Below are positions 1-64,000 of a DNA stretch of 64,000 nt, in pieces (position 1 is the first letter of the stretch; each line of letters opens with the position of its first letter). The position numbers were made by a program, and so were the translations under genes. Under the pieces are notes generated by a model, which saw nothing but the letters and a program-made list of their open reading frames with translations, had not been told where the DNA came from and did not search any database. Origin of the DNA: Terebella lapidaria (taxonomy: Eukaryota > Annelida > Polychaeta > Terebellida > Terebellidae); contig CASCJZ010000497.1 in NCBI GenBank assembly GCA_949152475.1, forward strand, positions 28,537 through 92,536, in the 5' to 3' direction.

Positions 1-2820
1 ATAAAACTGGTTTAAAAGCATGTTTATGATGCTGATTGACACAGGCGCTAAAGAGTCAACCGGGATTCGGAGAGAGACGCTACGATCTGACCTCACCTAA
101 ATGACGAGAACTGTTCCCATAGTAACACCTCAAACTAGGAGATGTATATAAGATCCACGAGAGAGAGGGACGCCCCAGCACCGTGTGACGTCAGTGTACT
201 CACTAAAACCCAGACAAGTCATCGAGCTAAAAGCTGGATGTACGTCGGTCCCAGCCGATGCACGTGTTGAGAGGGTGGTGACGCAAACAAACGGTGTCAA
301 AAACTCCAAGTGGATCCAGTTATGAATTTGGTTTACCTTCTCTGTCTTCTAATTTATGCGTGGAAAATCACGTCAAGGATTTTATGTACTAGTAAATGAA
401 CCAACAACGGCAGTCAAAGGAATTGATAGTAATACATAATTACAGGTGCACAACACGCAGGTAGATACTGATGAACTGTATATTTGACATAAATTAGAAA
501 AATAAAAACGCCCTGCTCACTCCTAAGTATCACTGGCTAGTGAATCAAAATGTGATCAAATTATTAACTAGAGAATGTCAAATCATTCGTGGTTTTACAA
601 CCGAATGAAGTCCAGTATACTACTTAACGTAGATACCAGTATAGTATGGGAATGTTATTTCGTGTAGGAACAAATACATTGTATATAATATAGTGCATAT
701 ATGGCTCTTGTATATAGAATCTTGTACAGATGCTCATGATCACAATCTTCTCATACCTGACTCTAGTGTATTGTATATATATATATGTATATTGTATATA
801 TATCTATGCTCAAAGTGATGTACGTTGTACAGACTTTCCAGTTGTAAAATGAATCACGTGCTTGATGACAACAATCCTACAAATATTGAGATTAGCACCA
901 CTGTAAATATCGTAAATAGTTGGATATGATATTAATATTATTATTGTTGGTGAGAATTCATATATGTGTTGTCATAGCGACGCTAGTGTGTAATATATAT
1001 ATATGTGTAAGCAGTTGTGATATCGTTACATATATTGACAACATACGAGTCTTTGTTTTGTGCAGGACACTTCAAAATATGTGACCATTTATTTAGTATT
1101 CATAATATTTTTTCATTTTGAATCCTTCCTTATTATGATGTGCTGATGTTATATTGTGTCATCATTAGGCCTATATTTACCCACCTAATCCTAATTTATT
1201 GCAGTCTATATTGTATGACATCAAACATTTGCATATTCCATGATATTTTCTCACATTTTTGGTTGTTACAATTGAAATTGTCGATTACTATTAGTTATGT
1301 TGTTGAATAAAAAATCAATACAAGTTAATATCTATTTCTTCGATTGTTTGGTGCAATATCAACTTTCCTTTCTTACTTGTACAGGGCTAGATATATTATC
1401 TTATAAATTAACGAATACAACAACGAATATTTTGTTCCGAATGAATTACGATCTTTGAAGTCTAACATATACTGGAATGAAATCATACCATATTTTATAC
1501 CATGTCTTATTCATACCATATTTTCTTCGATCTTTATTGAGAAAACAATGAGAGTCTGGAATGATAATGATAACTGATGTTTCTGGGATTATGATACTCT
1601 GGGAATATTTCAGCGATTCAACTCCTGAACATTATTTGAACACAGCAGCTAATGATTAGACGCAAGGTTTTTGGACCTGTTGATTTTCCTTGTATGATCA
1701 AAACAGAACATTGATGTACTATTATTTAAACTATCACAGTTTCTGCTCGAAATGCAGAGGTTATGATGTGGGAAGGCTCTTTTTAGTTTGTATGCTTGTA
1801 GGACAACCATTTCCCTTTCTACATGTAAGTTTCCAAGATGAAATAAGCTTTCACTGGGCGGCGCACAACTGAGTAAATCGGCCCTTCATTTTGGCGTTTG
1901 TTTCTCGAGGTATTCGCGAGGTGTCAGTCAAATGCTCAGCAAACGATCTATTCCTACAAATTACATTGATTTTTAAAAAATAGTTTAGAAGTCATACTTT
2001 CCAGCAGAACATTACAATGGAAGTGTTTCTTAATGGTGTAAAGTGACCTTGTTGCAGGTTTTCAGCTTTAAATTTGTATTCATGGCTGCGTTCGATTCCA
2101 ATCGTTCTTGTATTTTAGGTGTATTCTATATATTCTTGACTATCTTCACAATTTTCATACACCGGAGTTGAATGTATTTGCAGTTGTTTATTTACCCTTT
2201 TCATACGTGAAAGCGAATATTTTTTTTATCTAGGTAACTCCTTACATATAGTTGTCCACATTGTAGCCCGCTACTCTCAATCGAACGGCTTTCATAACGA
2301 GGCGGCCACAAATTATCACTGGGTAGATGCGGAACGATGACGTGTACGTTTGAACAGTTTACGATACACACGTTTCATGGCGGACATACAGTACAAGACA
2401 AATTGCTCGGACATAACTCCTCGGGCATATACTGTTATGAGTGTTATCAGTCCATACCGATCATGTTTTCTAAGATTCAAAGTTGAACAAACATATCAAA
2501 AGCTCGATAATTTTATCCAAACCTGTCACATATAAAGCGAATGTGTGCAATACGGAGGATATACGTGTTGTACGTGTATTTTTCCAATCAGAGTAAGTAA
2601 ATTCTATACATGTACGTTATTTCATGACGGATGTAGAGAAATGTGACGTTTGATTTTTAATTTTGTGTGCAATAGGTCTGGGGCTAGATCTAAATGTTTC
2701 CTTCAATCACGTAGCAAAATGTTACTCTATATGTTTCAATACGGAGCAGATAGTCGATATGCGTGTGAGATCTGCAGAAAATCAAACGAATATTCAGTGT
2801 GGTAACTTTACAGGGAGTTA
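1..2820. other. AT-rich region without a recognisable gene
   Basis: I see no gene I can name here. The sequence is AT-rich with short TATATA runs near 775-810 and 990-1010 and no convincing long reading frame. At the left edge, 22-111 in the + direction reads a short peptide containing LIDTGA, the active-site signature of retroelement aspartic proteases. From 153 to 325 a second frame is open for 57 codons without a Met. A TATATAAG sits at about 145 and a palindromic TGACGTCA at 186-193. These could be the end of a decayed retroelement or a promoter, but each signal is too short to call. Confidence 0.5.
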
Positions 2821-3871
2821 AACTAGATGCCTCCGGTCGCCTACGACCGCTTGGGTGTATCCCCCATGGCCCTATAATCCCTGTTGCCCAAAATATATTA
2901 CTGATAAGTGTGAAAAACTAGAGTAAGGGTAAAAAATATTAACAGAGAAATGTGAAATCTTAAGCCACAACTGGATCAGTCATCGGCCGCCAATTTTAGC
3001 AAAAAAAGAAAAGAAAATTGCGTCGTCACATCACTTTTTCGGGGACCCCAATAACCAGAACCATAATAATTTTTTTGGTCTTGTATTTACTGTGGTCAAT
3101 AATAGACTTAACTGGCAAAAAATAATGTTAACATATTTGGATACAGCCATAAAATCTTTACTGAACAAAGCCTTCACCTTGTTGAGCCCAATAATAAATA
3201 TTTCTTGTCTCAATTATTTTCATTGTGGTCAATAATAGACTTAACAAGTAACAATAATGTTAACTTATTCGGTTACACCCAGGAATGTCTACTGCACAAA
3301 ACCTTTACCTTGTTGAGCCCAATAATAAATATTTCTTGTCTTAACTATTTTCATTGTGGTCAATAATAGACTTAACTAGTGAAAATAATGTTAACTTATT
3401 CGGTTACAGCCATGAAATCTGTACTGGACAAAACTTTTACCTAGTTGAGCTTGATAATAAATGTTGCTCATCTTAACTATTTTTATTGTGGTCAATAATA
3501 GACTTAACTAGTAAAACTAAAGTTAACTTATTCGATAATATTGTTCTGTCTTCACCAAAAACATCAGTTCTCCATTCTGAAAAAGAATCCAGTGCCATTT
3601 GCTTTCACAGTACAGGGTATTGTAGTGATCACAGATGTCAAAGTGAGTATTTTAAAGTTCGTTATAACATGTATAAGTTAGTCCATTAACTATTTAATAT
3701 TTATTCAATCGTTCTGAAAAACAACAGGTTTCGTGTGACGGTTTTTCTCATCGAGCCTGTGCGATTTCGTCATCATTGGTCAAAAACTCCCACTCGTACA
3801 GCGTTCACAAGCCATGTGTGTTAAACAGGCTAATTTAAGCACAAAATGTGTCGCCAATCGGCCAATTTGGT
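2821..3871 (+). repeat. Interspersed repeat family X, copy 1 (interrupted by gypsy element 1)
   Basis: The segment opens with AACTAGATGCCTCCGGTCGC and a cluster of CGCCTACGACCGC. The same opening recurs at 33053. Its later part (3690-3871) matches 36683-36860, including the stretch ending in AATCGGCCA..TTGGT. The + strand gypsy LTR begins directly after TTGGT at 3872. Sequence resembling the rest of this repeat reappears at 31440, right of the gypsy composite, and in uninterrupted form at about 36900-37050. No protein is encoded. The family looks non-autonomous, and its true ends are uncertain. Confidence 0.6.
3040..3560 (+). repeat. Tandem repeat, about 132-bp unit, four copies
   Basis: The phrase GTGGTCAATAATAGACTTAA occurs four times at about 3092, 3224, 3356 and 3487, giving a period near 132 bp. 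Other shared phrases are TTGAGCCCAATAATAAAT and GTTAACTTATTCGGTTACA. The copies differ by a few percent. A related degenerate block is found near 33160-33560 inside copy 2 of family X, so the tandem block is part of the dispersed repeat. Confidence 0.8.
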
Positions 3872-4635
3872 TGTAACTGTAGTGATTTTAGTGACAGTAA
3901 CTCATGTCCCTCCCGCGCACTACACATTTCCATCACAACATATACATTCTACTTGACTTACATACAGAACAGGTACACGCTATACGATTACAAGCATAAA
4001 CTTTACCGGAACCATGTATACAAACACAGGTCAAACCCCGTGCATCTGCGGCCCCGTTTACTCCGTACACTCGACCCAGTATATTCGGCCTTGACCTTCA
4101 CACACCCACACAGAAATCACGTGCACAGCTACAAGCAAAACATGTCAAGACACGCACCGGGGAATCCCACTTTCCCGGTGAGATCAGCATCTACCCACAT
4201 ACAGTCAGCCAATCACAACACCGCATACATTTGGCGGGAAATCTACAGACACATGTTTCCCCGGCCCCGCAGATTCTGAGAGTTGAGTAGTTGTCATCCC
4301 AGTGAACGGACGTAATACCGAAGCAGAGGGATATTGGATATATATATCCAATTCATATAAGAATTGGATATATATAAACTGTGTGTTATAAAAGTGCTGT
4401 ACGAGGACTATCTATGAAAATTATTGAAGTGGAATATTATATAAGTGGAATATATATTGACTGGGATAAAATCACCGGACGTAGATGAGCGAGTCGGCCC
4501 TGTTGTAGTGTGTGTGCTACATTAAACAGTTTCATCCAATAAACTATTGAATTGAACTGCCGGCCTTTTGAACCACACAGCGACCCAGATAAACGTTTCG
4601 GCCTGATACGGGCCTGAAGAACCGTATTCTTCACA
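3872..4635 (+). repeat. 5' LTR of gypsy element 1
   Basis: The LTR starts TGTAACTGTAGTG and ends TTCTTCACA just before a primer-binding site. Its first ~190 bp match 27010-27206 (3' LTR) with few differences. It contains an AT-rich inverted repeat at about 4325-4375 and a TATA box at 4387-4393. An AATAAA at about 4539 is consistent with the polyadenylation signal of the R region. Length is 764 bp. The reading frame of 143 codons inside (3848-4279) is incidental. Confidence 0.85.
4387..4393 (+). promoter_or_regulatory. TATA box of gypsy 1 5' LTR
   Basis: TATAAAA sits about 250 bp before the end of the LTR and downstream of an AT-rich inverted repeat. This is a usual position for the Pol II promoter of a gypsy LTR. 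Transcription would start about 30 bp further on. Confidence 0.55.
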
Positions 4636-4636
4636 T

Positions 4637-4654
4637 TGGCGCCGTAGACCAGGA
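4637..4654 (+). other. Primer-binding site of gypsy 1
   Basis: TGGCGCCGTAGACCAGG follows the LTR end after one extra T. Starting with TGG fits priming by the CCA end of a host tRNA. I did not identify the tRNA. The second gypsy element has a similar site (TGGTGCCGTGACCAGG), so the two belong to related lineages. Confidence 0.7.
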
Positions 4655-4694
4655 TCTGAGCTAGTCTCGGATCTTCGACCCAGACCGACCGGCA

Positions 4695-6590
4695 GTGATG
4701 GCATTGGCCCCGGGAGCATCCCGCGGTGAGCCGCTCGACCCCACGGATGATGAAGTGACGATCAATCCGAATCCGGCCTTCCGACCTTCCGGCCCTCGCT
4801 CAGTTGTCATGAGCGATACGGTCCCGCTGTCGCAGGAGCAACAACCGACCAGCCTGTTCGACTCCTTTGGTGACCATTCGACCCTGAGATCGTCTTCGCC
4901 GCCTGTCGACCTCGTACAGGAGTTCCTCGACGAAGACCCGCTTGCGCCTCTGCACACAGTAAGTGACATCCTGAGTGCACAAGCTAGGGCGTATTCGGCC
5001 ACGTTGGCCAGAACGACCCAGAGAGTATCAAACTTTGCCGACAGAAATCGTATCGACCCAGAACATTCAATGTTAAACGTTCGGCCAGTAACCATAGATA
5101 CATCGATGGTTACACACCCACCGAGTAACTCCCGGATACGACAGTGGGTTTGTCAGACTGATAATGCTCCAGAACTGATTCCGCCGAGTGCTTATTCGGC
5201 GTCCCGACCCCTGGCGCCATCAATGACGCCGAGACAGCACGACCCCGCACCAGAGATGTACTCATGCATACCGACCGAGCCAACGGTGGTAGAGTACGCC
5301 CGACCCAACCAGGAGAAAGCGACCACCGGGAGCATCCCAGTAGCGACCGTGGATCAGATCGCGACATCTCCAAGACCACAACGACCCAGCGACGCGACCG
5401 TAGAACCTCCCGCCTCCACACGGCAAGCGCGACTGCGACAACAGCCATTTACGTCAAGTTGCCGACCACTCGACCCCGATACGTCGACCACCGATGCATG
5501 CGATCCCGCGCCGACCACGCACCGACCGTCGCCGACCATCGGAGAGCAACAACGCTTCGCCCCGCCGCAATCTCACTCAGTATATCCGGAGCTTTGAACT
5601 GTTCACGGCGGCCTTCGCATATACCGACCTCAATAAAACGACCACATTCCGGTGCACGCTGCGCGGTCGCGCCGAAGCGCTGGCTCTGAACATTCCAGTT
5701 GAGACTCCCTGGGAGGAGTTCCGTCGCCGACTTTTGGAGGGCTGGGAGCCCGCGCCCCGTCGACAGTCCAAACGGGACGATTTCCCGTTCCTCAAGCGGG
5801 AACGAAAGGAGGACGCGGAGCACTACCTGGAGCGACTTCAAGCTCTGGCTGAACAGGTTTTCGACGACGTCACACCAGAGTCGCGACAGCGAACCGTGAT
5901 TTCGCAATTCGTCAACGGCCAACCCGACCCCATTGCAGATACACTGTGTGTCTTCACCTTCAATAGCTATGGTGAGGCACTAATGGCCGTCCTCAAGGCT
6001 GAGAGTCGCCAGCAGAGGACAAACAAAGATCGTCGTCGGGGCACGCGACGTGCCGACATCTCCGCGAGCGGATATGCGGAGGACGACCCTGTCAACGAAG
6101 AACTGTCTTGTGCCATGGGACAGGTCACTCAGTGGGAGACACCGACCCCTGAGCAAATTGCGGCCTATTACGACCCTGCTGACAGTGATACGACCGGCTT
6201 ACAGGGATGTGATGAACACTCTGTGCCAGCCTGCTCACGTGAGTGGGTGGCTGAAGCGTTTCAGTGCGTCCTTAGTGACGATAACGGACTATGTGAAGGA
6301 ACAGCCATCTACTCTGTCTTGCGAACCATGGCCCCGATTAAAGGTGATCGACCCCCACAACCCGGACGGCCCATAGTATGCTTCTTTCGTAAGAAGCCCG
6401 GCCATCGCTGGATGTGATGTTTTCAGCTCAAGGACGTGTTAGTGCGCAATGGTATGAGGCCACTGACATTTCGACCCAGTGGTCCTAGTACTGACCGAAG
6501 GACAGATCAAGTGTTGTCAGTACCTAAACAGGCCTGCAACCAAACTAAATCGACCCCACCAGCGATTCCAGCCCAGCCGCTAAACCGGTA
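4695..6590 (+). pseudogene. gag: gag of gypsy 1 (frameshifted, broken zinc knuckle)
   Basis: Gag would form the particle and bind the element RNA. Two overlapping frames carry it. 4695-5597 encodes a Pro/Ser/Thr-rich, probably disordered N-terminal part. The frame of 5494-6417 encodes the retrotransposon Gag core, with a helical stretch containing YLERLQALAEQVF and FVNGQPDPIADTL. The switch lies around 5560-5580. The knuckle near 6382-6420 reads C-F-F-R-K-K-P-G-H-R-W-M and then a TGA at 6415-6417, so the second Cys is Arg and a stop falls before the last Cys. The frame then continues with CFQLKDVL to a TAG near 6588. The element therefore had a CCHC Gag, now broken. The ATG at 4695 follows the primer-binding site by about 40 bp; a second Met at 4698 is equally possible. 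Confidence 0.75.
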
Positions 6591-6662
6591 GAGGAAGGTG
6601 CTGAGGAGCAAGGGCCTTCCGGACAACAGAGCAATGTTCCCCGCTCCACACCTGCGGTTGTC

Positions 6663-8578
6663 ATGACTACCGCACCGGTATCGACACCAGTTATGACTCC
6701 GCAGCCGGCCCAGCCCACACCTCAGCTCCTTGAAGGGGTGTTTACCAAGTGCCATGTTCCGACCCCGACGCCGGCTCCTTTTCATGAAGGGGTGTCTGCA
6801 CCGCAGCCGCAACGACCTCCACGTGGAAATCGTCGTCCTGAAGGGGTGTCGCCCCCGACTGCCGATGGCACCGAAACGGACAGTATGTCCGAGGTTGAAT
6901 GGATTTCCGACGATGGCGGATTCTACGCCTTCCCATATGGACCGGAACCCAAGTTGCCGCCCCTGCACATGCTTTTCAAGCCGCCGCCAGACGACCCCGC
7001 TGTACCGCTTATCATAGACAATTCCCAAGCGGCCCAAGAGTGCTGGAAGTTGTCAGTACGTGTTGGTGATAAGGCAATGCAAGCTGTACTCGACTCCGGA
7101 GCGCAGATCTCATTGCTCCGTCGTGACCAACTCCGACACGTTCCCGCCGACCAACGGCAGTTACGACCCACTTCGGCCACGATTCGTGATGTCAATGGAC
7201 ACTCGAGCCCAATCGATGGACTGATCGACGTTCCAATTCAGGTCGGAACTAACCATATGGTGGTGACATTTTGTGTGGCCGACATACATGACGGCATGAT
7301 CCTCGGGATGAACTTCTTTCGGCAAGCTCACGCTGTAGTGAACTATGGTGAGGGGACAATACAGGTTCACAAAGAAATCCTGTTTGCGCACAAAGACATT
7401 GAGGCCAACGTCGTCAGAATGGCCGTGCGCCGAGCCGTCACCGTCCCTGCACGCAGCGAAGCAATAGTGGAGCTGGTCCCAACCTCCAGAGTTCGGGTTC
7501 GTCGACACCCGTGGATAGTCCAGCCACTGACGGCCTTTCCCGAGGAAACCGACCTCATCATGGGAAGAACACTAACGACCCTGGATCGGCAATGCATAAA
7601 AGTGTCAGTAGTCAATCCGGCAGATACTGACATTACCCTCACTCGTTCTGACCCCGTTGCGATAGCCAGCCCCATTGAGAGCATCGTTGGAGCTCTACCA
7701 AGACCCAGGGAGGAACCCGACCCGTCCACGGTAGACGCCAGTCATTACCGCGACCTGCCGCCATATCTACAGGAGATGGTGGATCGCGCCGGACTAGCGC
7801 CGGAGCAGCATCGACGTTGCGCCAACCTTGTCCACCAGTACCAGGACACTTTCATGCACCCGAACGGACAATTGGGGAGGACTCAAGTCGTCCAACATCG
7901 CATTGACACTGGCAACTCGGCCCCGATTCGGCAGCGACAGCGTCGCGTCCCTCAGACGCAGCAAAGCATCATCGATGAGGAGGTCGACAAGATGTTTCGC
8001 CTGGGGTGTATTGAGCCGTCAGATTTGCCTTGGAGCTCGCAAGTGGTGCTCGTGCGGAAAAAGAACGGCCAAGTACGTTTCTGTGTCGACTATCGGCTCC
8101 TGAATGATGTGACTCGCAAAGACTCCTATCCTTTGCCTAACATTCAGGATACTCACGACGCCCTGGCGGGCGCCACATACTTTTCGGCCCTGGACCTGGC
8201 CTCCGGTTACTGGCAGGTCGAAGTGGACCCCACCAACAGACCGAAAACTGCCTTCGCCACAAGGAAGGGACTGTACCAGTTTAAGGTCATGCCATTCAGC
8301 CTTAGCAACGCCCCGTCAACTTTCGAACGGCTTATGGAGACCATACTCCGCGGTTACTTGTGGACCCGGTGTATGTGCTATCTCGACGACGTCATAGCTT
8401 ACGGCAGAACATTTGACCAGGCACTCGCAAACTTGGAAGCGGTCCTGGATCGAATCAGATCGGCAGGCTTAAAACTTCAGCCCAAAAAGTGCGAACTGTT
8501 CCAAAGGGAAATCTTGTACTTGGGATTCATAGTTAGCGGCCAAGGTATCCGAGTCGACCCCAACAAAGTTAAAGCCAT
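6663..8578 (+). pseudogene. pol: pol of gypsy 1, part 1: protease and reverse transcriptase
   Basis: The frame opens with a Pro-rich linker. At residue 141 it shows AVLDSGAQISLL, the aspartic protease active site (Asp144), with the matching ILGMNFF motif near 213. RT follows from about 430: VRFCVDYRLLN, FSALDLASGYWQV (Asp511) and CYLDDVIAY (catalytic Asp575/Asp576), then YLGFIVSGQGI. These are standard Ty3/gypsy features. The frame is open until the BEL/Pao element inserts after GCCAT at 8574-8578, cutting the protein just after the motif DPNKVKAI. RT thumb and RNase H resume at 15787 in the same frame. Product would be truncated, so I call it a pseudogene although this half has no internal stop. 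Confidence 0.9.
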
Positions 8579-9274
8579 TATAGAGACTAGAAGGATGATT
8601 TTCAACTTTTATTGATGAACGACGATTGACTGAAACAGACATAAAAAATACTCGTGAGACACATACAGAGATATTGAACATTATGACACATACACGACTG
8701 AAATCTGGTTGAAACGTTATGATGTTTCCTTGTACTTGTAAATAAACAATATACTTGAACTGACAGACACTTGGAGTATTCTTGTAAATTTTTTAATATA
8801 ATTCAAAGTACCAAAACTACACTGTTACTGAAATTCACAAACCAATATAGTCCAGCTATGTATAATTTTATATAACTATTCAGTATTTACCTTGTGAGAA
8901 CTATTTTATGACACTGGGAAAATATAATGTGAAAATTACTGTGATATGACAGGTGCGTTACACGTGCGCACATGTTACCATGAACTATGAAAACTGACAA
9001 CCTGATTTAAACCTTTTGGACATGAATATATATTATTACTACTACCACGAAAACATTATAGAAAGGAAACAAACCATTCTTTATACTGTCTGGGAGGTGA
9101 ATATGACTTGTATTTAACATGTACTTGAACATTGCAACTTGGACAACTTTTTAGCGTGCACGAATCTCGGAAAACGGAAACAACACATTACACTCAGAAC
9201 ACCGACCACAAGTATGGATACGATGACGAAAAATAAACACCGACTGTAAGAAAAAATGAAGTCCGTCTCTTACA
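8579..9274 (-). repeat. 3' LTR of the BEL/Pao element
   Basis: 696 bp, starting TATAGAGACTAG on the + strand and ending GTCTCTTACA. It is about 99% identical to 15092-15786. In the element's own orientation it is the downstream copy. The 12-bp block just inside its left end is shared exactly with the other copy, which fixes the boundary. Confidence 0.95.
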
Positions 9275-9286
9275 CCAGCCCCCTAA
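9275..9286 (-). other. Polypurine tract of the BEL/Pao element
   Basis: On the minus strand the bases directly before the 3' LTR read TTTAGGGGGCTGG, a short purine-rich run. It is in the position where plus-strand DNA synthesis is primed. Confidence 0.5.
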
Positions 9287-9620
9287 ATGCGGCTTGTACC
9301 AGGAGCACTTACATGAATATACGAAAATATAATGAACATCGGAAATATTCAATCTTATACTTTGAACACAGTACTGATAAGTTGATAACAGGATTTCATT
9401 CCACCAATTGCCACACATATAATATTATTTTGCATACAATCATACAATATACTTCTTAGTTAACCGCAATAAGGCACACTTATCACAATACTCTTATCAT
9501 GTTCACTTATTACCATATTTGTACTTCACCATATACAAAGGTAAACATAATCTTATTTGTATCAGTCAAAACATTCATGAAATTAATCAACACATACAAA
9601 CTTATTCATGTACACACAAA

Positions 9621-12600
9621 TTAGTCAGCTTCAAGCAATAAACACAACTTGTGGATGGGGCGCTCCAACAAGGCAGATCTGGTTCGCACCTGAGCCGACC
9701 TGACCAGTCCCTGGCGATCTTTCTTTACGCTGTGCACACGGCCCATGATCCAACAATTCCTCTGATTGTCCAGTGTCAGGACGACATCTCCTTCTGTGAT
9801 GTTTCTGCGGACCCTTGTCCATTTCTGTCTTTCTTGTAGTAGGTGGAGGTATTCGCGCTGCCAGCGCTTCCAAAAACAATCTGCCAGATATTGAATCTGC
9901 CTCCATCGTCGCCTTGCGTAGTTGTCGTTTTCATCGAATACTCCTGCTGGCATGATTGTTGAAGCGTACACTAGAAGCAGGTGGTTTGGAGTAAGAGCTT
10001 GGATGTCGTGAGCATCTTCGGAGACGACTGTGATGGGCCTGTTGTTCAGGATACTTTCTACCTCGCAGAACAATGTTTGGAGCCCTTCGTCATCCATATG
10101 CAGTACTTGTTCGTGAAGCAATGCATACATGACCTTCCGCACTGTCCGGATGAGCCTCTCCCACACCCCGCCAAAGTGTGAGGCCGACGGAGGGTTGAAA
10201 TGCCATTGGATTCTAGGTGCAAGGTCATTGGCAATTTTGGAGTGATTCCATCCTTGTAGACTTTCTCTCATTTCTCGTTCCGCACCAACCAGGTTGGTAC
10301 CGTTGTCGGAGGTGATGGACTCGACATTTCCTCGTCGAGCCAGAAATCGTCTTATGGCACAGATGCACGAGTCTGCACTCAGCGAGTATGCCACCTCGAG
10401 GTGCAATACTCGAGACGTGAAACACGTGAAGATGACCCCGTAGCGCTTTATGGATACCCGACCACGTTTCACTTCGATGGGCCCGAAGTAGTCCACTCCT
10501 GTATGCGTGAATGGCGGTTTGTCTGGCTCTAGACGCTCTGACGGCAAGTTTGCCATTTTCTGTGTGCATGTAGTGGCCTTGTACCTGCGACATGTGACAC
10601 ACTTGGACGTGATGGCCTTGCAGAGTGAACCGATCTTGGGAATCCAGAAGACTCTCCTGACCTCAGATATCATGGCGTTCTTCCCTAGATGTCCAACCTT
10701 CCTGTGTGTGTCCCTCAGAATGAGTTCACTGATTCTTGACTTGCATGGGATGATGACTTGATGCTTGGCCGTGAAGTCCAGTGTCGAACTCTGTAGACGA
10801 CCTCCAACTCGCATGACTTGATTCTTGATAAATGGGTCAAGTTTTCGCAGGGTACTGGATGCTTTAACGTGATCTCCATTCAGCAGATCCGTTATCTCCT
10901 TAACATAGTATCTCTTCTGTTCATGTTGAACAATCAAAGTCTCTGCCCGATCAATGTTTTCTTGTAACAAGATGGGTTCAGTGTTGAGGTTCTTGGCTTT
11001 CTTGGATCTTGTGTTGTATCGATGGCGCTTGATTCGTGTAGCTTGCAGTATCCATCCTAGGATGCGTTTGGCCTTCTGCCAGGTCGAGCTTCTGGAGAGT
11101 ATTTGACTGATCACTGACGACTCATTGTCAGAAGTCTCGGTCGTCATTGCATTTGATGTGTATCTTGAATTGGATTTCACTTCTTTGTCATCCTCTGGAA
11201 GTATAATGACATCTGGTATTTCCGGCCAGTTACTTTCTGGTTCCCTAAGGAAAGATGGTCCCTGGAACCAATCCGAATTCTGGATCAGAGTAGCAATGTT
11301 CGTGCCTCGTGATGCCTTGTCAGCTGGATTACACTCGGATCTCACATAGTGCCACTGGCTTGGATCTGTGTGGTTCCTGATGACTGTAATTCTGTTGGCG
11401 ACAAAAGTGTAGAATCGAGCTGTTTCATTGTTGATGTATCGAATAACGGCCATGCTATCTGTCCAGAAAACCTGTGGTGCAGTCAGGTCCAACTCCTCTG
11501 TGACCTTCTGACTCATCCTGACTGCCACCACAGCTGCCGTCAGCTCCAACCTTGGCACTGTTATCTTTTTGAGGGGGGTCACTCGTGACGTTGCCATCAG
11601 CAGATTGCAGATTACGCCACCAGATGCATCTTCAAAGCGTATGTAGCAAGCCACCCCATATCCAGATTCACTGGCGTCTGAGAAGAAATGCAGTTGTGTG
11701 TCTGCATTTGTGTTTAGGTTACTTGGCCTGATGGATCTTGGCACTGTTAGCTTGCAGAGATCTTGTAGTTGTAGAAGCCAGCTGCTCCACCTTTCCATGA
11801 GTGACCTCGGTAATTCATCATCCCACTGCAGACCGAGGCTACAGGCCTCCTGCAGAATGATCTTGGCTTGCAGGGTGAAGGGTGCCGCCATTCCGAGCGG
11901 GTCGAACACCGAGCTCACGACTGACAGGATGGCTCGTCTTGTAGGCTGACAGCTTCTGGGAATGACGTCGAAGGTGAACTGGTCATGCTGAATGTCCCAG
12001 AGTACACCAAGGGCATGTTCTGGTGGGAACTGTTCAAAGCTGATTGTCGTGAGGTCTTTCGCTCTTTCACTTTCTGGAATGCTCTGTAACACTTCTAAGT
12101 TGTTGGATGTCCATTTTGTCACTCGAAAACCTCCTAGTGAACACATAGCAGAGACTTCTTGTACCACCTGGCATGCTTTTTCTGGACTTGTAAGAGCGAC
12201 GAGAAAGTCATCTACATAGAAGCTATTTCTCATGCTGTCTCTACTCTGTTTAGAGAACTGGTCCCCATAGTGGTCGACAACTCGTCTCAGGGCAAAGTTG
12301 GCCACGCTGGGAGATGACACTGCCCCGAAGAGGTGAACTGTCATCCTGTAGACCTCTGGGTTTCTTGAAGTGTCACCACCGGGCCACCAAAGGAACCGTA
12401 AGCTGTCACGGTCTTCTTGTTTTACTTTCACCTGATAGAACATCTTCTCGATGTCCCCCATGGCTGCCACTGGTGCAGACCTAAACCTGAGCAGAACCCC
12501 AATCAAGTTGTTTGTCAGGTCTGGTCCCTTCATGAGGACGTCATTCAGACACACGCCCTGGTATTTTGCCCTACAGTCAAACACCATGCGGATCTTTTCT

Positions 12601-15044
12601 GGATTTCTTCTGTGATAGATGCCATGGTGTGGCAAGTACCAGATTCGTGAGTTCTCTGCTTGTAACTCTGACTCTGGGACTTTCTCTGCAAATCCTCTTT
12701 CGAGTAGATTTGCCATGAAAGTATTGTAATCTTTGCTGAAACTAGAGCTTGAAGCTAGTCTTTTCTTGAGGCCACTCAATCGCTGACGTGCAAGCATCTC
12801 ATTGTTTGGCAGGACAGAGGTGTCCTTGAAGGGCAGCGCATACTCGTAAGATCCTGAGCACCTCTCCTCTGACCTCTGTAGGTGCTGTAAGAATCTTTGA
12901 TCCTCTTGTGACATCTCACGCTTTTCCCGTTGCTTGGAATCTTCTGGAAAGTCATGGTTTAGTATTTTCTGGTAGAGTTGGCTGAGGCCCTTGTTTTCTT
13001 GTAGAACTTGAACGTCAGCGTGATTTGTCATGCTCATGTATGACTGTTTGTATCTGTTTGGTACATCACGGCTCAGGTTCCAGACGATCCACCCGAGACG
13101 AGACTTGGAAGCATGCGGTGCACCACTTGGACCAGCTTTGACCTCCAGAGGGCTGTATGCATCTGGTATATTGTTGCCTAGCAACAGTCCTATGTCCGCA
13201 TTGATCTGAGGCAGATGCACTCCTTGCAGATATGGCCATTTTCTTGTGTCCTCTATTCTTGGAATGTGCTTTTGAGTCACAGGAATGTTGTTCTTGGAAT
13301 ATGCCACTGGTATTAACACGTCACTTGTGTGGTTGAGATCAGAAATGACCAAGTTGTTGATTTGCTGAGTCAGTAGTGTGTGTGGAACACCCATTGTGTT
13401 CACACTGAGTCGGGTACTTCTCCCTTCTGCTCCAAGTTGCCTCACCAGTTTATCTGTGCAGAACGACACGTTGCTGCCTGGGTCGAGAAACGCATATGTG
13501 GAGATGGACTTGAAAGAATCTTGAAGACGCACTTTCACCGGGATGATGGCCATTGTCACTTCCGGGTCGCAGATGCCAGCCCCCACATAGCCACCTAGGC
13601 TCGCCACAGATCTGGGATCTACAGAATCTGTGGTTGCAGTTGTAGGCCTTGGAGGTATCCTCCCATCCACATGTAGTACTGTCGGATGCTTGCCTTGGCA
13701 GCGACCACAAGTCATCTTGGACTTGCAAAATTTCCGGCTATGGCCCAGTCTCAGGCAACCATAGCAGTACCCCTTTGTCTTCAGAATATCGATGCAATCA
13801 TAGAATGGAAGTGTGGATAACTTTCTACAGTCTTTCAGGGCATGCAGGTCTTCACAATATGCACAAGGACTAGTGAATGCATCTCTTATTCTAGTAGAGC
13901 CGGTTTCTTTTATGTCAGTGGCGAAGGAGTTCTTGGGTCTGACACATGTTGTGCCGCTTGACTTAACCGTCTGTGTGGCAGGTGACTTCTTTGTTTCTTG
14001 TTTCAGGGCCTCTCTCCCATACACTGGGTCGCACGCCTTTCTGGCTTCTCTCTGAAGAAAAGACACCAAGTCTCTGAAGTGAACAGGGTTATGTTCTTCT
14101 TTAATGCGGAAAACCTGCGAGCGCCAGCGCTCTTGTATGCTGTATGGCAGTTTCCCGATAATTTTCCTCATATTTTCAGAGTACTCTAACACTTTGATAG
14201 CGTTCAAACTGCCAATGGCATTTTCACATTCAGACAGGAAAAGTGCAAAACTATCCAGTTCTTTTGCATCATCAGTCTTGATATTCGACCAGGAGAGGGC
14301 CTTTTTCATGAATGCATCCACTGTGATGTCAGGGTCCCCGTAGCGTCTTTCTAATTCTTGGAGTGCTGCTGCATATCCCCTGTCGGCATCCAGGTCGGAA
14401 AATGCTATCACAATTTTCATAGCATCTCCAGTGATATACTGTTCTAGATAACTTAGTCTTTCTTCATCATTGGTGCAATTCTTGACCACTTTGCTTCTGA
14501 ACTGTCTCATGAATCTGTGATAACACAGTGGGTCACCGCTGAATTTTTCAAGGTCAAGTGCAGGTCTATTTAGGTGATTTATGATGGACAGCGCCGGATC
14601 ATGTGAATCTCTGTCTGCTGAGTTGTTTGTCTTACTCGAAACACTTGCCTCCTGTACTGTTGCTTCCTGTGGTTCTTCCGTGGGCTGTACAGATCGGGTC
14701 CTAAACCACCGCTCGGCTGAGGCTTTGAAGTCGGCCACTGCAAGGTTTCGTGGGTGAAACCAATTGTCCTCGTACTCTGCAATGTCATCTTCAGACAGGA
14801 GTTCCCGAAACTCACTGTCCACGGCCAGAAACTCCTCATAGAGTCCCATCCAGTGTCTGTAGGATGTCTGTACCTTTTCCTTTTCCTCATTGGAGTCCAT
14901 GAAGTCCTGGGTTCGGGCAATAGCAGCCTCCATGTTCCCTTCCAAGCTTGAGAGGCGTTTTTTTTTCCTGTCAGCGAGATACTTCAACCCCTTTGCTGTC
15001 ATCTGACGTGTTCTGTGGCCGAGATCATCATCTCCTCCAGCCAT
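9621..15044 (-). CDS. gag-pol: BEL/Pao Gag-Pol polyprotein, intact
   Basis: A single 1807-residue frame encodes all functions needed for copy-and-paste movement. The N-terminal ~390 residues are Gag-like with a coiled-coil-prone start. Zinc knuckles follow at Cys394-Cys406 and Cys427-Cys440, plus a C446/C449/H453/H458 cluster. The aspartic protease motif LDPGSN is at 520-525 (Asp521); Pao proteases more often read D-S-G. RT shows GDIEKMFYQVK (Asp864) and YVDDFL (Asp945/Asp946). RNase H residues are Asp1123, Glu1167, Asp1196 and Asp1242. Integrase has the HX4H (1447/1452) and CX2C (1482/1485) zinc site and a DDE triad at about Asp1518, Asp1580 and Glu1629, with the wide last spacing seen in Pao elements. 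The ATG at 15044 lies about 47 bp inside the 5' LTR boundary. There are no stops or frameshifts. The LTR supplies promoter and polyadenylation signals. Confidence 0.95.
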   Translation of the reverse strand: MAGGDDDLGHRTRQMTAKGLKYLADRKKKRLSSLEGNMEAAIARTQDFMDSNEEKEKVQTSYRHWMGLYEEFLAVDSEFRELLSEDDIAEYEDNWFHPRNLAVADFKASAERWFRTRSVQPTEEPQEATVQEASVSSKTNNSADRDSHDPALSIINHLNRPALDLEKFSGDPLCYHRFMRQFRSKVVKNCTNDEERLSYLEQYITGDAMKIVIAFSDLDADRGYAAALQELERRYGDPDITVDAFMKKALSWSNIKTDDAKELDSFALFLSECENAIGSLNAIKVLEYSENMRKIIGKLPYSIQERWRSQVFRIKEEHNPVHFRDLVSFLQREARKACDPVYGREALKQETKKSPATQTVKSSGTTCVRPKNSFATDIKETGSTRIRDAFTSPCAYCEDLHALKDCRKLSTLPFYDCIDILKTKGYCYGCLRLGHSRKFCKSKMTCGRCQGKHPTVLHVDGRIPPRPTTATTDSVDPRSVASLGGYVGAGICDPEVTMAIIPVKVRLQDSFKSISTYAFLDPGSNVSFCTDKLVRQLGAEGRSTRLSVNTMGVPHTLLTQQINNLVISDLNHTSDVLIPVAYSKNNIPVTQKHIPRIEDTRKWPYLQGVHLPQINADIGLLLGNNIPDAYSPLEVKAGPSGAPHASKSRLGWIVWNLSRDVPNRYKQSYMSMTNHADVQVLQENKGLSQLYQKILNHDFPEDSKQREKREMSQEDQRFLQHLQRSEERCSGSYEYALPFKDTSVLPNNEMLARQRLSGLKKRLASSSSFSKDYNTFMANLLERGFAEKVPESELQAENSRIWYLPHHGIYHRRNPEKIRMVFDCRAKYQGVCLNDVLMKGPDLTNNLIGVLLRFRSAPVAAMGDIEKMFYQVKVKQEDRDSLRFLWWPGGDTSRNPEVYRMTVHLFGAVSSPSVANFALRRVVDHYGDQFSKQSRDSMRNSFYVDDFLVALTSPEKACQVVQEVSAMCSLGGFRVTKWTSNNLEVLQSIPESERAKDLTTISFEQFPPEHALGVLWDIQHDQFTFDVIPRSCQPTRRAILSVVSSVFDPLGMAAPFTLQAKIILQEACSLGLQWDDELPRSLMERWSSWLLQLQDLCKLTVPRSIRPSNLNTNADTQLHFFSDASESGYGVACYIRFEDASGGVICNLLMATSRVTPLKKITVPRLELTAAVVAVRMSQKVTEELDLTAPQVFWTDSMAVIRYINNETARFYTFVANRITVIRNHTDPSQWHYVRSECNPADKASRGTNIATLIQNSDWFQGPSFLREPESNWPEIPDVIILPEDDKEVKSNSRYTSNAMTTETSDNESSVISQILSRSSTWQKAKRILGWILQATRIKRHRYNTRSKKAKNLNTEPILLQENIDRAETLIVQHEQKRYYVKEITDLLNGDHVKASSTLRKLDPFIKNQVMRVGGRLQSSTLDFTAKHQVIIPCKSRISELILRDTHRKVGHLGKNAMISEVRRVFWIPKIGSLCKAITSKCVTCRRYKATTCTQKMANLPSERLEPDKPPFTHTGVDYFGPIEVKRGRVSIKRYGVIFTCFTSRVLHLEVAYSLSADSCICAIRRFLARRGNVESITSDNGTNLVGAEREMRESLQGWNHSKIANDLAPRIQWHFNPPSASHFGGVWERLIRTVRKVMYALLHEQVLHMDDEGLQTLFCEVESILNNRPITVVSEDAHDIQALTPNHLLLVYASTIMPAGVFDENDNYARRRWRQIQYLADCFWKRWQREYLHLLQERQKWTRVRRNITEGDVVLTLDNQRNCWIMGRVHSVKKDRQGLVRSAQVRTRSALLERPIHKLCLLLEAD

Positions 15045-15091
15045 TTCTGTTTTGTAGTCTTGTAGACGTCAATCAGCAGAATGTCAATGCG

Positions 15092-15786
15092 TATAGAGAC
15101 TAGAAGGATGATTTTCAACTTTTATTGATGAACGACGATTGACTGAAACAGACATAAAAAATACTCGTGAGACACATACAGAGATATTGAACATTATGAC
15201 ACATACACGACTGAAATCTGGTTGAAACGTTATGATGTTTCCTTGTACTTGTAAATAAACAATATACTTGAACTGACAGACACTTGGAGTATTCTTGTAA
15301 ATTTGTAAATATAATTCAAAGTACCAAAACTACACTGTTACTGAAATTCACAAACCAATATAGTCCAGCTATGTATAATTTTATATAACTATTCAGTATT
15401 TACCTTGTGAGAACTATTTTATGACCCTGGGAAAATATAATGTGAAAATTACTGTGATATGACAGGTGCGTTACACGTGCGCACATGTTACCATGAACTA
15501 TGAAAACTGACAACCTGATTTAAACTTTTTGGACATGAATATATATTATGACTACTACCACGAAAACATTATAGAAAGGAAACAAACCATTCTTTATACT
15601 GTCTGGGAGGTGAATATGACTTGTATTTAACATGTACTTGAACATTACAACTTGGACAACTTTTTAGCGTGCACGAATCTCGGAAACGGAAACAACACAT
15701 TACACTCAGAACACCGACCACAAGTATGGATATGATGACGAAAAATAAACACCGACTGTAAGAAAAAATGAAGTCCGTCTCTTACA
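15092..15786 (-). repeat. 5' LTR of the BEL/Pao element
   Basis: 695 bp and ~99% identical to 8579-9274. In the element's orientation it precedes the ORF and would drive its transcription. The bases between this LTR and the ORF (15045-15091) hold the primer-binding region. I could not recognise a canonical TGG-starting site there. Confidence 0.95.
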
Positions 15787-16812
15787 GCCATTAAAGAATA
15801 GCCGACCCCGTGCGAGATCACCAACGTCAGGGCCTTCCTTGGTTTCGCCAATTACCACAGGCGGTTCATCAAGGACTACGCTGAGATCGCTGAACCTCTC
15901 GTAGTGCTCACCCGAGGTGATTGCCACTTCACTTGGGGATCGGCCCAGCGACGAGCTTTCCAGCGACTCCGCGACGCCCTCATTAAGGCGCCAAAGCTCG
16001 CTCACCCGACCCAGAATCCGGACGACTACTTCATCCTCGACACGGATGCGAGCGGCTTTGCTGTGGGAGGCACACTCTCTCAAAGGGTTAACGGGAAGGA
16101 GATCCCCATTGGGTTCGCCAGTGAAACCCTCTCCCGAACCCAACGGAACTATTGCACCACCTATCGGGAACTTCTGGCAGTAGTCGAGATGGTGCAGCAT
16201 TATTGGCACTACCTCTGGGGTAGGAGATTCCTCCTCCGGACCAACCATAGCTCATTGAGGTGGCTAAAGAATTACAGCGACGCCGATGGCATGCTCGCCA
16301 GGTGGCTCGCCAAGCTGCAACAGTACGACTTTCGGATAGAACATCGACCCGGCAAGCTACACGGCAACGCTGACGGCCTGTCACGGTGTCACAGTTGTAA
16401 ACATCAAGACTGTCCCGGACGACTCGTCACACCGCCGACCGACCCAGAAACAAGTTCCGGAGAACTTCCAGTTCGGAACAACTATTGTTCCGGCCCAGAC
16501 AAGGGCAGACCTCTTGGACAGTGATTCTATGACATCACCGGTTTTGCCCCAACTAGTTTCAGCACGCCAAGTTGTTCGAGTCCGTGCTTTGGACGCCACG
16601 CTTGATGGACAAAAGTGGCTATCGGACTATACGACCCAGGACATTGTCGCGGCCCAGCAAGCTGACCCCAGTGTTGGAAAAGTGCGGCAATGGATAATGG
16701 CCGGCACGAAACCGGACTCAAAAGAAGTGGCACGCCATGGAGAGGAGGTAAAGACACTCATTTATCACTGGAACCTCCTGGCGCTACAAGACGGAGTGCT
16801 GGTACGACCAAT
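15787..16812 (+). pseudogene. pol: pol of gypsy 1, part 2: RT thumb, RNase H, linker; integrase lost
   Basis: This resumes the gypsy frame split by the BEL insert. A TAG at 15799-15801 stands where gypsy proteins usually have Trp in a K-x-W-P motif. RNase H follows: FILDTDASGF, YRELLAVVEM, then RTNHSSLRWL and HRPGKLHGNADGLSR. The third acidic position is Asn in place of the usual Asp in TDHSSL, so RNase H is likely dead. The frame closes at 16522-16524 and the coding signal shifts to the frame of 16514-16849. That frame gives the post-RNase H linker up to LLALQDGVLVRP, where similarity ends at about 16812. The integrase zinc finger and DDE core expected next are missing. The element is thus broken by a stop, a frameshift, a catalytic change and a deletion. 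Confidence 0.85.
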
Positions 16813-16946
16813 GAAATCTCAGCCTTTAATAACTGAATGTCGTCTGTGAAATAACAATTCGACCCCGCTAGTTTATTGTGCGCTAACTTGTGGGAGAAGG
16901 AACGATTAACTGTGATAGTTCACAAGGTACGCACGAGCGCTGATAA
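16813..16946 (+). other. Spacer between truncated pol and the cassette array
   Basis: 134 bp of unrecognised sequence. It contains TTCGACCCCGC, the element's characteristic hexamer, so it probably belongs to gypsy 1 and is not host DNA. It starts with AATGAAATCTC, close to ACATGAAATCTC found 30 bp inside the first cassette. Confidence 0.4.
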
Positions 16947-17363
16947 ACTCTAAAGCTGTTTACAGCACCCACATGAAATCTCCCCTGATAAAGACAATAG
17001 TGAATCGTCGGGCAAAAAGAGCCCAGTAATCTGAACAGTCGAATAGCATAAACAGAATATGTCTTGGAGTGCGTTATCCAGGGAACTGACCTAGTCGATC
17101 AGAGAAGGATCGCACCGCGTTTCCTTGACGACGGCCCTGCCTTGCTGTGTGTACGCTTGGAACAATGGTATATAGCGTAAAGACGTTTTCTATACAGATA
17201 GAGAGCGCCCCCCGGCCCAATTCGTGGAATCGAGATGCTTTCACATCTTTGTGTACAGCTGTAGTGATTAGCGGCAATCAGGTCATTCGCGCCCGAGACT
17301 TTGGAGAAGAAGGAGCTGTATCAGGAGTGTCGGATATTGAAACTAAAACGTGCGGACTATTGC

Positions 17364-17370
17364 TATAAAA
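17364..17370 (+). promoter_or_regulatory. TATA box of cassette unit 1 (repeated every 1685 bp)
   Basis: TATAAAA followed by GCAG, about 200 bp upstream of the ORF1 start. The same motif stands at 19049, 20734, 22419 and 24104. A GT-rich leader with repeats of TTGTGAAC follows. It resembles a Pol II core promoter separate from the LTR; I have only the motif and its position as evidence. Confidence 0.45.
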
Positions 17371-17567
17371 GCAGTGTAACTTTGTCGGCCTGTGAACTGT
17401 GACATTTGTGAACATTTGTAGCAAAGTTTAACAGAACTTTGTGAACTATTTCGGCTTGGAATAGTGTTCGGCATTGAACTAGGTCGGCTTTGAAGAAATC
17501 GGGACTTTTGTTACAGCCGGCCTAGTAACTGCTGGGAGAGCTTTCGGCATCGTAGCGGCCTGACAAT

Positions 17568-17996
17568 ATGGCCGACAAACCCGGATATGACCGGGATAAT
17601 GGCAACCCTGACGAAAATCGGCCCCGCACTGTAAAAATGGACGGAGAAAAGATTACCGTCCAAGTAGTCGACCAGGGTGAGGAATCCGATCACCCGATAA
17701 TCGTCCCTGATGACGATTCTACGTCCGGCCCCGAGTCTCAACCCGAGCAATTCGTCCAAAACGGCCCCGGAGATACCCCGAGTGGATCGGAGAAGGGTGC
17801 GCGACCCAAATCGGCCAAAGACAAGCTGGCGCAACGCGGAGCACGCCATACGCCGAGCCCGACCCAGGACGACATTTTCAGTATCGACCCCAAGCGCTTC
17901 CGCCGCCTCGAGGAAGGCGGGAGCATTGTTCAGCGTGCGATCGAGGCACGACAGGCGGCTCAGGAAGCTCAGCGAGTCGCCAACCCGAACCAGTAA
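17568..17996 (+). CDS. Cassette ORF1, unit 1 (unknown acidic/disordered protein)
   Basis: 142 residues, start ATG in context ACAATATGG, stop TAA. I do not recognise a family. The first ~70 residues are acidic and rich in Asp, Pro, Gln and Ser. A basic patch follows at 78-97 (GARPKSAKDKLAQRGARH), then a helix-prone tail (DDIFSIDPKRFRRLEEGG and an Ala/Gln/Arg-rich stretch). No Cys, signal peptide or membrane segment is seen. It lies about 200 bp below a TATA box and downstream of pol, so it may be an accessory or Gag-like RNA-binding protein of the retroelement; that is a guess. Unit 1 alone has Lys in DPKRF where the others have Glu. A 166-codon antisense frame overlaps it in all units. Confidence 0.5.
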   Translation: MADKPGYDRDNGNPDENRPRTVKMDGEKITVQVVDQGEESDHPIIVPDDDSTSGPESQPEQFVQNGPGDTPSGSEKGARPKSAKDKLAQRGARHTPSPTQDDIFSIDPKRFRRLEEGGSIVQRAIEARQAAQEAQRVANPNQ

Positions 17997-18076
17997 GACA
18001 AGTGATCGCACCGATTGCTCCGGCCCCGACTTCCCCAGCTACCGGCTCAGCGGTAGCGCTAACTTCGGCTTCCTGA

Positions 18077-18598
18077 TCTCCGAATAAACGGACTTACACT
18101 TCATTCAAGAAGAAACACGGAGCGGGAACTCGATCGGCATCCAGCAGTTCGTCACGCTACAGTGGCGGATCTGCCATTTCGACCCCAGCATCGACCTTCC
18201 ATCGTCAAGTGGCGAAACTCATGGAGTTGGTGCCACCTCCGTTGACACCTTACGGAACTCGACCCATTGACTGGAATCAGATTCCACTCGGCAAGCAAAA
18301 TCGGAGCGCTGGATACGGCCATATCCATAACTTCGATGAACAGTCGACCCTGTCGTAGAGTAATCTCCTTACTCTGGCCCCGCTTCAGCGTGGTGACGGC
18401 CGGTATGAATGCCCCTTCTGCATTGGAGAAGAGGAGGGAGCAGGAGAACGGCAGTGGTCCACCGTATCACGATGCGGACCTTTCCATACGGCCCAGATCT
18501 TGGACGCACACGTTTTGGCGTACCACTTCCCGTTTCTACGCTTCTTCGTGTGCCTGGCCCGCGACAACTTCTGGACATTGGCCCAGGAAGAAAATTAA
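18077..18598 (+). pseudogene. Cassette ORF2, unit 1 (zinc-finger-like, broken by TAG)
   Basis: In the frame +2 relative to ORF1 a coding-like stretch runs from after a TGA (18074-18076) to TAA at 18596-18598, interrupted by TAG at 18356-18358. The first half is basic and Ser-rich with SFKKKHGAGTR. The second half has YECPFC (CX2C at 18410-18421), then a CGPFH and DAHVLAYH arrangement that could complete a zinc finger, and ends FWTLAQEEN. Both stops occur in all five units, so they predate the amplification. Function unknown. The terminal TAA overlaps the ATG of ORF3 as TAATG. Confidence 0.4.
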
Positions 18599-19252
18599 TG
18601 TTCCGGCACTTGTCACAAGCGACCCCGCAACACTCTAAAGCTGTTTACAGCACCCACATGAAATCTTCCCTGATAAAGACAATAGTGAATCGTCGGGCAA
18701 AAAGAGCCCAGTAATCTGAACAGTCGAATAGCATAAACAGAATATGTCTTGGAGTGCGTTATCCAGGGGACTGACCTAGTCGATCAGAGAAGGATCGCAC
18801 CGCGTTTCCTTGACGACGGCCCTGCCTTGCTGTGTGTACGCTTGGAACAATGGTATATAGCGTAAAGACGTTTTCTATACAGATAGAGAGCGCCCCCCGG
18901 CCCAATTCGTGGAATCGAGATGCTTTCACATCTTTGTGTACAGCTGTAGTGATTAGCGGCAATCAGGTCATTCGCGCCCGAGACTTTGGAGAAGAAGGAG
19001 CTGTATCAGGAGTGTCGGATATTGAAACTAAAACGTGCGGACTATTGCTATAAAAGCAGTGTAACTTTGTCGGCCTGTGAACTGTGACATTTGTGAACAT
19101 TTGTAGCAAAGTTTAACAGAACTTTGTGAACTATTTCGGCTTGGAATAGTGTTCGGCATTGAACTAGGTCAGCTTTGAAGAAATCGGGACTTTTGTTACA
19201 GCCGGCCTAGTAACTGCTGGGAGAGCTTTCGGCATCGTAGCGGCCTGACAAT

Positions 19253-19681
19253 ATGGCCGACAAACCCGGATATGACCGGGATAATGGCAACCCTGACGAA
19301 AATCGGACCCGCACTGTAAAAATGGACGGAGAAAAGATTACCGTCCAAGTAGTCGACCAGGGTGAGGAATCCGATCACCCGATAATCGTCCCTGATGACG
19401 ATTCTACGTCCGGCCCCGAGTCTCAACCCGAGCAATTCGTCCAAAACGGCCCCGGAGATACCCCGAGTGGATCGGAGAAGGGTGCGCGACCCAAATCGGC
19501 CAAAGACAAGCTGGCGCAACGCGGAGCACGCCATACGCCGAGCCCGACCCAGGACGACATTTTCAGTATCGACCCCGAGCGCTTCCGCCGCCTCGAGGAA
19601 GGCGGGAGCATTGTTCAGCGTGCGATCGAGGCACGACAGGCGGCTCAGGAAGCTCAGCGAGTCGCCAACCCGAACCAGTAA
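19253..19681 (+). CDS. Cassette ORF1, unit 2
   Basis: Second copy of the 142-residue ORF. It differs from unit 1 by Thr for Pro in the N-terminal NENR(T/P)RT region and by Glu for Lys in DPERF. The frame is fully open. Same unknown acidic, low-complexity protein with a basic patch and helical tail. Confidence 0.5.
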   Translation: MADKPGYDRDNGNPDENRTRTVKMDGEKITVQVVDQGEESDHPIIVPDDDSTSGPESQPEQFVQNGPGDTPSGSEKGARPKSAKDKLAQRGARHTPSPTQDDIFSIDPERFRRLEEGGSIVQRAIEARQAAQEAQRVANPNQ

Positions 19682-19761
19682 GACAAGTGATCGCACCGAT
19701 TGCTCCGGCCCCGACTTCCCCAGCTACCGGCTCAGCGGTAGCGCTAACTTCGGCTTCCTGA

Positions 19762-20283
19762 TCTCCGAATAAACGGACTTACACTTCATTCAAGAAGAAA
19801 CACGGAGCGGGAACTCGATCGGCATCCAGCAGTTCGTCACGCTACAGTGGCGGATCTGCCATTTCGACCCCAGCATCGACCTTCCATCGTCAAGTGGCGA
19901 AACTCATGGAGTTGGTGCCACCTCCGTTGACACCTTACGGAACTCGACCCATTGACTGGAATCAGATTCCACTCGGCAAGCAAAATCGGAGCGCTGGATA
20001 CGGCCATATCCATAACTTCGATGAACAGTCGACCCTGTCGTAGAGTAATCTCCTTACTCTGGCCCCGCTTCAGCGTGGTGACGGCCGGTATGAATGCCCC
20101 TTCTGCATTGGAGAAGAGGAGGGAGCAGGAGAACGGCAGTGGTCCACCGTATCACGATGCGGACCTTTCCATACGGCCCAGATCTTGGACGCACACGTTT
20201 TGGCGTACCACTTCCCGTTTCTACGCTTCTTCGTGTGCCTGGCCCGCGACAACTTCTGGACATTGGCCCAGGAAGAAAATTAA
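19762..20283 (+). pseudogene. Cassette ORF2, unit 2
   Basis: Copy of the zinc-finger-like frame with the same internal TAG (20041-20043) and the same TAATG end. Not expected to give a full-length product without readthrough. Confidence 0.35.
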
Positions 20284-20937
20284 TGTTCCGGCACTTGTCA
20301 CAAGCGACCCCGCAACACTCTAAAGCTGTTTACAGCACCCACATGAAATCTCCCCTGATAAAGACAATAGTGAATCGTTGGGCAAAAAGAGCCCAGTAAT
20401 CTGAACAGTCGAATAGCATAAACAGAATATGTCTTGGAGTGCGTTATCCAGGGGACTGACCTAGTCGATCAGAGAAGGATCGCACCGCGTTTCCTTGACG
20501 ACGGCCCTGCCTTGCTGTGTGTACGCTTGGAACAATGGTATATAGCGTAAAGACGTTTTCTATACAGATAGAGAGCGCCCCCCGGCCCAATTCGTGGAAT
20601 CGAGATGCTTTCACATCTTTGTGTACAGCTGTAGTGATTAGCGGCAATCAGGTCATTCGCGCCCGAGACTTTGGAGAAGAAGGAGCTGTATCAGGAGTGT
20701 CGGATATTGAAACTAAAACGTGCGGACTATTGCTATAAAAGCAGTGTAACTTTGTCGGCCTGTGAACTGTGACATTTGTGAACATTTGTAGCAAAGTTTA
20801 ACAGAACTTTGTGAACTATTTCGGCTTGGAATAGTGTTCGGCATTGAACTAGGTCGGCTTTGAAGAAATCGGGACTTTTGTTACAGCCGGCCTAGTAACT
20901 GCTGGGAGAGCTTTCGGCATCGTAGCGGCCTGACAAT

Positions 20938-21366
20938 ATGGCCGACAAACCCGGATATGACCGGGATAATGGCAACCCTGACGAAAATCGGCCCCGCACT
21001 GTAAAAATGGACGGAGAAAAGATTACCGTCCAAGTAGTCGACCAGGGTGAGGAATCCGATCACCCGATAATCGTCCCTGATGACGATTCTACGTCCGGCC
21101 CCGAGTCTCAACCCGAGCAATTCGTCCAAAACGGCCCCGGAGATACCCCGAGTGGATCGGAGAAGGGTGCGCGACCCAAATCGGCCAAAGACAAGCTGGC
21201 GCAACGCGGAGCACGCCATACGCCGAGCCCGACCCAGGACGACATTTTCAGTATCGACCCCGAGCGCTTCCGCCGCCTCGAGGAAGGCGGGAGCATTGTT
21301 CAGCGTGCGATCGAGGCACGACAGGCGGCTCAGGAAGCTCAGCGAGTCGCCAACCCGAACCAGTAA
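20938..21366 (+). CDS. Cassette ORF1, unit 3
   Basis: Third copy. It encodes the apparent consensus form of the 142-residue protein (Pro in NENRPRT, Glu in DPERF). Open throughout, with the same TATA box 200 bp upstream. Confidence 0.5.
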   Translation: MADKPGYDRDNGNPDENRPRTVKMDGEKITVQVVDQGEESDHPIIVPDDDSTSGPESQPEQFVQNGPGDTPSGSEKGARPKSAKDKLAQRGARHTPSPTQDDIFSIDPERFRRLEEGGSIVQRAIEARQAAQEAQRVANPNQ

Positions 21367-21446
21367 GACAAGTGATCGCACCGATTGCTCCGGCCCCGAC
21401 TTCCCCAGCTACCGGCTCAGCGGTAGCGCTAACTTCGGCTTCCTGA

Positions 21447-21968
21447 TCTCCGAATAAACGGACTTACACTTCATTCAAGAAGAAACACGGAGCGGGAACT
21501 CGATCGGCATCCAGCAGTTCGTCACGCTACAGTGGCGGATCTGCCATTTCGACCCCAGCATCGACCTTCCATCGTCAAGTGGCGAAACTCATGGAGTTGG
21601 TGCCACCTCCGTTGACACCTTACGGAACTCGACCCATTGACTGGAATCAGATTCCACTCGGCAAGCAAAATCGGAGCGCTGGATACGGCCATATCCATAA
21701 CTTCGATGAACAGTCGACCCTGTCGTAGAGTAATCTCCTTACTCTGGCCCCGCTTCAGCGTGGTGACGGCCGGTATGAATGCCCCTTCTGCATTGGAGAA
21801 GAGGAGGGAGCAGGAGAACGGCAGTGGTCCACCGTATCACGATGCGGACCTTTCCATACGGCCCAGATCTTGGACGCACACGTTTTGGCGTACCACTTCC
21901 CGTTTCTACGCTTCTTCGTGTGCCTGGCCCGCGACAACTTCTGGACATTGGCCCAGGAAGAAAATTAA
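21447..21968 (+). pseudogene. Cassette ORF2, unit 3
   Basis: Third copy of the broken zinc-finger-like frame, with TAG at 21726-21728 and the terminal TAATG overlap. Confidence 0.35.
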
Positions 21969-22622
21969 TGTTCCGGCACTTGTCACAAGCGACCCCGCAA
22001 CACTCTAAAGCTGTTTACAGCACCCACATGAAATCTTCCCTGATAAAGACAATAGTGAATCGTCGGGCAAAAAGAGCCCAGTAATCTGAACAGTCGAATA
22101 GCATAAACAGAATATGTCTTGGAGTGCGTTATCCAGGGGACTGACCTAGTCGATCAGAGAAGGATCGCACCGCGTTTCCTTGACGACGGCCCTGCCTTGC
22201 TGTGTGTACGCTTGGAACAATGGTATATAGCGTAAAGACGTTTTCTATACAGATAGAGAGCGCCCCCCGGCCCAATTCGTGGAATCGAGATGCTTTCACA
22301 TCTTTGTGTACAGCTGTAGTGATTAGCGGCAATCAGGTCATTCGCGCCCGAGACTTTGGAGAAGAAGGAGCTGTATCAGGAGTGTCGGATATTGAAACTA
22401 AAACGTGCGGACTATTGCTATAAAAGCAGTGTAACTTTGTCGGCCTGTGAACTGTGACATTTGTGAACATTTGTAGCAAAGTTTAACAGAACTTTGTGAA
22501 GTATTTCGGCTTGGAATAGTGTTCGGCATTGAACTAGGTCGGCTTTGAAGAAATCGGGACTTTTGTTACAGCCGGCCTAGTAACTGCTGGGAGAGCTTTC
22601 GGCATCGTAGCGGCCTGACAAT

Positions 22623-23051
22623 ATGGCCGACAAACCCGGATATGACCGGGATAATGGCAACCCTGACGAAAATCGGCCCCGCACTGTAAAAATGGACGGA
22701 GAAAAGATTACCGTCCAAGTAGTCGACCAGGGTGAGGAATCCGATCACCCGATAATCGTCCCTGATGACGATTCTACGTCCGGCCCCGAGTCTCAACCCG
22801 AGCAATTCGTCCAAAACGGCCCCGGAGATACCCCGAGTGGATCGGAGAAGGGTGCGCGACCCAAATCGGCCAAAGACAAGCTGGCGCAACGCGGAGCACG
22901 CCATACGCCGAGCCCGACCCAGGACGACATTTTCAGTATCGACCCCGAGCGCTTCCGCCGCCTCGAGGAAGGCGGGAGCATTGTTCAGCGTGCGATCGAG
23001 GCACGACAGGCGGCTCAGGAAGCTCAGCGAGTCGCCAACCCGAACCAGTAA
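22623..23051 (+). CDS. Cassette ORF1, unit 4
   Basis: Fourth copy, with the same protein sequence as unit 3. Upstream, in the leader at 22501, it carries the G variant shared only with unit 5. Confidence 0.5.
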   Translation: MADKPGYDRDNGNPDENRPRTVKMDGEKITVQVVDQGEESDHPIIVPDDDSTSGPESQPEQFVQNGPGDTPSGSEKGARPKSAKDKLAQRGARHTPSPTQDDIFSIDPERFRRLEEGGSIVQRAIEARQAAQEAQRVANPNQ

Positions 23052-23131
23052 GACAAGTGATCGCACCGATTGCTCCGGCCCCGACTTCCCCAGCTACCGG
23101 CTCAGCGGTAGCGCTAACTTCGGCTTCCTGA

Positions 23132-23653
23132 TCTCCGAATAAACGGACTTACACTTCATTCAAGAAGAAACACGGAGCGGGAACTCGATCGGCATCCAGC
23201 AGTTCGTCACGCTACAGTGGCGGATCTGCCATTTCGACCCCAGCATCGACCTTCCATCGTCAAGTGGCGAAACTCATGGAGTTGGTGCCACCTCCGTTGA
23301 CACCTTACGGAACTCGACCCATTGACTGGAATCAGATTCCACTCGGCAAGCAAAATCGGAGCGCTGGATACGGCCATATCCATAACTTCGATGAACAGTC
23401 GACCCTGTCGTAGAGTAATCTCCTTACTCTGGCCCCGCTTCAGCGTGGTGACGGCCGGTATGAATGCCCCTTCTGCATTGGAGAAGAGGAGGGAGCAGGA
23501 GAACGGCAGTGGTCCACCGTATCACGATGCGGACCTTTCCATACGGCCCAGATCTTGGACGCACACGTTTTGGCGTACCACTTCCCGTTTCTACGCTTCT
23601 TCGTGTGCCTGGCCCGCGACAACTTCTGGACATTGGCCCAGGAAGAAAATTAA
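23132..23653 (+). pseudogene. Cassette ORF2, unit 4
   Basis: Fourth copy of the broken zinc-finger-like frame, with TAG at 23411-23413 and the terminal TAATG overlap. Confidence 0.35.
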
Positions 23654-24307
23654 TGTTCCGGCACTTGTCACAAGCGACCCCGCAACACTCTAAAGCTGTT
23701 TACAGCACCCACATGAAATCTCCCCTGATAAAGACAATAGTGAATCGTCGGCCAAAAAGAGCCCAGTAATCTGAACAGTCGAATAGCATAAACAGAATAT
23801 GTCTTGGAGTGCGTTATCCAGGGGACTGACCTAGTAGATCAGAGAAGGATCGCACCGCGTTTCCTTGACGACGGCCCTGCCTTGCTGTGTGTACGCTTGG
23901 AACAATGGTATATAGCGTAAAGACGTTTTCTATACAGATAGAGAGCGCCCCCCGGCCCAATTCGTGGAATCGAGATGCTTTCACATCTTTGTGTACAGCT
24001 GTAGTGATTAGCGGCAATCAGGTCATTCGCGCCCGAGACTTTGGAGAAGAAGGAGCTGTATCAGGAGTGTCGGATATTGAAACTAAAACGTGCGGACTAT
24101 TGCTATAAAAGCAGTGTAACTTTGTCGGCCTGTGAACTGTGACATTTGTGAACATTTGTAGCAAAGTTTAACAGAACTTTGTGAAGTATTTCGGCTTGGA
24201 ATAGTGTTCGGCATTGAACTAGGTCGGCTTTGAAGAAATCGGGACTTTTGTTACAGCCGGCCTAGTAACTGCTGGGAGAGCTTTCGGCATCGTAGCGGCC
24301 TGACAAT

Positions 24308-24736
24308 ATGGCCGACAAACCCGGAGATGACCGGGATAATGGCAACCCTGACGAAAATCGGCCCCGCACAGTAAAAATGGACGGAGAAAAGATTACCGTC
24401 CAAGTAGTCGACCAGGGTGAGGAATCCGATCACCCGATAATCGTCCCTGATGACGATTCTACGTCCGGCCCTGAGTCTCAACCCGAGCAATTCGTCCAAA
24501 ACGGCCCCGGAGATACCCCGAGTGGATCGGAGAAGGGTGCGCGACCCAAATCGGCCAAAGACAAGCTGGCGCAACGCGGAGCACGCCATACGCCGAGCCC
24601 GACTAAGGACGACATTTTCAGTATCGACCCCGAGCGCTTCCGCCGCCTCGAGGAAGGCGGGAGCATTGTTCAGCGTGCGATCGAGGCACGACAGGCGGCT
24701 CAGGAAGCTCAGCGAGTCGCCAACCCGAACCAGTAA
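24308..24736 (+). CDS. Cassette ORF1, unit 5
   Basis: Fifth and most divergent copy. It has Asp for Tyr at residue 7 and Lys for Gln in SPTKDDIF, plus silent changes, and remains open. All protein-level differences among the five copies are missense; none is a stop or frameshift. Confidence 0.5.
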   Translation: MADKPGDDRDNGNPDENRPRTVKMDGEKITVQVVDQGEESDHPIIVPDDDSTSGPESQPEQFVQNGPGDTPSGSEKGARPKSAKDKLAQRGARHTPSPTKDDIFSIDPERFRRLEEGGSIVQRAIEARQAAQEAQRVANPNQ

Positions 24737-24816
24737 GACAAGTGATCGCACCGATTGCTCCGGCCCCGACTTCCCCAGCTACCGGCTCAGCGGTAGCGCT
24801 AACTTCGGCTTCCTGA

Positions 24817-25338
24817 TCTCCGAATAAACGGACTTACACTTCATTCAAGAAGAAACACGGAGCGGGAACTCGATCGGCATCCAGCAGTTCGTCACGCTAC
24901 AGTGGCGGATCTGCCATTTCGACCCCACCATCGACCTTCCATCGTCAAGTGCCGAAACTCATGGAGTTGGTGCCACCTCCGTTGACACCTTACGGAACTC
25001 GACCCATTGACTGGAATCAGATTCCACTCGGCAAGCGAAATCGGAGCGCTGGATACGGCCATATCCATAACTTCGATGAACAGTCGACCCTGTCGTAGAG
25101 TAATCTCCTTACTCTGGCCCCGCTTCAGCGTGGTGACGGCCGGTATGAATGCCCCTTCTGCATTGGAGAAGAGGAGGGAGCAGGAGAACGGCAGTGGTCC
25201 ACCGTATCACGATGCGGACCTTTCCATACGGCCCAGATCTTGGACGCACACGTTTTGGCGTACCACTTCCCGTTTCTACGCTTCTTCGTGTGCCCGGCCC
25301 GCGACAACTTCTGGACATTGGCCCAGGAAGAAAATTAA
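24817..25338 (+). pseudogene. Cassette ORF2, unit 5
   Basis: Fifth copy of the zinc-finger-like frame. It has the same TAG (25096-25098) and private missense changes. Unlike units 1-4, its final TAATG leads into the full-length ORF3. Confidence 0.35.
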
Positions 25339-26776
25339 TGTTCCGGCACTTGTCACAAGCGACCCCGCAACACGTGACGTCATTCCCCTTCTACCAGGAA
25401 GGCCGACTGTCAGCATCCAGCCCCATGCTTGTTAGGTTCGCGCTACGCTGCAGAGTCGACATGCAGCCGAACCCCAATTATCGACCCCCGAGAGTTCCGG
25501 CTAACATCCCGATCTTCGGGAGGGATGTCAATACGGTCCTGACATTCGGCATCTGGCACATGGCGCCGGAGCTGTTCGATCAGTGTCCGCCCAACTCGGC
25601 TCCAGAAGTTCAGCAGGTACTCCATCGACTAGAGTACAACCGTGCCACGACCCCAGCAGACGAGATTCGACTTACCCGCATGGTCAGCGACATTGAGACC
25701 ATGAACACGTGGGTTCGTGTACGTCGGCCCAGTACTATTTTCTTCATCTGTCCTATCACGTACCAGTCGACTACAGTGAGGACGGCGGAGGAAGTTCCGG
25801 TAACGGCCACCGGCACTTCGACCTCAACGACCACTAGTTCGGCCTCATTCGTGTCAGTGGTATCCCCGGCGATCACACGGCCGGTTACTACCATGACGAC
25901 TTCGACCCCGTCTAGAGCTCAACCCTCCGACATCATACCCCGGTAGATGGTTGTAGAGCGGCCCACGGCTCCCAACGTAACTGACTACCGAGTCCGTGAG
26001 GGCTTGGTTCCTCCACCAGAGGAGTACCCGCCACTCCAGAGTCGACCCACGAACACGACGCCTCCCCCAGCGTCATCTGCCAAGGAGACTCCTGGATCTG
26101 AGAGTCCCGTCGGAGATCGGCCGCCTCCGCTCAGGGAGATTGCACCAGGATCTCCTGAGCATTCGACCCCGACACCTTCACCAACCCCAGACACCTCACC
26201 GGCACCTTCGAGGCGGATGGTGGAACCTGTCCCGCTGCCGCCATACCTCACGGAGGAAGTGGAGCCCCTCCGCTCCGTACCGACACATGGTGCCGATGGA
26301 GACCGACCCCGACTCAGAATGGACGACCCCGGACAACTCCAGTCGCTCCACCGCGATCTGGATTAGCGTCTCCCATTACATGGATCCAGAGAATTTGCGG
26401 CAAATTTCCAGTTTCTTCAGCAGCATTGAGGAAGTCTGGCGACCCGCATGCTGCCCGGCTTGCAAGCGTTGCCCGGCCGGAACCCTGACCTCCGAGACTT
26501 CTTGCGGGACGAAGACGCTCAACGGCTCCCAAATTACCTCGGATTCCATGAGGACTTTTGGACGGCCCGCCTCGAACAGGCCGCCCATAATGCCGACCCC
26601 TTGCTCCTGCCCTCGGAACCGGAGGAGCATCTACCGACCCTGGCTCTCGCTCGCACTGATGACTTGGCGCATCAGTATCTTCGGCTAATTCGTCGAGAGT
26701 ACATGTCGTTGTTTCCAATCCATATCATATTCGTTGTCATGCATGTATGTGTAATGTATCATCGTAGTGACTGCTG
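25338..26776 (+). pseudogene. Post-pol ORF3 of gypsy 1 (one frame, three internal stops)
   Basis: A single frame runs from ATG 25338 to TGA 26774-26776, broken by TAG at 25944-25946, TAG at 26364-26366 and a TGA near 26421. Segment 1 (202 codons) has a folded-looking part (NIPIFGRDVNTVLTFGIWHM) and a Thr/Ser-rich tail. Segment 2 starts ATG 25947, directly after the first stop, and is Pro-rich with LPPYL. Segment 3 is compositionally like a helical domain (RNPDLRDFLRDEDAQRL) and ends with a hydrophobic run, LFPIHIIFVVMHVCVMY, that could span a membrane. The place between pol and the 3' LTR is where env genes sit in some gypsy elements, but I see no Env signature. In units 1-4 only the first 13 codons survive. 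Confidence 0.45.
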
Positions 26777-27000
26777 ACGGACTGACTGTTGACGTTTATT
26801 TTGACGGTTAGGAATTCGTGTCGGTACGCAGCGGAGGGGCTCCACTTAGGAATTTTTATTGTATGAAGTGCTTTCGCATTTTCGCACGGCGAGTGTGTGT
26901 GAGTGTTGGGGTTTGACCTTTTAGGACTTTTTAGCTTTTTATTGTTTAGTTTTTGACGACGGTAGGGTCCGGGGAGGGTGATTCCGAGGGCGTAGAATTA

Positions 27001-27009
27001 ATGAGGGGG
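27001..27009 (+). other. Polypurine tract of gypsy 1
   Basis: ATGAGGGGG lies directly before the TGTAATG start of the 3' LTR. It defines the LTR start and the + orientation of the element. The preceding 26777-27000 is GT-rich non-coding sequence. Confidence 0.75.
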
Positions 27010-27206
27010 TGTAATGTAGTGATTTTAGTGACAGTAACTCCCATCCCTCCCACGCACTACACATTTCCATCACAACATATACATTCTACTTGACTTACAT
27101 ACAGAACAGGTACACGCTATACGATCACAAGCATAAACTTTACCGGAACCATGTATACAAACACAGGCCAAACCCCGTGCATCTGCGGCCCCGTTTACTC
27201 AGTTTA
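27010..27206 (+). repeat. Truncated 3' LTR of gypsy 1
   Basis: Matches 3872-4065 of the 5' LTR with a few differences, then stops at GTTTACTCA and passes into the C-terminal integrase coding of gypsy 2 on the other strand. About 570 bp of LTR are missing, including the promoter and polyadenylation signals. Confidence 0.85.
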
Positions 27207-27735
27207 CTCAGTACGTCCAGACCGTCATCTGACGGATCAGAGAAGTCTGGTTCCTCATCTTGTATAAGCGGATCCATGACAAGCGGGCCCTCGTACTTCT
27301 TCAGGTTGTCTATGTGAACCACCAGTACCCTATCCGGGTTGGAGTCCCTCCAGATCCGGTAGTCCACATCCGTAACCTGCTTCAGTACCGTAAACGGCTC
27401 TATCCACGGCTTAGCAAACTTGTTGCCTTGCTTAAGCGGCGGATAATAATAGCGCACCTTGTCGCCTTCCGCGAGAGCGGGCCTAGCCTTGGCATGGGCA
27501 TCATAGGCTCGTTTCTGCCGGATGGCGGACTTATCAAGGCGCGCTCGCGCGAAATCATGGGCGTTCGCCAGGGCACGGCGAACCCACTCGACGTACTCCG
27601 GACCGCACTGGGGCACGGCGCGGGTTTCCGCCGCACTTGGATACATGATATCCACGGGCAGATCTAGCTCCCGGCCGTACATCGCGTGCGAAGTAACTCC
27701 GGTCGAAGAGTGGACCGACGACCTGTACGCCATTA
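27207..27735 (-). pseudogene. pol: Integrase C-terminal fragment of gypsy 2
   Basis: The frame begins AYRSSVHSSTGVTSH and continues with PVDIMYP, a stretch typical of the end of the gypsy integrase core. A Lys/Arg-rich helix (IRQKRAYDAHAKARP) and a GDKVRYYYPP motif follow, then the chromodomain-side segment WIEPFTVLKQ, IWRD and VVHIDNLKKYEG. These match the usual end of gypsy pol. It starts abruptly after the deletion junction, and its last residues read into the gypsy 1 LTR on the opposite strand. Confidence 0.85.
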
Positions 27736-28702
27736 AAGGAGAACCTGCTCACCGGTTGCACTATGCACGGACGACCATCGAGGGGCATGCAGGGACGACG
27801 TGGCCTCGCATCAATGATCATCTCGCTCATCGGCGGCACAACCGTAGTGCGCGCCGCCTGCAATTGGAATTAATGCGCCGGACCCGTGCGGAAAAGGAAA
27901 TGTGTGTCTTCTCCCATCCGGAGCTCACCAGAACTGAAATTGGCGGTCACCCGGTGGACCCGGAGAAAGTTCATCCCAATAATCCCGGCCGCTCCGACAT
28001 CCGCAACGATTGCCTCTGTGATATACACTTTGTCCCCAAGCGTAATAGGCAGATCGATGATGTCGTGGATGCGGATGCAGTTATTACCCGCTCCGTAGAG
28101 CATGTAAGGTCCGGGATCCCGGGATTCCTAAACGTTCCAATGGCTACGAGGGTGACCTCCGAGCCAGAGTCTACGAGGAACCGGACCGGCTCCCATCCAA
28201 AGGACAGGGGCAGGTACCAGCAGGGGTCCCTCACCAGTGCGCATGTTGGGCGATACCTTTCGCCCGCACCGGGCTCAGCTACAGAGTCCTCGCTATCCGC
28301 CTCAGCCGCGGACGAGCTAGACTGATCCTCAAGGACCACTTCCGGAGAAGTTATATCTACTTGAGGTTTGTCCGGTTCATCCGGAGGTGGGGCAGCATCT
28401 GGTGCCACTGAATAACTGTCCTCGGACGTGGTGTTGGTCTCCACCACGTCCGATTTCAGTTTCCCTTCTGAAAGGGGCGGCCTTGTTGTCCCGGAGGACC
28501 AGGCCAAGGATAAGTGCTCCGGCACAGACTGGGAAGATTCCCTTGGTATCCGCGTGCCTGCAGACGCTCTATCAGTTCCGGACATTTCAGCCAAAAGTGT
28601 CCCTGTTTTCCGCAGAAATAGCAGGAACGGTTCTGTTCTGGTCCGGAGGCGAACGCACAGCATTCTGCGGGCCCAGATCCTCGATTCCGGCGCAGTGCGC
28701 AA
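27736..28702 (-). pseudogene. pol: Protease region of gypsy 2
   Basis: The frame ending at 27971 carries WEPVRFLVDSGSEVTLV, an aspartic protease active site (D-S-G). After a shift, the frame 27870-28103 continues with IIDLPITLGDKVYITEAIV and GIIGMNFLRVHR, the second half of the protease. A third frame (27740-27863) gives TTVVPPMSEMIIDARP, the usual segment between protease and RT. The coding is scattered over three frames, so the gene is dead. Confidence 0.75.
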
Positions 28703-30602
28703 TCATCTGCACGGCGCCGAAATCATATTCCTCATAATCGTACTCGTCCGAGGACGAGCATGACGCGACAGCTGGTGCCGCTTGAACAGGCGTCCCTTGC
28801 GGAGACACCGGTGAACGAACCCATGAAGGGCTCCACGGTGGGTGCCCGGAGGACCGGGCCGACCATGGGGTCACCTGCGATGCTTTAGCGGGAGGCGGAG
28901 CCACCGCTTGCGTAGGAACAGCCGGGGCCAGAGCCGGGGCCGGAGGCATCTGTCAATTGCCTCCTCGGAGTCAATTGCCTCCTCCATCGATCGTTTTTCA
29001 TGCGTGGCCAGCCCGTAGGATAGATGATAAGGCTGGCCGTCGATGAACTGATCGATCAGCATCGGTTCAAACCGTCTGGCTTCCATGTCCGGATAAGCCC
29101 TCCGGCAAGTTAAACGCACACTCTGTCACGGATTCAGTCGGTAGGCGGATCCGCGCTTTGAACTCCCGTTCAAACTGCCGCCTGTTTGTCATCGGTGTGA
29201 ACATTGCATCACTCGGAGAGCTTTCCCCTCTAAACTCCCCGAGAGGATGTGCTCATGCCTCATGCCCGGCCTCATGCATCCTTCGTACACCGGTGTACGC
29301 CATACTTGGAGTAGGTAATCCTCCAAGTCGGCGTTGTTCCCGTTGAATCTCTTCCGCCATGACGACTGGTCGGGCCTCTTGTCAAAGGAAGAGTGAGCCC
29401 GACGTGCGGATCCGGCTCCGGGGTCAGCAGTGTACGACAGCAAAGTCCGAGAACTACCTGCTCCCATGGCGGAGTCCGCAGGTGCGGACCCGAACGCCGT
29501 TGATTGGGGAGCTGGATAACTCACGCTTGCCGCCGGGTATGTACCCAAAGATTGGCCATCCTGACTTGGTGCAGACGGGACTCCTGCCGAACCTACAGAG
29601 TAGGCTCCAGGCAGAGCGGCATAGCTAACGTAGCTAGGGGCCAGAGCCGCTGGTTGCCACTGTACGCCCGTCACACCCTGACTGCCAGGATAGGCCGACC
29701 ACGCGGTATTCACTCCGGCCGCCGGGGCGGTCAGAGTGGTAGCCAACATGGTGCCTCCGAGTCGCGGCGCAGGCGCGTATCCCATTGCGGGGACCACCGG
29801 CGTCTGCGGGGAACTTGGGGAGGAGCCATAGGCCCAGTCATCCCTGGACTCTAGGGGATCGTCAGATCCACTCCCGCAGCGTGCTGATTCTGCTTGTACT
29901 GTTGAAGCACGATGTTAATCAGCCGCTGTTCCCTCTCCGACAAAGGACCTGTGAGGATCTGTGTCTGCGGAGAAGGGGAGCTGTTCCGCCGATCACGTCG
30001 TCCCTGTTGGGGCGACCGGGCATGATCGTAGCCCCGAGCGGGGCTAGCTCACTCAAGGTGTCAGTGAGCTGCTCCACCGTACCACCAGGTGCGGACCGTC
30101 CGGAATCCATGCCGGAGGCTCGCGAAGGAGTCCATCCAGCCGGATTTGGCATCCGGTACTGCTGGTCCGCGGGTCCGGATGTACCCGCAGTAGGCGGCGC
30201 TCGATTCCGGACGTGCGGAGACGTCCTATGGAAGTGTGCCGCTAACCACGGATTCCGTCCAGACACGGGCGGGCGCGGCGTAGAGCCGTTGCCAGCTCCG
30301 CCTACTGCGCCCAACACGTCAAGGCCTGGCCTCGGTGGCAACTCTTGTTGCGGCCCCGCGGGGCTCAACTCCACGTTCGGAGACGGAGTCGAGGACGCCG
30401 GAGTCGTATCCGCAGACAGGGTCCTGTCCGCGGGCGGGTCCGCGCGTGTCTTCTTGCTACCGGAGTAACCCGCAGATGTCTCACGGCTGGATTTCTTTCC
30501 GCCGGAGTCACCCGCAGATGTCTCACGGCTATCGCGCGAACGGGTGTGGTCCGCGACGTTTCCTCCCTTTTCCCTCCCGCTATTTTCATCTTGATCGCTC
30601 AT
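28582..30602 (-). pseudogene. gag: gag of gypsy 2 (multiple frameshifts)
   Basis: The ATG at 30602 starts MSDQDENSGREKGG, a Ser/Gly/Pro-rich N-terminus about 95 bp inside the primer-binding site. The coding moves between frames: 29919-30602, 29189-29797 (Tyr/Ala/Pro-rich, ending in the Gag core DLEDYLLQVWRTP), 28871-29119 (FEPMLIDQFIDGQPYHLSYG) and 28587-28949. An in-frame duplication gives EEAIDSEEAID. The zinc knuckle at 28582-28623 reads CYFCGKQGHFWLKC, an intact CX2CX4HX4C that lies in yet another frame. Confidence 0.7.
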
Positions 30603-30698
30603 TTTTACTTTCTTTGAGACTCCGCAGAGAGTGAGGGGTCTCCAGGGATGAGGGAGCAATTCGTTGTGACGTTAGGCTGCGATAGCAAGCCACGGGGC

Positions 30699-30718
30699 TG
30701 ATCCTGGTCACGGCACCA
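30699..30718 (-). other. Primer-binding site of gypsy 2
   Basis: On the minus strand TTGGTGCCGTGACCAGG follows the LTR end CTTTACA. It is similar to the site of gypsy 1. Confidence 0.7.
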
Positions 30719-30719
30719 A

Positions 30720-31439
30720 TGTAAAGTTATTGACTATCGTCCGCTCTTCGGGATCCTCGAGGATAGTCCTATCACCGCGAGTACTTGCGGACGCGCATCC
30801 ACTATTCCGGATCCTTGCAGCGGCGCCGCTCCCCGGAGGTCACTGCGGATACGGTAACCACTTAAACATTTAACTGTAACCAGGTAACTGCCCACCCAGC
30901 GAGCCCACACTTACGGACGCCACTCAGATACAGGATCATCACTGTGGCGTTAACTGTCAAGGCCAGCTCGCTGCGGTCCGCCTGGGGGGCGGAACCCCCT
31001 GGCAGCCCTGCAACTCGCTAGAGCCTGTGTCACATCATCCCCGGACGAGAAGAGACCGGCGATCCACAGGGCTTGCGCCCCCGAGTCAGCAACTAGTCTC
31101 CCCCAGCCTGGGGCCCCCTTGGAAATGCCCCCAGAGCCCACAAGGGCTTTACCCCACTCGCAGGGACGTAGAACTCATGGCGAGTTCCTCGTCTTGCCTC
31201 TAGCTCTCTCTGGGACCATCTCCCAGATCAAACCGATTCCAGTGTATATATTACACCAGAATCAGGAGACACGAAAAGAAACTAGGTCAAACCATTGTTA
31301 TAGTTTACTGGGTGCGAGAGAATTACTGAGCGTTGCCGGGGCAACGCACGCTCTGAACCAGAGCTGTCAAAACAAAGGCCGTAAAACATGTTAGTGTTTT
31401 CAAAGTCACGTGCCGCGATCTTTGGGCAAAATCGCCACA
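30720..31439 (-). repeat. 5' LTR of gypsy 2
   Basis: Reads TGTGGCGATTTTGCCC to CTTTACA on the minus strand, 720 bp. It shares long blocks with the solo LTRs at 31587 and 34193, for example GGGCTTGCGCCCCCGAGTCA on the + strand. It contains a TATATA promoter motif at about 31243-31250 and, about 85 bp upstream of it in the LTR's sense, the palindrome GTTGCCGGGGCAAC (31332-31345). Confidence 0.85.
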
Positions 31440-31586
31440 TTACCATAAGATGTGTCTGTATAAAAAATTATTAGAATCGGTTAAGATTGGCAACCTGTAG
31501 AGCGTTCACCAGAAAATCTCTACGGCGGACGCGGCGGACGGAGACAAATCCATACTATCCACCGAATTTCGTTCGGGGGATACAAT
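31440..31586 (+). repeat. Continuation of repeat family X right of the gypsy pair
   Basis: Aligns with 36905-37050: ATAAGATGTGTCTGTAT..TTAGAATCGGTTAAGAT.., CGTTCACCAGAAAATCT and the end CGTTCGGGGGATACAA. Relative to that copy, about 50 bp are missing between 3871 and 31440. This shows that the whole gypsy composite occupies one site in an X repeat. Confidence 0.6.
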
Positions 31587-32328
31587 TGTAACGTTCGGAC
31601 GCCCAGTACGGGGCGCATGGCGATACCCTACAGGTATCACAACCAGGTACCAGTCCGTCCGGAACGAGCCCGGATCTCATACATCACCACATAGTATAAC
31701 ACATCATCATCATCATCATCAACATCATCAATATCATCATCATCACATGCATTATACATTATAATGGTAATGTAGCCGTGTGTAGAGCCCGAGAGGCCAT
31801 GGGCGCGGCCTCACGGAACCCGTACACGTGGGCATATTGCTCTCCGGACTCGCCGACGGCACTGTCGCAGAGATAGAACTCTGCACCAGCCCAGCGGTCT
31901 GCCAGAGCCTCCGTCACCTCGTCCCGGGAAGGGGGAGAACTGGCGATCCACAGGGCTTGCGCCCCCGAGTCAGCAGCTCGTCTCCCCCAGCCCGGGCCCC
32001 CCAATGGAAACTGTCTCCGGGGCCCTCATGGGGCCTCTACTCTGTGAACAGGGATGCAGAGCTCATGGCTGAGCCTGCGTGCTCTCTGCACTCTCTCTTG
32101 GACAATCTCCTCGATCGAGTAGCTTCCAGTGTATATATAATACACCACAAACTAGAGACAGCACGCGCGGCTTATACAGACCATTGTTATAGTTTACTGG
32201 AGCGTAAATTACAATGCGTCGCCGTGGCAACGCACGCTCGAACCGAGCTAGGCCAAAACGAAAAGGGCCATACAAATGGGATGTGTGTTTACAATCACCT
32301 GCCGTGAACTTAGGGCAAAATCGCCACA
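31587..32328 (-). repeat. Solo LTR related to gypsy 2
   Basis: 742 bp from TGTAACGTTCGGACG to AATCGCCACA on the + strand, with CAAT on both sides (31583-31586 and 32329-32332), consistent with a 4-bp target duplication. No internal region adjoins it, so it is the usual product of LTR-LTR recombination. It includes a CAT-rich microsatellite (31700-31750), a TATATA motif near 32132 and the palindrome-like GTCGCCGTGGCAAC at 32218-32231. Confidence 0.85.
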
Positions 32329-32332
32329 CAAT

Positions 32333-33052
32333 GAACATTGCTCAGTGTTCCGTTTGCACGCAGCGCACAGCGAAGCGATTTTCATAAAACCACGCAAGTG
32401 CGAAACTAGGCCTGAGATTTTCCATTTGGGTCCCTTCGTTCGGGGAATTCCCACACATTTTCCTGTTACAGCATACACAACAAAGCGCCCCGGACAGATC
32501 CCGAAACCAAGCCGCTGTAGCACTGGAAGCTAACATCTGAATCATTCTTGGCGGCAATCCAAATCGGAGGTGGGTCCATGGGTTTAGACTGCCCAAAATG
32601 TGGGGTTTAAATCATTCTAGAGTGCTAAATTTACAAGTTTCACCTGTGCTCTATTGATCAGCGACGTTTGGAATATGCAAATGAATTAGCTTGGCCTGAT
32701 GTAAAAATTACACTGATCAATAGACCTGTGGGATCTGCCGCAGCCAAAGCGACGCGGAGCTCGGCTGGATCTGCCGTTGCCATGTTATTTACAGAAAAAT
32801 CAATGCTCAGTCATGATATGAATTATGATCGTTTTCCTAAACATGGAACTAAACGTGTCGCTACATGAAAGTCAGGTTACAGTCAGTACAGGAGCGGATC
32901 CAAGATTTACATGGGGGGGGGGGGGGGATTGGGGCAGGAATGGAGTAGAACAGATCTATTTTGCTTTTTCATAGTATGTACATTTTAGCACAAATATAAC
33001 ATTAACGTTACATTTACGACAAAATGCTAACACCATTATAGAAAAACATTTA
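32333..33052. other. Unannotated spacer with a poly-G run
   Basis: No gene or known repeat recognised. A run of about 16 G starts near 32912. Short frames on both strands lack motifs. Confidence 0.5.
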
Positions 33053-34192
33053 AACTAGACGCTTTCCGGTCGCCTACGACCGCATGGATGTATCCCCCTA
33101 AGGCCCCATCATCCCTGTTGCCCAAAATATGTTAATTCAGACAAAATATTATTACTGTTGTGGTCAGTGTCTTTCATTTATGTCAGTAATAGAAGTTCCA
33201 AGCCTTAACTATGTTATTCCATGCAGTAATACTCTCAATAACTAAAATATTCGTCAACATAATTTCCTACTGAATATTTCCCACTAAAGCTTATCACAAG
33301 ATTGGGGTATGAAACCCAATCCCCAACAGTACAAGTGTTTTCTATATCTGCAATGGCTGAAATGAATATCGGTATGCGATATTGAATTAGCGATAATAAC
33401 CAAGAAATATTATTACTACAGGTATAAAATCTATACCAGGCAAAAACTTTGCCTTGTTTAGTTCAATAATGGATACTTCTCTCCTAGAATATTTTATCGT
33501 GGGTAATAATAGACATAACTACATAACTAGTGAAATTCATTTCAACTTATTCAGTAATAGTAATTGTTTTGCACAAAACCATCAGTTGTTTACTTGTACA
33601 CACATTCAGTGTGATTTGTTTTCATATTTCGGAAGAAATGCCTTTATGGTTTAAGCAGAATTTTTTTTGCCTTTTATTTTCGTTAGCTCATCGGCTGAAA
33701 GCTACTAAGTATTGGGATGGAGTCGCACAGGGTCTGCCGTGTCTGTTGCCCCATGTTTTCCTTACTCAAATCTTTCAGAATCTTCTCCGCCGAAAGTACT
33801 ATTCCTATGGTCCCCAAACTTGGCATACTGCTCGGTTATTGCGTGTTCTCCAAAGATTGGGCAAGATTTGCAGAAATTCCGAGGTTTTCTAATAAAATTT
33901 AACGATTAAACACGAATTTTGTCGTACATGTGCTTGTGTTTATACATACGGGTGCGGATCGATATCGTGTTGGCGCATGCACAGAGGGGACACTGCAAAT
34001 GGCGATTTTCCCCCTTCACATATATACATATCGATCAAGAAACGCGATTTATCAGGTCATGTCATTTTTGAAGGAGCAGATTATGCATATGGCACTGTTT
34101 CGAGTGCTAGATCGGTTTTTCTAGCACTCTGTCACCGAATCTAGGCCGAGCCTTTATTTTACATAAATTAACGTATGTAAAATCACACAATA

Positions 34193-34910
34193 TGTGGCGA
34201 CTTTGCCCTAAGCACGCGGCAGGTGATTGTAAACATACATGCCATTTATGTGGCCTTTTCGTTCTTGGCCTTGTTTTGACACGCTCCGTTCGAGCGTGCG
34301 TTGCCACGGCAACGCATTGTAATTTACGCTCCAGTAAACTATAACAATGGTTTGATTACACCTCGCGTGCGTCCTACAGTTTCTGGTGTATTATATATAC
34401 ATTGGAAGCGGCTCGATCGAGGAGATTGTCCGAGAGAGAGTGACTAGGACGCACACGAGGCTCGCCATGAGCTTTGTGTTCCCTGGTTGTGAGTAGTGGG
34501 CTTTTAGAGCCCTGGGGACGATTTCCATGGGGAGGCCCGGGCTGGGAGAGACAAGTTGCTGACTCGGGGGCGCAAGCCCTGTGGATCGCCAGTTCTCTCC
34601 CTTCCCGGGACGTGTGACATAGGCTCTGGCAGACCGTCGGGCTGGTGCAGAGTTCTATCTCTGCGACAGTGCCGTCGGCGAGTCCGGAGAGCAATATGCC
34701 CACGTGTACGGGTTCCGTGGGGCCGCTCCCATGGCCTCTCGGGCTCTACACACGGCTACATTGCCATTATGATGCGGATGATGATGATGATGATGTGTTA
34801 TACTATGTGGTGATGTATGAGATCCGGGCTCGTTCCGGACGGACTGGTACCTGGTCGTGATACCTGTAGGGTATCTCCGGGCGCCCCGTACTGGGCGTCC
34901 GAACGTTACA
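34193..34910 (+). repeat. Second solo LTR related to gypsy 2, opposite orientation
   Basis: 718 bp, TGTGGCGACTTTGCCC to CGAACGTTACA. It is the inverted counterpart of 31587-32328 with high similarity along its length, including the microsatellite (GAT)n at about 34770-34795, TATATATA at 34391-34400 and GTTGCCACGGCAAC at 34300-34313. No clear target duplication remains. Confidence 0.85.
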
Positions 34911-35984
34911 ATATAATGTATGTTAATTAACACATAGACTAGTAAATAATTAATGAATTTTTGTAATTGAAATAACAATAAAGCTCACAGGAGGGAGAGC
35001 ACACTTTTATACTGATGTTCATCACTGGAATTGTGTGTATATTGACATGAGAAAATATTATATTACATGATAAGGTTCACAGCACATCACAGTTATTCCA
35101 ATGAAGGTCCTTTGTAACACATTGGTGGCAAGACAAGTGGGGTGTTAAGAGGTATTGCAAAAGGGTATGTTTCGCGGGGGATAAAGTTTCGCTCATTTGG
35201 GGTGAGACAGTTTGGATCACCTTGAGGATCACCTTGAGGTTGGATCACCTTGAGGTTTCGATATTGAGGTATAAATATAGTATGAATATTAATTGGGAAA
35301 TCACATAATATATGTATGGTGCATCCTATGGTGACTTTTAAAAAATGTGTAAATGATATATATAGTTTTTTTGTAGGGAATCTTGAAAGCTGGATATATA
35401 TGGGGAACCATTATATTGCACATCTTTTGGAAGATGGTCAAGTTTAAGTCCAATATTGAATGTGGGAATTGAATCGTAGCGACAAAACTTGAGGATAGAG
35501 CTTAGTATTGTATGATGAACGTATGCTCATGTACATGATAATCTATGCACCACATACACCTATCTATATCAGTTTGATGAATATTCTGGTCGCCTTCCGA
35601 TGAGCTACAGGGCCCTTGGCCCTATGTTTTTTTTCCTTTCTTTTTTTTCCGCCGTTTTGGTTTCCGACCGATAACTTTAGTTTGCCTCTATGTATCTTCG
35701 CCAAATTTTCAGCATTGGTCGGACATATTATGTGGAAAAACCCTATTGTTTTTCAGCCGGATCCGAGGTCCGTGAAGTCCGTGAGGATGAAATCCATGTC
35801 GATTTTTTTACTTTATTTCCGCACGATAACTCAAAAAGTATACAGCAATGGCTGCAGAACTTTGCAAGGAGGTTCATACACCAACAGGGAAGAACCCTAT
35901 TGATTTTGGGATCAATCCGTTAAACGACGTTTCACCTAGAGGTCGGAAGAGTTTTCGCCCAGTAATCCTTGAGGTTAAATGCAT

Positions 35985-36600
35985 ATCTCGGGAACAGTGC
36001 GTCGTAGAGCGAAACGGACGTTATTTTCGGACTCGTCGCCCTAGACAAGCATGTCTAAGGGGTATTAGGGATGACCTTTGACCTTGACCTTGAACTTTTC
36101 TGCTGAGTCGGCATTTTTCGTTTTAGTCGATATCTCGGAAACGGTGCGTCGTAGAGTGAAAAGGACTTTATTTTCGGATTCGTCGCCCTAGACAAACATG
36201 TCTGAGGGATATTATGGATGAACTTTGACCGGTGCGTCGTAGAGCGAAAAAGGCTTTATTTTTGGATTCGTCGCCCTAGACAAACATGTCTAAGGGATAT
36301 TATGGATGAACTTTGACCTTGACCTGCATTTTTTGTTCTCGTCGATATTTCGGAAACGATCCATCGTAGAGCGAAACGCTCATTATTTTCGGACTTGTCG
36401 CCCTAACATGTCCAGGGGTGTTATGGATCAACTTGATCATTATAATTTACCTGAAATTATTTTGCTGAGTCGACATTTTTCATTATCGTCAATATCTTGG
36501 TAACGGATTAACTTGATTATTATGATTGACCTGAAATTTTTTTGCTGAGTTGACATTTTTCATTATCGTCGATATCTTGGAAACGGTGTCGTAGAGCCCA
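35985..36600 (+). repeat. Degenerate tandem repeat, roughly 100-130 bp units
   Basis: Units share TCGGAAACGGTGCGTCGTAG, TTATTTTCGGACTCGTCGCC, CTAGACAAACATGTCTAAGG and GATGAACTTTGACCTTGACC. Four to five imperfect units are visible, and the same unit recurs at 43800-44130. The inverted core AGACAAACATGTCT is repeated in each unit. Confidence 0.75.
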
Positions 36601-37439
36601 TGGTAAACATGTTATAAATATTATAAATTAGTCTTAACACCGAAATGCCTCCAAGGCATCTTTAGGCCTTGACGTCTAGTTAATATTTACTTAATCTTTC
36701 CGAAAAACAGTAGGTTTTGCGTACGAGCATCGCTCTATATGCCTGTTCAATATCGCAGAGATGCCTTCGAAATTGCCACCGCTGGAGTGTTCACTAGCCA
36801 TGTGTGTGGAAACAGCTGATTTCGTCACAAAATGTGTCACTAATCGGCCATCTTGGTTGCTATGGCAACCCAAATTGATAGGTGTCTTGACCTTACGATC
36901 TGACATAATAAGACATGTCCATATGAAATAGTATTAGAATCAGTTCAGATGTACAACCTGTATAAAGCGTTCGCAAGAAAATCTGTACATCGGACGCGGC
37001 GTGACGGACACAAATCCATAGTATCTGCTGAACTTTGTCTGGGGGATACAAATACTTTAGGCCAAAAAAAAAGTATTATGGTTCTGGTTATTGGGATCCC
37101 CGCAAAAGCGATGCGACAACGCAATTTTTTTTTCTTCCTTTTTTTTGTGCTAAAATTGGCGGCCGATGACTGATCCGGTCAAATATGGCCCATTTGGCCA
37201 ACTGTTTTCCCCTAAAAGTGGCTATTGATAAGCGACCCAGTTGAATTTGCCCTCTTTGGCCAGCCATACACCAAGTTTTGCAATGTCAAAGACACTCGGG
37301 GTCATTTGACTCGATCATTATCTCACTAAAATCAATGTACGGGTGTCAATTCACTAAAAGAACTAAGACTCCTTCTGTAAAAACATTAACCATGCACCTC
37401 ACCAAATGATTCGAGTAACATATATCCTGTGTATTTATT

Positions 37440-38520
37440 ATACCTGGGATGTCTAGCATTATCTAAAATCATTAACTGTGGTGTCTATATGGTAACTATA
37501 AATATCTAAAACTGTGGTGTCTATATGGTAACTATAGATAATCCATGTGACATATATACTCTGCATTTATCATACATGGGATGTCCAGTATCATCTAATA
37601 TTGATTGTGGTGACTATATGATGACTAAAAATGATCCATGTTACATATATAGTGTTCATTTATCATACATGGGATGTCCAGTACTATCTAATATCATTGA
37701 TTGTGGTGACTATATGGTGTATGTAAATTATTCAAATAACAAATAAACTGTGTATTCATCATACAAGGGATGTCCAGTATTATCTAACACCATTGATTGT
37801 GGTGACTATATAGCGTCTATAAATTATTCAAATAACATATAAACTGTGTATTCATCATACATGGGATGTCCAGTATTATCTAATACCATTGATTGTGGAC
37901 TATATGTGACTATAAATGACTCATGTGACATATATATTGTGTATTTACCATACATGGGATGTCCAGTTTCTATAAACTATCCAAATTATATAAACTGTGT
38001 GTTTATCATACATAGGATGCCCAGTATTATCTAATACCATTTATTGTGATGACTATGATTTATTCAAATAACATATAAACTGTGCTTTAATCATACATGG
38101 CATGTCCAATATTATCTAATACCATTGATTGTGGTGACTATATGGTGTCTATAATTTATTCAAATAACATATTAACTATGTAATCATCATACATGGGATG
38201 TCCAGGATTATCTGATACCATTGACTGTTGTGATTATATGGTGACTATGAATGACCTATGTGACATATTGTGTATTTACCATACATGGGATGTCCAGTTT
38301 CTATAATATATCCAAACAATATATAAATTGTGTGTTTATCATACATGGGATGCCCAGTATTATCTAATACCATTGATTGTGGTGACTACATGTATATGAT
38401 GACTATAAATGATCCATGTGCCATATACAATGTATTTATCTTACATGGGATGTCCAGTGTTATCTGATATTATTGATTGTGATGACTATATGATAACTAT
38501 TAATGAAGCATTGTGACATT
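37440..38520 (+). repeat. Tandem repeat, about 96-bp unit, around eleven copies
   Basis: CATACATGGGATGTCCAGTA recurs at about 37572, 37667, 37759, 37855, 37952, 38006, 38091, 38189, 38279, 38339 and 38433. Between these stand ACCATTGATTGTGGTGACTA and TTATTCAAATAACATATAAA. Some units are shortened. Short frames here are by-products of the repeat. Confidence 0.85.
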
Positions 38521-39088
38521 TGTATTGCTTGCTTTACCTGTGATCTCATATAGATCTAATAGTGTGTACCAGAATACATGTATATACCAATAGGGTGACT
38601 AAGTAAAACTAAGTGCATCTTTACCCATGCATGACTGCCTATGATAAAGGCCTTACCATGCATAATGTTTCCAAGTTTTCTTATCATACATAACGTTCTG
38701 ATTTGTCAAAACTCTATAGCCTGATGATAGTGTACAAATTGTGTTGTTGTTCTGCATAAGCCATAGTGATGGCGATTGCTATCTATATTATGCATGTGTA
38801 TATAGATACTTTGTTTCTTGCTCTTTCGTCAAACAAAACATCTTGTATGGGTATCGTGTGAATATAGGGGGTGAAATCCAATAGCTCATTCACATAACGG
38901 GGATTGAGCAATTAGGTACTTACGGCATAATGTTTATTGCAACCTAACAACTCAATCTAATTCAATGTTATTTCTAACAACTTAGTGTAGTTCCAGCACA
39001 TTATTTAATTCTCCAATGTATTGCTATTAAGGGCATAAACGGTAACAAACATCTGCCAACATGGGGCCGTCACAAACTAAGTAATCCT
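38521..39088. other. Unannotated AT-rich spacer
   Basis: No gene, repeat or RNA recognised. Confidence 0.5.
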
Positions 39089-39362
39089 GTGCTGGGGAGG
39101 GGTAGGGGACCCTTTAGTCGAGTGATAAGAGGACAAATGTGTGAACCCACTGAAATTAACTCTTCTGTTTTATGTATGTTTTATTGTTTGTTGTTTGTAG
39201 TTGTTTCCTGGTGTACTCGCCGCCCCTCACCGCCGCCTGGTCTGCTGTCCCCGCCCGATGTTCTAGTTCCGCCGAAGCCCGCCTGTCGTCTGCCGCCGTG
39301 CCCTCACAATGGTGCCCGTGGAAGCCTGATGAGAACGTCTTCCCTCTTTCCATATATATTGT

Positions 39363-39752
39363 ATGGATAATGAGGATGGTGTAACTATGAATACTACTGT
39401 TGACAATTTTGACACTTGTCTGGATGAATATAGTTTTGATGATGACATTAATCAAAGCTGGTCAGACTTCGTTGCTCCAATTAGTCAGTATCATACTGCA
39501 GCTAACCTAGTTAATCATATCGCAAAATCCCAATCTACTTTTTCCCAAAACGCAGGACTTAATATTATGCATTTAAACATTCAATCTTTACCGGCCAAAT
39601 TCTCTTCTCTTGAACACATTTTGTCGGACTTTGAAACAAAAGGTATGACTCTGGATATAATTTTGTTGTGCGAAACGTTTATGCATGATGCAAACTGCAA
39701 TCTTTTCAACTTAACCGGTTTAGTTTTATATGCAAAAACAGATCTACAATGA
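39363..39752 (+). pseudogene. LINE ORF, N-terminal part: start of the endonuclease
   Basis: 129 residues. The first ~65 are acidic with no motif. Then LNIMHLNIQSLPAKFSSL and LDIILLCETFMHD are the first two blocks of an apurinic-type endonuclease. The frame ends at TGA 39750-39752, overlapping the ATG of the next frame by four bases (ATGA). The coding signal moves by one base here, so this is a frameshift in one original ORF and not two natural ORFs. Confidence 0.8.
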
Positions 39753-42451
39753 CTAGGGGTGGAGTTGCTATGTACATCAGGGACGGCATTGCATTTACTG
39801 AGCGAAGTGATCTAGCTACAGTAGTGGAAGGAGAATTTGAATCAGTATTTATTGAAATTGAACATCAAAAAATAGAAGCTGTAGTTGGTGAGATATATAG
39901 AGTACCTAACAGTAATCCGGCTTTGTCAGTTGAAAGATATGACCAAATTCTTGATAAGATAAAAGACGTGAAAAATGTAGTGATTGGTACGGACCAAAAT
40001 TTTGACCTTCTGAAATTAAAATCGCACAAACCCACAGCTGAGCTATATAACGTCATTTATTCTAATAACCTAATACCCTCAATAACGAAACCTACTCGCA
40101 TAACATCGCATAGTGCAACGCTAATTGATAATATTTATTTCAAATATAATCCTAAATTACTAGTAAATTCTGCTATTCTTGTCAATAACATTTCTGATCA
40201 TCTGCCTGTCTTCTCTTGTATGAAGTTGAAAGGAACCACTAAACCTCAAAGAAAACCATTAACTTTTACTGCTCGGAAATTAACTGACGAAGTTTTGGCA
40301 AGCATAAATAATTATTTATTTAATATGAACTGGGGATGTTTGCATAATATGGACGCTGACCAGGCCTCCGATTATTTTATTTCACAGTTTAATCAAGCGC
40401 TAGATCTGTTTGCACCTAATAAGGAGATTAAAATTCCCCCAAAATACATAAAGAGAGAGCCATGGATGACAAAAGGACTTTTAAAATCTTCCAATAAAAA
40501 AATGAACCTCTATGCTAAATGTATCAATAAAACAAAAAATGATCCTGATTACAAAAAATTTGTCAAATATCTTAACTTACATAATATATTGAAACGTAAG
40601 GCCAAATATGAATATTACCTGGAAAAGCTAGAAGAACACAAAGATGACATGAAAAAGACATGGGATATTATAAATTTAAGTATTGGTAAAACGAAAGCCA
40701 CTTGTGACTCGCAGCAAAATTTTGTTATCAATGACACAGAAACCAACAATAGCGACATAATTTCTGACAAATTTTGCGAATACTTCAGTGAAATTGGATC
40801 TAAATTAGCCGATAGCATACCTAAACCAATCAATACCTACAATCATTACCTTAATTTACAACAAAGCAGAAATTCGAAATCTATATTCTTTTCGCCGACT
40901 GATCCAAATGAAATTGAAAAAATTCTTGACAGTGTGAAACCTAAGAAGAGCACAGGACACGATAACATAAGCACAAAATTAATAAAATCATGTAAAACTT
41001 CTATAGCTTTCCCACTGAGTATAATTGTAAATAAATCTTTACAAACAGGCAAAGTACCATCGTCACTGAAAATTGCCAAAGTTATTCCACTTTACAAGGC
41101 CAAAAGCAAATCTGATATTTCAAACTACAGACCAATATCGCTGCTACCAGCAATATCAAAAATATTAGAAAAGATAGTACACAAGCGTTTGTCATATTTC
41201 TTGGAAACGAATAATATTCTTTATCAAAATCAATTTGGGTTTCGCAAGAACAGAAGTACGATTGACGCTGTAACAAAGCTGGTTACTGATGTATCCCTCA
41301 ATCTTGAAAACAAACAGTCGACTCTAGCCATATATTTAGATTTGTCAAAAGCGTTCGACACAATAGACCATAACATTTTATTACATAAACTTGAGTTCTA
41401 TGGTATACGGGGTGTTGCACTTGAGTGGTTCGGGGATTACCTATCAAATAGAAAGCAATTTATTTCCTACAAATGCTCAAATTCAGAAACTCGGAACATT
41501 TCGTGTGTCGTGCCACAAGGGTCTGTTTTAGGTCCATTGTTATTTATAATCTACACTAACGATTTGCCCAATATCTTACAACAGTCAGAGAGTATACTTT
41601 TTGCCGACGACACAACTATTTATTACTCGAACAAAAATATTTCTCAAATATACAATACCTTGAACCATGAACTTGAAATACTATCTGACTAGTTCAAATC
41701 GAATAAACTCTCACTCAATGTAGGTAAAACCAATTGTATGTTATTCCCTAGCGGCAATGATCAACATTACTTGATGAATTTGAAAATTTCTGATAAATTA
41801 GTAGGACATTGTGATTGTACCAAATTTCTCGGAATCAATATTGACAATGGATTAAGATGGACAGAACACATTAAAGTTATTAATCGCCGTATTTCACGAG
41901 CATATTTTGCAATAAATCGAGCCAAACAGATGCTGCCTAAAGAAAAACTGAAAATTCTTTATTACACTCTTGTCTACCCTCATCTTACTTACGGAATAAC
42001 TTTATGGGGAGGTACGCACCAGACATATTTGAATAAGTTGATAATAATGCAAAAGAAACTTGTGAGAACCATCGCTAACGCCACATACACGGCTCATACT
42101 GAACCTCTATTTTAGATTATGATTATGAAATTGCAGGACCTATACAATATGTATGTCTCTAAATATATACTAGCTCATTTATTAAACTTACTGCCTGCAT
42201 CCCTTGCAAATCTTTTCACACTTTCGCTCAATGTTCATGATCACAACACACGTCATTCTGCTACATGTAAATTAAAATCATCCAACTTAAATAGCAAAGT
42301 TGCTTGCAGATCAATTGTAAAAAGGGGACCTATTATTTGGAATAACCTGAATTCTGACCTTTATCTTAATATTCACCAGACACTTGTCAATATGAAGGCG
42401 TTCTCTACACGCTTCAAGCGGCACGTGTTGCGGAGTTACTGCGGCGGGTGA
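39749..42451 (+). pseudogene. LINE ORF: endonuclease C-terminal half and reverse transcriptase
   Basis: 647 open codons, then two in-frame TAGs (41690-41692 and 42113-42115), with coding continuing in the same frame to 42451. Endonuclease blocks: RGGVAMYIRDG, GTDQNFDLL in place of the usual GDFN motif, and SDHLP at 149-153. RT blocks: STGHDNIS, NYRPISLLP, GFRKNRST, LDLSKAFDTIDH (Asp531), VPQGSVLGPLLF and LFADDTTIYY (catalytic FADD at 618-621). After the first stop comes LSLNVGKTNCM, then the C-terminal HDHNTRHSATCKL and RGPIIWNNL. The first TAG stands where a Trp is usual. The damaged GD motif suggests that the endonuclease is inactive too. Confidence 0.9.
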
Positions 42452-42563
42452 GTGGCGGACTGAAGTTTGACTGGGGTGTTGGGTGGCGGCGCGGGTCAGG
42501 TAGGGGGTGCGTCCGGCGTGTGCACCATGTGACAAATATAGACAACAAATGTCCATATATATA

Positions 42564-42649
42564 TGTGTGTGTGTGGGTGTGTGGGTGTGTGTGTGTGTGT
42601 GTAGGTGTGTGTGTGTGTGTGTGATTGTCTGTATGTGTGTGTGTGTGGT
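42564..42649 (+). repeat. TG microsatellite in the LINE 3' region
   Basis: Interrupted (TG)n with GGTG breaks. A second G/T-rich run follows at 42690-42760. The His/Thr-rich frames on the opposite strand are artefacts of this repeat. Confidence 0.9.
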
Positions 42650-42997
42650 TAAAATTATGGTTAAAATTGCATTGTATTGTTGTATTGCATGTGTGTGCGT
42701 GTGGGGAGGGGTGGGGGTTGGTGTGCATGGGGGCGGGGTTGTAGGTGGGGGTGGATGCATGAATATATATATTGAATGAATGCATAATAAGTGTTATCAA
42801 ATATGTTCTATTGAGGTTTTTTATATTTTCATCGAGCTGTGGGATGCCTCTTTGTATATATGTTAAAATATCAGTTTTGTGCGATCATTACTTTTTTGTG
42901 TCAAAGGTTTTTACAGTCTTCAATCCCACAGCTCAGAACCATATAACTGATATTGACATTTATATACTCACGCATTTTTCTGTGGTTTTGAAATAAA

Positions 42998-43053
42998 ATC
43001 TATCTATCCATCTATCTAAATCTACCTATCTATAAATCTATCTATCTATCTAA
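42998..43053 (+). repeat. (TCTA)n tail of the LINE
   Basis: ATCTATCTATCCATCTATCT continues as imperfect TCTA repeats just after AATAAA. Short tandem repeats at the 3' end instead of poly-A are common in CR1/L2-like elements. Confidence 0.7.
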
Positions 43054-43059
43054 AAGAAA

Positions 43060-44196
43060 AGAGAGAAGAAAATTGGCTCACAGAAAGTGATGCGCGCGAT
43101 TTTTTATTTTTATTTTTTTGCTTTTAAAAAAACTAGTGATGCGCGGGGTTCAAAGTGACACGCGTGCCTAACCAGAACCATAATACTTTTTTTGGCCTTA
43201 TACCCAAAGACTAGAATACTTCATTAAAGCATTTTGGTAGTAATGCCTTTATGGTTTTAGCAGAATTTTTTTTCTTCTTCCGCCGCTTTGGTTTCCGGAC
43301 GATAACTTTAGTCCACAGAAATGATATGTGGAAGAATCCTATTGTTTTTGAACCGGCTCCGAGGTCCGTGAGGATTAAATCAAGACTGATTTTGAGGAAA
43401 CATAGCACCAAGGGTGCTGTATCTTACCGGCAATCATGTGAATTGCACAGAATATTGATTTTCCAACATATAAATTGTTACACTGATCTTAAACTCTATT
43501 GTCAAAATATGATCGTATATGTTGCCGGAAACACATTTTCTGTATAGACTATAATACGACATCAAGTTACATCTTGAAAGATTTTTTTTTGTTAATGACA
43601 TATATTCACAGGCTGTCGATTCAAAGGCAACAAAACTTTTACACATCACATAGGTACATAGGGAGAACCTGATGCATTTTGAGGAAAATTGTCTGCTAAA
43701 TAGATTTTGAGAAAATGGCCGCTAAAGACAAAAATGATTGTTCCCTTCGACTTCGAGGTCGAAATAATTATTTGCTGATTCATCCTTGAGGCTTCCTGCA
43801 TATCTTGGAAACGGTGCGTCGTAGAGCGAAACGGACGTTATTTTCGGACTCGTCGCCCTAGACAGACATGTCTAAGGGGTATTATGGATGAACTTTGACC
43901 TTGACCTGAAATTTTTTTGCCGAATCAGCATTTTTTCGTTTTTTGAAACAATGTGTCGGAAACGGTGTGTCGTAGAGTGAAACGGGCGTTATTTCCAGCC
44001 TCGTCGCTCTAGGCAAACATGTCTGAGAGGTATTATGGATGAACTTTGACCTTGACCTGAATTTTTTTGCCGAGTCGGACTCGTCGCCCTAGACAAACAT
44101 GTCTAAGGGTATTATGGATGAACTTACATGTTACACAAATATTATAATTAGTCTTTACACCGAAATGCCCCAGGGCATCTTTAGGCTTTGACGTCT
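43060..44196 (+). repeat. Repeat family X, copy 3
   Basis: Shares CCGCTTTGGTTTCCGGACGA, the CCGAGGTCCGTGAGGAT block, the CGTCGTAGAG tandem (43800-44130) and the ending CATCTTTAGGCTTTGACGTC with 35600-36681. It stops about 60 bp before the exon at 44254, so it probably lies inside an intron. Confidence 0.65.
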
Positions 44197-44221
44197 TTAT
44201 CCCAATGACTGTGAAATCCTG

Positions 44222-44253
44222 CTAAACGTCGTTGTTCCCTCCTTCACCTGTAG
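44222..44253 (+). promoter_or_regulatory. Candidate branch point, polypyrimidine tract and 3' splice site
   Basis: CTAAAC at 44222, then a pyrimidine-rich stretch TTGTTCCCTCCTTCACCTG ending TAG at 44251-44253. This is the arrangement of a metazoan intron end directly before the small ORF. Confidence 0.6.
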
Positions 44254-44262
44254 GCACAAGCC

Positions 44263-44442
44263 ATGGGGGACATCAAGGACCTGACGCTCAAGATCACGAT
44301 GGGTTTGTTCAGCTTCACGCTCCAGGCGGCGGCTATTCCGGCTGAGGCAGCCGTGGCACTCGTGGCCGTGGCGGGGGTGTGTGTAGTGGGCGGCGGCGTA
44401 CTGCTCATCAACTCCATGCGAGACAAGGAAAAGAAGGTCTAG
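44263..44442 (+). CDS. Small one-helix membrane protein, terminal coding exon
   Basis: 59 residues, starting MGDIKDLTLKITMGLF and ending SMRDKEKKV. The start codon is in a strong context (GCCATGG) nine bases after a splice acceptor. Residues ~24-50 are Ala/Val/Gly/Leu-rich (AAVALVAVAGVCVVGGG) and make one membrane span, followed by a short basic, probably cytosolic tail. The N-terminal 23 residues are amphipathic. Codon use is GC-rich and sharply different from the surrounding AT-rich DNA and the transposons. I do not recognise the family; the architecture is that of small integral membrane proteins. Any upstream exon, probably non-coding, is not visible, since an X repeat fills the preceding kilobase. 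This is the only likely host protein exon in the window. Confidence 0.65.
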   Translation: MGDIKDLTLKITMGLFSFTLQAAAIPAEAAVALVAVAGVCVVGGGVLLINSMRDKEKKV

Positions 44443-44801
44443 GCCCGCAACCTATCTTTGTGACGGTGTTGTGGATGTTGTGACGCCCTTGACGAAGTCG
44501 GATGCCATATCATATTTAGCTGGATCTACACATCTTTCTCATCGTCATATTTTTAGACCTACTGTGACTCTGAACGTTCTTTTCTGCTCATATTTATTGC
44601 GATGTTAAGTGATCTGAGGTTATAACTTGGCACACTTCACCTGGGAATCAAAAGGCGATCTCGGGAATCTGAACATATTCGGATATTTGGGCGTGTTTAC
44701 GTCTATCGAGAGTGAAAGTATGGCTGTAATTTTGACCCAGAAGACACCTTCTGGCGTTCCTATCCAAACGAACCGATCTCAAAAGATTTTCGAGCTTGAA
44801 G

Positions 44802-44807
44802 AATAAA
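44802..44807 (+). terminator. Polyadenylation signal downstream of the small ORF
   Basis: AATAAA about 360 bp after the stop codon of the 59-residue ORF. It is the first such signal downstream and gives a 3' UTR of normal size. Confidence 0.45.
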
Positions 44808-46096
44808 ACTTGGTGAAAAGTTGCCGTTTGACTCTAAGGTGCAGTATGCCAAGCGGTGTGTAAACGGTTTGGGAACATCAGAATATGAACGCTGACATTT
44901 ATTAAAAGTGCACGAAATATAGTAGTTAATATATAGCATAATATAACGCTGATCTGCTTGGTACTAGTCCACTGCTGAACTCCGGAATTGAGTACATCAC
45001 AATCTTCAAGATATCTTGAGTTTAGGAAGTACTTGTACCGGCAGCGTGGGTAGGCCTATTCGTACATGATATTAGTTGTCCATTGGTGTATATGTATGTA
45101 TATGTACATAGTTATTTCCCATATACATCTACTGTATAAACGATAACGAAGAAAAAAATGTTTGAATTTTCTAAGCAAGAACTGGAGTTGTTGGACTGGA
45201 GAGTGGGGTGAATACAAATATTGTATGATTTTGTTGTGGTGTGAGTTTGTTAAGCTGTAAGAAAAAAAGACATCCAATAATCTTATAGTGCGCATGTATT
45301 ATACAATTTATGTAATGAAGTGAAGATACGAAAGTACTCTAAATACTGGATGATGTATTATTTGCGTTTGAAAACTGATATGTGAAGTTGTGATACACAG
45401 TTCTGGTCTCTGGTTTGGTGACATGTTTTCCAAAATATTATTTTACTTGAAATTATTTCATATGTGTTGAAAAAATACTAGTGACATCAGCATAACCATG
45501 ATGTCTCGGGCTCGATTACTGGAAAATAAATCTAATTGTACCTAATTGTGAAAATGTCCAGGTAAAAATCTAATTGTACCTGGACATTTTTCTGACAATT
45601 AAATTGATGATGAAACAAATAATTCTATTCATCTATACACAATCATTATTAAGTATTCAGAGGGGGTGATAAAGCTGATTTTCTCTGATATGAAGTCACA
45701 CTCCTATTTTCCCCTGGTAGTCCCAAACTCGCATGTTAAAGGCAGAAACCAACAGCTTGTATTAATTATATCGTCAGTTCAATGTTTCATATAAATGACC
45801 ACTAAGGTGCTCAAGTGATATCATCAAACCAGAAGACTGAACCAGCGTCCATGTATGCTGAACCAATGCTCCAATGCAGAGTTGTTATAAATCCATCTAA
45901 ATCTGCGTGTATGTGTGATTAAATAAACAGATTCCATACTGTCATTATCTGCGACACATAGACCTTAGATTTGTATTAAGCAAAAAGGATATGGTGAATT
46001 TATTGCTGACTTTGATCTTGACATCAGATGACATTCACTGTTCCAAAGCAAAGTTGCGTCCAAATACACATGCTAATTGTGCTAATTACAGAAAAA
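44808..46096. other. Unannotated AT-rich region with one strong hairpin
   Basis: No gene recognised. An inverted repeat at 45543-45601 pairs TAATTGT..AAAATGTCCAGGTA with TACCTGGACATTTT..ACAATTA around a 12-base loop. Confidence 0.5.
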
Positions 46097-48789
46097 TTAG
46101 CCCAAGGGCTAAGAAAGGTTACCGGACAATATACATTTTAGATATTAGCTTTTTGTCCAGTGACCTTCAAAATAAAGTCACTGATGAATTCAAGGCCATG
46201 AAATATTCAACATATATATCACTCCTAGTATGTCCACAATAAATTCCTAAGCTGTAGAGTCGATAATAAGTGAGATATTAGCCATTCTGTGATGTTACCT
46301 TGAAAATTCGCAATTGATTCCTAAGCTGTAAAGCTGATAATAAGCGACATATTAGTCATTTTGTTCTCTAACCTTGAAAATGGGATCAAAGGTTAAATTC
46401 TAGATCGCCAAACTATTCAGCATACATCATTTCCTATATGGTCACTATGGACCCCTAAGCTGTAAATTTGATTATAAGCAAGATATAAGGCAATTTGTAA
46501 TCTGACTTTGAAAATAAAATGACTGACCTTCAAATTTAGGTCAAAGGTCAAATTCAATGTCATGAGAATATTCAGAATACATCATTTCCTATATGTTCAC
46601 AATTGATTCCTAAGCTGTAAAGTCGATAATAAGCAAGATATTAGCCATTTTGTCCTGCTGACTTTGAAAATGAGGTCAAAAGTCAAACTCAAGGTCACTA
46701 GAATATTCAGCATATATCATTTCCTATATGTTCACAATTGATTCCTAAGCTGTAAAGTCGCTAATAAGCAAGATATTGGCCATTTTGTCCTGTGACCTTG
46801 GAAATGAGGTCAAAGGTCAAATTCAAGGTCACGAGAATACTCAGCATATATCATTTCCTATATGTTCATAATTGATTCCTAAGCTGTAAAGTCGATAATA
46901 AGCGAGATATTAGCCATTTTGTCATGTGACCTTGAAAATGATGTCAAAGGTCAAATTCAAGGTCACGAGAATATTCAGCATATATCATTTCCTATATGTT
47001 CACAATTGATTCCTAAGTCGCTAATAAGCAAGATATTGGCCAATTTGTCCTGTGACCTTGAAAATGAGGTCAAAGGTCAAATTCAAGGTCACGAGAATAT
47101 TCAGCATATATCATTTCCTATATGTTCACAATTGATTCCCAAGCTGTAAAGTCGATAATAAGCAAGATATTAGCAATTTTGTCCTGTGACCTTGAAAATG
47201 AGGTCAAAGGTCAAATTCAAGGTCATGAGAATATTCAACATATATCATTTCCTATATGTTCACAATTGATTCCTAAGCTGTAAAGTCGCTAATAAGCAAG
47301 GTATTGGCCATTTTGTCCTGTGACCTTGAAAATGAGGTCAAAGGTCAAATTCAAGGTCACGAGAATATTTAGCATATATCATTTCCTTTATGTTCACAAT
47401 TGATTCCTAAGCTGTAAAGTCGATAATAAGCGAGATATTAGCAATTTTGTCCTGTGACCTTGAAAATGAGGTCAAAGGTCAAATTCAAGGTCACGAGAAT
47501 ATTTAGCATATATCATTTCCTATATGTTCACAATTGATTCCTAAGCTGTAAAGTCGATAATAAGCGAGATATTAGCAATTTTGTCCTGTGACCTTGGAAA
47601 TGAGGTCAAAGGTCAAATTCAAGGTCACGAGAATATTCAGCATATATCATTTCCTATAAGTTCACAATTGATTCCTAAGCTGTAAAGTCGATAATAAGCG
47701 AGATATTAACCATTTTGTCATGTGACCTTGAAAATGAGGTCAAAGGTCAAATTCAAGGTCACGAGAATATTCAGCATATATCATTTCCTATATGTTCACA
47801 ATTGATTCCTAAGCTGTAAAGTCGATAATAACGAGATATTAGCCATTTTGTCATGTGACCTTGAAAATGAGGTCAAAGGTCAAATTCAAGGTCACGAGAA
47901 TATTCAGCATATATCATTTCCTATATGTGCACAATTGAATCCTAGTCTCTAGTTTCAATATTAAGTGAGATATTAGGCTTAATGTGTCCCATTATAAAGC
48001 ATAGGAGAATTTAACATGGGAAGGTCACATTTGGGCCGAGTTTGGTCCCAAAATGGCCCACTTCGAGCGATTCAAAGACAACGAAATTTATACATGTCAC
48101 AGGAGTACATATGAGGAGTGTTGTTCATCAATAAGAAAAAAAGTTACTGAACAGATTTTGAGAAAACGACCTTCAAAGTCCAAAATTGGCCATTTTTCGA
48201 CGAAAACGGCCGCTCTGACCTTGAAACCCAGGTCAGAGGTCAAATTCAAGGTCACGACAATATTCAGAATATATCATTTCCTATATGTCCACAATTGATT
48301 CCTAGTCTCTAATCTCAATATTAAGTGAGATATTAGGCTTTAATGTGTCCCATTATAAAGCATAGGAGAATTTAACATGGGAAAGTCACATTTGGGCCGA
48401 GTTTGGGCCCAAAATGGCCCACTTCGAGCGATTCAAGGGCAACGAAATTTATACACGTCATAGGGGTACATATGAGGAGTGTTATGCATCAATAAGAAAT
48501 AGTTACTTATCAGATTTTGAGAAAACGACCGTCAAAGTCCAAAATTGGCCATTTTTCGACGAAAACTGCCGCCATTTTGAAAAAAATGCGAAAATAAAAA
48601 AACTACAAAATACCTCCCTCTCGAAATATTTTTAGGCATTTTTGTGCAAAATTTCAGAAAGATTCGATTGTAAACTTTAAAGATAAAAATGTAGACGACG
48701 ACGACGGACGATGACGGACGCCGGACGACGGACGACGGACGCAACGCCACGGCAATAGGTTATCGGACCAAAGGTCCGGTAACCTAAAA
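46097..48789 (+). mobile_element. Satellite-core element A (non-autonomous, inverted ends)
   Basis: The left end has the near-palindrome TTAGCCCAAGGGCTAA then AGGTTACCGGA (46116-46126). The right end has the hairpin GGACCAAAGGTCC then TCCGGTAACCT (48775-48785), the exact reverse complement of the left 11-mer. Between them are a 134-bp satellite array and a conserved right-hand module (about 48300-48700), partly duplicated at 48000. A GACGACGG-type simple repeat sits at 48690-48750. No transposase gene is present. The design (unique ends, satellite core, terminal hairpins) is like that of the pearl-type and Helentron-related elements described in bivalves. The class is inference. Confidence 0.7.
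46240..47945 (+). repeat. 134-bp satellite array in element A
   Basis: About twelve units, the later ones nearly identical. Each contains TGACCTTGAAAATGAGGTCA, AAGGTCAAATTCAAGGTCAC, AATATTCAGCATATATCATT, TCACAATTGATTCCTAAGCT and GATAATAAGCGAGATATTAG. Most units hold AGGTCAAAGGTCA, a perfect DR1 nuclear-receptor motif. The right-hand units show the least divergence. Confidence 0.95.
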
Positions 48790-49800
48790 ACGGAGGCAGA
48801 GATTTTTATGAAGAAAATAAAATATATATGGTGCATGTGTCGGTGACCTTGAACTCAAATAACCTTGAATACTTAAATATATGAGCATAAAGGAGAATAG
48901 AAAAGATTTTCAAGGGAACCTGAGACCATCTGAGAATTGTCCGGTAACCGGCTAAACTCAATGAGCTATATAATTCTTCTATTGGAAGCGGGGTGAGGGA
49001 TGATCCCCATCTAAATCGACTGCTGAAACCTTACGGACAGTGTCCCAGCTTTTTTATTATGTTTTTATCATATAGCAATCTCAAGCGTGAGTATATCCAT
49101 GTTATGGATAAATTTTGATCTGGATACCTCAACCTGAACATGTCCTGCACGCCTTTGAACACCAGCTATCTACTTGAATATCTATATTGCTTCAAATATC
49201 AACCCCTCTTCTCCCCCGCTACTGGATCCGCCACTGTGTTGGATGGTTGCATAAACATCCCCATTGCCTCAGCGCCGACACGGGGTTCACACCTTGTCAA
49301 TCAGAGACCGTCGGCGTCACCTTAGAAAAGCGATCTCCACGGTCTCGCTAGTCACAACGACAGGAGACAGGCACTGAACAGTCACGGTCTCAAGGACAAT
49401 TAAGGTGAGTTCCTGGAAATTTTCTGCTTTAAATATCGGGTACCTGCGCCGGTTGCAAACTCTTGAAGTCATTGTGTTGCGACCTTCATTGCATCTGATA
49501 CATATTGAATTTACAATACTTTACATGCATATAATATCGGAAAGAGGTATTACGTTGATTCATACTTATGTTAATATCCATGTCATATAAATATATAATT
49601 CGTGAAAGCATACATTGATCGCCCACATAGTAATCTATTATTCCTTCACGACTTGTCAAGACATATTGTTGTGAAAATATCACGTCAAATTGTTTTAACA
49701 TCATAAACTCAGCAAGATGTTTTACAATATCACAACAAGTCATTTTGATGTGAAATTATCACAATAAAACTTCCTAACGTGAAAAATTACAATGATTAGA
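48790..49800. other. Unannotated region with a possible 5' exon edge
   Basis: No protein frame recognised. At 49401-49410 TAAGGTGAGT is a strong 5' splice site (exon end 49404). It is preceded by about 100 bp of balanced-composition sequence (from about 49300) unlike the flanking AT-rich DNA. It could be a non-coding first exon on the + strand, with nothing further to support it. Confidence 0.3.
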
Positions 49801-50270
49801 TATGAAGCTACATTACGGACATTCGCCTTCGTGTATTTTCGCCTTCGCCTTCGTGGTGTTCTCGCCCTCGCCTTCGCATAATTTCGCCTTGGCCTTCACG
49901 TAATTTCGCTTTCGCCTTCTCGTAATTTCGCCTTCGCCCAATTTCGCCCTCGCCTTCTTGTAATTTCGTCTTCGCCTTCGCGTTTTTTCGCCTTCATCTT
50001 CGTGGTGTTTTAGATCTCGTAATTTTCGCGTAATTTCGCCTTCTTGTAGTTTCGCATTCGCCCAATTTCGCCCTCGCCTTCGACCACTTTCGGCTTCGCC
50101 TTCTCGTAATCTCGCCTTCTCATGTGTATGAGATAAAAAGTATGAGGTACGCCTTCTCATACGTATGTGATACAAAGTGATACGTATGGAATAATAGGTC
50201 GTATGAAATAATAGGTCATACGTAAGATAGTATATCTCATACGTATGAGATGATATGTCATACGTATACG
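49801..50270 (-). repeat. Left inverted arm of the foldback-like element
   Basis: TTCGCCTTCGCC-type minisatellite (49820-50125), then TCATACGTATG-type palindromes (50150-50265). It pairs with 54885-55443. The 159-codon frame across it encodes only a Lys/Glu/Arg/Gly simple repeat. Confidence 0.9.
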
Positions 50271-51227
50271 ATACCGACCATGATGTTGCCATAGAAACTC
50301 CGCGAAATTAAAGCGCCTAAAGACTGCGATTGGTCAGGTGTTTTTGTTTTATTATTAAACTGAAGCATTTTGATATTCACCATATCTTCACGATATATCA
50401 CATGTGTCCACCATAACCGATACCGATCTTTATTGGCAATCAATATTAATTTCTAGAATAAATTTACACTGTACATAAATACAATTTATCCGGTCTCATC
50501 TCAGCATCCAAAAAGTCTTTTTTTTTTTTTAAATAGTCTTGTTCTTATATTTCCGTTCGGATAAGGCGTTCTTTGAAATAAATATGACGGCTATATGTAG
50601 CATGAGTAGATTTCATTGTTATGCATATCGTGATATCCAGTGAGTTTTAGAATATTGTATGCACGTTCAAATCTATAACGGAACGCTGATATATTCTGTA
50701 TTACTCCTCAGAAATACTTAGACTGACATTCCTTTCATTCTACAATCGCTCGGTCTGTATGTTTGATTACGGCGGAATATTTATTCAGTAAGCTATTTCA
50801 ACGAATATTTTAATGTTATAAGGATTCCACCATTTTTTTTTATCAAATATGGACACTATGATTTTTCTTCGCATTATGGTAAATACATGTAATATCTGTA
50901 TATATTTTAGATGGTTAGTTTTCGTTCAAAGGTTTATTTAAGATGAACTAAACAACCAGAATTCACGTTGAGGTCCACTGCAATGCAGATAACACTTGAC
51001 AATGGTTTGACCAATCAGTCGACTCGCTGCGGGGAAGTAAAAGAGTATGGATTGTAGGTGTGTGTGTGTGGGGGGGGGGGGGGGGAGCGGTGAAGGTGAG
51101 GTGATACCTATGATTGGTGAAGTGACAAACCACACCTTTTAGCATGCAGATATAATTTGAATGTATTACGAGGGAGTATACTGTATATTAAATAATATTA
51201 GCATGGACATGGATATCAATTATAAAA

Positions 51228-53380
51228 TAAGCCCAATGGGCTAGAAAGGTTACCGGAGAAATGTACAGAGTTAAGCCGAGAAAGTTGAAGGTCAAATTCA
51301 AGGTGACCACTGAAATCGCCATATCTCTATCCTTGAAAATGGGATCAAAGGTTAAATTCTAGATCACCAAACTATTCAGCATACATCATTTCCTATATGT
51401 TCACTATGGACCCATAAGCTGTAAATTTGATAATAAGCGAGATATAAGCCATTTTGTAATCTGACTTAAAATAAAATGACTGACCTTGAAATTTAGGTCA
51501 AAGGTCAAATTCAATATCATTAAAATATTCAGAATATATCATTTCCTATATGTTCACAATTGATTCCTAAGCTGTAAAGTCGATAATAAGCGAGATATTA
51601 GCCATTTTGTCCTGTTGACCTTGAAAATGAGGTCAAAAGTCAAATTCAAGGTCACTAGAATATTCAGCATATATCATTTTATATATGTTCACAATTGATT
51701 TCTAAGCTGTAAAGGCGCTAATAAGCAAGATATTGGCCATTTTGTCCTGTGACTTTGAAAATGAGGTCAAAGGTCAAATTCAAGGTCATGAGAATATTCA
51801 GCATATATCATTTCCTATATGTTCACAATTGATTCCTAAGCTGTAAAGTCGATAATAAGCGAGATATTAGCAATTTTGTCCTGTGACCTTGGAAATGAGG
51901 TCAAAGGTCAAATTCAAGGTCATGAGAATATTCAGCATATATCATTTCCTATATGTTCACAATTGATTCCTAAGCTGTAAAGTCGATAATAAGCGAGATA
52001 TTAGCCATTTTGTCATGTGACCTTGAAAATGAGGTCAAAGGTCAAATTCAAGGTCATGAGAATTTTCAGCATATATCATTTCCAATATGTTCACAATTGA
52101 TTCCTAAGCTGTAAAGTCGCTAATAAGCAAGATATTGGCCGTTTTGTCCTGTGCCCTTGAAAATGAGGTCAAAGGTCAAATTCAAGGTCACGAGAATTTT
52201 CAGCATATATCATTTCCTATATGTTCACAATCGATTCCTAAGCTGTAAAGTCGCTAATAAGCAAGATATTGGCCATTTTGTCCTGTGACCTTGAAAATGA
52301 GGTCAAAGCTCAAATTCAAGGCCACGAGAATATTCAGCATATATCATTTCCTATATGTTCACAATTGATTCCTAAGCTGTAAAGTCGATAATAAGCGAGA
52401 TATTAGCAATTTTGTCCTGCGACCTTGGAAATGAGGTCAAAGGTCAAAGTCAAGGTCACGAAAATATTCAGCATATATCATTTCCTATATGTTCACAATT
52501 GATTCCTAAACTGTGAAGTCGATAATAAGCGAGATATTAGCCATTTTGTCATGTGACCTTGAAAATGAGGTCAAAGGTCAAATTCAAGGTCACAAGAATA
52601 TTCAGCATATATCATTTCCTATATGTTCACAACTGATTCCTAAGCTGCAAAGTCGATAATAAGCGAGATATTAGCCATTTTGTCCTGTGACCTTGAAAAT
52701 GAGGTCAAAAGTCAAATTCAAGGTCACGAGAATATTCAGCATATATCATTTCCTATATGTTCACAACTGATTCCTAAGCTGCAAAGTCGATAATAAGCGA
52801 GATATTAGCCATTTTGTCCTGTGACCTTGAAAATGAGGTCAAAAGTCAAATTCAAGGTCACGAGAATATTCAGCATATATCATTTCCTATATGTCCACAA
52901 TTCATTCCTAGTCTCTAATCTCAATATTAAGTGAGATATTAGGCTTTAATGTGTCCCATTATAAAGCATAGGAGAATTTAACATGGGAAAGTCCCGTTTG
53001 GGCCGAGTTTGGGCCCAAAATGGCCCACTTCGAGCGATTCAAGCGCAACGAAATTTATACATGTCACAGGGGTACATATGAGGAGTGTTATGCATCAAAA
53101 AAAAAAAGTTACGGAACAGATTTTGAGAAAATGGCCGCCAAAGTCCAAAATCAGGCATTTTTCGTCGAAAACGGCCGCCATTTTGAAAAAAATGCGAAAA
53201 TCAAAAAACTAAAAAATACCTCCCTCTCGAAATATTTTTAGGCATTTTTGTGCAAAATTTCAGAAAAATTCGATCGTAAACTTTAAAGATAAAATTGTTG
53301 ACGGACGACGACGGACGACGACGACGCCGGACGCATCGCCATGCCAATAGGTTACGGACCAAAGGTCCGGTAACCTAAAA
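51228..53380 (+). mobile_element. Satellite-core element B inside the foldback-like element
   Basis: Begins TAAGCCCAATGGGCTAG and AGGTTACCGGA (51247-51257), and ends with the hairpin GGACCAAAGGTCC and TCCGGTAACCT (53366-53376). The core is about eleven 134-bp satellite units (51340-52890), followed by the same right-hand module as element A. No coding capacity. Confidence 0.75.
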
Positions 53381-53381
53381 A

Positions 53382-54720
53382 TTAGCCCAATGGGCTAGTA
53401 AGGTTACCGGAGAAATATACAGAGGTAAGCCGAGAAAGTTGAAAGTCAAATTCAAGGTGACCACTGAAATCGCCATATCTCTAACCTTGAAAATGGGATC
53501 AAAGGTTAAATTCTAGATCACCAAACTATTCAGCATACATCATTTCCTATATGTTCACTATGGACCCCTAAGCTGTAAATTTGATAATAAGCGAGATATA
53601 AGCCATTTTGTAATCTGACTTTGAAAAGAAAATGACTGACCTTGAAATTTGGGTCAAAGGTCAAACTCAATATCATTAAAATATTCAGAATATCTCATTT
53701 CCTATATGTTCACAATTGATTCCTAAGCTGTAAAGTCGCTAAGAAGCAAGATATTGGCCATTTTGTCCTGTGAACTTGAAAATGAGGTCAAAGGTCAAAT
53801 TCAAGGTCACGAGAATATTCAGCATATATCATTTCCTATATGTCCACAATTCATTCCTAGTCTCTAATTTCAATATTAAGTGAGATATTAGGCTTAATGT
53901 GTCCCATTATAAAGCATAGGAAAATTTAACATGGGAAAGTCACATTTGGGCCGAGTTTGGGCCCAAAATGGCCCACTTCAAGCAATTCAAGGGCAACGAA
54001 ATTTATACATGTCACAGGGGTACATATGAGGAGTGTTTTTCATCAATAAGAAAAAAAAAATTACTGAACAGATTTTGAGAAAACGACCGTCAAAGTCCAA
54101 AATTGGTCATTTTTTGACGAAAACGGCCGCTCTGACCTTGAAACCAAGGTCAGAGGTCAAATTCAAGGTCACGACAATATTCAGCGTATATCATTTCCTA
54201 TATGTCCACAATTGATTCCTAGTCTCTAATCTCAATATTAAGTGAGATATTAGGCTTTAATGTGTCCCATTATAAAGCATAGGAGAATTTAACATGGGAA
54301 AGTCCCATTTGGGTCGAGTTTGGGCCCAAAATGGCCCACTTCGAGCGATTCAAGGGCAACGAAATTTATACAAGTCACAGGGGTACATATGAGGAGTGTT
54401 ATGCATCAATAAAAAAAAAGTTACTGAACAGATTTTGAGAAAACGACCGCCAAAGTCCAAAATTGGCCATTTTTCGACGAAAACGCCCTCCATTTTGAAA
54501 AAAATGCGAAAATAAAAAAAACTAAAAAATACCTCCCTCTCGAAATATTTTTAGGCATTTTTGTGCATAATTTCAGAAAAATTCGATCGTAAACTTTAAA
54601 GATAAAATTGTTGACGGACGACGACGACGACGACGACGACGGACGACGGACGACGGACGACGACGCCAGACGCAACGCCATGCCAATAGGTTATCGGACC
54701 AAAGGTCCGGTAACCTAAAA
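53382..54720 (+). mobile_element. Satellite-core element C, head-to-tail after B
   Basis: Starts TTAGCCCAATGGGCTAG directly after the AAAAA end of element B and ends TCCGGTAACCT at 54706-54716. Only about three satellite units remain. The right-hand module is present twice (53860-54220 partial, 54220-54700 complete). The orientation is the same as B. Confidence 0.75.
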
Positions 54721-54884
54721 ATAACGAATAATTCAAGCGAGCAATATGATGTTTCGCAATCGATATTAGCAGGCAAAACGATATTGTGCATTCGACGGTA
54801 GCCGGTAGATACAACGCATTTACATGCTACGCAGTGTATCGGGCAATACGAAATATACGGTAGCGATATGTGAGTTAGTATCTC

Positions 54885-55443
54885 CTGCGTGTCAGTTAGT
54901 GTCTCATACGTATGAGTTCTTATTCCATACGTATGACTTTGTATTACATGCGTATACATTAGTATGCGAAGGCGAAATCACGAGAAAACGAAGCCGAGAG
55001 TGGGCGAAGGCGAAGGCGAAACTGGGCGAAGGAGCTAGAAGACGAAGGCGATAATATGCGAAGACGAAGGCGAAATTACAAGAAAGCGAAGGCGAGTGGA
55101 CGAAGGCGAGGGCGAAGACGAAGGCGAAATTACGCGAAAACGAAGGCGAAATTACGAGAAGTCGAAGACGAAAGTGGGCGAAGGCGATGACGAAGGCAAT
55201 ATTACGCGAAGGCGAGGGCGAAATTACGTGAAGGCGAAGTCGAAAACGCCACGAAGACGAAGGCGAAAATACGCGAAGACGAAGGCGAAATTACGAGAAG
55301 TCGAAGACGAAAATGGGGGAAGGCGAGGGCGAAGGCGAAATTACGAGAAGGCGAAGGCGAAATTACGCGAAGGCGAGGGCGATAACACCACGAAGGCGAA
55401 GGCGAAAATACACGAAGGCGAATGTCCCTAATGTAGCTTCATA
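54885..55443 (+). repeat. Right inverted arm of the foldback-like element
   Basis: CATACGTATG palindromes at 54905-54960, then the GAAGGCGAAGGCGAAATTAC minisatellite to 55425 and the terminal sequence to 55443. The last 55 bp match the reverse complement of the left end with one difference. Confidence 0.9.
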
Positions 55444-55449
55444 ATTAGA

Positions 55450-56249
55450 TGTCATCATGTGTACAAAATATCAGAACAAAGCATCTTATAATATTTATCA
55501 CGTTAGTAACTTAATATTTTCTTTACATTCATAATCGATTTACATCTAATCATCGAGAATTCATGTCCAACTACATATGTCTCTTTTTGCCAATTTCGCG
55601 TTTTACATTCTCCCATCATTTCTTCTTAGACGAACAAAACTAGTAACAGAAAGTTTCAGAAAAAATGGGAAAGAGTGTATCAATCAGATAACAAGTGACG
55701 TAACTGGTAGGCGGGTAAAACTGATGTACAGTTCCACTGTATGACTATATATGTGTATTCAATAACGTTGGGAATGGTTACATTCTATTGGCATCATCAA
55801 AATCTGATTGTATTGGTGGTAATACATTGATACTTACATTCAGGCCAACAGAAATGTTTTTGGATTATAGAAAAAGTGTGCGATTCTGTTCGCTCTTCTC
55901 CCTCCTAAAATAATAACGACAACTCAACGGAATTTTATGAAAGAGCTGATTATCAGGATTTTTCACGGACATATTTATTTTTTAATAATTTATTAAATCT
56001 GCCGTCAATGCAGGCTGCTTGAATGTATGGGCGTGCCGGATTTGACTCAAGGAGTTGGCTCCAGCTTTGCAACAGGTGTCGGAAAAAGTGGAAATCACAC
56101 AAATGGCTATAACTCTGGTTCTACTTGATATTAATTTTTCCATTAAACCAGACACCAGATATTGGGACAAGTTTATTATTGAGGCTAAGTAAAATACATG
56201 TTAATATATACACACACAATACACCGATACAGGTACACAATGAATAAAA
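55450..56249. other. Unannotated AT-rich spacer
   Basis: No gene recognised. It starts with the right target duplication of the foldback-like element and runs to the 3' end of the DIRS-like element. Near 56250-56280 is a C-rich stretch (GGGGCCTAACCCCTTGAACC) that may be part of the DIRS terminal repeat. Confidence 0.4.
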
Positions 56250-56308
56250 CAAGGGGCCTAACCCCTTGAACCCCAAACCCCAGAAGGGAAAACTGTAGTA
56301 CTGTTGGT

Positions 56309-57315
56309 TTATTGAATATTATTAGATATATTTTGTAAGATGTCCCTGGTTTGATCTGATCCAGGTGTTATATATCTGAGCACACAGTCACTTTCCTAGT
56401 CTCAATGTGTTTGATGACAGTGAGTGGGACTCCTGACACCATTATCCAGGTAGCTCCGCCACGTCTCAAGCTGTGTGTTCTATACAGGTGCCCTGCGAGG
56501 CCCGCCTCTCGCAGCAGCGCTTGCAGTCGGCGGCGGACACGGTCCTGAGTCAGGGGTACTATCCCTGAAGTAGAGTGGACCGCGAATAGAGGAACATCTG
56601 AAGGGACTGGACCCGCCACGCCCAGGAATCTCAGCAAAGCAGAGGTTGGGCAAAGTACTGAGCTCCGAATGACAGGCAGATACACAAATAGTTCCCGTTC
56701 CTTGTGTTGGATTGTTTTCGTGCCCTTGACGCTGATTGTCACACCGTGAGGCCCGACGGTGATATCGTTACGCCTGATGGTATTGTTTGACCCGGAGCTG
56801 GAGTTGGACGTGACATTGCTTATCCTGAGCAGGCCATAGAAGCATGTAAGCAAAGCTGACCACAGCTGAATGTCCGAGGTTGAAGCCATGGGAAGTAGGT
56901 TTCGAATTTTCCAGAGTTCTTCAAGTGTCAATGGTAATTTATATGAATGACCCAAGCCTTTACCACGCTTTATGCCTGATGTGACCATCTTGACCGAATA
57001 GTTATCCTGAAGTGGGTTTGGTAGTCCAATGTCTGTATGAATAATGCGAACAATGTTCAAGTACTGTTGCACTGTGGTAAAGGACCTGGATCTACCCAGG
57101 TAGGCTGCATATCGAGCCAGATTGATGTTTGTCACAGGCACTGGGTCACACTTGATGAGGGCACAGAACTTCATGTAGGTATTGAGGTGAGTCCTATAGC
57201 ACTTCTTCGTGCTCTCGGCAAAGGCCTGGGATCTCCATTTAGCAACCTCATTGTCCAGTTCATGCAATATTCCTCCCACTTCCGGAACTGTGGGGAGAGA
57301 AACGACATTGAACAA
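56309..57315 (-). pseudogene. Tyrosine recombinase of DIRS-like element 1 (catalytic Tyr out of frame)
   Basis: The main frame (56368-57315, 315 residues) starts MFNVVSLPTVPEVGG. It shows the N-terminal SAM-like helical part (ESTKKCYRTHLNTYMKF), the first catalytic Arg in LLRISNVTS, and the H-x-x-R box in HSLRRGGATW. After VIKHIE it runs into a stop. One base away the frame gives SDCVLRYITPGS, containing the expected nucleophile Tyr, and ends at TAA 56309-56311. In that frame a TAG stands where the usual Trp of the G-x-W-x-S-D motif would be. The protein would bind and rejoin circular cDNA; this copy cannot, since the Tyr lies behind both a frameshift and a stop. Confidence 0.85.
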
Positions 57316-58783
57316 TTAGACATAATTATGCAGTGTCAAGTCAAACACAACTGGTGCGTAATTCTCGCCCCCATAATACTCCACTAATAAGGACATGAAC
57401 CGGAATATTTGTCCAGGCATATTAAGTCTGGATATACAGTCTGCATGATCATTGAGGTATCCTGGGATGAATTCGGCGTGTAACACAATATTGAACTGCA
57501 GGGTCAGAAGTGCCATTGCTCTGCGAAGCTTGATTATCTGTTGATTGGGAGTTCGAAATCTATTTAGAAATCCGACACACGCTTTGCTGTCTGTGAATAC
57601 AGTGACCTTTTTTCCTGCCAGACTCGGGCCCCAGTAATCCAGTGCTAGGTGAATCATGGCCCGTTCCTTAACGTTGATGTGCGAGTCACTGAGCTCAGTA
57701 TCGCAGCGCCAGTTGCGGTACAGCCAAAAGCCGTGGCAGAAAGCTCCGCCGCCATGCTTTGACGCGTCTGTGTAGATGCCGATGGTGGGACGCTGGTCTC
57801 AAATGCACTTTTGATGTTCACCCATATTTAGAACATGCTGCCACCATAGTAAATCGTCCCGAATCCACGTGATGCGAACTTTGTGAAGCGTTGATCGGAG
57901 ACTACGTAGACACTGATATAGCCTTGCTATCATTGCACGTCCCGACGTTATGACGTTAGCTGCCCAGCTTAGTTTTCCAGCTAACTGTTCAAGTCTCTTC
58001 TTGTTTATCCGTGACATAGCAAGGCACTCACTGATCAGTGTCACAATCTCTGCTGTCTTATGTGGATGCAACGATAGCTTGCCAGTTAGAGTATTTATTC
58101 GAACGCCCAAAAATACAATATCTTGGGTTGGATCCACTACTTTGGACCAGTTAATGTTTAGTCCGAGTGATCGAAGCAAGGAGATTAAAACATTCAACAC
58201 ATGAAGACATTCATGAAATGTTTCTGCAGCTACAATGTACAAAGAAATCATCCAACAATACGACACAAGCGTTTATACCTCGACGAACCATCATCCTTCT
58301 GATAGCCTGAGTTATTCTGTTGAATATTGGTGGTGACTTTCTGGCCCCGAAGGGAAGCCTGCAGTCCACAAGGTAGGTATCTCGTCTGGATTCACTCAAC
58401 CTCCACCTGATGCCTGTCAATGTTCTTTCTGCGGGGCGGATGTCAACTAATCAATAAGCATCTTTCAGGTCAACCTTAGCCATAAACCAGTGAGGTTTGA
58501 TAATACTCAAAGCGTCTGAGACTGTCTGATAACTGCACAAGTCTTTTGAGGCATAGTCATTGACGGCTGTACCTTCCGGAAGGCTACAGTCATGTATGAG
58601 GCGCACCCCACCAGACTTTTTTGGCACACATCCTAGGGCACTAACTATTTTAGGCTTTTCGTGTAGAATTCTGTAATGCCCATTCTGTATCTCCTGGGTG
58701 AGTTTATCCTCCACTGCCACTGAGGATTTAGTATCGAAACTAAATCGAAACATTTGGTATCGAAACAGGGGCAATAGCATCAA
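57316..58783 (-). pseudogene. RT-RNase H of DIRS-like element 1
   Basis: N-terminal RT: PKIVSALGCVPKKSGGVRLIHD and HWFMAKVDLKDAY (58451-58783). After a break, LPFGARKSPPIFNRITQAI and VVLLDDFF with the catalytic pair at 58247-58252 (frame 58211-58420). Then VFLGVRIN and KKRLEQLAGKLSWAANVI (57799-58266). RNase H follows in the same frame past a TGA: IYTDASKHGGGAF, HINVKERAMIHLAL, FTDSKACVGFLN and YLNDHADCISRL. At least three interruptions make it non-functional. YLDD is LLDD here. Confidence 0.85.
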
Positions 58784-58880
58784 TACTGATGTCAGAGTCT
58801 ATGAGTGAAAACCCATGCTGAATGCCTTGCAAAAATGAACTTGGCATCAGGGTCACCTTCCAATTCGCGAGTCCAGGCTT

Positions 58881-59971
58881 CTATGTTTGCTGCGAGGGAT
58901 GATAGTTCGTTTGGGGTTTGGGCATCTGTATCCTATTGTCCATTGTCGCTTCTTTTACCTGTGGTTTTACCAGCACAGTTCTGATGCTATCCATAGCATG
59001 TGAGACAAATGTGGGCAAACTTACATTCTTGCAGAGTGCATCCAGCTCTGCCATTGAATCGGAGACAAATGACCTTGCCTGTTCGTGGGTCAAATGTACT
59101 CGAGTGTTTGTTTTTGTTTTGGTCTCTGTTGAATGCATTATTCCTGCTGGGAGATGGATCATTAATGGTCATTGTGCGGAGATGGAGTTGCATTAAGTAG
59201 GCACTGTCAGCTCCCCACACAAACCCGAGCTCTGCCTGTCTTTTGCGGTACTCCAGGTCATACCGCAGTACTGAGTCCCAAGTGTAGGTCCTCCATGACC
59301 ATTGCTCAGAGCATGTGCAACGACGCTTCCATGTAATGAATCATTTTCACTTTGGACAAGGGCACTCTTGAATCTGCCACAGACAGCTGCAGATTACCCA
59401 CCGCGATTGTTGTTGTCTGATTGTTGTTGTCCTTGCTGTAGATAGAGATGTGATCTCTGATGTCGCGAACTTTGGTCGGACGTTTCGGTCGATTGAAGAG
59501 GTCGAATGAGACCGGGTCAAACAATGTTGGCTTACCAGTAGTGCTGGCGTCATTGGTAGTCTGTGGCTGGTCCCCTGTGGCTGGCACATCGGACTTCAAT
59601 AGACTCATGATGTCATTTGCTGTCAGAGCACCACCTTGGCAGAGTTAATCCTGCAGTACTGATGAAGGCGGCGCTGAAGACACGTCCTGATTTGACGTAC
59701 CAGGCACTGGGCTGGGTACGGACTTGTCTTGTTGTGAGGCTTTTGACACAACAGAGTTTGCTGGCCGATTCTCATGAAGGCTGTCGACAGCTTCCATCAG
59801 CATGAGGCATTGCCCCATGTTCATGTGTTTGCTGAATTCAGCTTTGACAATGTCACTGTTCAGTTTACTGATACTGTGTTTTGATTTAAATCCTTTCTTT
59901 TGCAGCAATTTAACAGTGTCTTCGTCCAATTCAAATGATTGAGCCCATTCTTCAACAGAGAAATTTTCCAT
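58881..59971 (-). pseudogene. Gag-like gene of DIRS-like element 1
   Basis: Starts at ATG 59971, MENFSVEEWAQSFELDEDT, a helical SAM-domain-like beginning (WAQSFELDEDTVKLLQKKG). A Ser/Pro-rich linker follows to 59645, then frames 59306-59608 and 58987-59220. The last contains CLRFNGRAGC and ECKFAHICLTC, a CCCH/CCHC-like finger often found in DIRS-group Gag proteins. Coding changes frame at least twice. An upstream in-frame ATG at 60055 exists, but its extension is not Gag-like. Confidence 0.65.
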
Positions 59972-60060
59972 TTTGACAGCATAAAATGTCACAATTGTTG
60001 CAAGTATTGATTTTTTTTTACCACTGGGCAGTGCAGTGTTAGCTGGCAAATTCACAAATG

Positions 60061-61040
60061 ACCAATGCTACATGTATGGGCAATGATTTATACGATACCA
60101 GTTGGGGGACCCTGAGCACTAAGCTTGAGTGGGCTGGTGAGCAATATCATGGTGTCTGGTTTAAAGCAAGTTTGCAGGCAAACAAACCACTGTTTCTTTA
60201 TTTTTCTTTGGCCAAATTCCCGATTGTATGGTGTACGGCCGATGCATGGTCGTACGACGAAAATTATCTATTATCGCCTGATGTCGAAAAATTATGGGTC
60301 GCGATTTTACGACTTTTGAGTGTTCTGAAATTCAAGGCAATATTGTGAAGCTAGTTTTCAATTGTTGTAATCCATTTTCGTTCAGGAGATGTGCCTGGAT
60401 GACAGAAACAATACTGTGAAATTTTACAGCTCAATATTGAACGACAAGGTCAAGGTCAGAGTAAAGATCAAAATCGAAAAGTTACAAAACTCTGCTCATA
60501 ATAATGATTAATTTCCCCTATTAAGTTTGTTTTTTGCTGTGCTCAATTCCCTATCATTTGATAAGACCGATGGTCTTATGATCAATATCCCCCATTATCG
60601 TCCAAGGTAGCAAGTGTAAGAGTCATCAGCTGAAATCACTGATTCGTAGTATTTCAAGTGGTGGTTGTTCCCAAACCACTGACGATATTCAATAGAATGT
60701 TGAATAAAAGTATGCAGTATAAATTTGTGAGAGCTGGCGAAGTTTGGGTTGTCAGTATCAAGAATTCAGGTCGTGGTCGACAGATTGAGAATATGTTCAA
60801 GATAGCAGAATCGCTAGAGCTCTACTTTTATTAATGATTATTTCTCCCATGATTTTTGTACTTTTTTATGGCCAATTTCCGACCATCCGATATATGACCA
60901 ATGACAGTGCGACCAAAATCCCCGATTATCGCCCAGGTCGAAATGTAATTGTCATAAACTCTAATTTTAGTAGGTCTAACAAAATTTGGAAGGGCGATGG
61001 TCTGCAATCTCTTATTGTCTCGTTTAATATTGAGATTAGA
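60061..61040. other. Degenerate tandem repeat of about 330 bp
   Basis: Three related segments begin near 60190, 60510 and 60835. They share phrases such as TGGCCAA(A)TTCCCGA, a pairing stretch around TATGGTGTACGG or CCGATATATGACC, and ATTATCGCCYGATGTCGAAA or ATTATCGCCCAGGTCGAAA. Similarity is low and no coding is evident. Confidence 0.4.
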
Positions 61041-61590
61041 CATTAGGAATCAATTGTGGACATATGGGAAATGTTATATGCTGAATATTATCGTGACATT
61101 GAATTTGATCTTTAACCTCATTTTCGAGATCAGGGAACAAAATGGCTAATATCTCGCTTATTATCGACTTTACAGCTTATGAAAATGTTGTGAACATATA
61201 GGAAATGAGATATGCTGATTATTCTCATGACTTTGAACTTTGACTTTATTTTCAAGATCAGAGCACAAAATGGCTGATATCTCGCTTATTATCGACTTTA
61301 CAACTTACGAATCAATTGTGAACATATAGGAAATGCTATACGCTGAATATTGTCATGGCCCAAAATTGGCCTTTGACCTCATTTTCGAGGTCACAGGACA
61401 AAATGACTAATATCTTGTTTATTATTGAGTTCATAATTTGAGAATCAATTGTGGACATACAGGAAATGATATGTGGTGAATAATCTCGTGACTTTGAATT
61501 CGACCAATGACCTTATTTACGAGGTCATGGGACAAAATGGGTATCCAAAATACAAAACATATATTGTCCGGTAACCTTTCTCAGCCTTCA
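61041..61590 (-). repeat. Inverted fragment of a satellite-core element
   Basis: On the minus strand it starts with GGCTGAGAAAGGTTACCGGACAAT (the left end of the satellite-core family, about 61560-61585) followed by four degenerate 134-bp satellite units. On the + strand these read GGAATCAATTGTG, ATAGGAAATG and CTCGCTTATTATCGACTTTA. The right-hand module is missing, and divergence is higher than in elements A-C, so it is an older copy. Confidence 0.75.
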
Positions 61591-62073
61591 AGCTACTTTT
61601 CCAAACCATGTTTCCATTAACAATTACATCATTCCTACGGCCTTCCTGATCACCATTCACCTCAGGTCAATCCAACAATTCTTCGTGTTCCGGGTTTTTT
61701 ACTCGATCTTGTGTTTCTTGGTTATCTGAATCTTTCTGGAAGGCGTTTAGTCTATTCGATGGTCTTAGTCGAATAGACGGGTCTCTGAGAAGAGAGGGAC
61801 GGGTATGGCAAAGGTGTAGTGGTGGGTGCAACATGGCGGGGCTGTTCGAGATATCTCCTGAGTGATTGCGCATTCGTCTTCTTGGGTGTCATGAACCAGG
61901 GCATGTCTCAGTTAAAGGACACACCACAATCGGGCATAAGTGATTTATTAAAAATGATATAGCATAAAACAGATACATACACATAATACTGGTTAGAGAC
62001 GATGTAAAAGACATTTACTACAAACTACGGTATTGTGAGGAACTACAAAACCACCCCAACCCACTAAGAGTAG
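61591..62073. other. Unannotated spacer
   Basis: No gene recognised. A 68-codon minus frame (61667-61873) has no motif. TCTATTCGA..TCGAATAGA at 61750-61778 is a small inverted repeat. Confidence 0.4.
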
Positions 62074-62235
62074 TTATAGGGAGTTGGTGGCCCTCGAAAG
62101 AACTTGAAATTTTGTCTCTGTAGACGGTTTGAGGTAGTTGAAAACTGCGTCACTTTTCCAGTCACCGATTACTTTGACCATTTCTAAGGGTGTACCGACA
62201 GAAAGAATATACAAATATTGGTAGTAGACACTGGA
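62074..62235 (-). pseudogene. C-terminal fragment of a tyrosine recombinase
   Basis: Reads ILSVGTPLEMVKVIG and DWKSDAVFNYLKPSTET, ending NSL at TAA 62074-62076. This is the last helix region of a tyrosine recombinase with the catalytic Tyr in VFNYL, and it retains the G-D-W-K-S-D motif that element 1 has lost. The N-terminal catalytic Arg and H-x-x-R parts are missing: RNase H coding stands only tens of bases upstream. Confidence 0.75.
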
Positions 62236-62256
62236 ATTGAGGGACAATATGTAGCT

Positions 62257-62930
62257 TTACAGAATCTTACATAGGAGTTGAGTTGGGATCTGTAGGCTAC
62301 TTTCGTTGACGTTGCAAATAACTGCGACCTCCAGAATGCAATCTCCCCGTCCAGCTGCTGCCTGAGCTGACATGATGCATCTGTTGAGAAACATAGTACA
62401 ACGAGCTTTCAGACGTGTGCTTCGACAGTGTATACACAGGTAATGGCACGTTAAAGTATTATACAGTTTGACAAGTTCATTTGAGAGTCTCTTTAGTCCT
62501 TTGACATTGTCAATTATAGATATGGAATCAGCTAGTGTATTTAAGTCTGTCGGAATGTGACAAGCATACGCAGCAAAGTTATACTGTAGAGAGAGTAGAG
62601 ACAGTTCCTTGAGTAGGTCATTGCACAGCCTGTTGGGGGAAGCACCTTTATTGATAATACACCTTGCTACTTCACTATCTGTGTGCACCAGTACTCGGGT
62701 GTTCCGCCAGGTGGAACCCCAGCGATAGGCGGCAGAGACGATGGCTGCCAGCTCCTTGATGTTGATATGCTCTTCCGAGAGTCTCAGGTAGTCCTTGACC
62801 CAGTTCACGTAGTACCATGGCAGAAAGCTCCGCCGGCGTAGGAGCTTGCGTCTGTATACACGTGCCAGATGGGGCGTTGGTCCCATATCATGCGAGTGTC
62901 ATTTCCTGTTTGTAGCCAATTCAGCTACCT
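62257..62930 (-). pseudogene. RNase H of DIRS-like element 2
   Basis: HVYTDASSYAGGAFCHG lies in one frame (about 62820-62930). The main frame continues with YLRLSEEHINIKELAAIV, VLVHTDSEVARCIINKG and HIPTDLNTLADSIS, giving the D-E-D-D set of RNase H. A frameshift near 62820 separates the first Asp from the rest. The final ~60 residues of the frame have no motif. Confidence 0.75.
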
Positions 62931-62937
62931 TGCCAGC

Positions 62938-63985
62938 TCCGCCTGCAGTAAACACAACTTGAATTTGTGGTGGGGCTCGCGTAGCATTGCTATTGCGTCA
63001 AACACAGGTCGCAGGTGTGTCTTTTCCCAGGGTATGACGTTACTGGCCCACGCCAGTCGACCAGCCAGGGATTCAAGCTGCCTCTTGGAGGCTCTAGTCT
63101 TTTTACTGTATTGTAGAATTGTATCTTCGAGTTGATTGATTTTCTCCTGCTGTAAGGATAACGTTGGCTTGACTGAGTCGATAACAATTCCGAGGAAGGT
63201 AACATTTGTAGAGGGGTCAGCTACCTTTTCCAGCTGATGCTGAACCCTAGACGGCGTAGCAAGAGGATCAGGTTGTTGTATGCGGCCTTGCATTCATCGA
63301 AGGTTTTCCCATCACTAAGAAATCATCCAAGTAGGCCACGACTGTGAAGCCTTGTTTTGTCATCATACGCTTGACAGCCTATGTTAAACGGTGGAAAATC
63401 TCGGGGCTCTTCCTGGCCCTAAAAGGGAGTCTCGTGTCGACCAGCATAGTCGGAGATTTCTGGCCTGTGAATCGCCTACAATTGTAGGCCTGTGACTTCA
63501 TAGTGAGAGGGATGAATTGGCACTGATCTGTATGCTGCCTGGAGATCCACCTTGGCAAGGTAGTAGCCCGGTTCTATGAGGCCCAGCGCAGTATCTACCG
63601 ACTCACACTGGAAAGGCTGCTTAGTAGCAAAGTCATTGATAGCGTTTCCAATCGGTCTGCTATAGTCGTGGTTGAGTCGTCGAGATCCGTCTGGCTTGGG
63701 CACGGCAGACAGGGCACTGATGATCTTGGGCGGTTGATCTGGTATGATGTAGTGACCTGCCTCAATTTCCTGTAGAAGCTCCCTCTCGACACGGTTCTTG
63801 GTTGTTGGGCATGTGGTAGAGCTGTTGTTGCAGGTTAAAACACTGGGAAAGTTTGTGAGGTTAACATTGTCAATAATTTTGAACCCATGTTTTATTCCAT
63901 CTAGGATGAAGTGCTTATCACAGTCACTGTCTAACTCCTTCTCCCAAGCCTCGAGGTTTTGAGAAAGTGGGGAAGGCAGTGGCAC
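62938..63985 (-). pseudogene. Reverse transcriptase of DIRS-like element 2 (partial)
   Basis: 63476-63985 encodes the N-terminal half: RELLQEIEAGHYIIPDQPP, ISALSAVPKPDGSRRLNHD and YYLAKVDLQAAYRSVP. The next frame gives RLPFRARKSPEIFHRLT, a TAG, then VAYLDDFLVMGK with YLDD at 63322-63333. Frame 62925-63293 continues with VTFLGIVID and KRQLESLAGRLAWASNVIP. The catalytic residues survive, but stops and frameshifts separate them. Confidence 0.8.
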
Positions 63986-64000
63986 GTCTTGGTGTGCACG

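Follow-up and report, generated by a model that had tools for sequence, protein, structure and literature searches.

A locus-private fivefold tandem duplication of the post-pol segment in a decayed Ty3/gypsy element

The stretch of DNA analysed here (the window; 64,000 nucleotides) corresponds to positions 28537–92536 of contig C391 and ends where that contig stops. It contains a decayed Ty3/gypsy element carrying five direct repeats, each of exactly 1685 bp, that together span 16947–25371 (Table 1). Two LTRs in direct orientation, differing at 6 of 186 positions, flank the element. Only a fragment of the 3′ copy is left where a minus-strand element cuts into it, and that element's ORF at 27143–27733 matches an integrase C-terminal domain (Pfam). 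Protease and reverse transcriptase are present in the window, and the two relatives that were scanned (L019 and L024) show the order reverse transcriptase, RNase H, integrase H2C2, rve—the pol order of Ty3/gypsy elements. The window copy itself is without integrase, and relatives hold about 1–2 kb at window position 16816 that it has lost, a stretch with integrase domains in the two scanned. The initial annotation had placed a fivefold 1685-bp array inside a gypsy element, between a truncated pol and the 3′ LTR, and all of this was borne out. A 7.2-kb BEL/Pao element, with Pfam matches to a Pao peptidase, RVT_1 and others, was absent from that annotation; it splits pol in two.

Table 1 Features of the element and its array (window coordinates)
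Feature	Coordinates	Strand	Evidence and remarks
5′ LTR of gypsy copy	3878..4635	+	Matches 3′ fragment and relatives' LTRs; end approximate (relatives' LTR match stops)
gag region (assigned by position alone) and beginning of pol	4690..8615	+	ORF 6663–8615 with protease and reverse transcriptase (Pfam); relatives match
BEL/Pao element nested in pol	8579..15786	-	LTRs 98.9% alike; 1807-aa ORF 9621–15044
Remainder of pol	15782..16849	+	RNase H piece 16189–16524 (Pfam); integrase part absent after ~16816
Unit 1	16947..18631	+	Stub ORF 17568–17996
Unit 2	18632..20316	+	Stub ORF 19253–19681
Unit 3	20317..22001	+	Stub ORF 20938–21366
Unit 4	22002..23686	+	Stub ORF 22623–23051
Unit 5, most divergent	23687..25371	+	Stub ORF 24308–24736
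Continuation of post-pol gene, broken	25372..26726	+	tblastn match reaching residue 809 in the 932-aa ORF of relative L016; relatives
3′ LTR fragment	27015..27200 (end about)	+	Cut by minus-strand element

The five units are equal in length and vary at 18 sites. Pairwise, units 1–4 are separated by 3–5 mismatches, and unit 5 differs from each of the others at 12–15 sites, in agreement with the earlier remark that it is the most divergent. Five copies of 1685 bp that are 99% identical cannot have come about by chance. The reported 2-bp microhomology at the unit edges could likewise be measured: AC opens each unit and also opens the right flank, an overlap of a size expected by chance in ~16% of random joins. 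When the unit–unit junction was searched for in the 761.6-Mb assembly (438 contigs), eight matches were obtained, four in the window and four on a second contig, C12; allowing up to two mismatches, no match lay anywhere else in the assembly. The units are head-to-tail copies of element-internal sequence, as in a retrotransposon-derived tandem repeat, and with four junctions each on the two contigs there are neither amplified arrays at many places nor an array of satellite size. We therefore regard the array as a local tandem duplication and do not class it as a satellite.

A genome search scored 40 of 832 candidates. Apart from the two arrays, these included at least 38 dispersed places matching at 79–83% identity, and 26 of the 38 listed relatives were compared with the window, 16 with 10 kb and ten with 4.5 kb of sequence. 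In 24 of the 26, the match runs up to window position 18631 and continues at 25372–25374, within 3 bases; the exceptions are L026, which is deleted across this point, and L039, which ends there. The unit is thus a normal internal segment of the element, whose own sequence runs on through the array, and this rules out a foreign cassette added to it. A host satellite residing mainly outside gypsy elements found no support in this genome search (40 of 832 candidates scored) or in the junction search.

Tandem duplication of the segment was not seen in 24 of the 26 relatives within the stretch compared; in four of these (L013, L018, L023, and L039) repeats of another kind occur beyond the matched part of the element. 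The remaining two carry duplications of their own, with endpoints unlike those of the window array: one of 1766–1767 bp in L017 (copies 99.3% alike) and one of about 1415 bp in L021 (copies 98.6% alike), each with a 2-bp overlap at the join when read from the letters. The L017 junction had a single match in the genome, and the L021 junction had one exact match and one match with two mismatches on contig C3. In a tree of the region, the window element, L017, and L021 fall on separate branches. The post-pol region thus duplicates recurrently, L017 and L021 bearing private duplications of overlapping segments.

What the segment encodes became apparent from the relatives. A sense ATG ORF of 932 codons follows pol and is complete in three of 16 relatives; a cruder count, taking the longest frame from MA to stop, gave at least 925 residues in six of 26. 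Pairwise dN/dS among the three complete ORFs is 0.128–0.133, which points to purifying selection, present or past, on the post-pol gene. Each array unit comprises a noncoding leader followed by residues 1 to ~358 of this gene. In the window, tblastn splits the gene over three frames (residues 1–138, 138–346, and 343–809), and the amplified copies hold no complete reading frame, residues 1–358 requiring three frames in every unit. Every unit carries a 13-bp deletion that none of 26 relatives shares. Every unit also carries a 5-bp insertion, which is missing from all 25 relatives in which the site is covered (L026 lacks the site). Since both frameshifting lesions occur in every unit and in no covering relative, the gene was broken before it was amplified. 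The "intact 142-codon ORF" previously ascribed to each unit is consequently a stub, namely the first ~138 of 932 codons, cut short by the 13-bp deletion.

The substitutions within the array allow the order of events to be read. The LTR fragments of the element differ at 6 of 186 positions and the units at 3–15 of 1685, a contrast with Fisher p values of 6e-5 (3/1685) to 0.014 (15/1685) that rests on 186 LTR bases. With fewer differences between units than between LTR fragments, the array is probably younger than the insertion, although gene conversion could have kept an older array alike. At 17586, 18297, and 18555, all 16 aligned relatives carry the base of unit 5 and units 1–4 share another, which argues that unit 5 separated first. 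The base at 16982 and its equivalents is common to units 2 and 4 and is not found in 1, 3, or 5, a pattern that fits duplication of a two-unit block.

We therefore favor, at a probability of roughly 0.8, a reading in which a 1685-bp piece of the post-pol region of a decayed gypsy copy was tandemly duplicated at the DNA level, after insertion and without function for the element. A first head-to-tail duplication would have joined two sites sharing 2 bp, by microhomology-mediated repair or a replication error, and unequal crossing over or conversion between units may then have raised the left part to four. Unequal exchange, already proposed in the initial annotation, fits the outlying position of unit 5, which is without the derived changes that units 1–4 share. 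Such duplications need not all postdate insertion. The greater likeness of the L017 copies (11/1767) over the LTRs (10/753) falls short of significance (p 0.09), and the L021 copies (12/1413) are no more alike than the LTRs (1/532, from part of the LTR; p 0.13); in both cases the duplication may date back to the insertion.

Other origins of the array were weighed against this reading. That the true unit number differs from five through an assembly artefact appears very unlikely. C12 bears the same array, at about 4299000–4309500, and across 37,386 compared bases it departs from the window by 8 mismatches and no gaps. Of these mismatches, five fall at 23836–26364, three of them inside unit 5, where C12 shows the state of units 1–4. 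So close a match may mean that one region was assembled twice—C391 probably represents either the other haplotype or a redundant contig—in which case the two contigs are not independent. However, the units are marked by substitutions of their own, and these come in the same order on C391 and C12. An origin during reverse transcription, by template switching or strand transfer in the particle, would have inserted the element with several units already in place. A like origin has been proposed for plant Tat/Ogre elements, whose tandem repeats are short (PMC7004042), and the L021 copies, no more alike than their LTRs, would agree with it. We nevertheless consider such an origin unlikely for the window array, in which the units differ less than the LTR fragments and whose junction occurs at no other locus, so that the search gave no element with the array that could be its parent or offspring.

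The dosage reading of the initial annotation, by which selection would have kept five copies of an accessory gene, each expressed from its own putative TATA promoter, could draw on the retention of both the stub ORF and a TATAAAA motif in all five units, on purifying selection on the 932-codon family gene, and on a dN/dS of 0.12–0.22 for the first 135 codons of the units versus relatives. This last value can, however, reflect the history of the family before the break. What was amplified is ~138 of 932 codons of a gene already carrying two frameshifting lesions in each unit, its host element has a split pol and no integrase, and the junction is confined to the window and C12. Four of the seven stub codons that vary among units change the residue, which is too few for a test and gives no sign of constraint. 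Nor is the motif conserved: the TATA box assigned to each unit is present as described, yet TATAAA stands at the aligned site in just two of 26 relatives (L017 and L021), which rules out a conserved internal promoter for the family. L015 has TATAAA a few bases further on, L027 is without the site, and most other relatives read TTACAAAA or a close variant there. Taken with the prior breakage of the gene, this makes a dosage function barely credible. The array is real, its cause is ordinary, and it has no working gene inside; the claimed gene-dosage amplification within a retroelement gives way to a locus-private duplication in a dead copy, in which the order of events is readable.

The motif may still bear on where duplications arise. 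All three duplicated elements are among the four of 27 that have TATAAA in the leader (L027 counted as lacking it), a coincidence with a chance probability of 0.0014 that was noticed post hoc. As the duplicated stretch in L017 and L021 begins downstream of the TATAAA, the association is a lead only. A broader proposal, which we consider improbable, would treat the post-pol region as a recurrent duplication hotspot, with three private duplications of 1.4–1.8 kb on separate branches; transcription from an acquired internal promoter might there provoke duplication beside a new, non-envelope-like type of post-pol gene.

Plant Tat/Ogre elements bear tandem repeats of element-internal sequence in their 3′ untranslated region, a subject for which PMC7004042 cites Macas et al. 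(2009).

The available part of PMC7004042 treats repeats in the Tat/Ogre 3′ UTR as a source of satellites and hypothesizes that they arose by illegitimate recombination or abnormal strand transfer. Judged by that text, the array resembles them in its position in a Ty3/gypsy element, after pol and before the 3′ LTR, and as a possible first step towards a satellite. The Tat/Ogre repeats are, in contrast, short and common across elements, whereas here a 1685-bp unit containing part of a gene is confined to one locus. Instead of noncoding 3′ UTR repeats in many family copies, we found a unit made of leader and gene start, and 24 of 26 relatives without the duplication. A review of element-derived arrays (PMC9659126) names, in its accessible sections, unequal crossover and ectopic repair as mechanisms; the duplications of transposable-element segments covered there share the proposed mechanism and outcome with ours, which differs from them as one specific locus with a dated unit order and no satellite-sized array. 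The accessible portions of work on mollusc and annelid LTR elements (PMC6238403, PMC8220671) hold no comparable array, and a literature search, mostly by title, returned none of such size between pol and LTR. The locus may show an early step from a retrotransposon to a tandem array with kilobase units.

Further study would gain more from the conserved post-pol gene of the family than from the array. Like the additional ORFs (aORFs), env-like or not, that the accessible text of PMC7264820 places in sense between pol and the 3′ LTR, the 932-aa gene lies there in sense orientation. It differs in that its protein has neither a transmembrane-like hydrophobic stretch nor a Pfam match above the cut-off, and Pfam reported no zinc finger. 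In the L016 protein the highest 19-residue Kyte–Doolittle mean is 1.1, and we accordingly do not class the gene as env-like. A protein search in which 7992 candidates were scored gave no homologues at E 0.001, and a PDB chain matching residues 828–873 at E 0.8 was taken as chance. Of the by-products of the analysis, this conserved orphan, without a transmembrane-like stretch or a relative in the protein search, is the most interesting. Among its three complete copies, dN/dS is lowest, at 0.03–0.04, over codons 311–465, and residues C286, C289, H319, and H324 are invariant, a set that may be zinc-finger-like.

Among dispersed relatives of the window's Ty3/gypsy copy in the same assembly, L017 and L021 carry private tandem duplications downstream of pol: the duplicated segments overlap, each element's duplication is its own, and the joins show a 2-bp overlap in each. 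The TATAAA motif in the leader of the post-pol gene (window 17365–17380 and aligned sites) was present in four of 27 element copies, and all three copies with tandem duplications were among these four.

Three further relatives (L016, L019, and L024) possess a 932-aa post-pol ORF, which, judging from a dN/dS of ~0.13 across them, is or was under purifying selection; a CxxC + HxxxxH group was invariant in the same comparison. Within the predicted protein we found no transmembrane-like stretch, no Pfam family passed the cut-off, and a protein search returned no homologue (E 0.001, among 7992 candidates scored).

Features in the window and in related elements
Feature	Location	Strand	Details
BEL/Pao element (splits pol of the gypsy copy)	window 8579–15786	minus	one 1807-aa ORF; LTRs 98.9% alike
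Post-pol ORF, 932 aa	L016:5352–8147		also in L019 and L024
Private tandem duplication, post-pol	L017:1913–5445		1.77 kb
Private tandem duplication, post-pol	L021:5008–7847		1.42 kb

Window positions 1–37386 aligned to C12:4288001–4325386, on a second contig with the same five-unit array, with eight mismatches in 37,386 nt and no gaps, a near-identity that probably reflects a redundant contig or haplotype. Five of the eight mismatches fall within window 23836–26364. Elsewhere in the window, a 134-bp repeat forms two arrays of ~11 copies (46524–47944 and 51481–52942), 93% alike and spaced ~5 kb apart.
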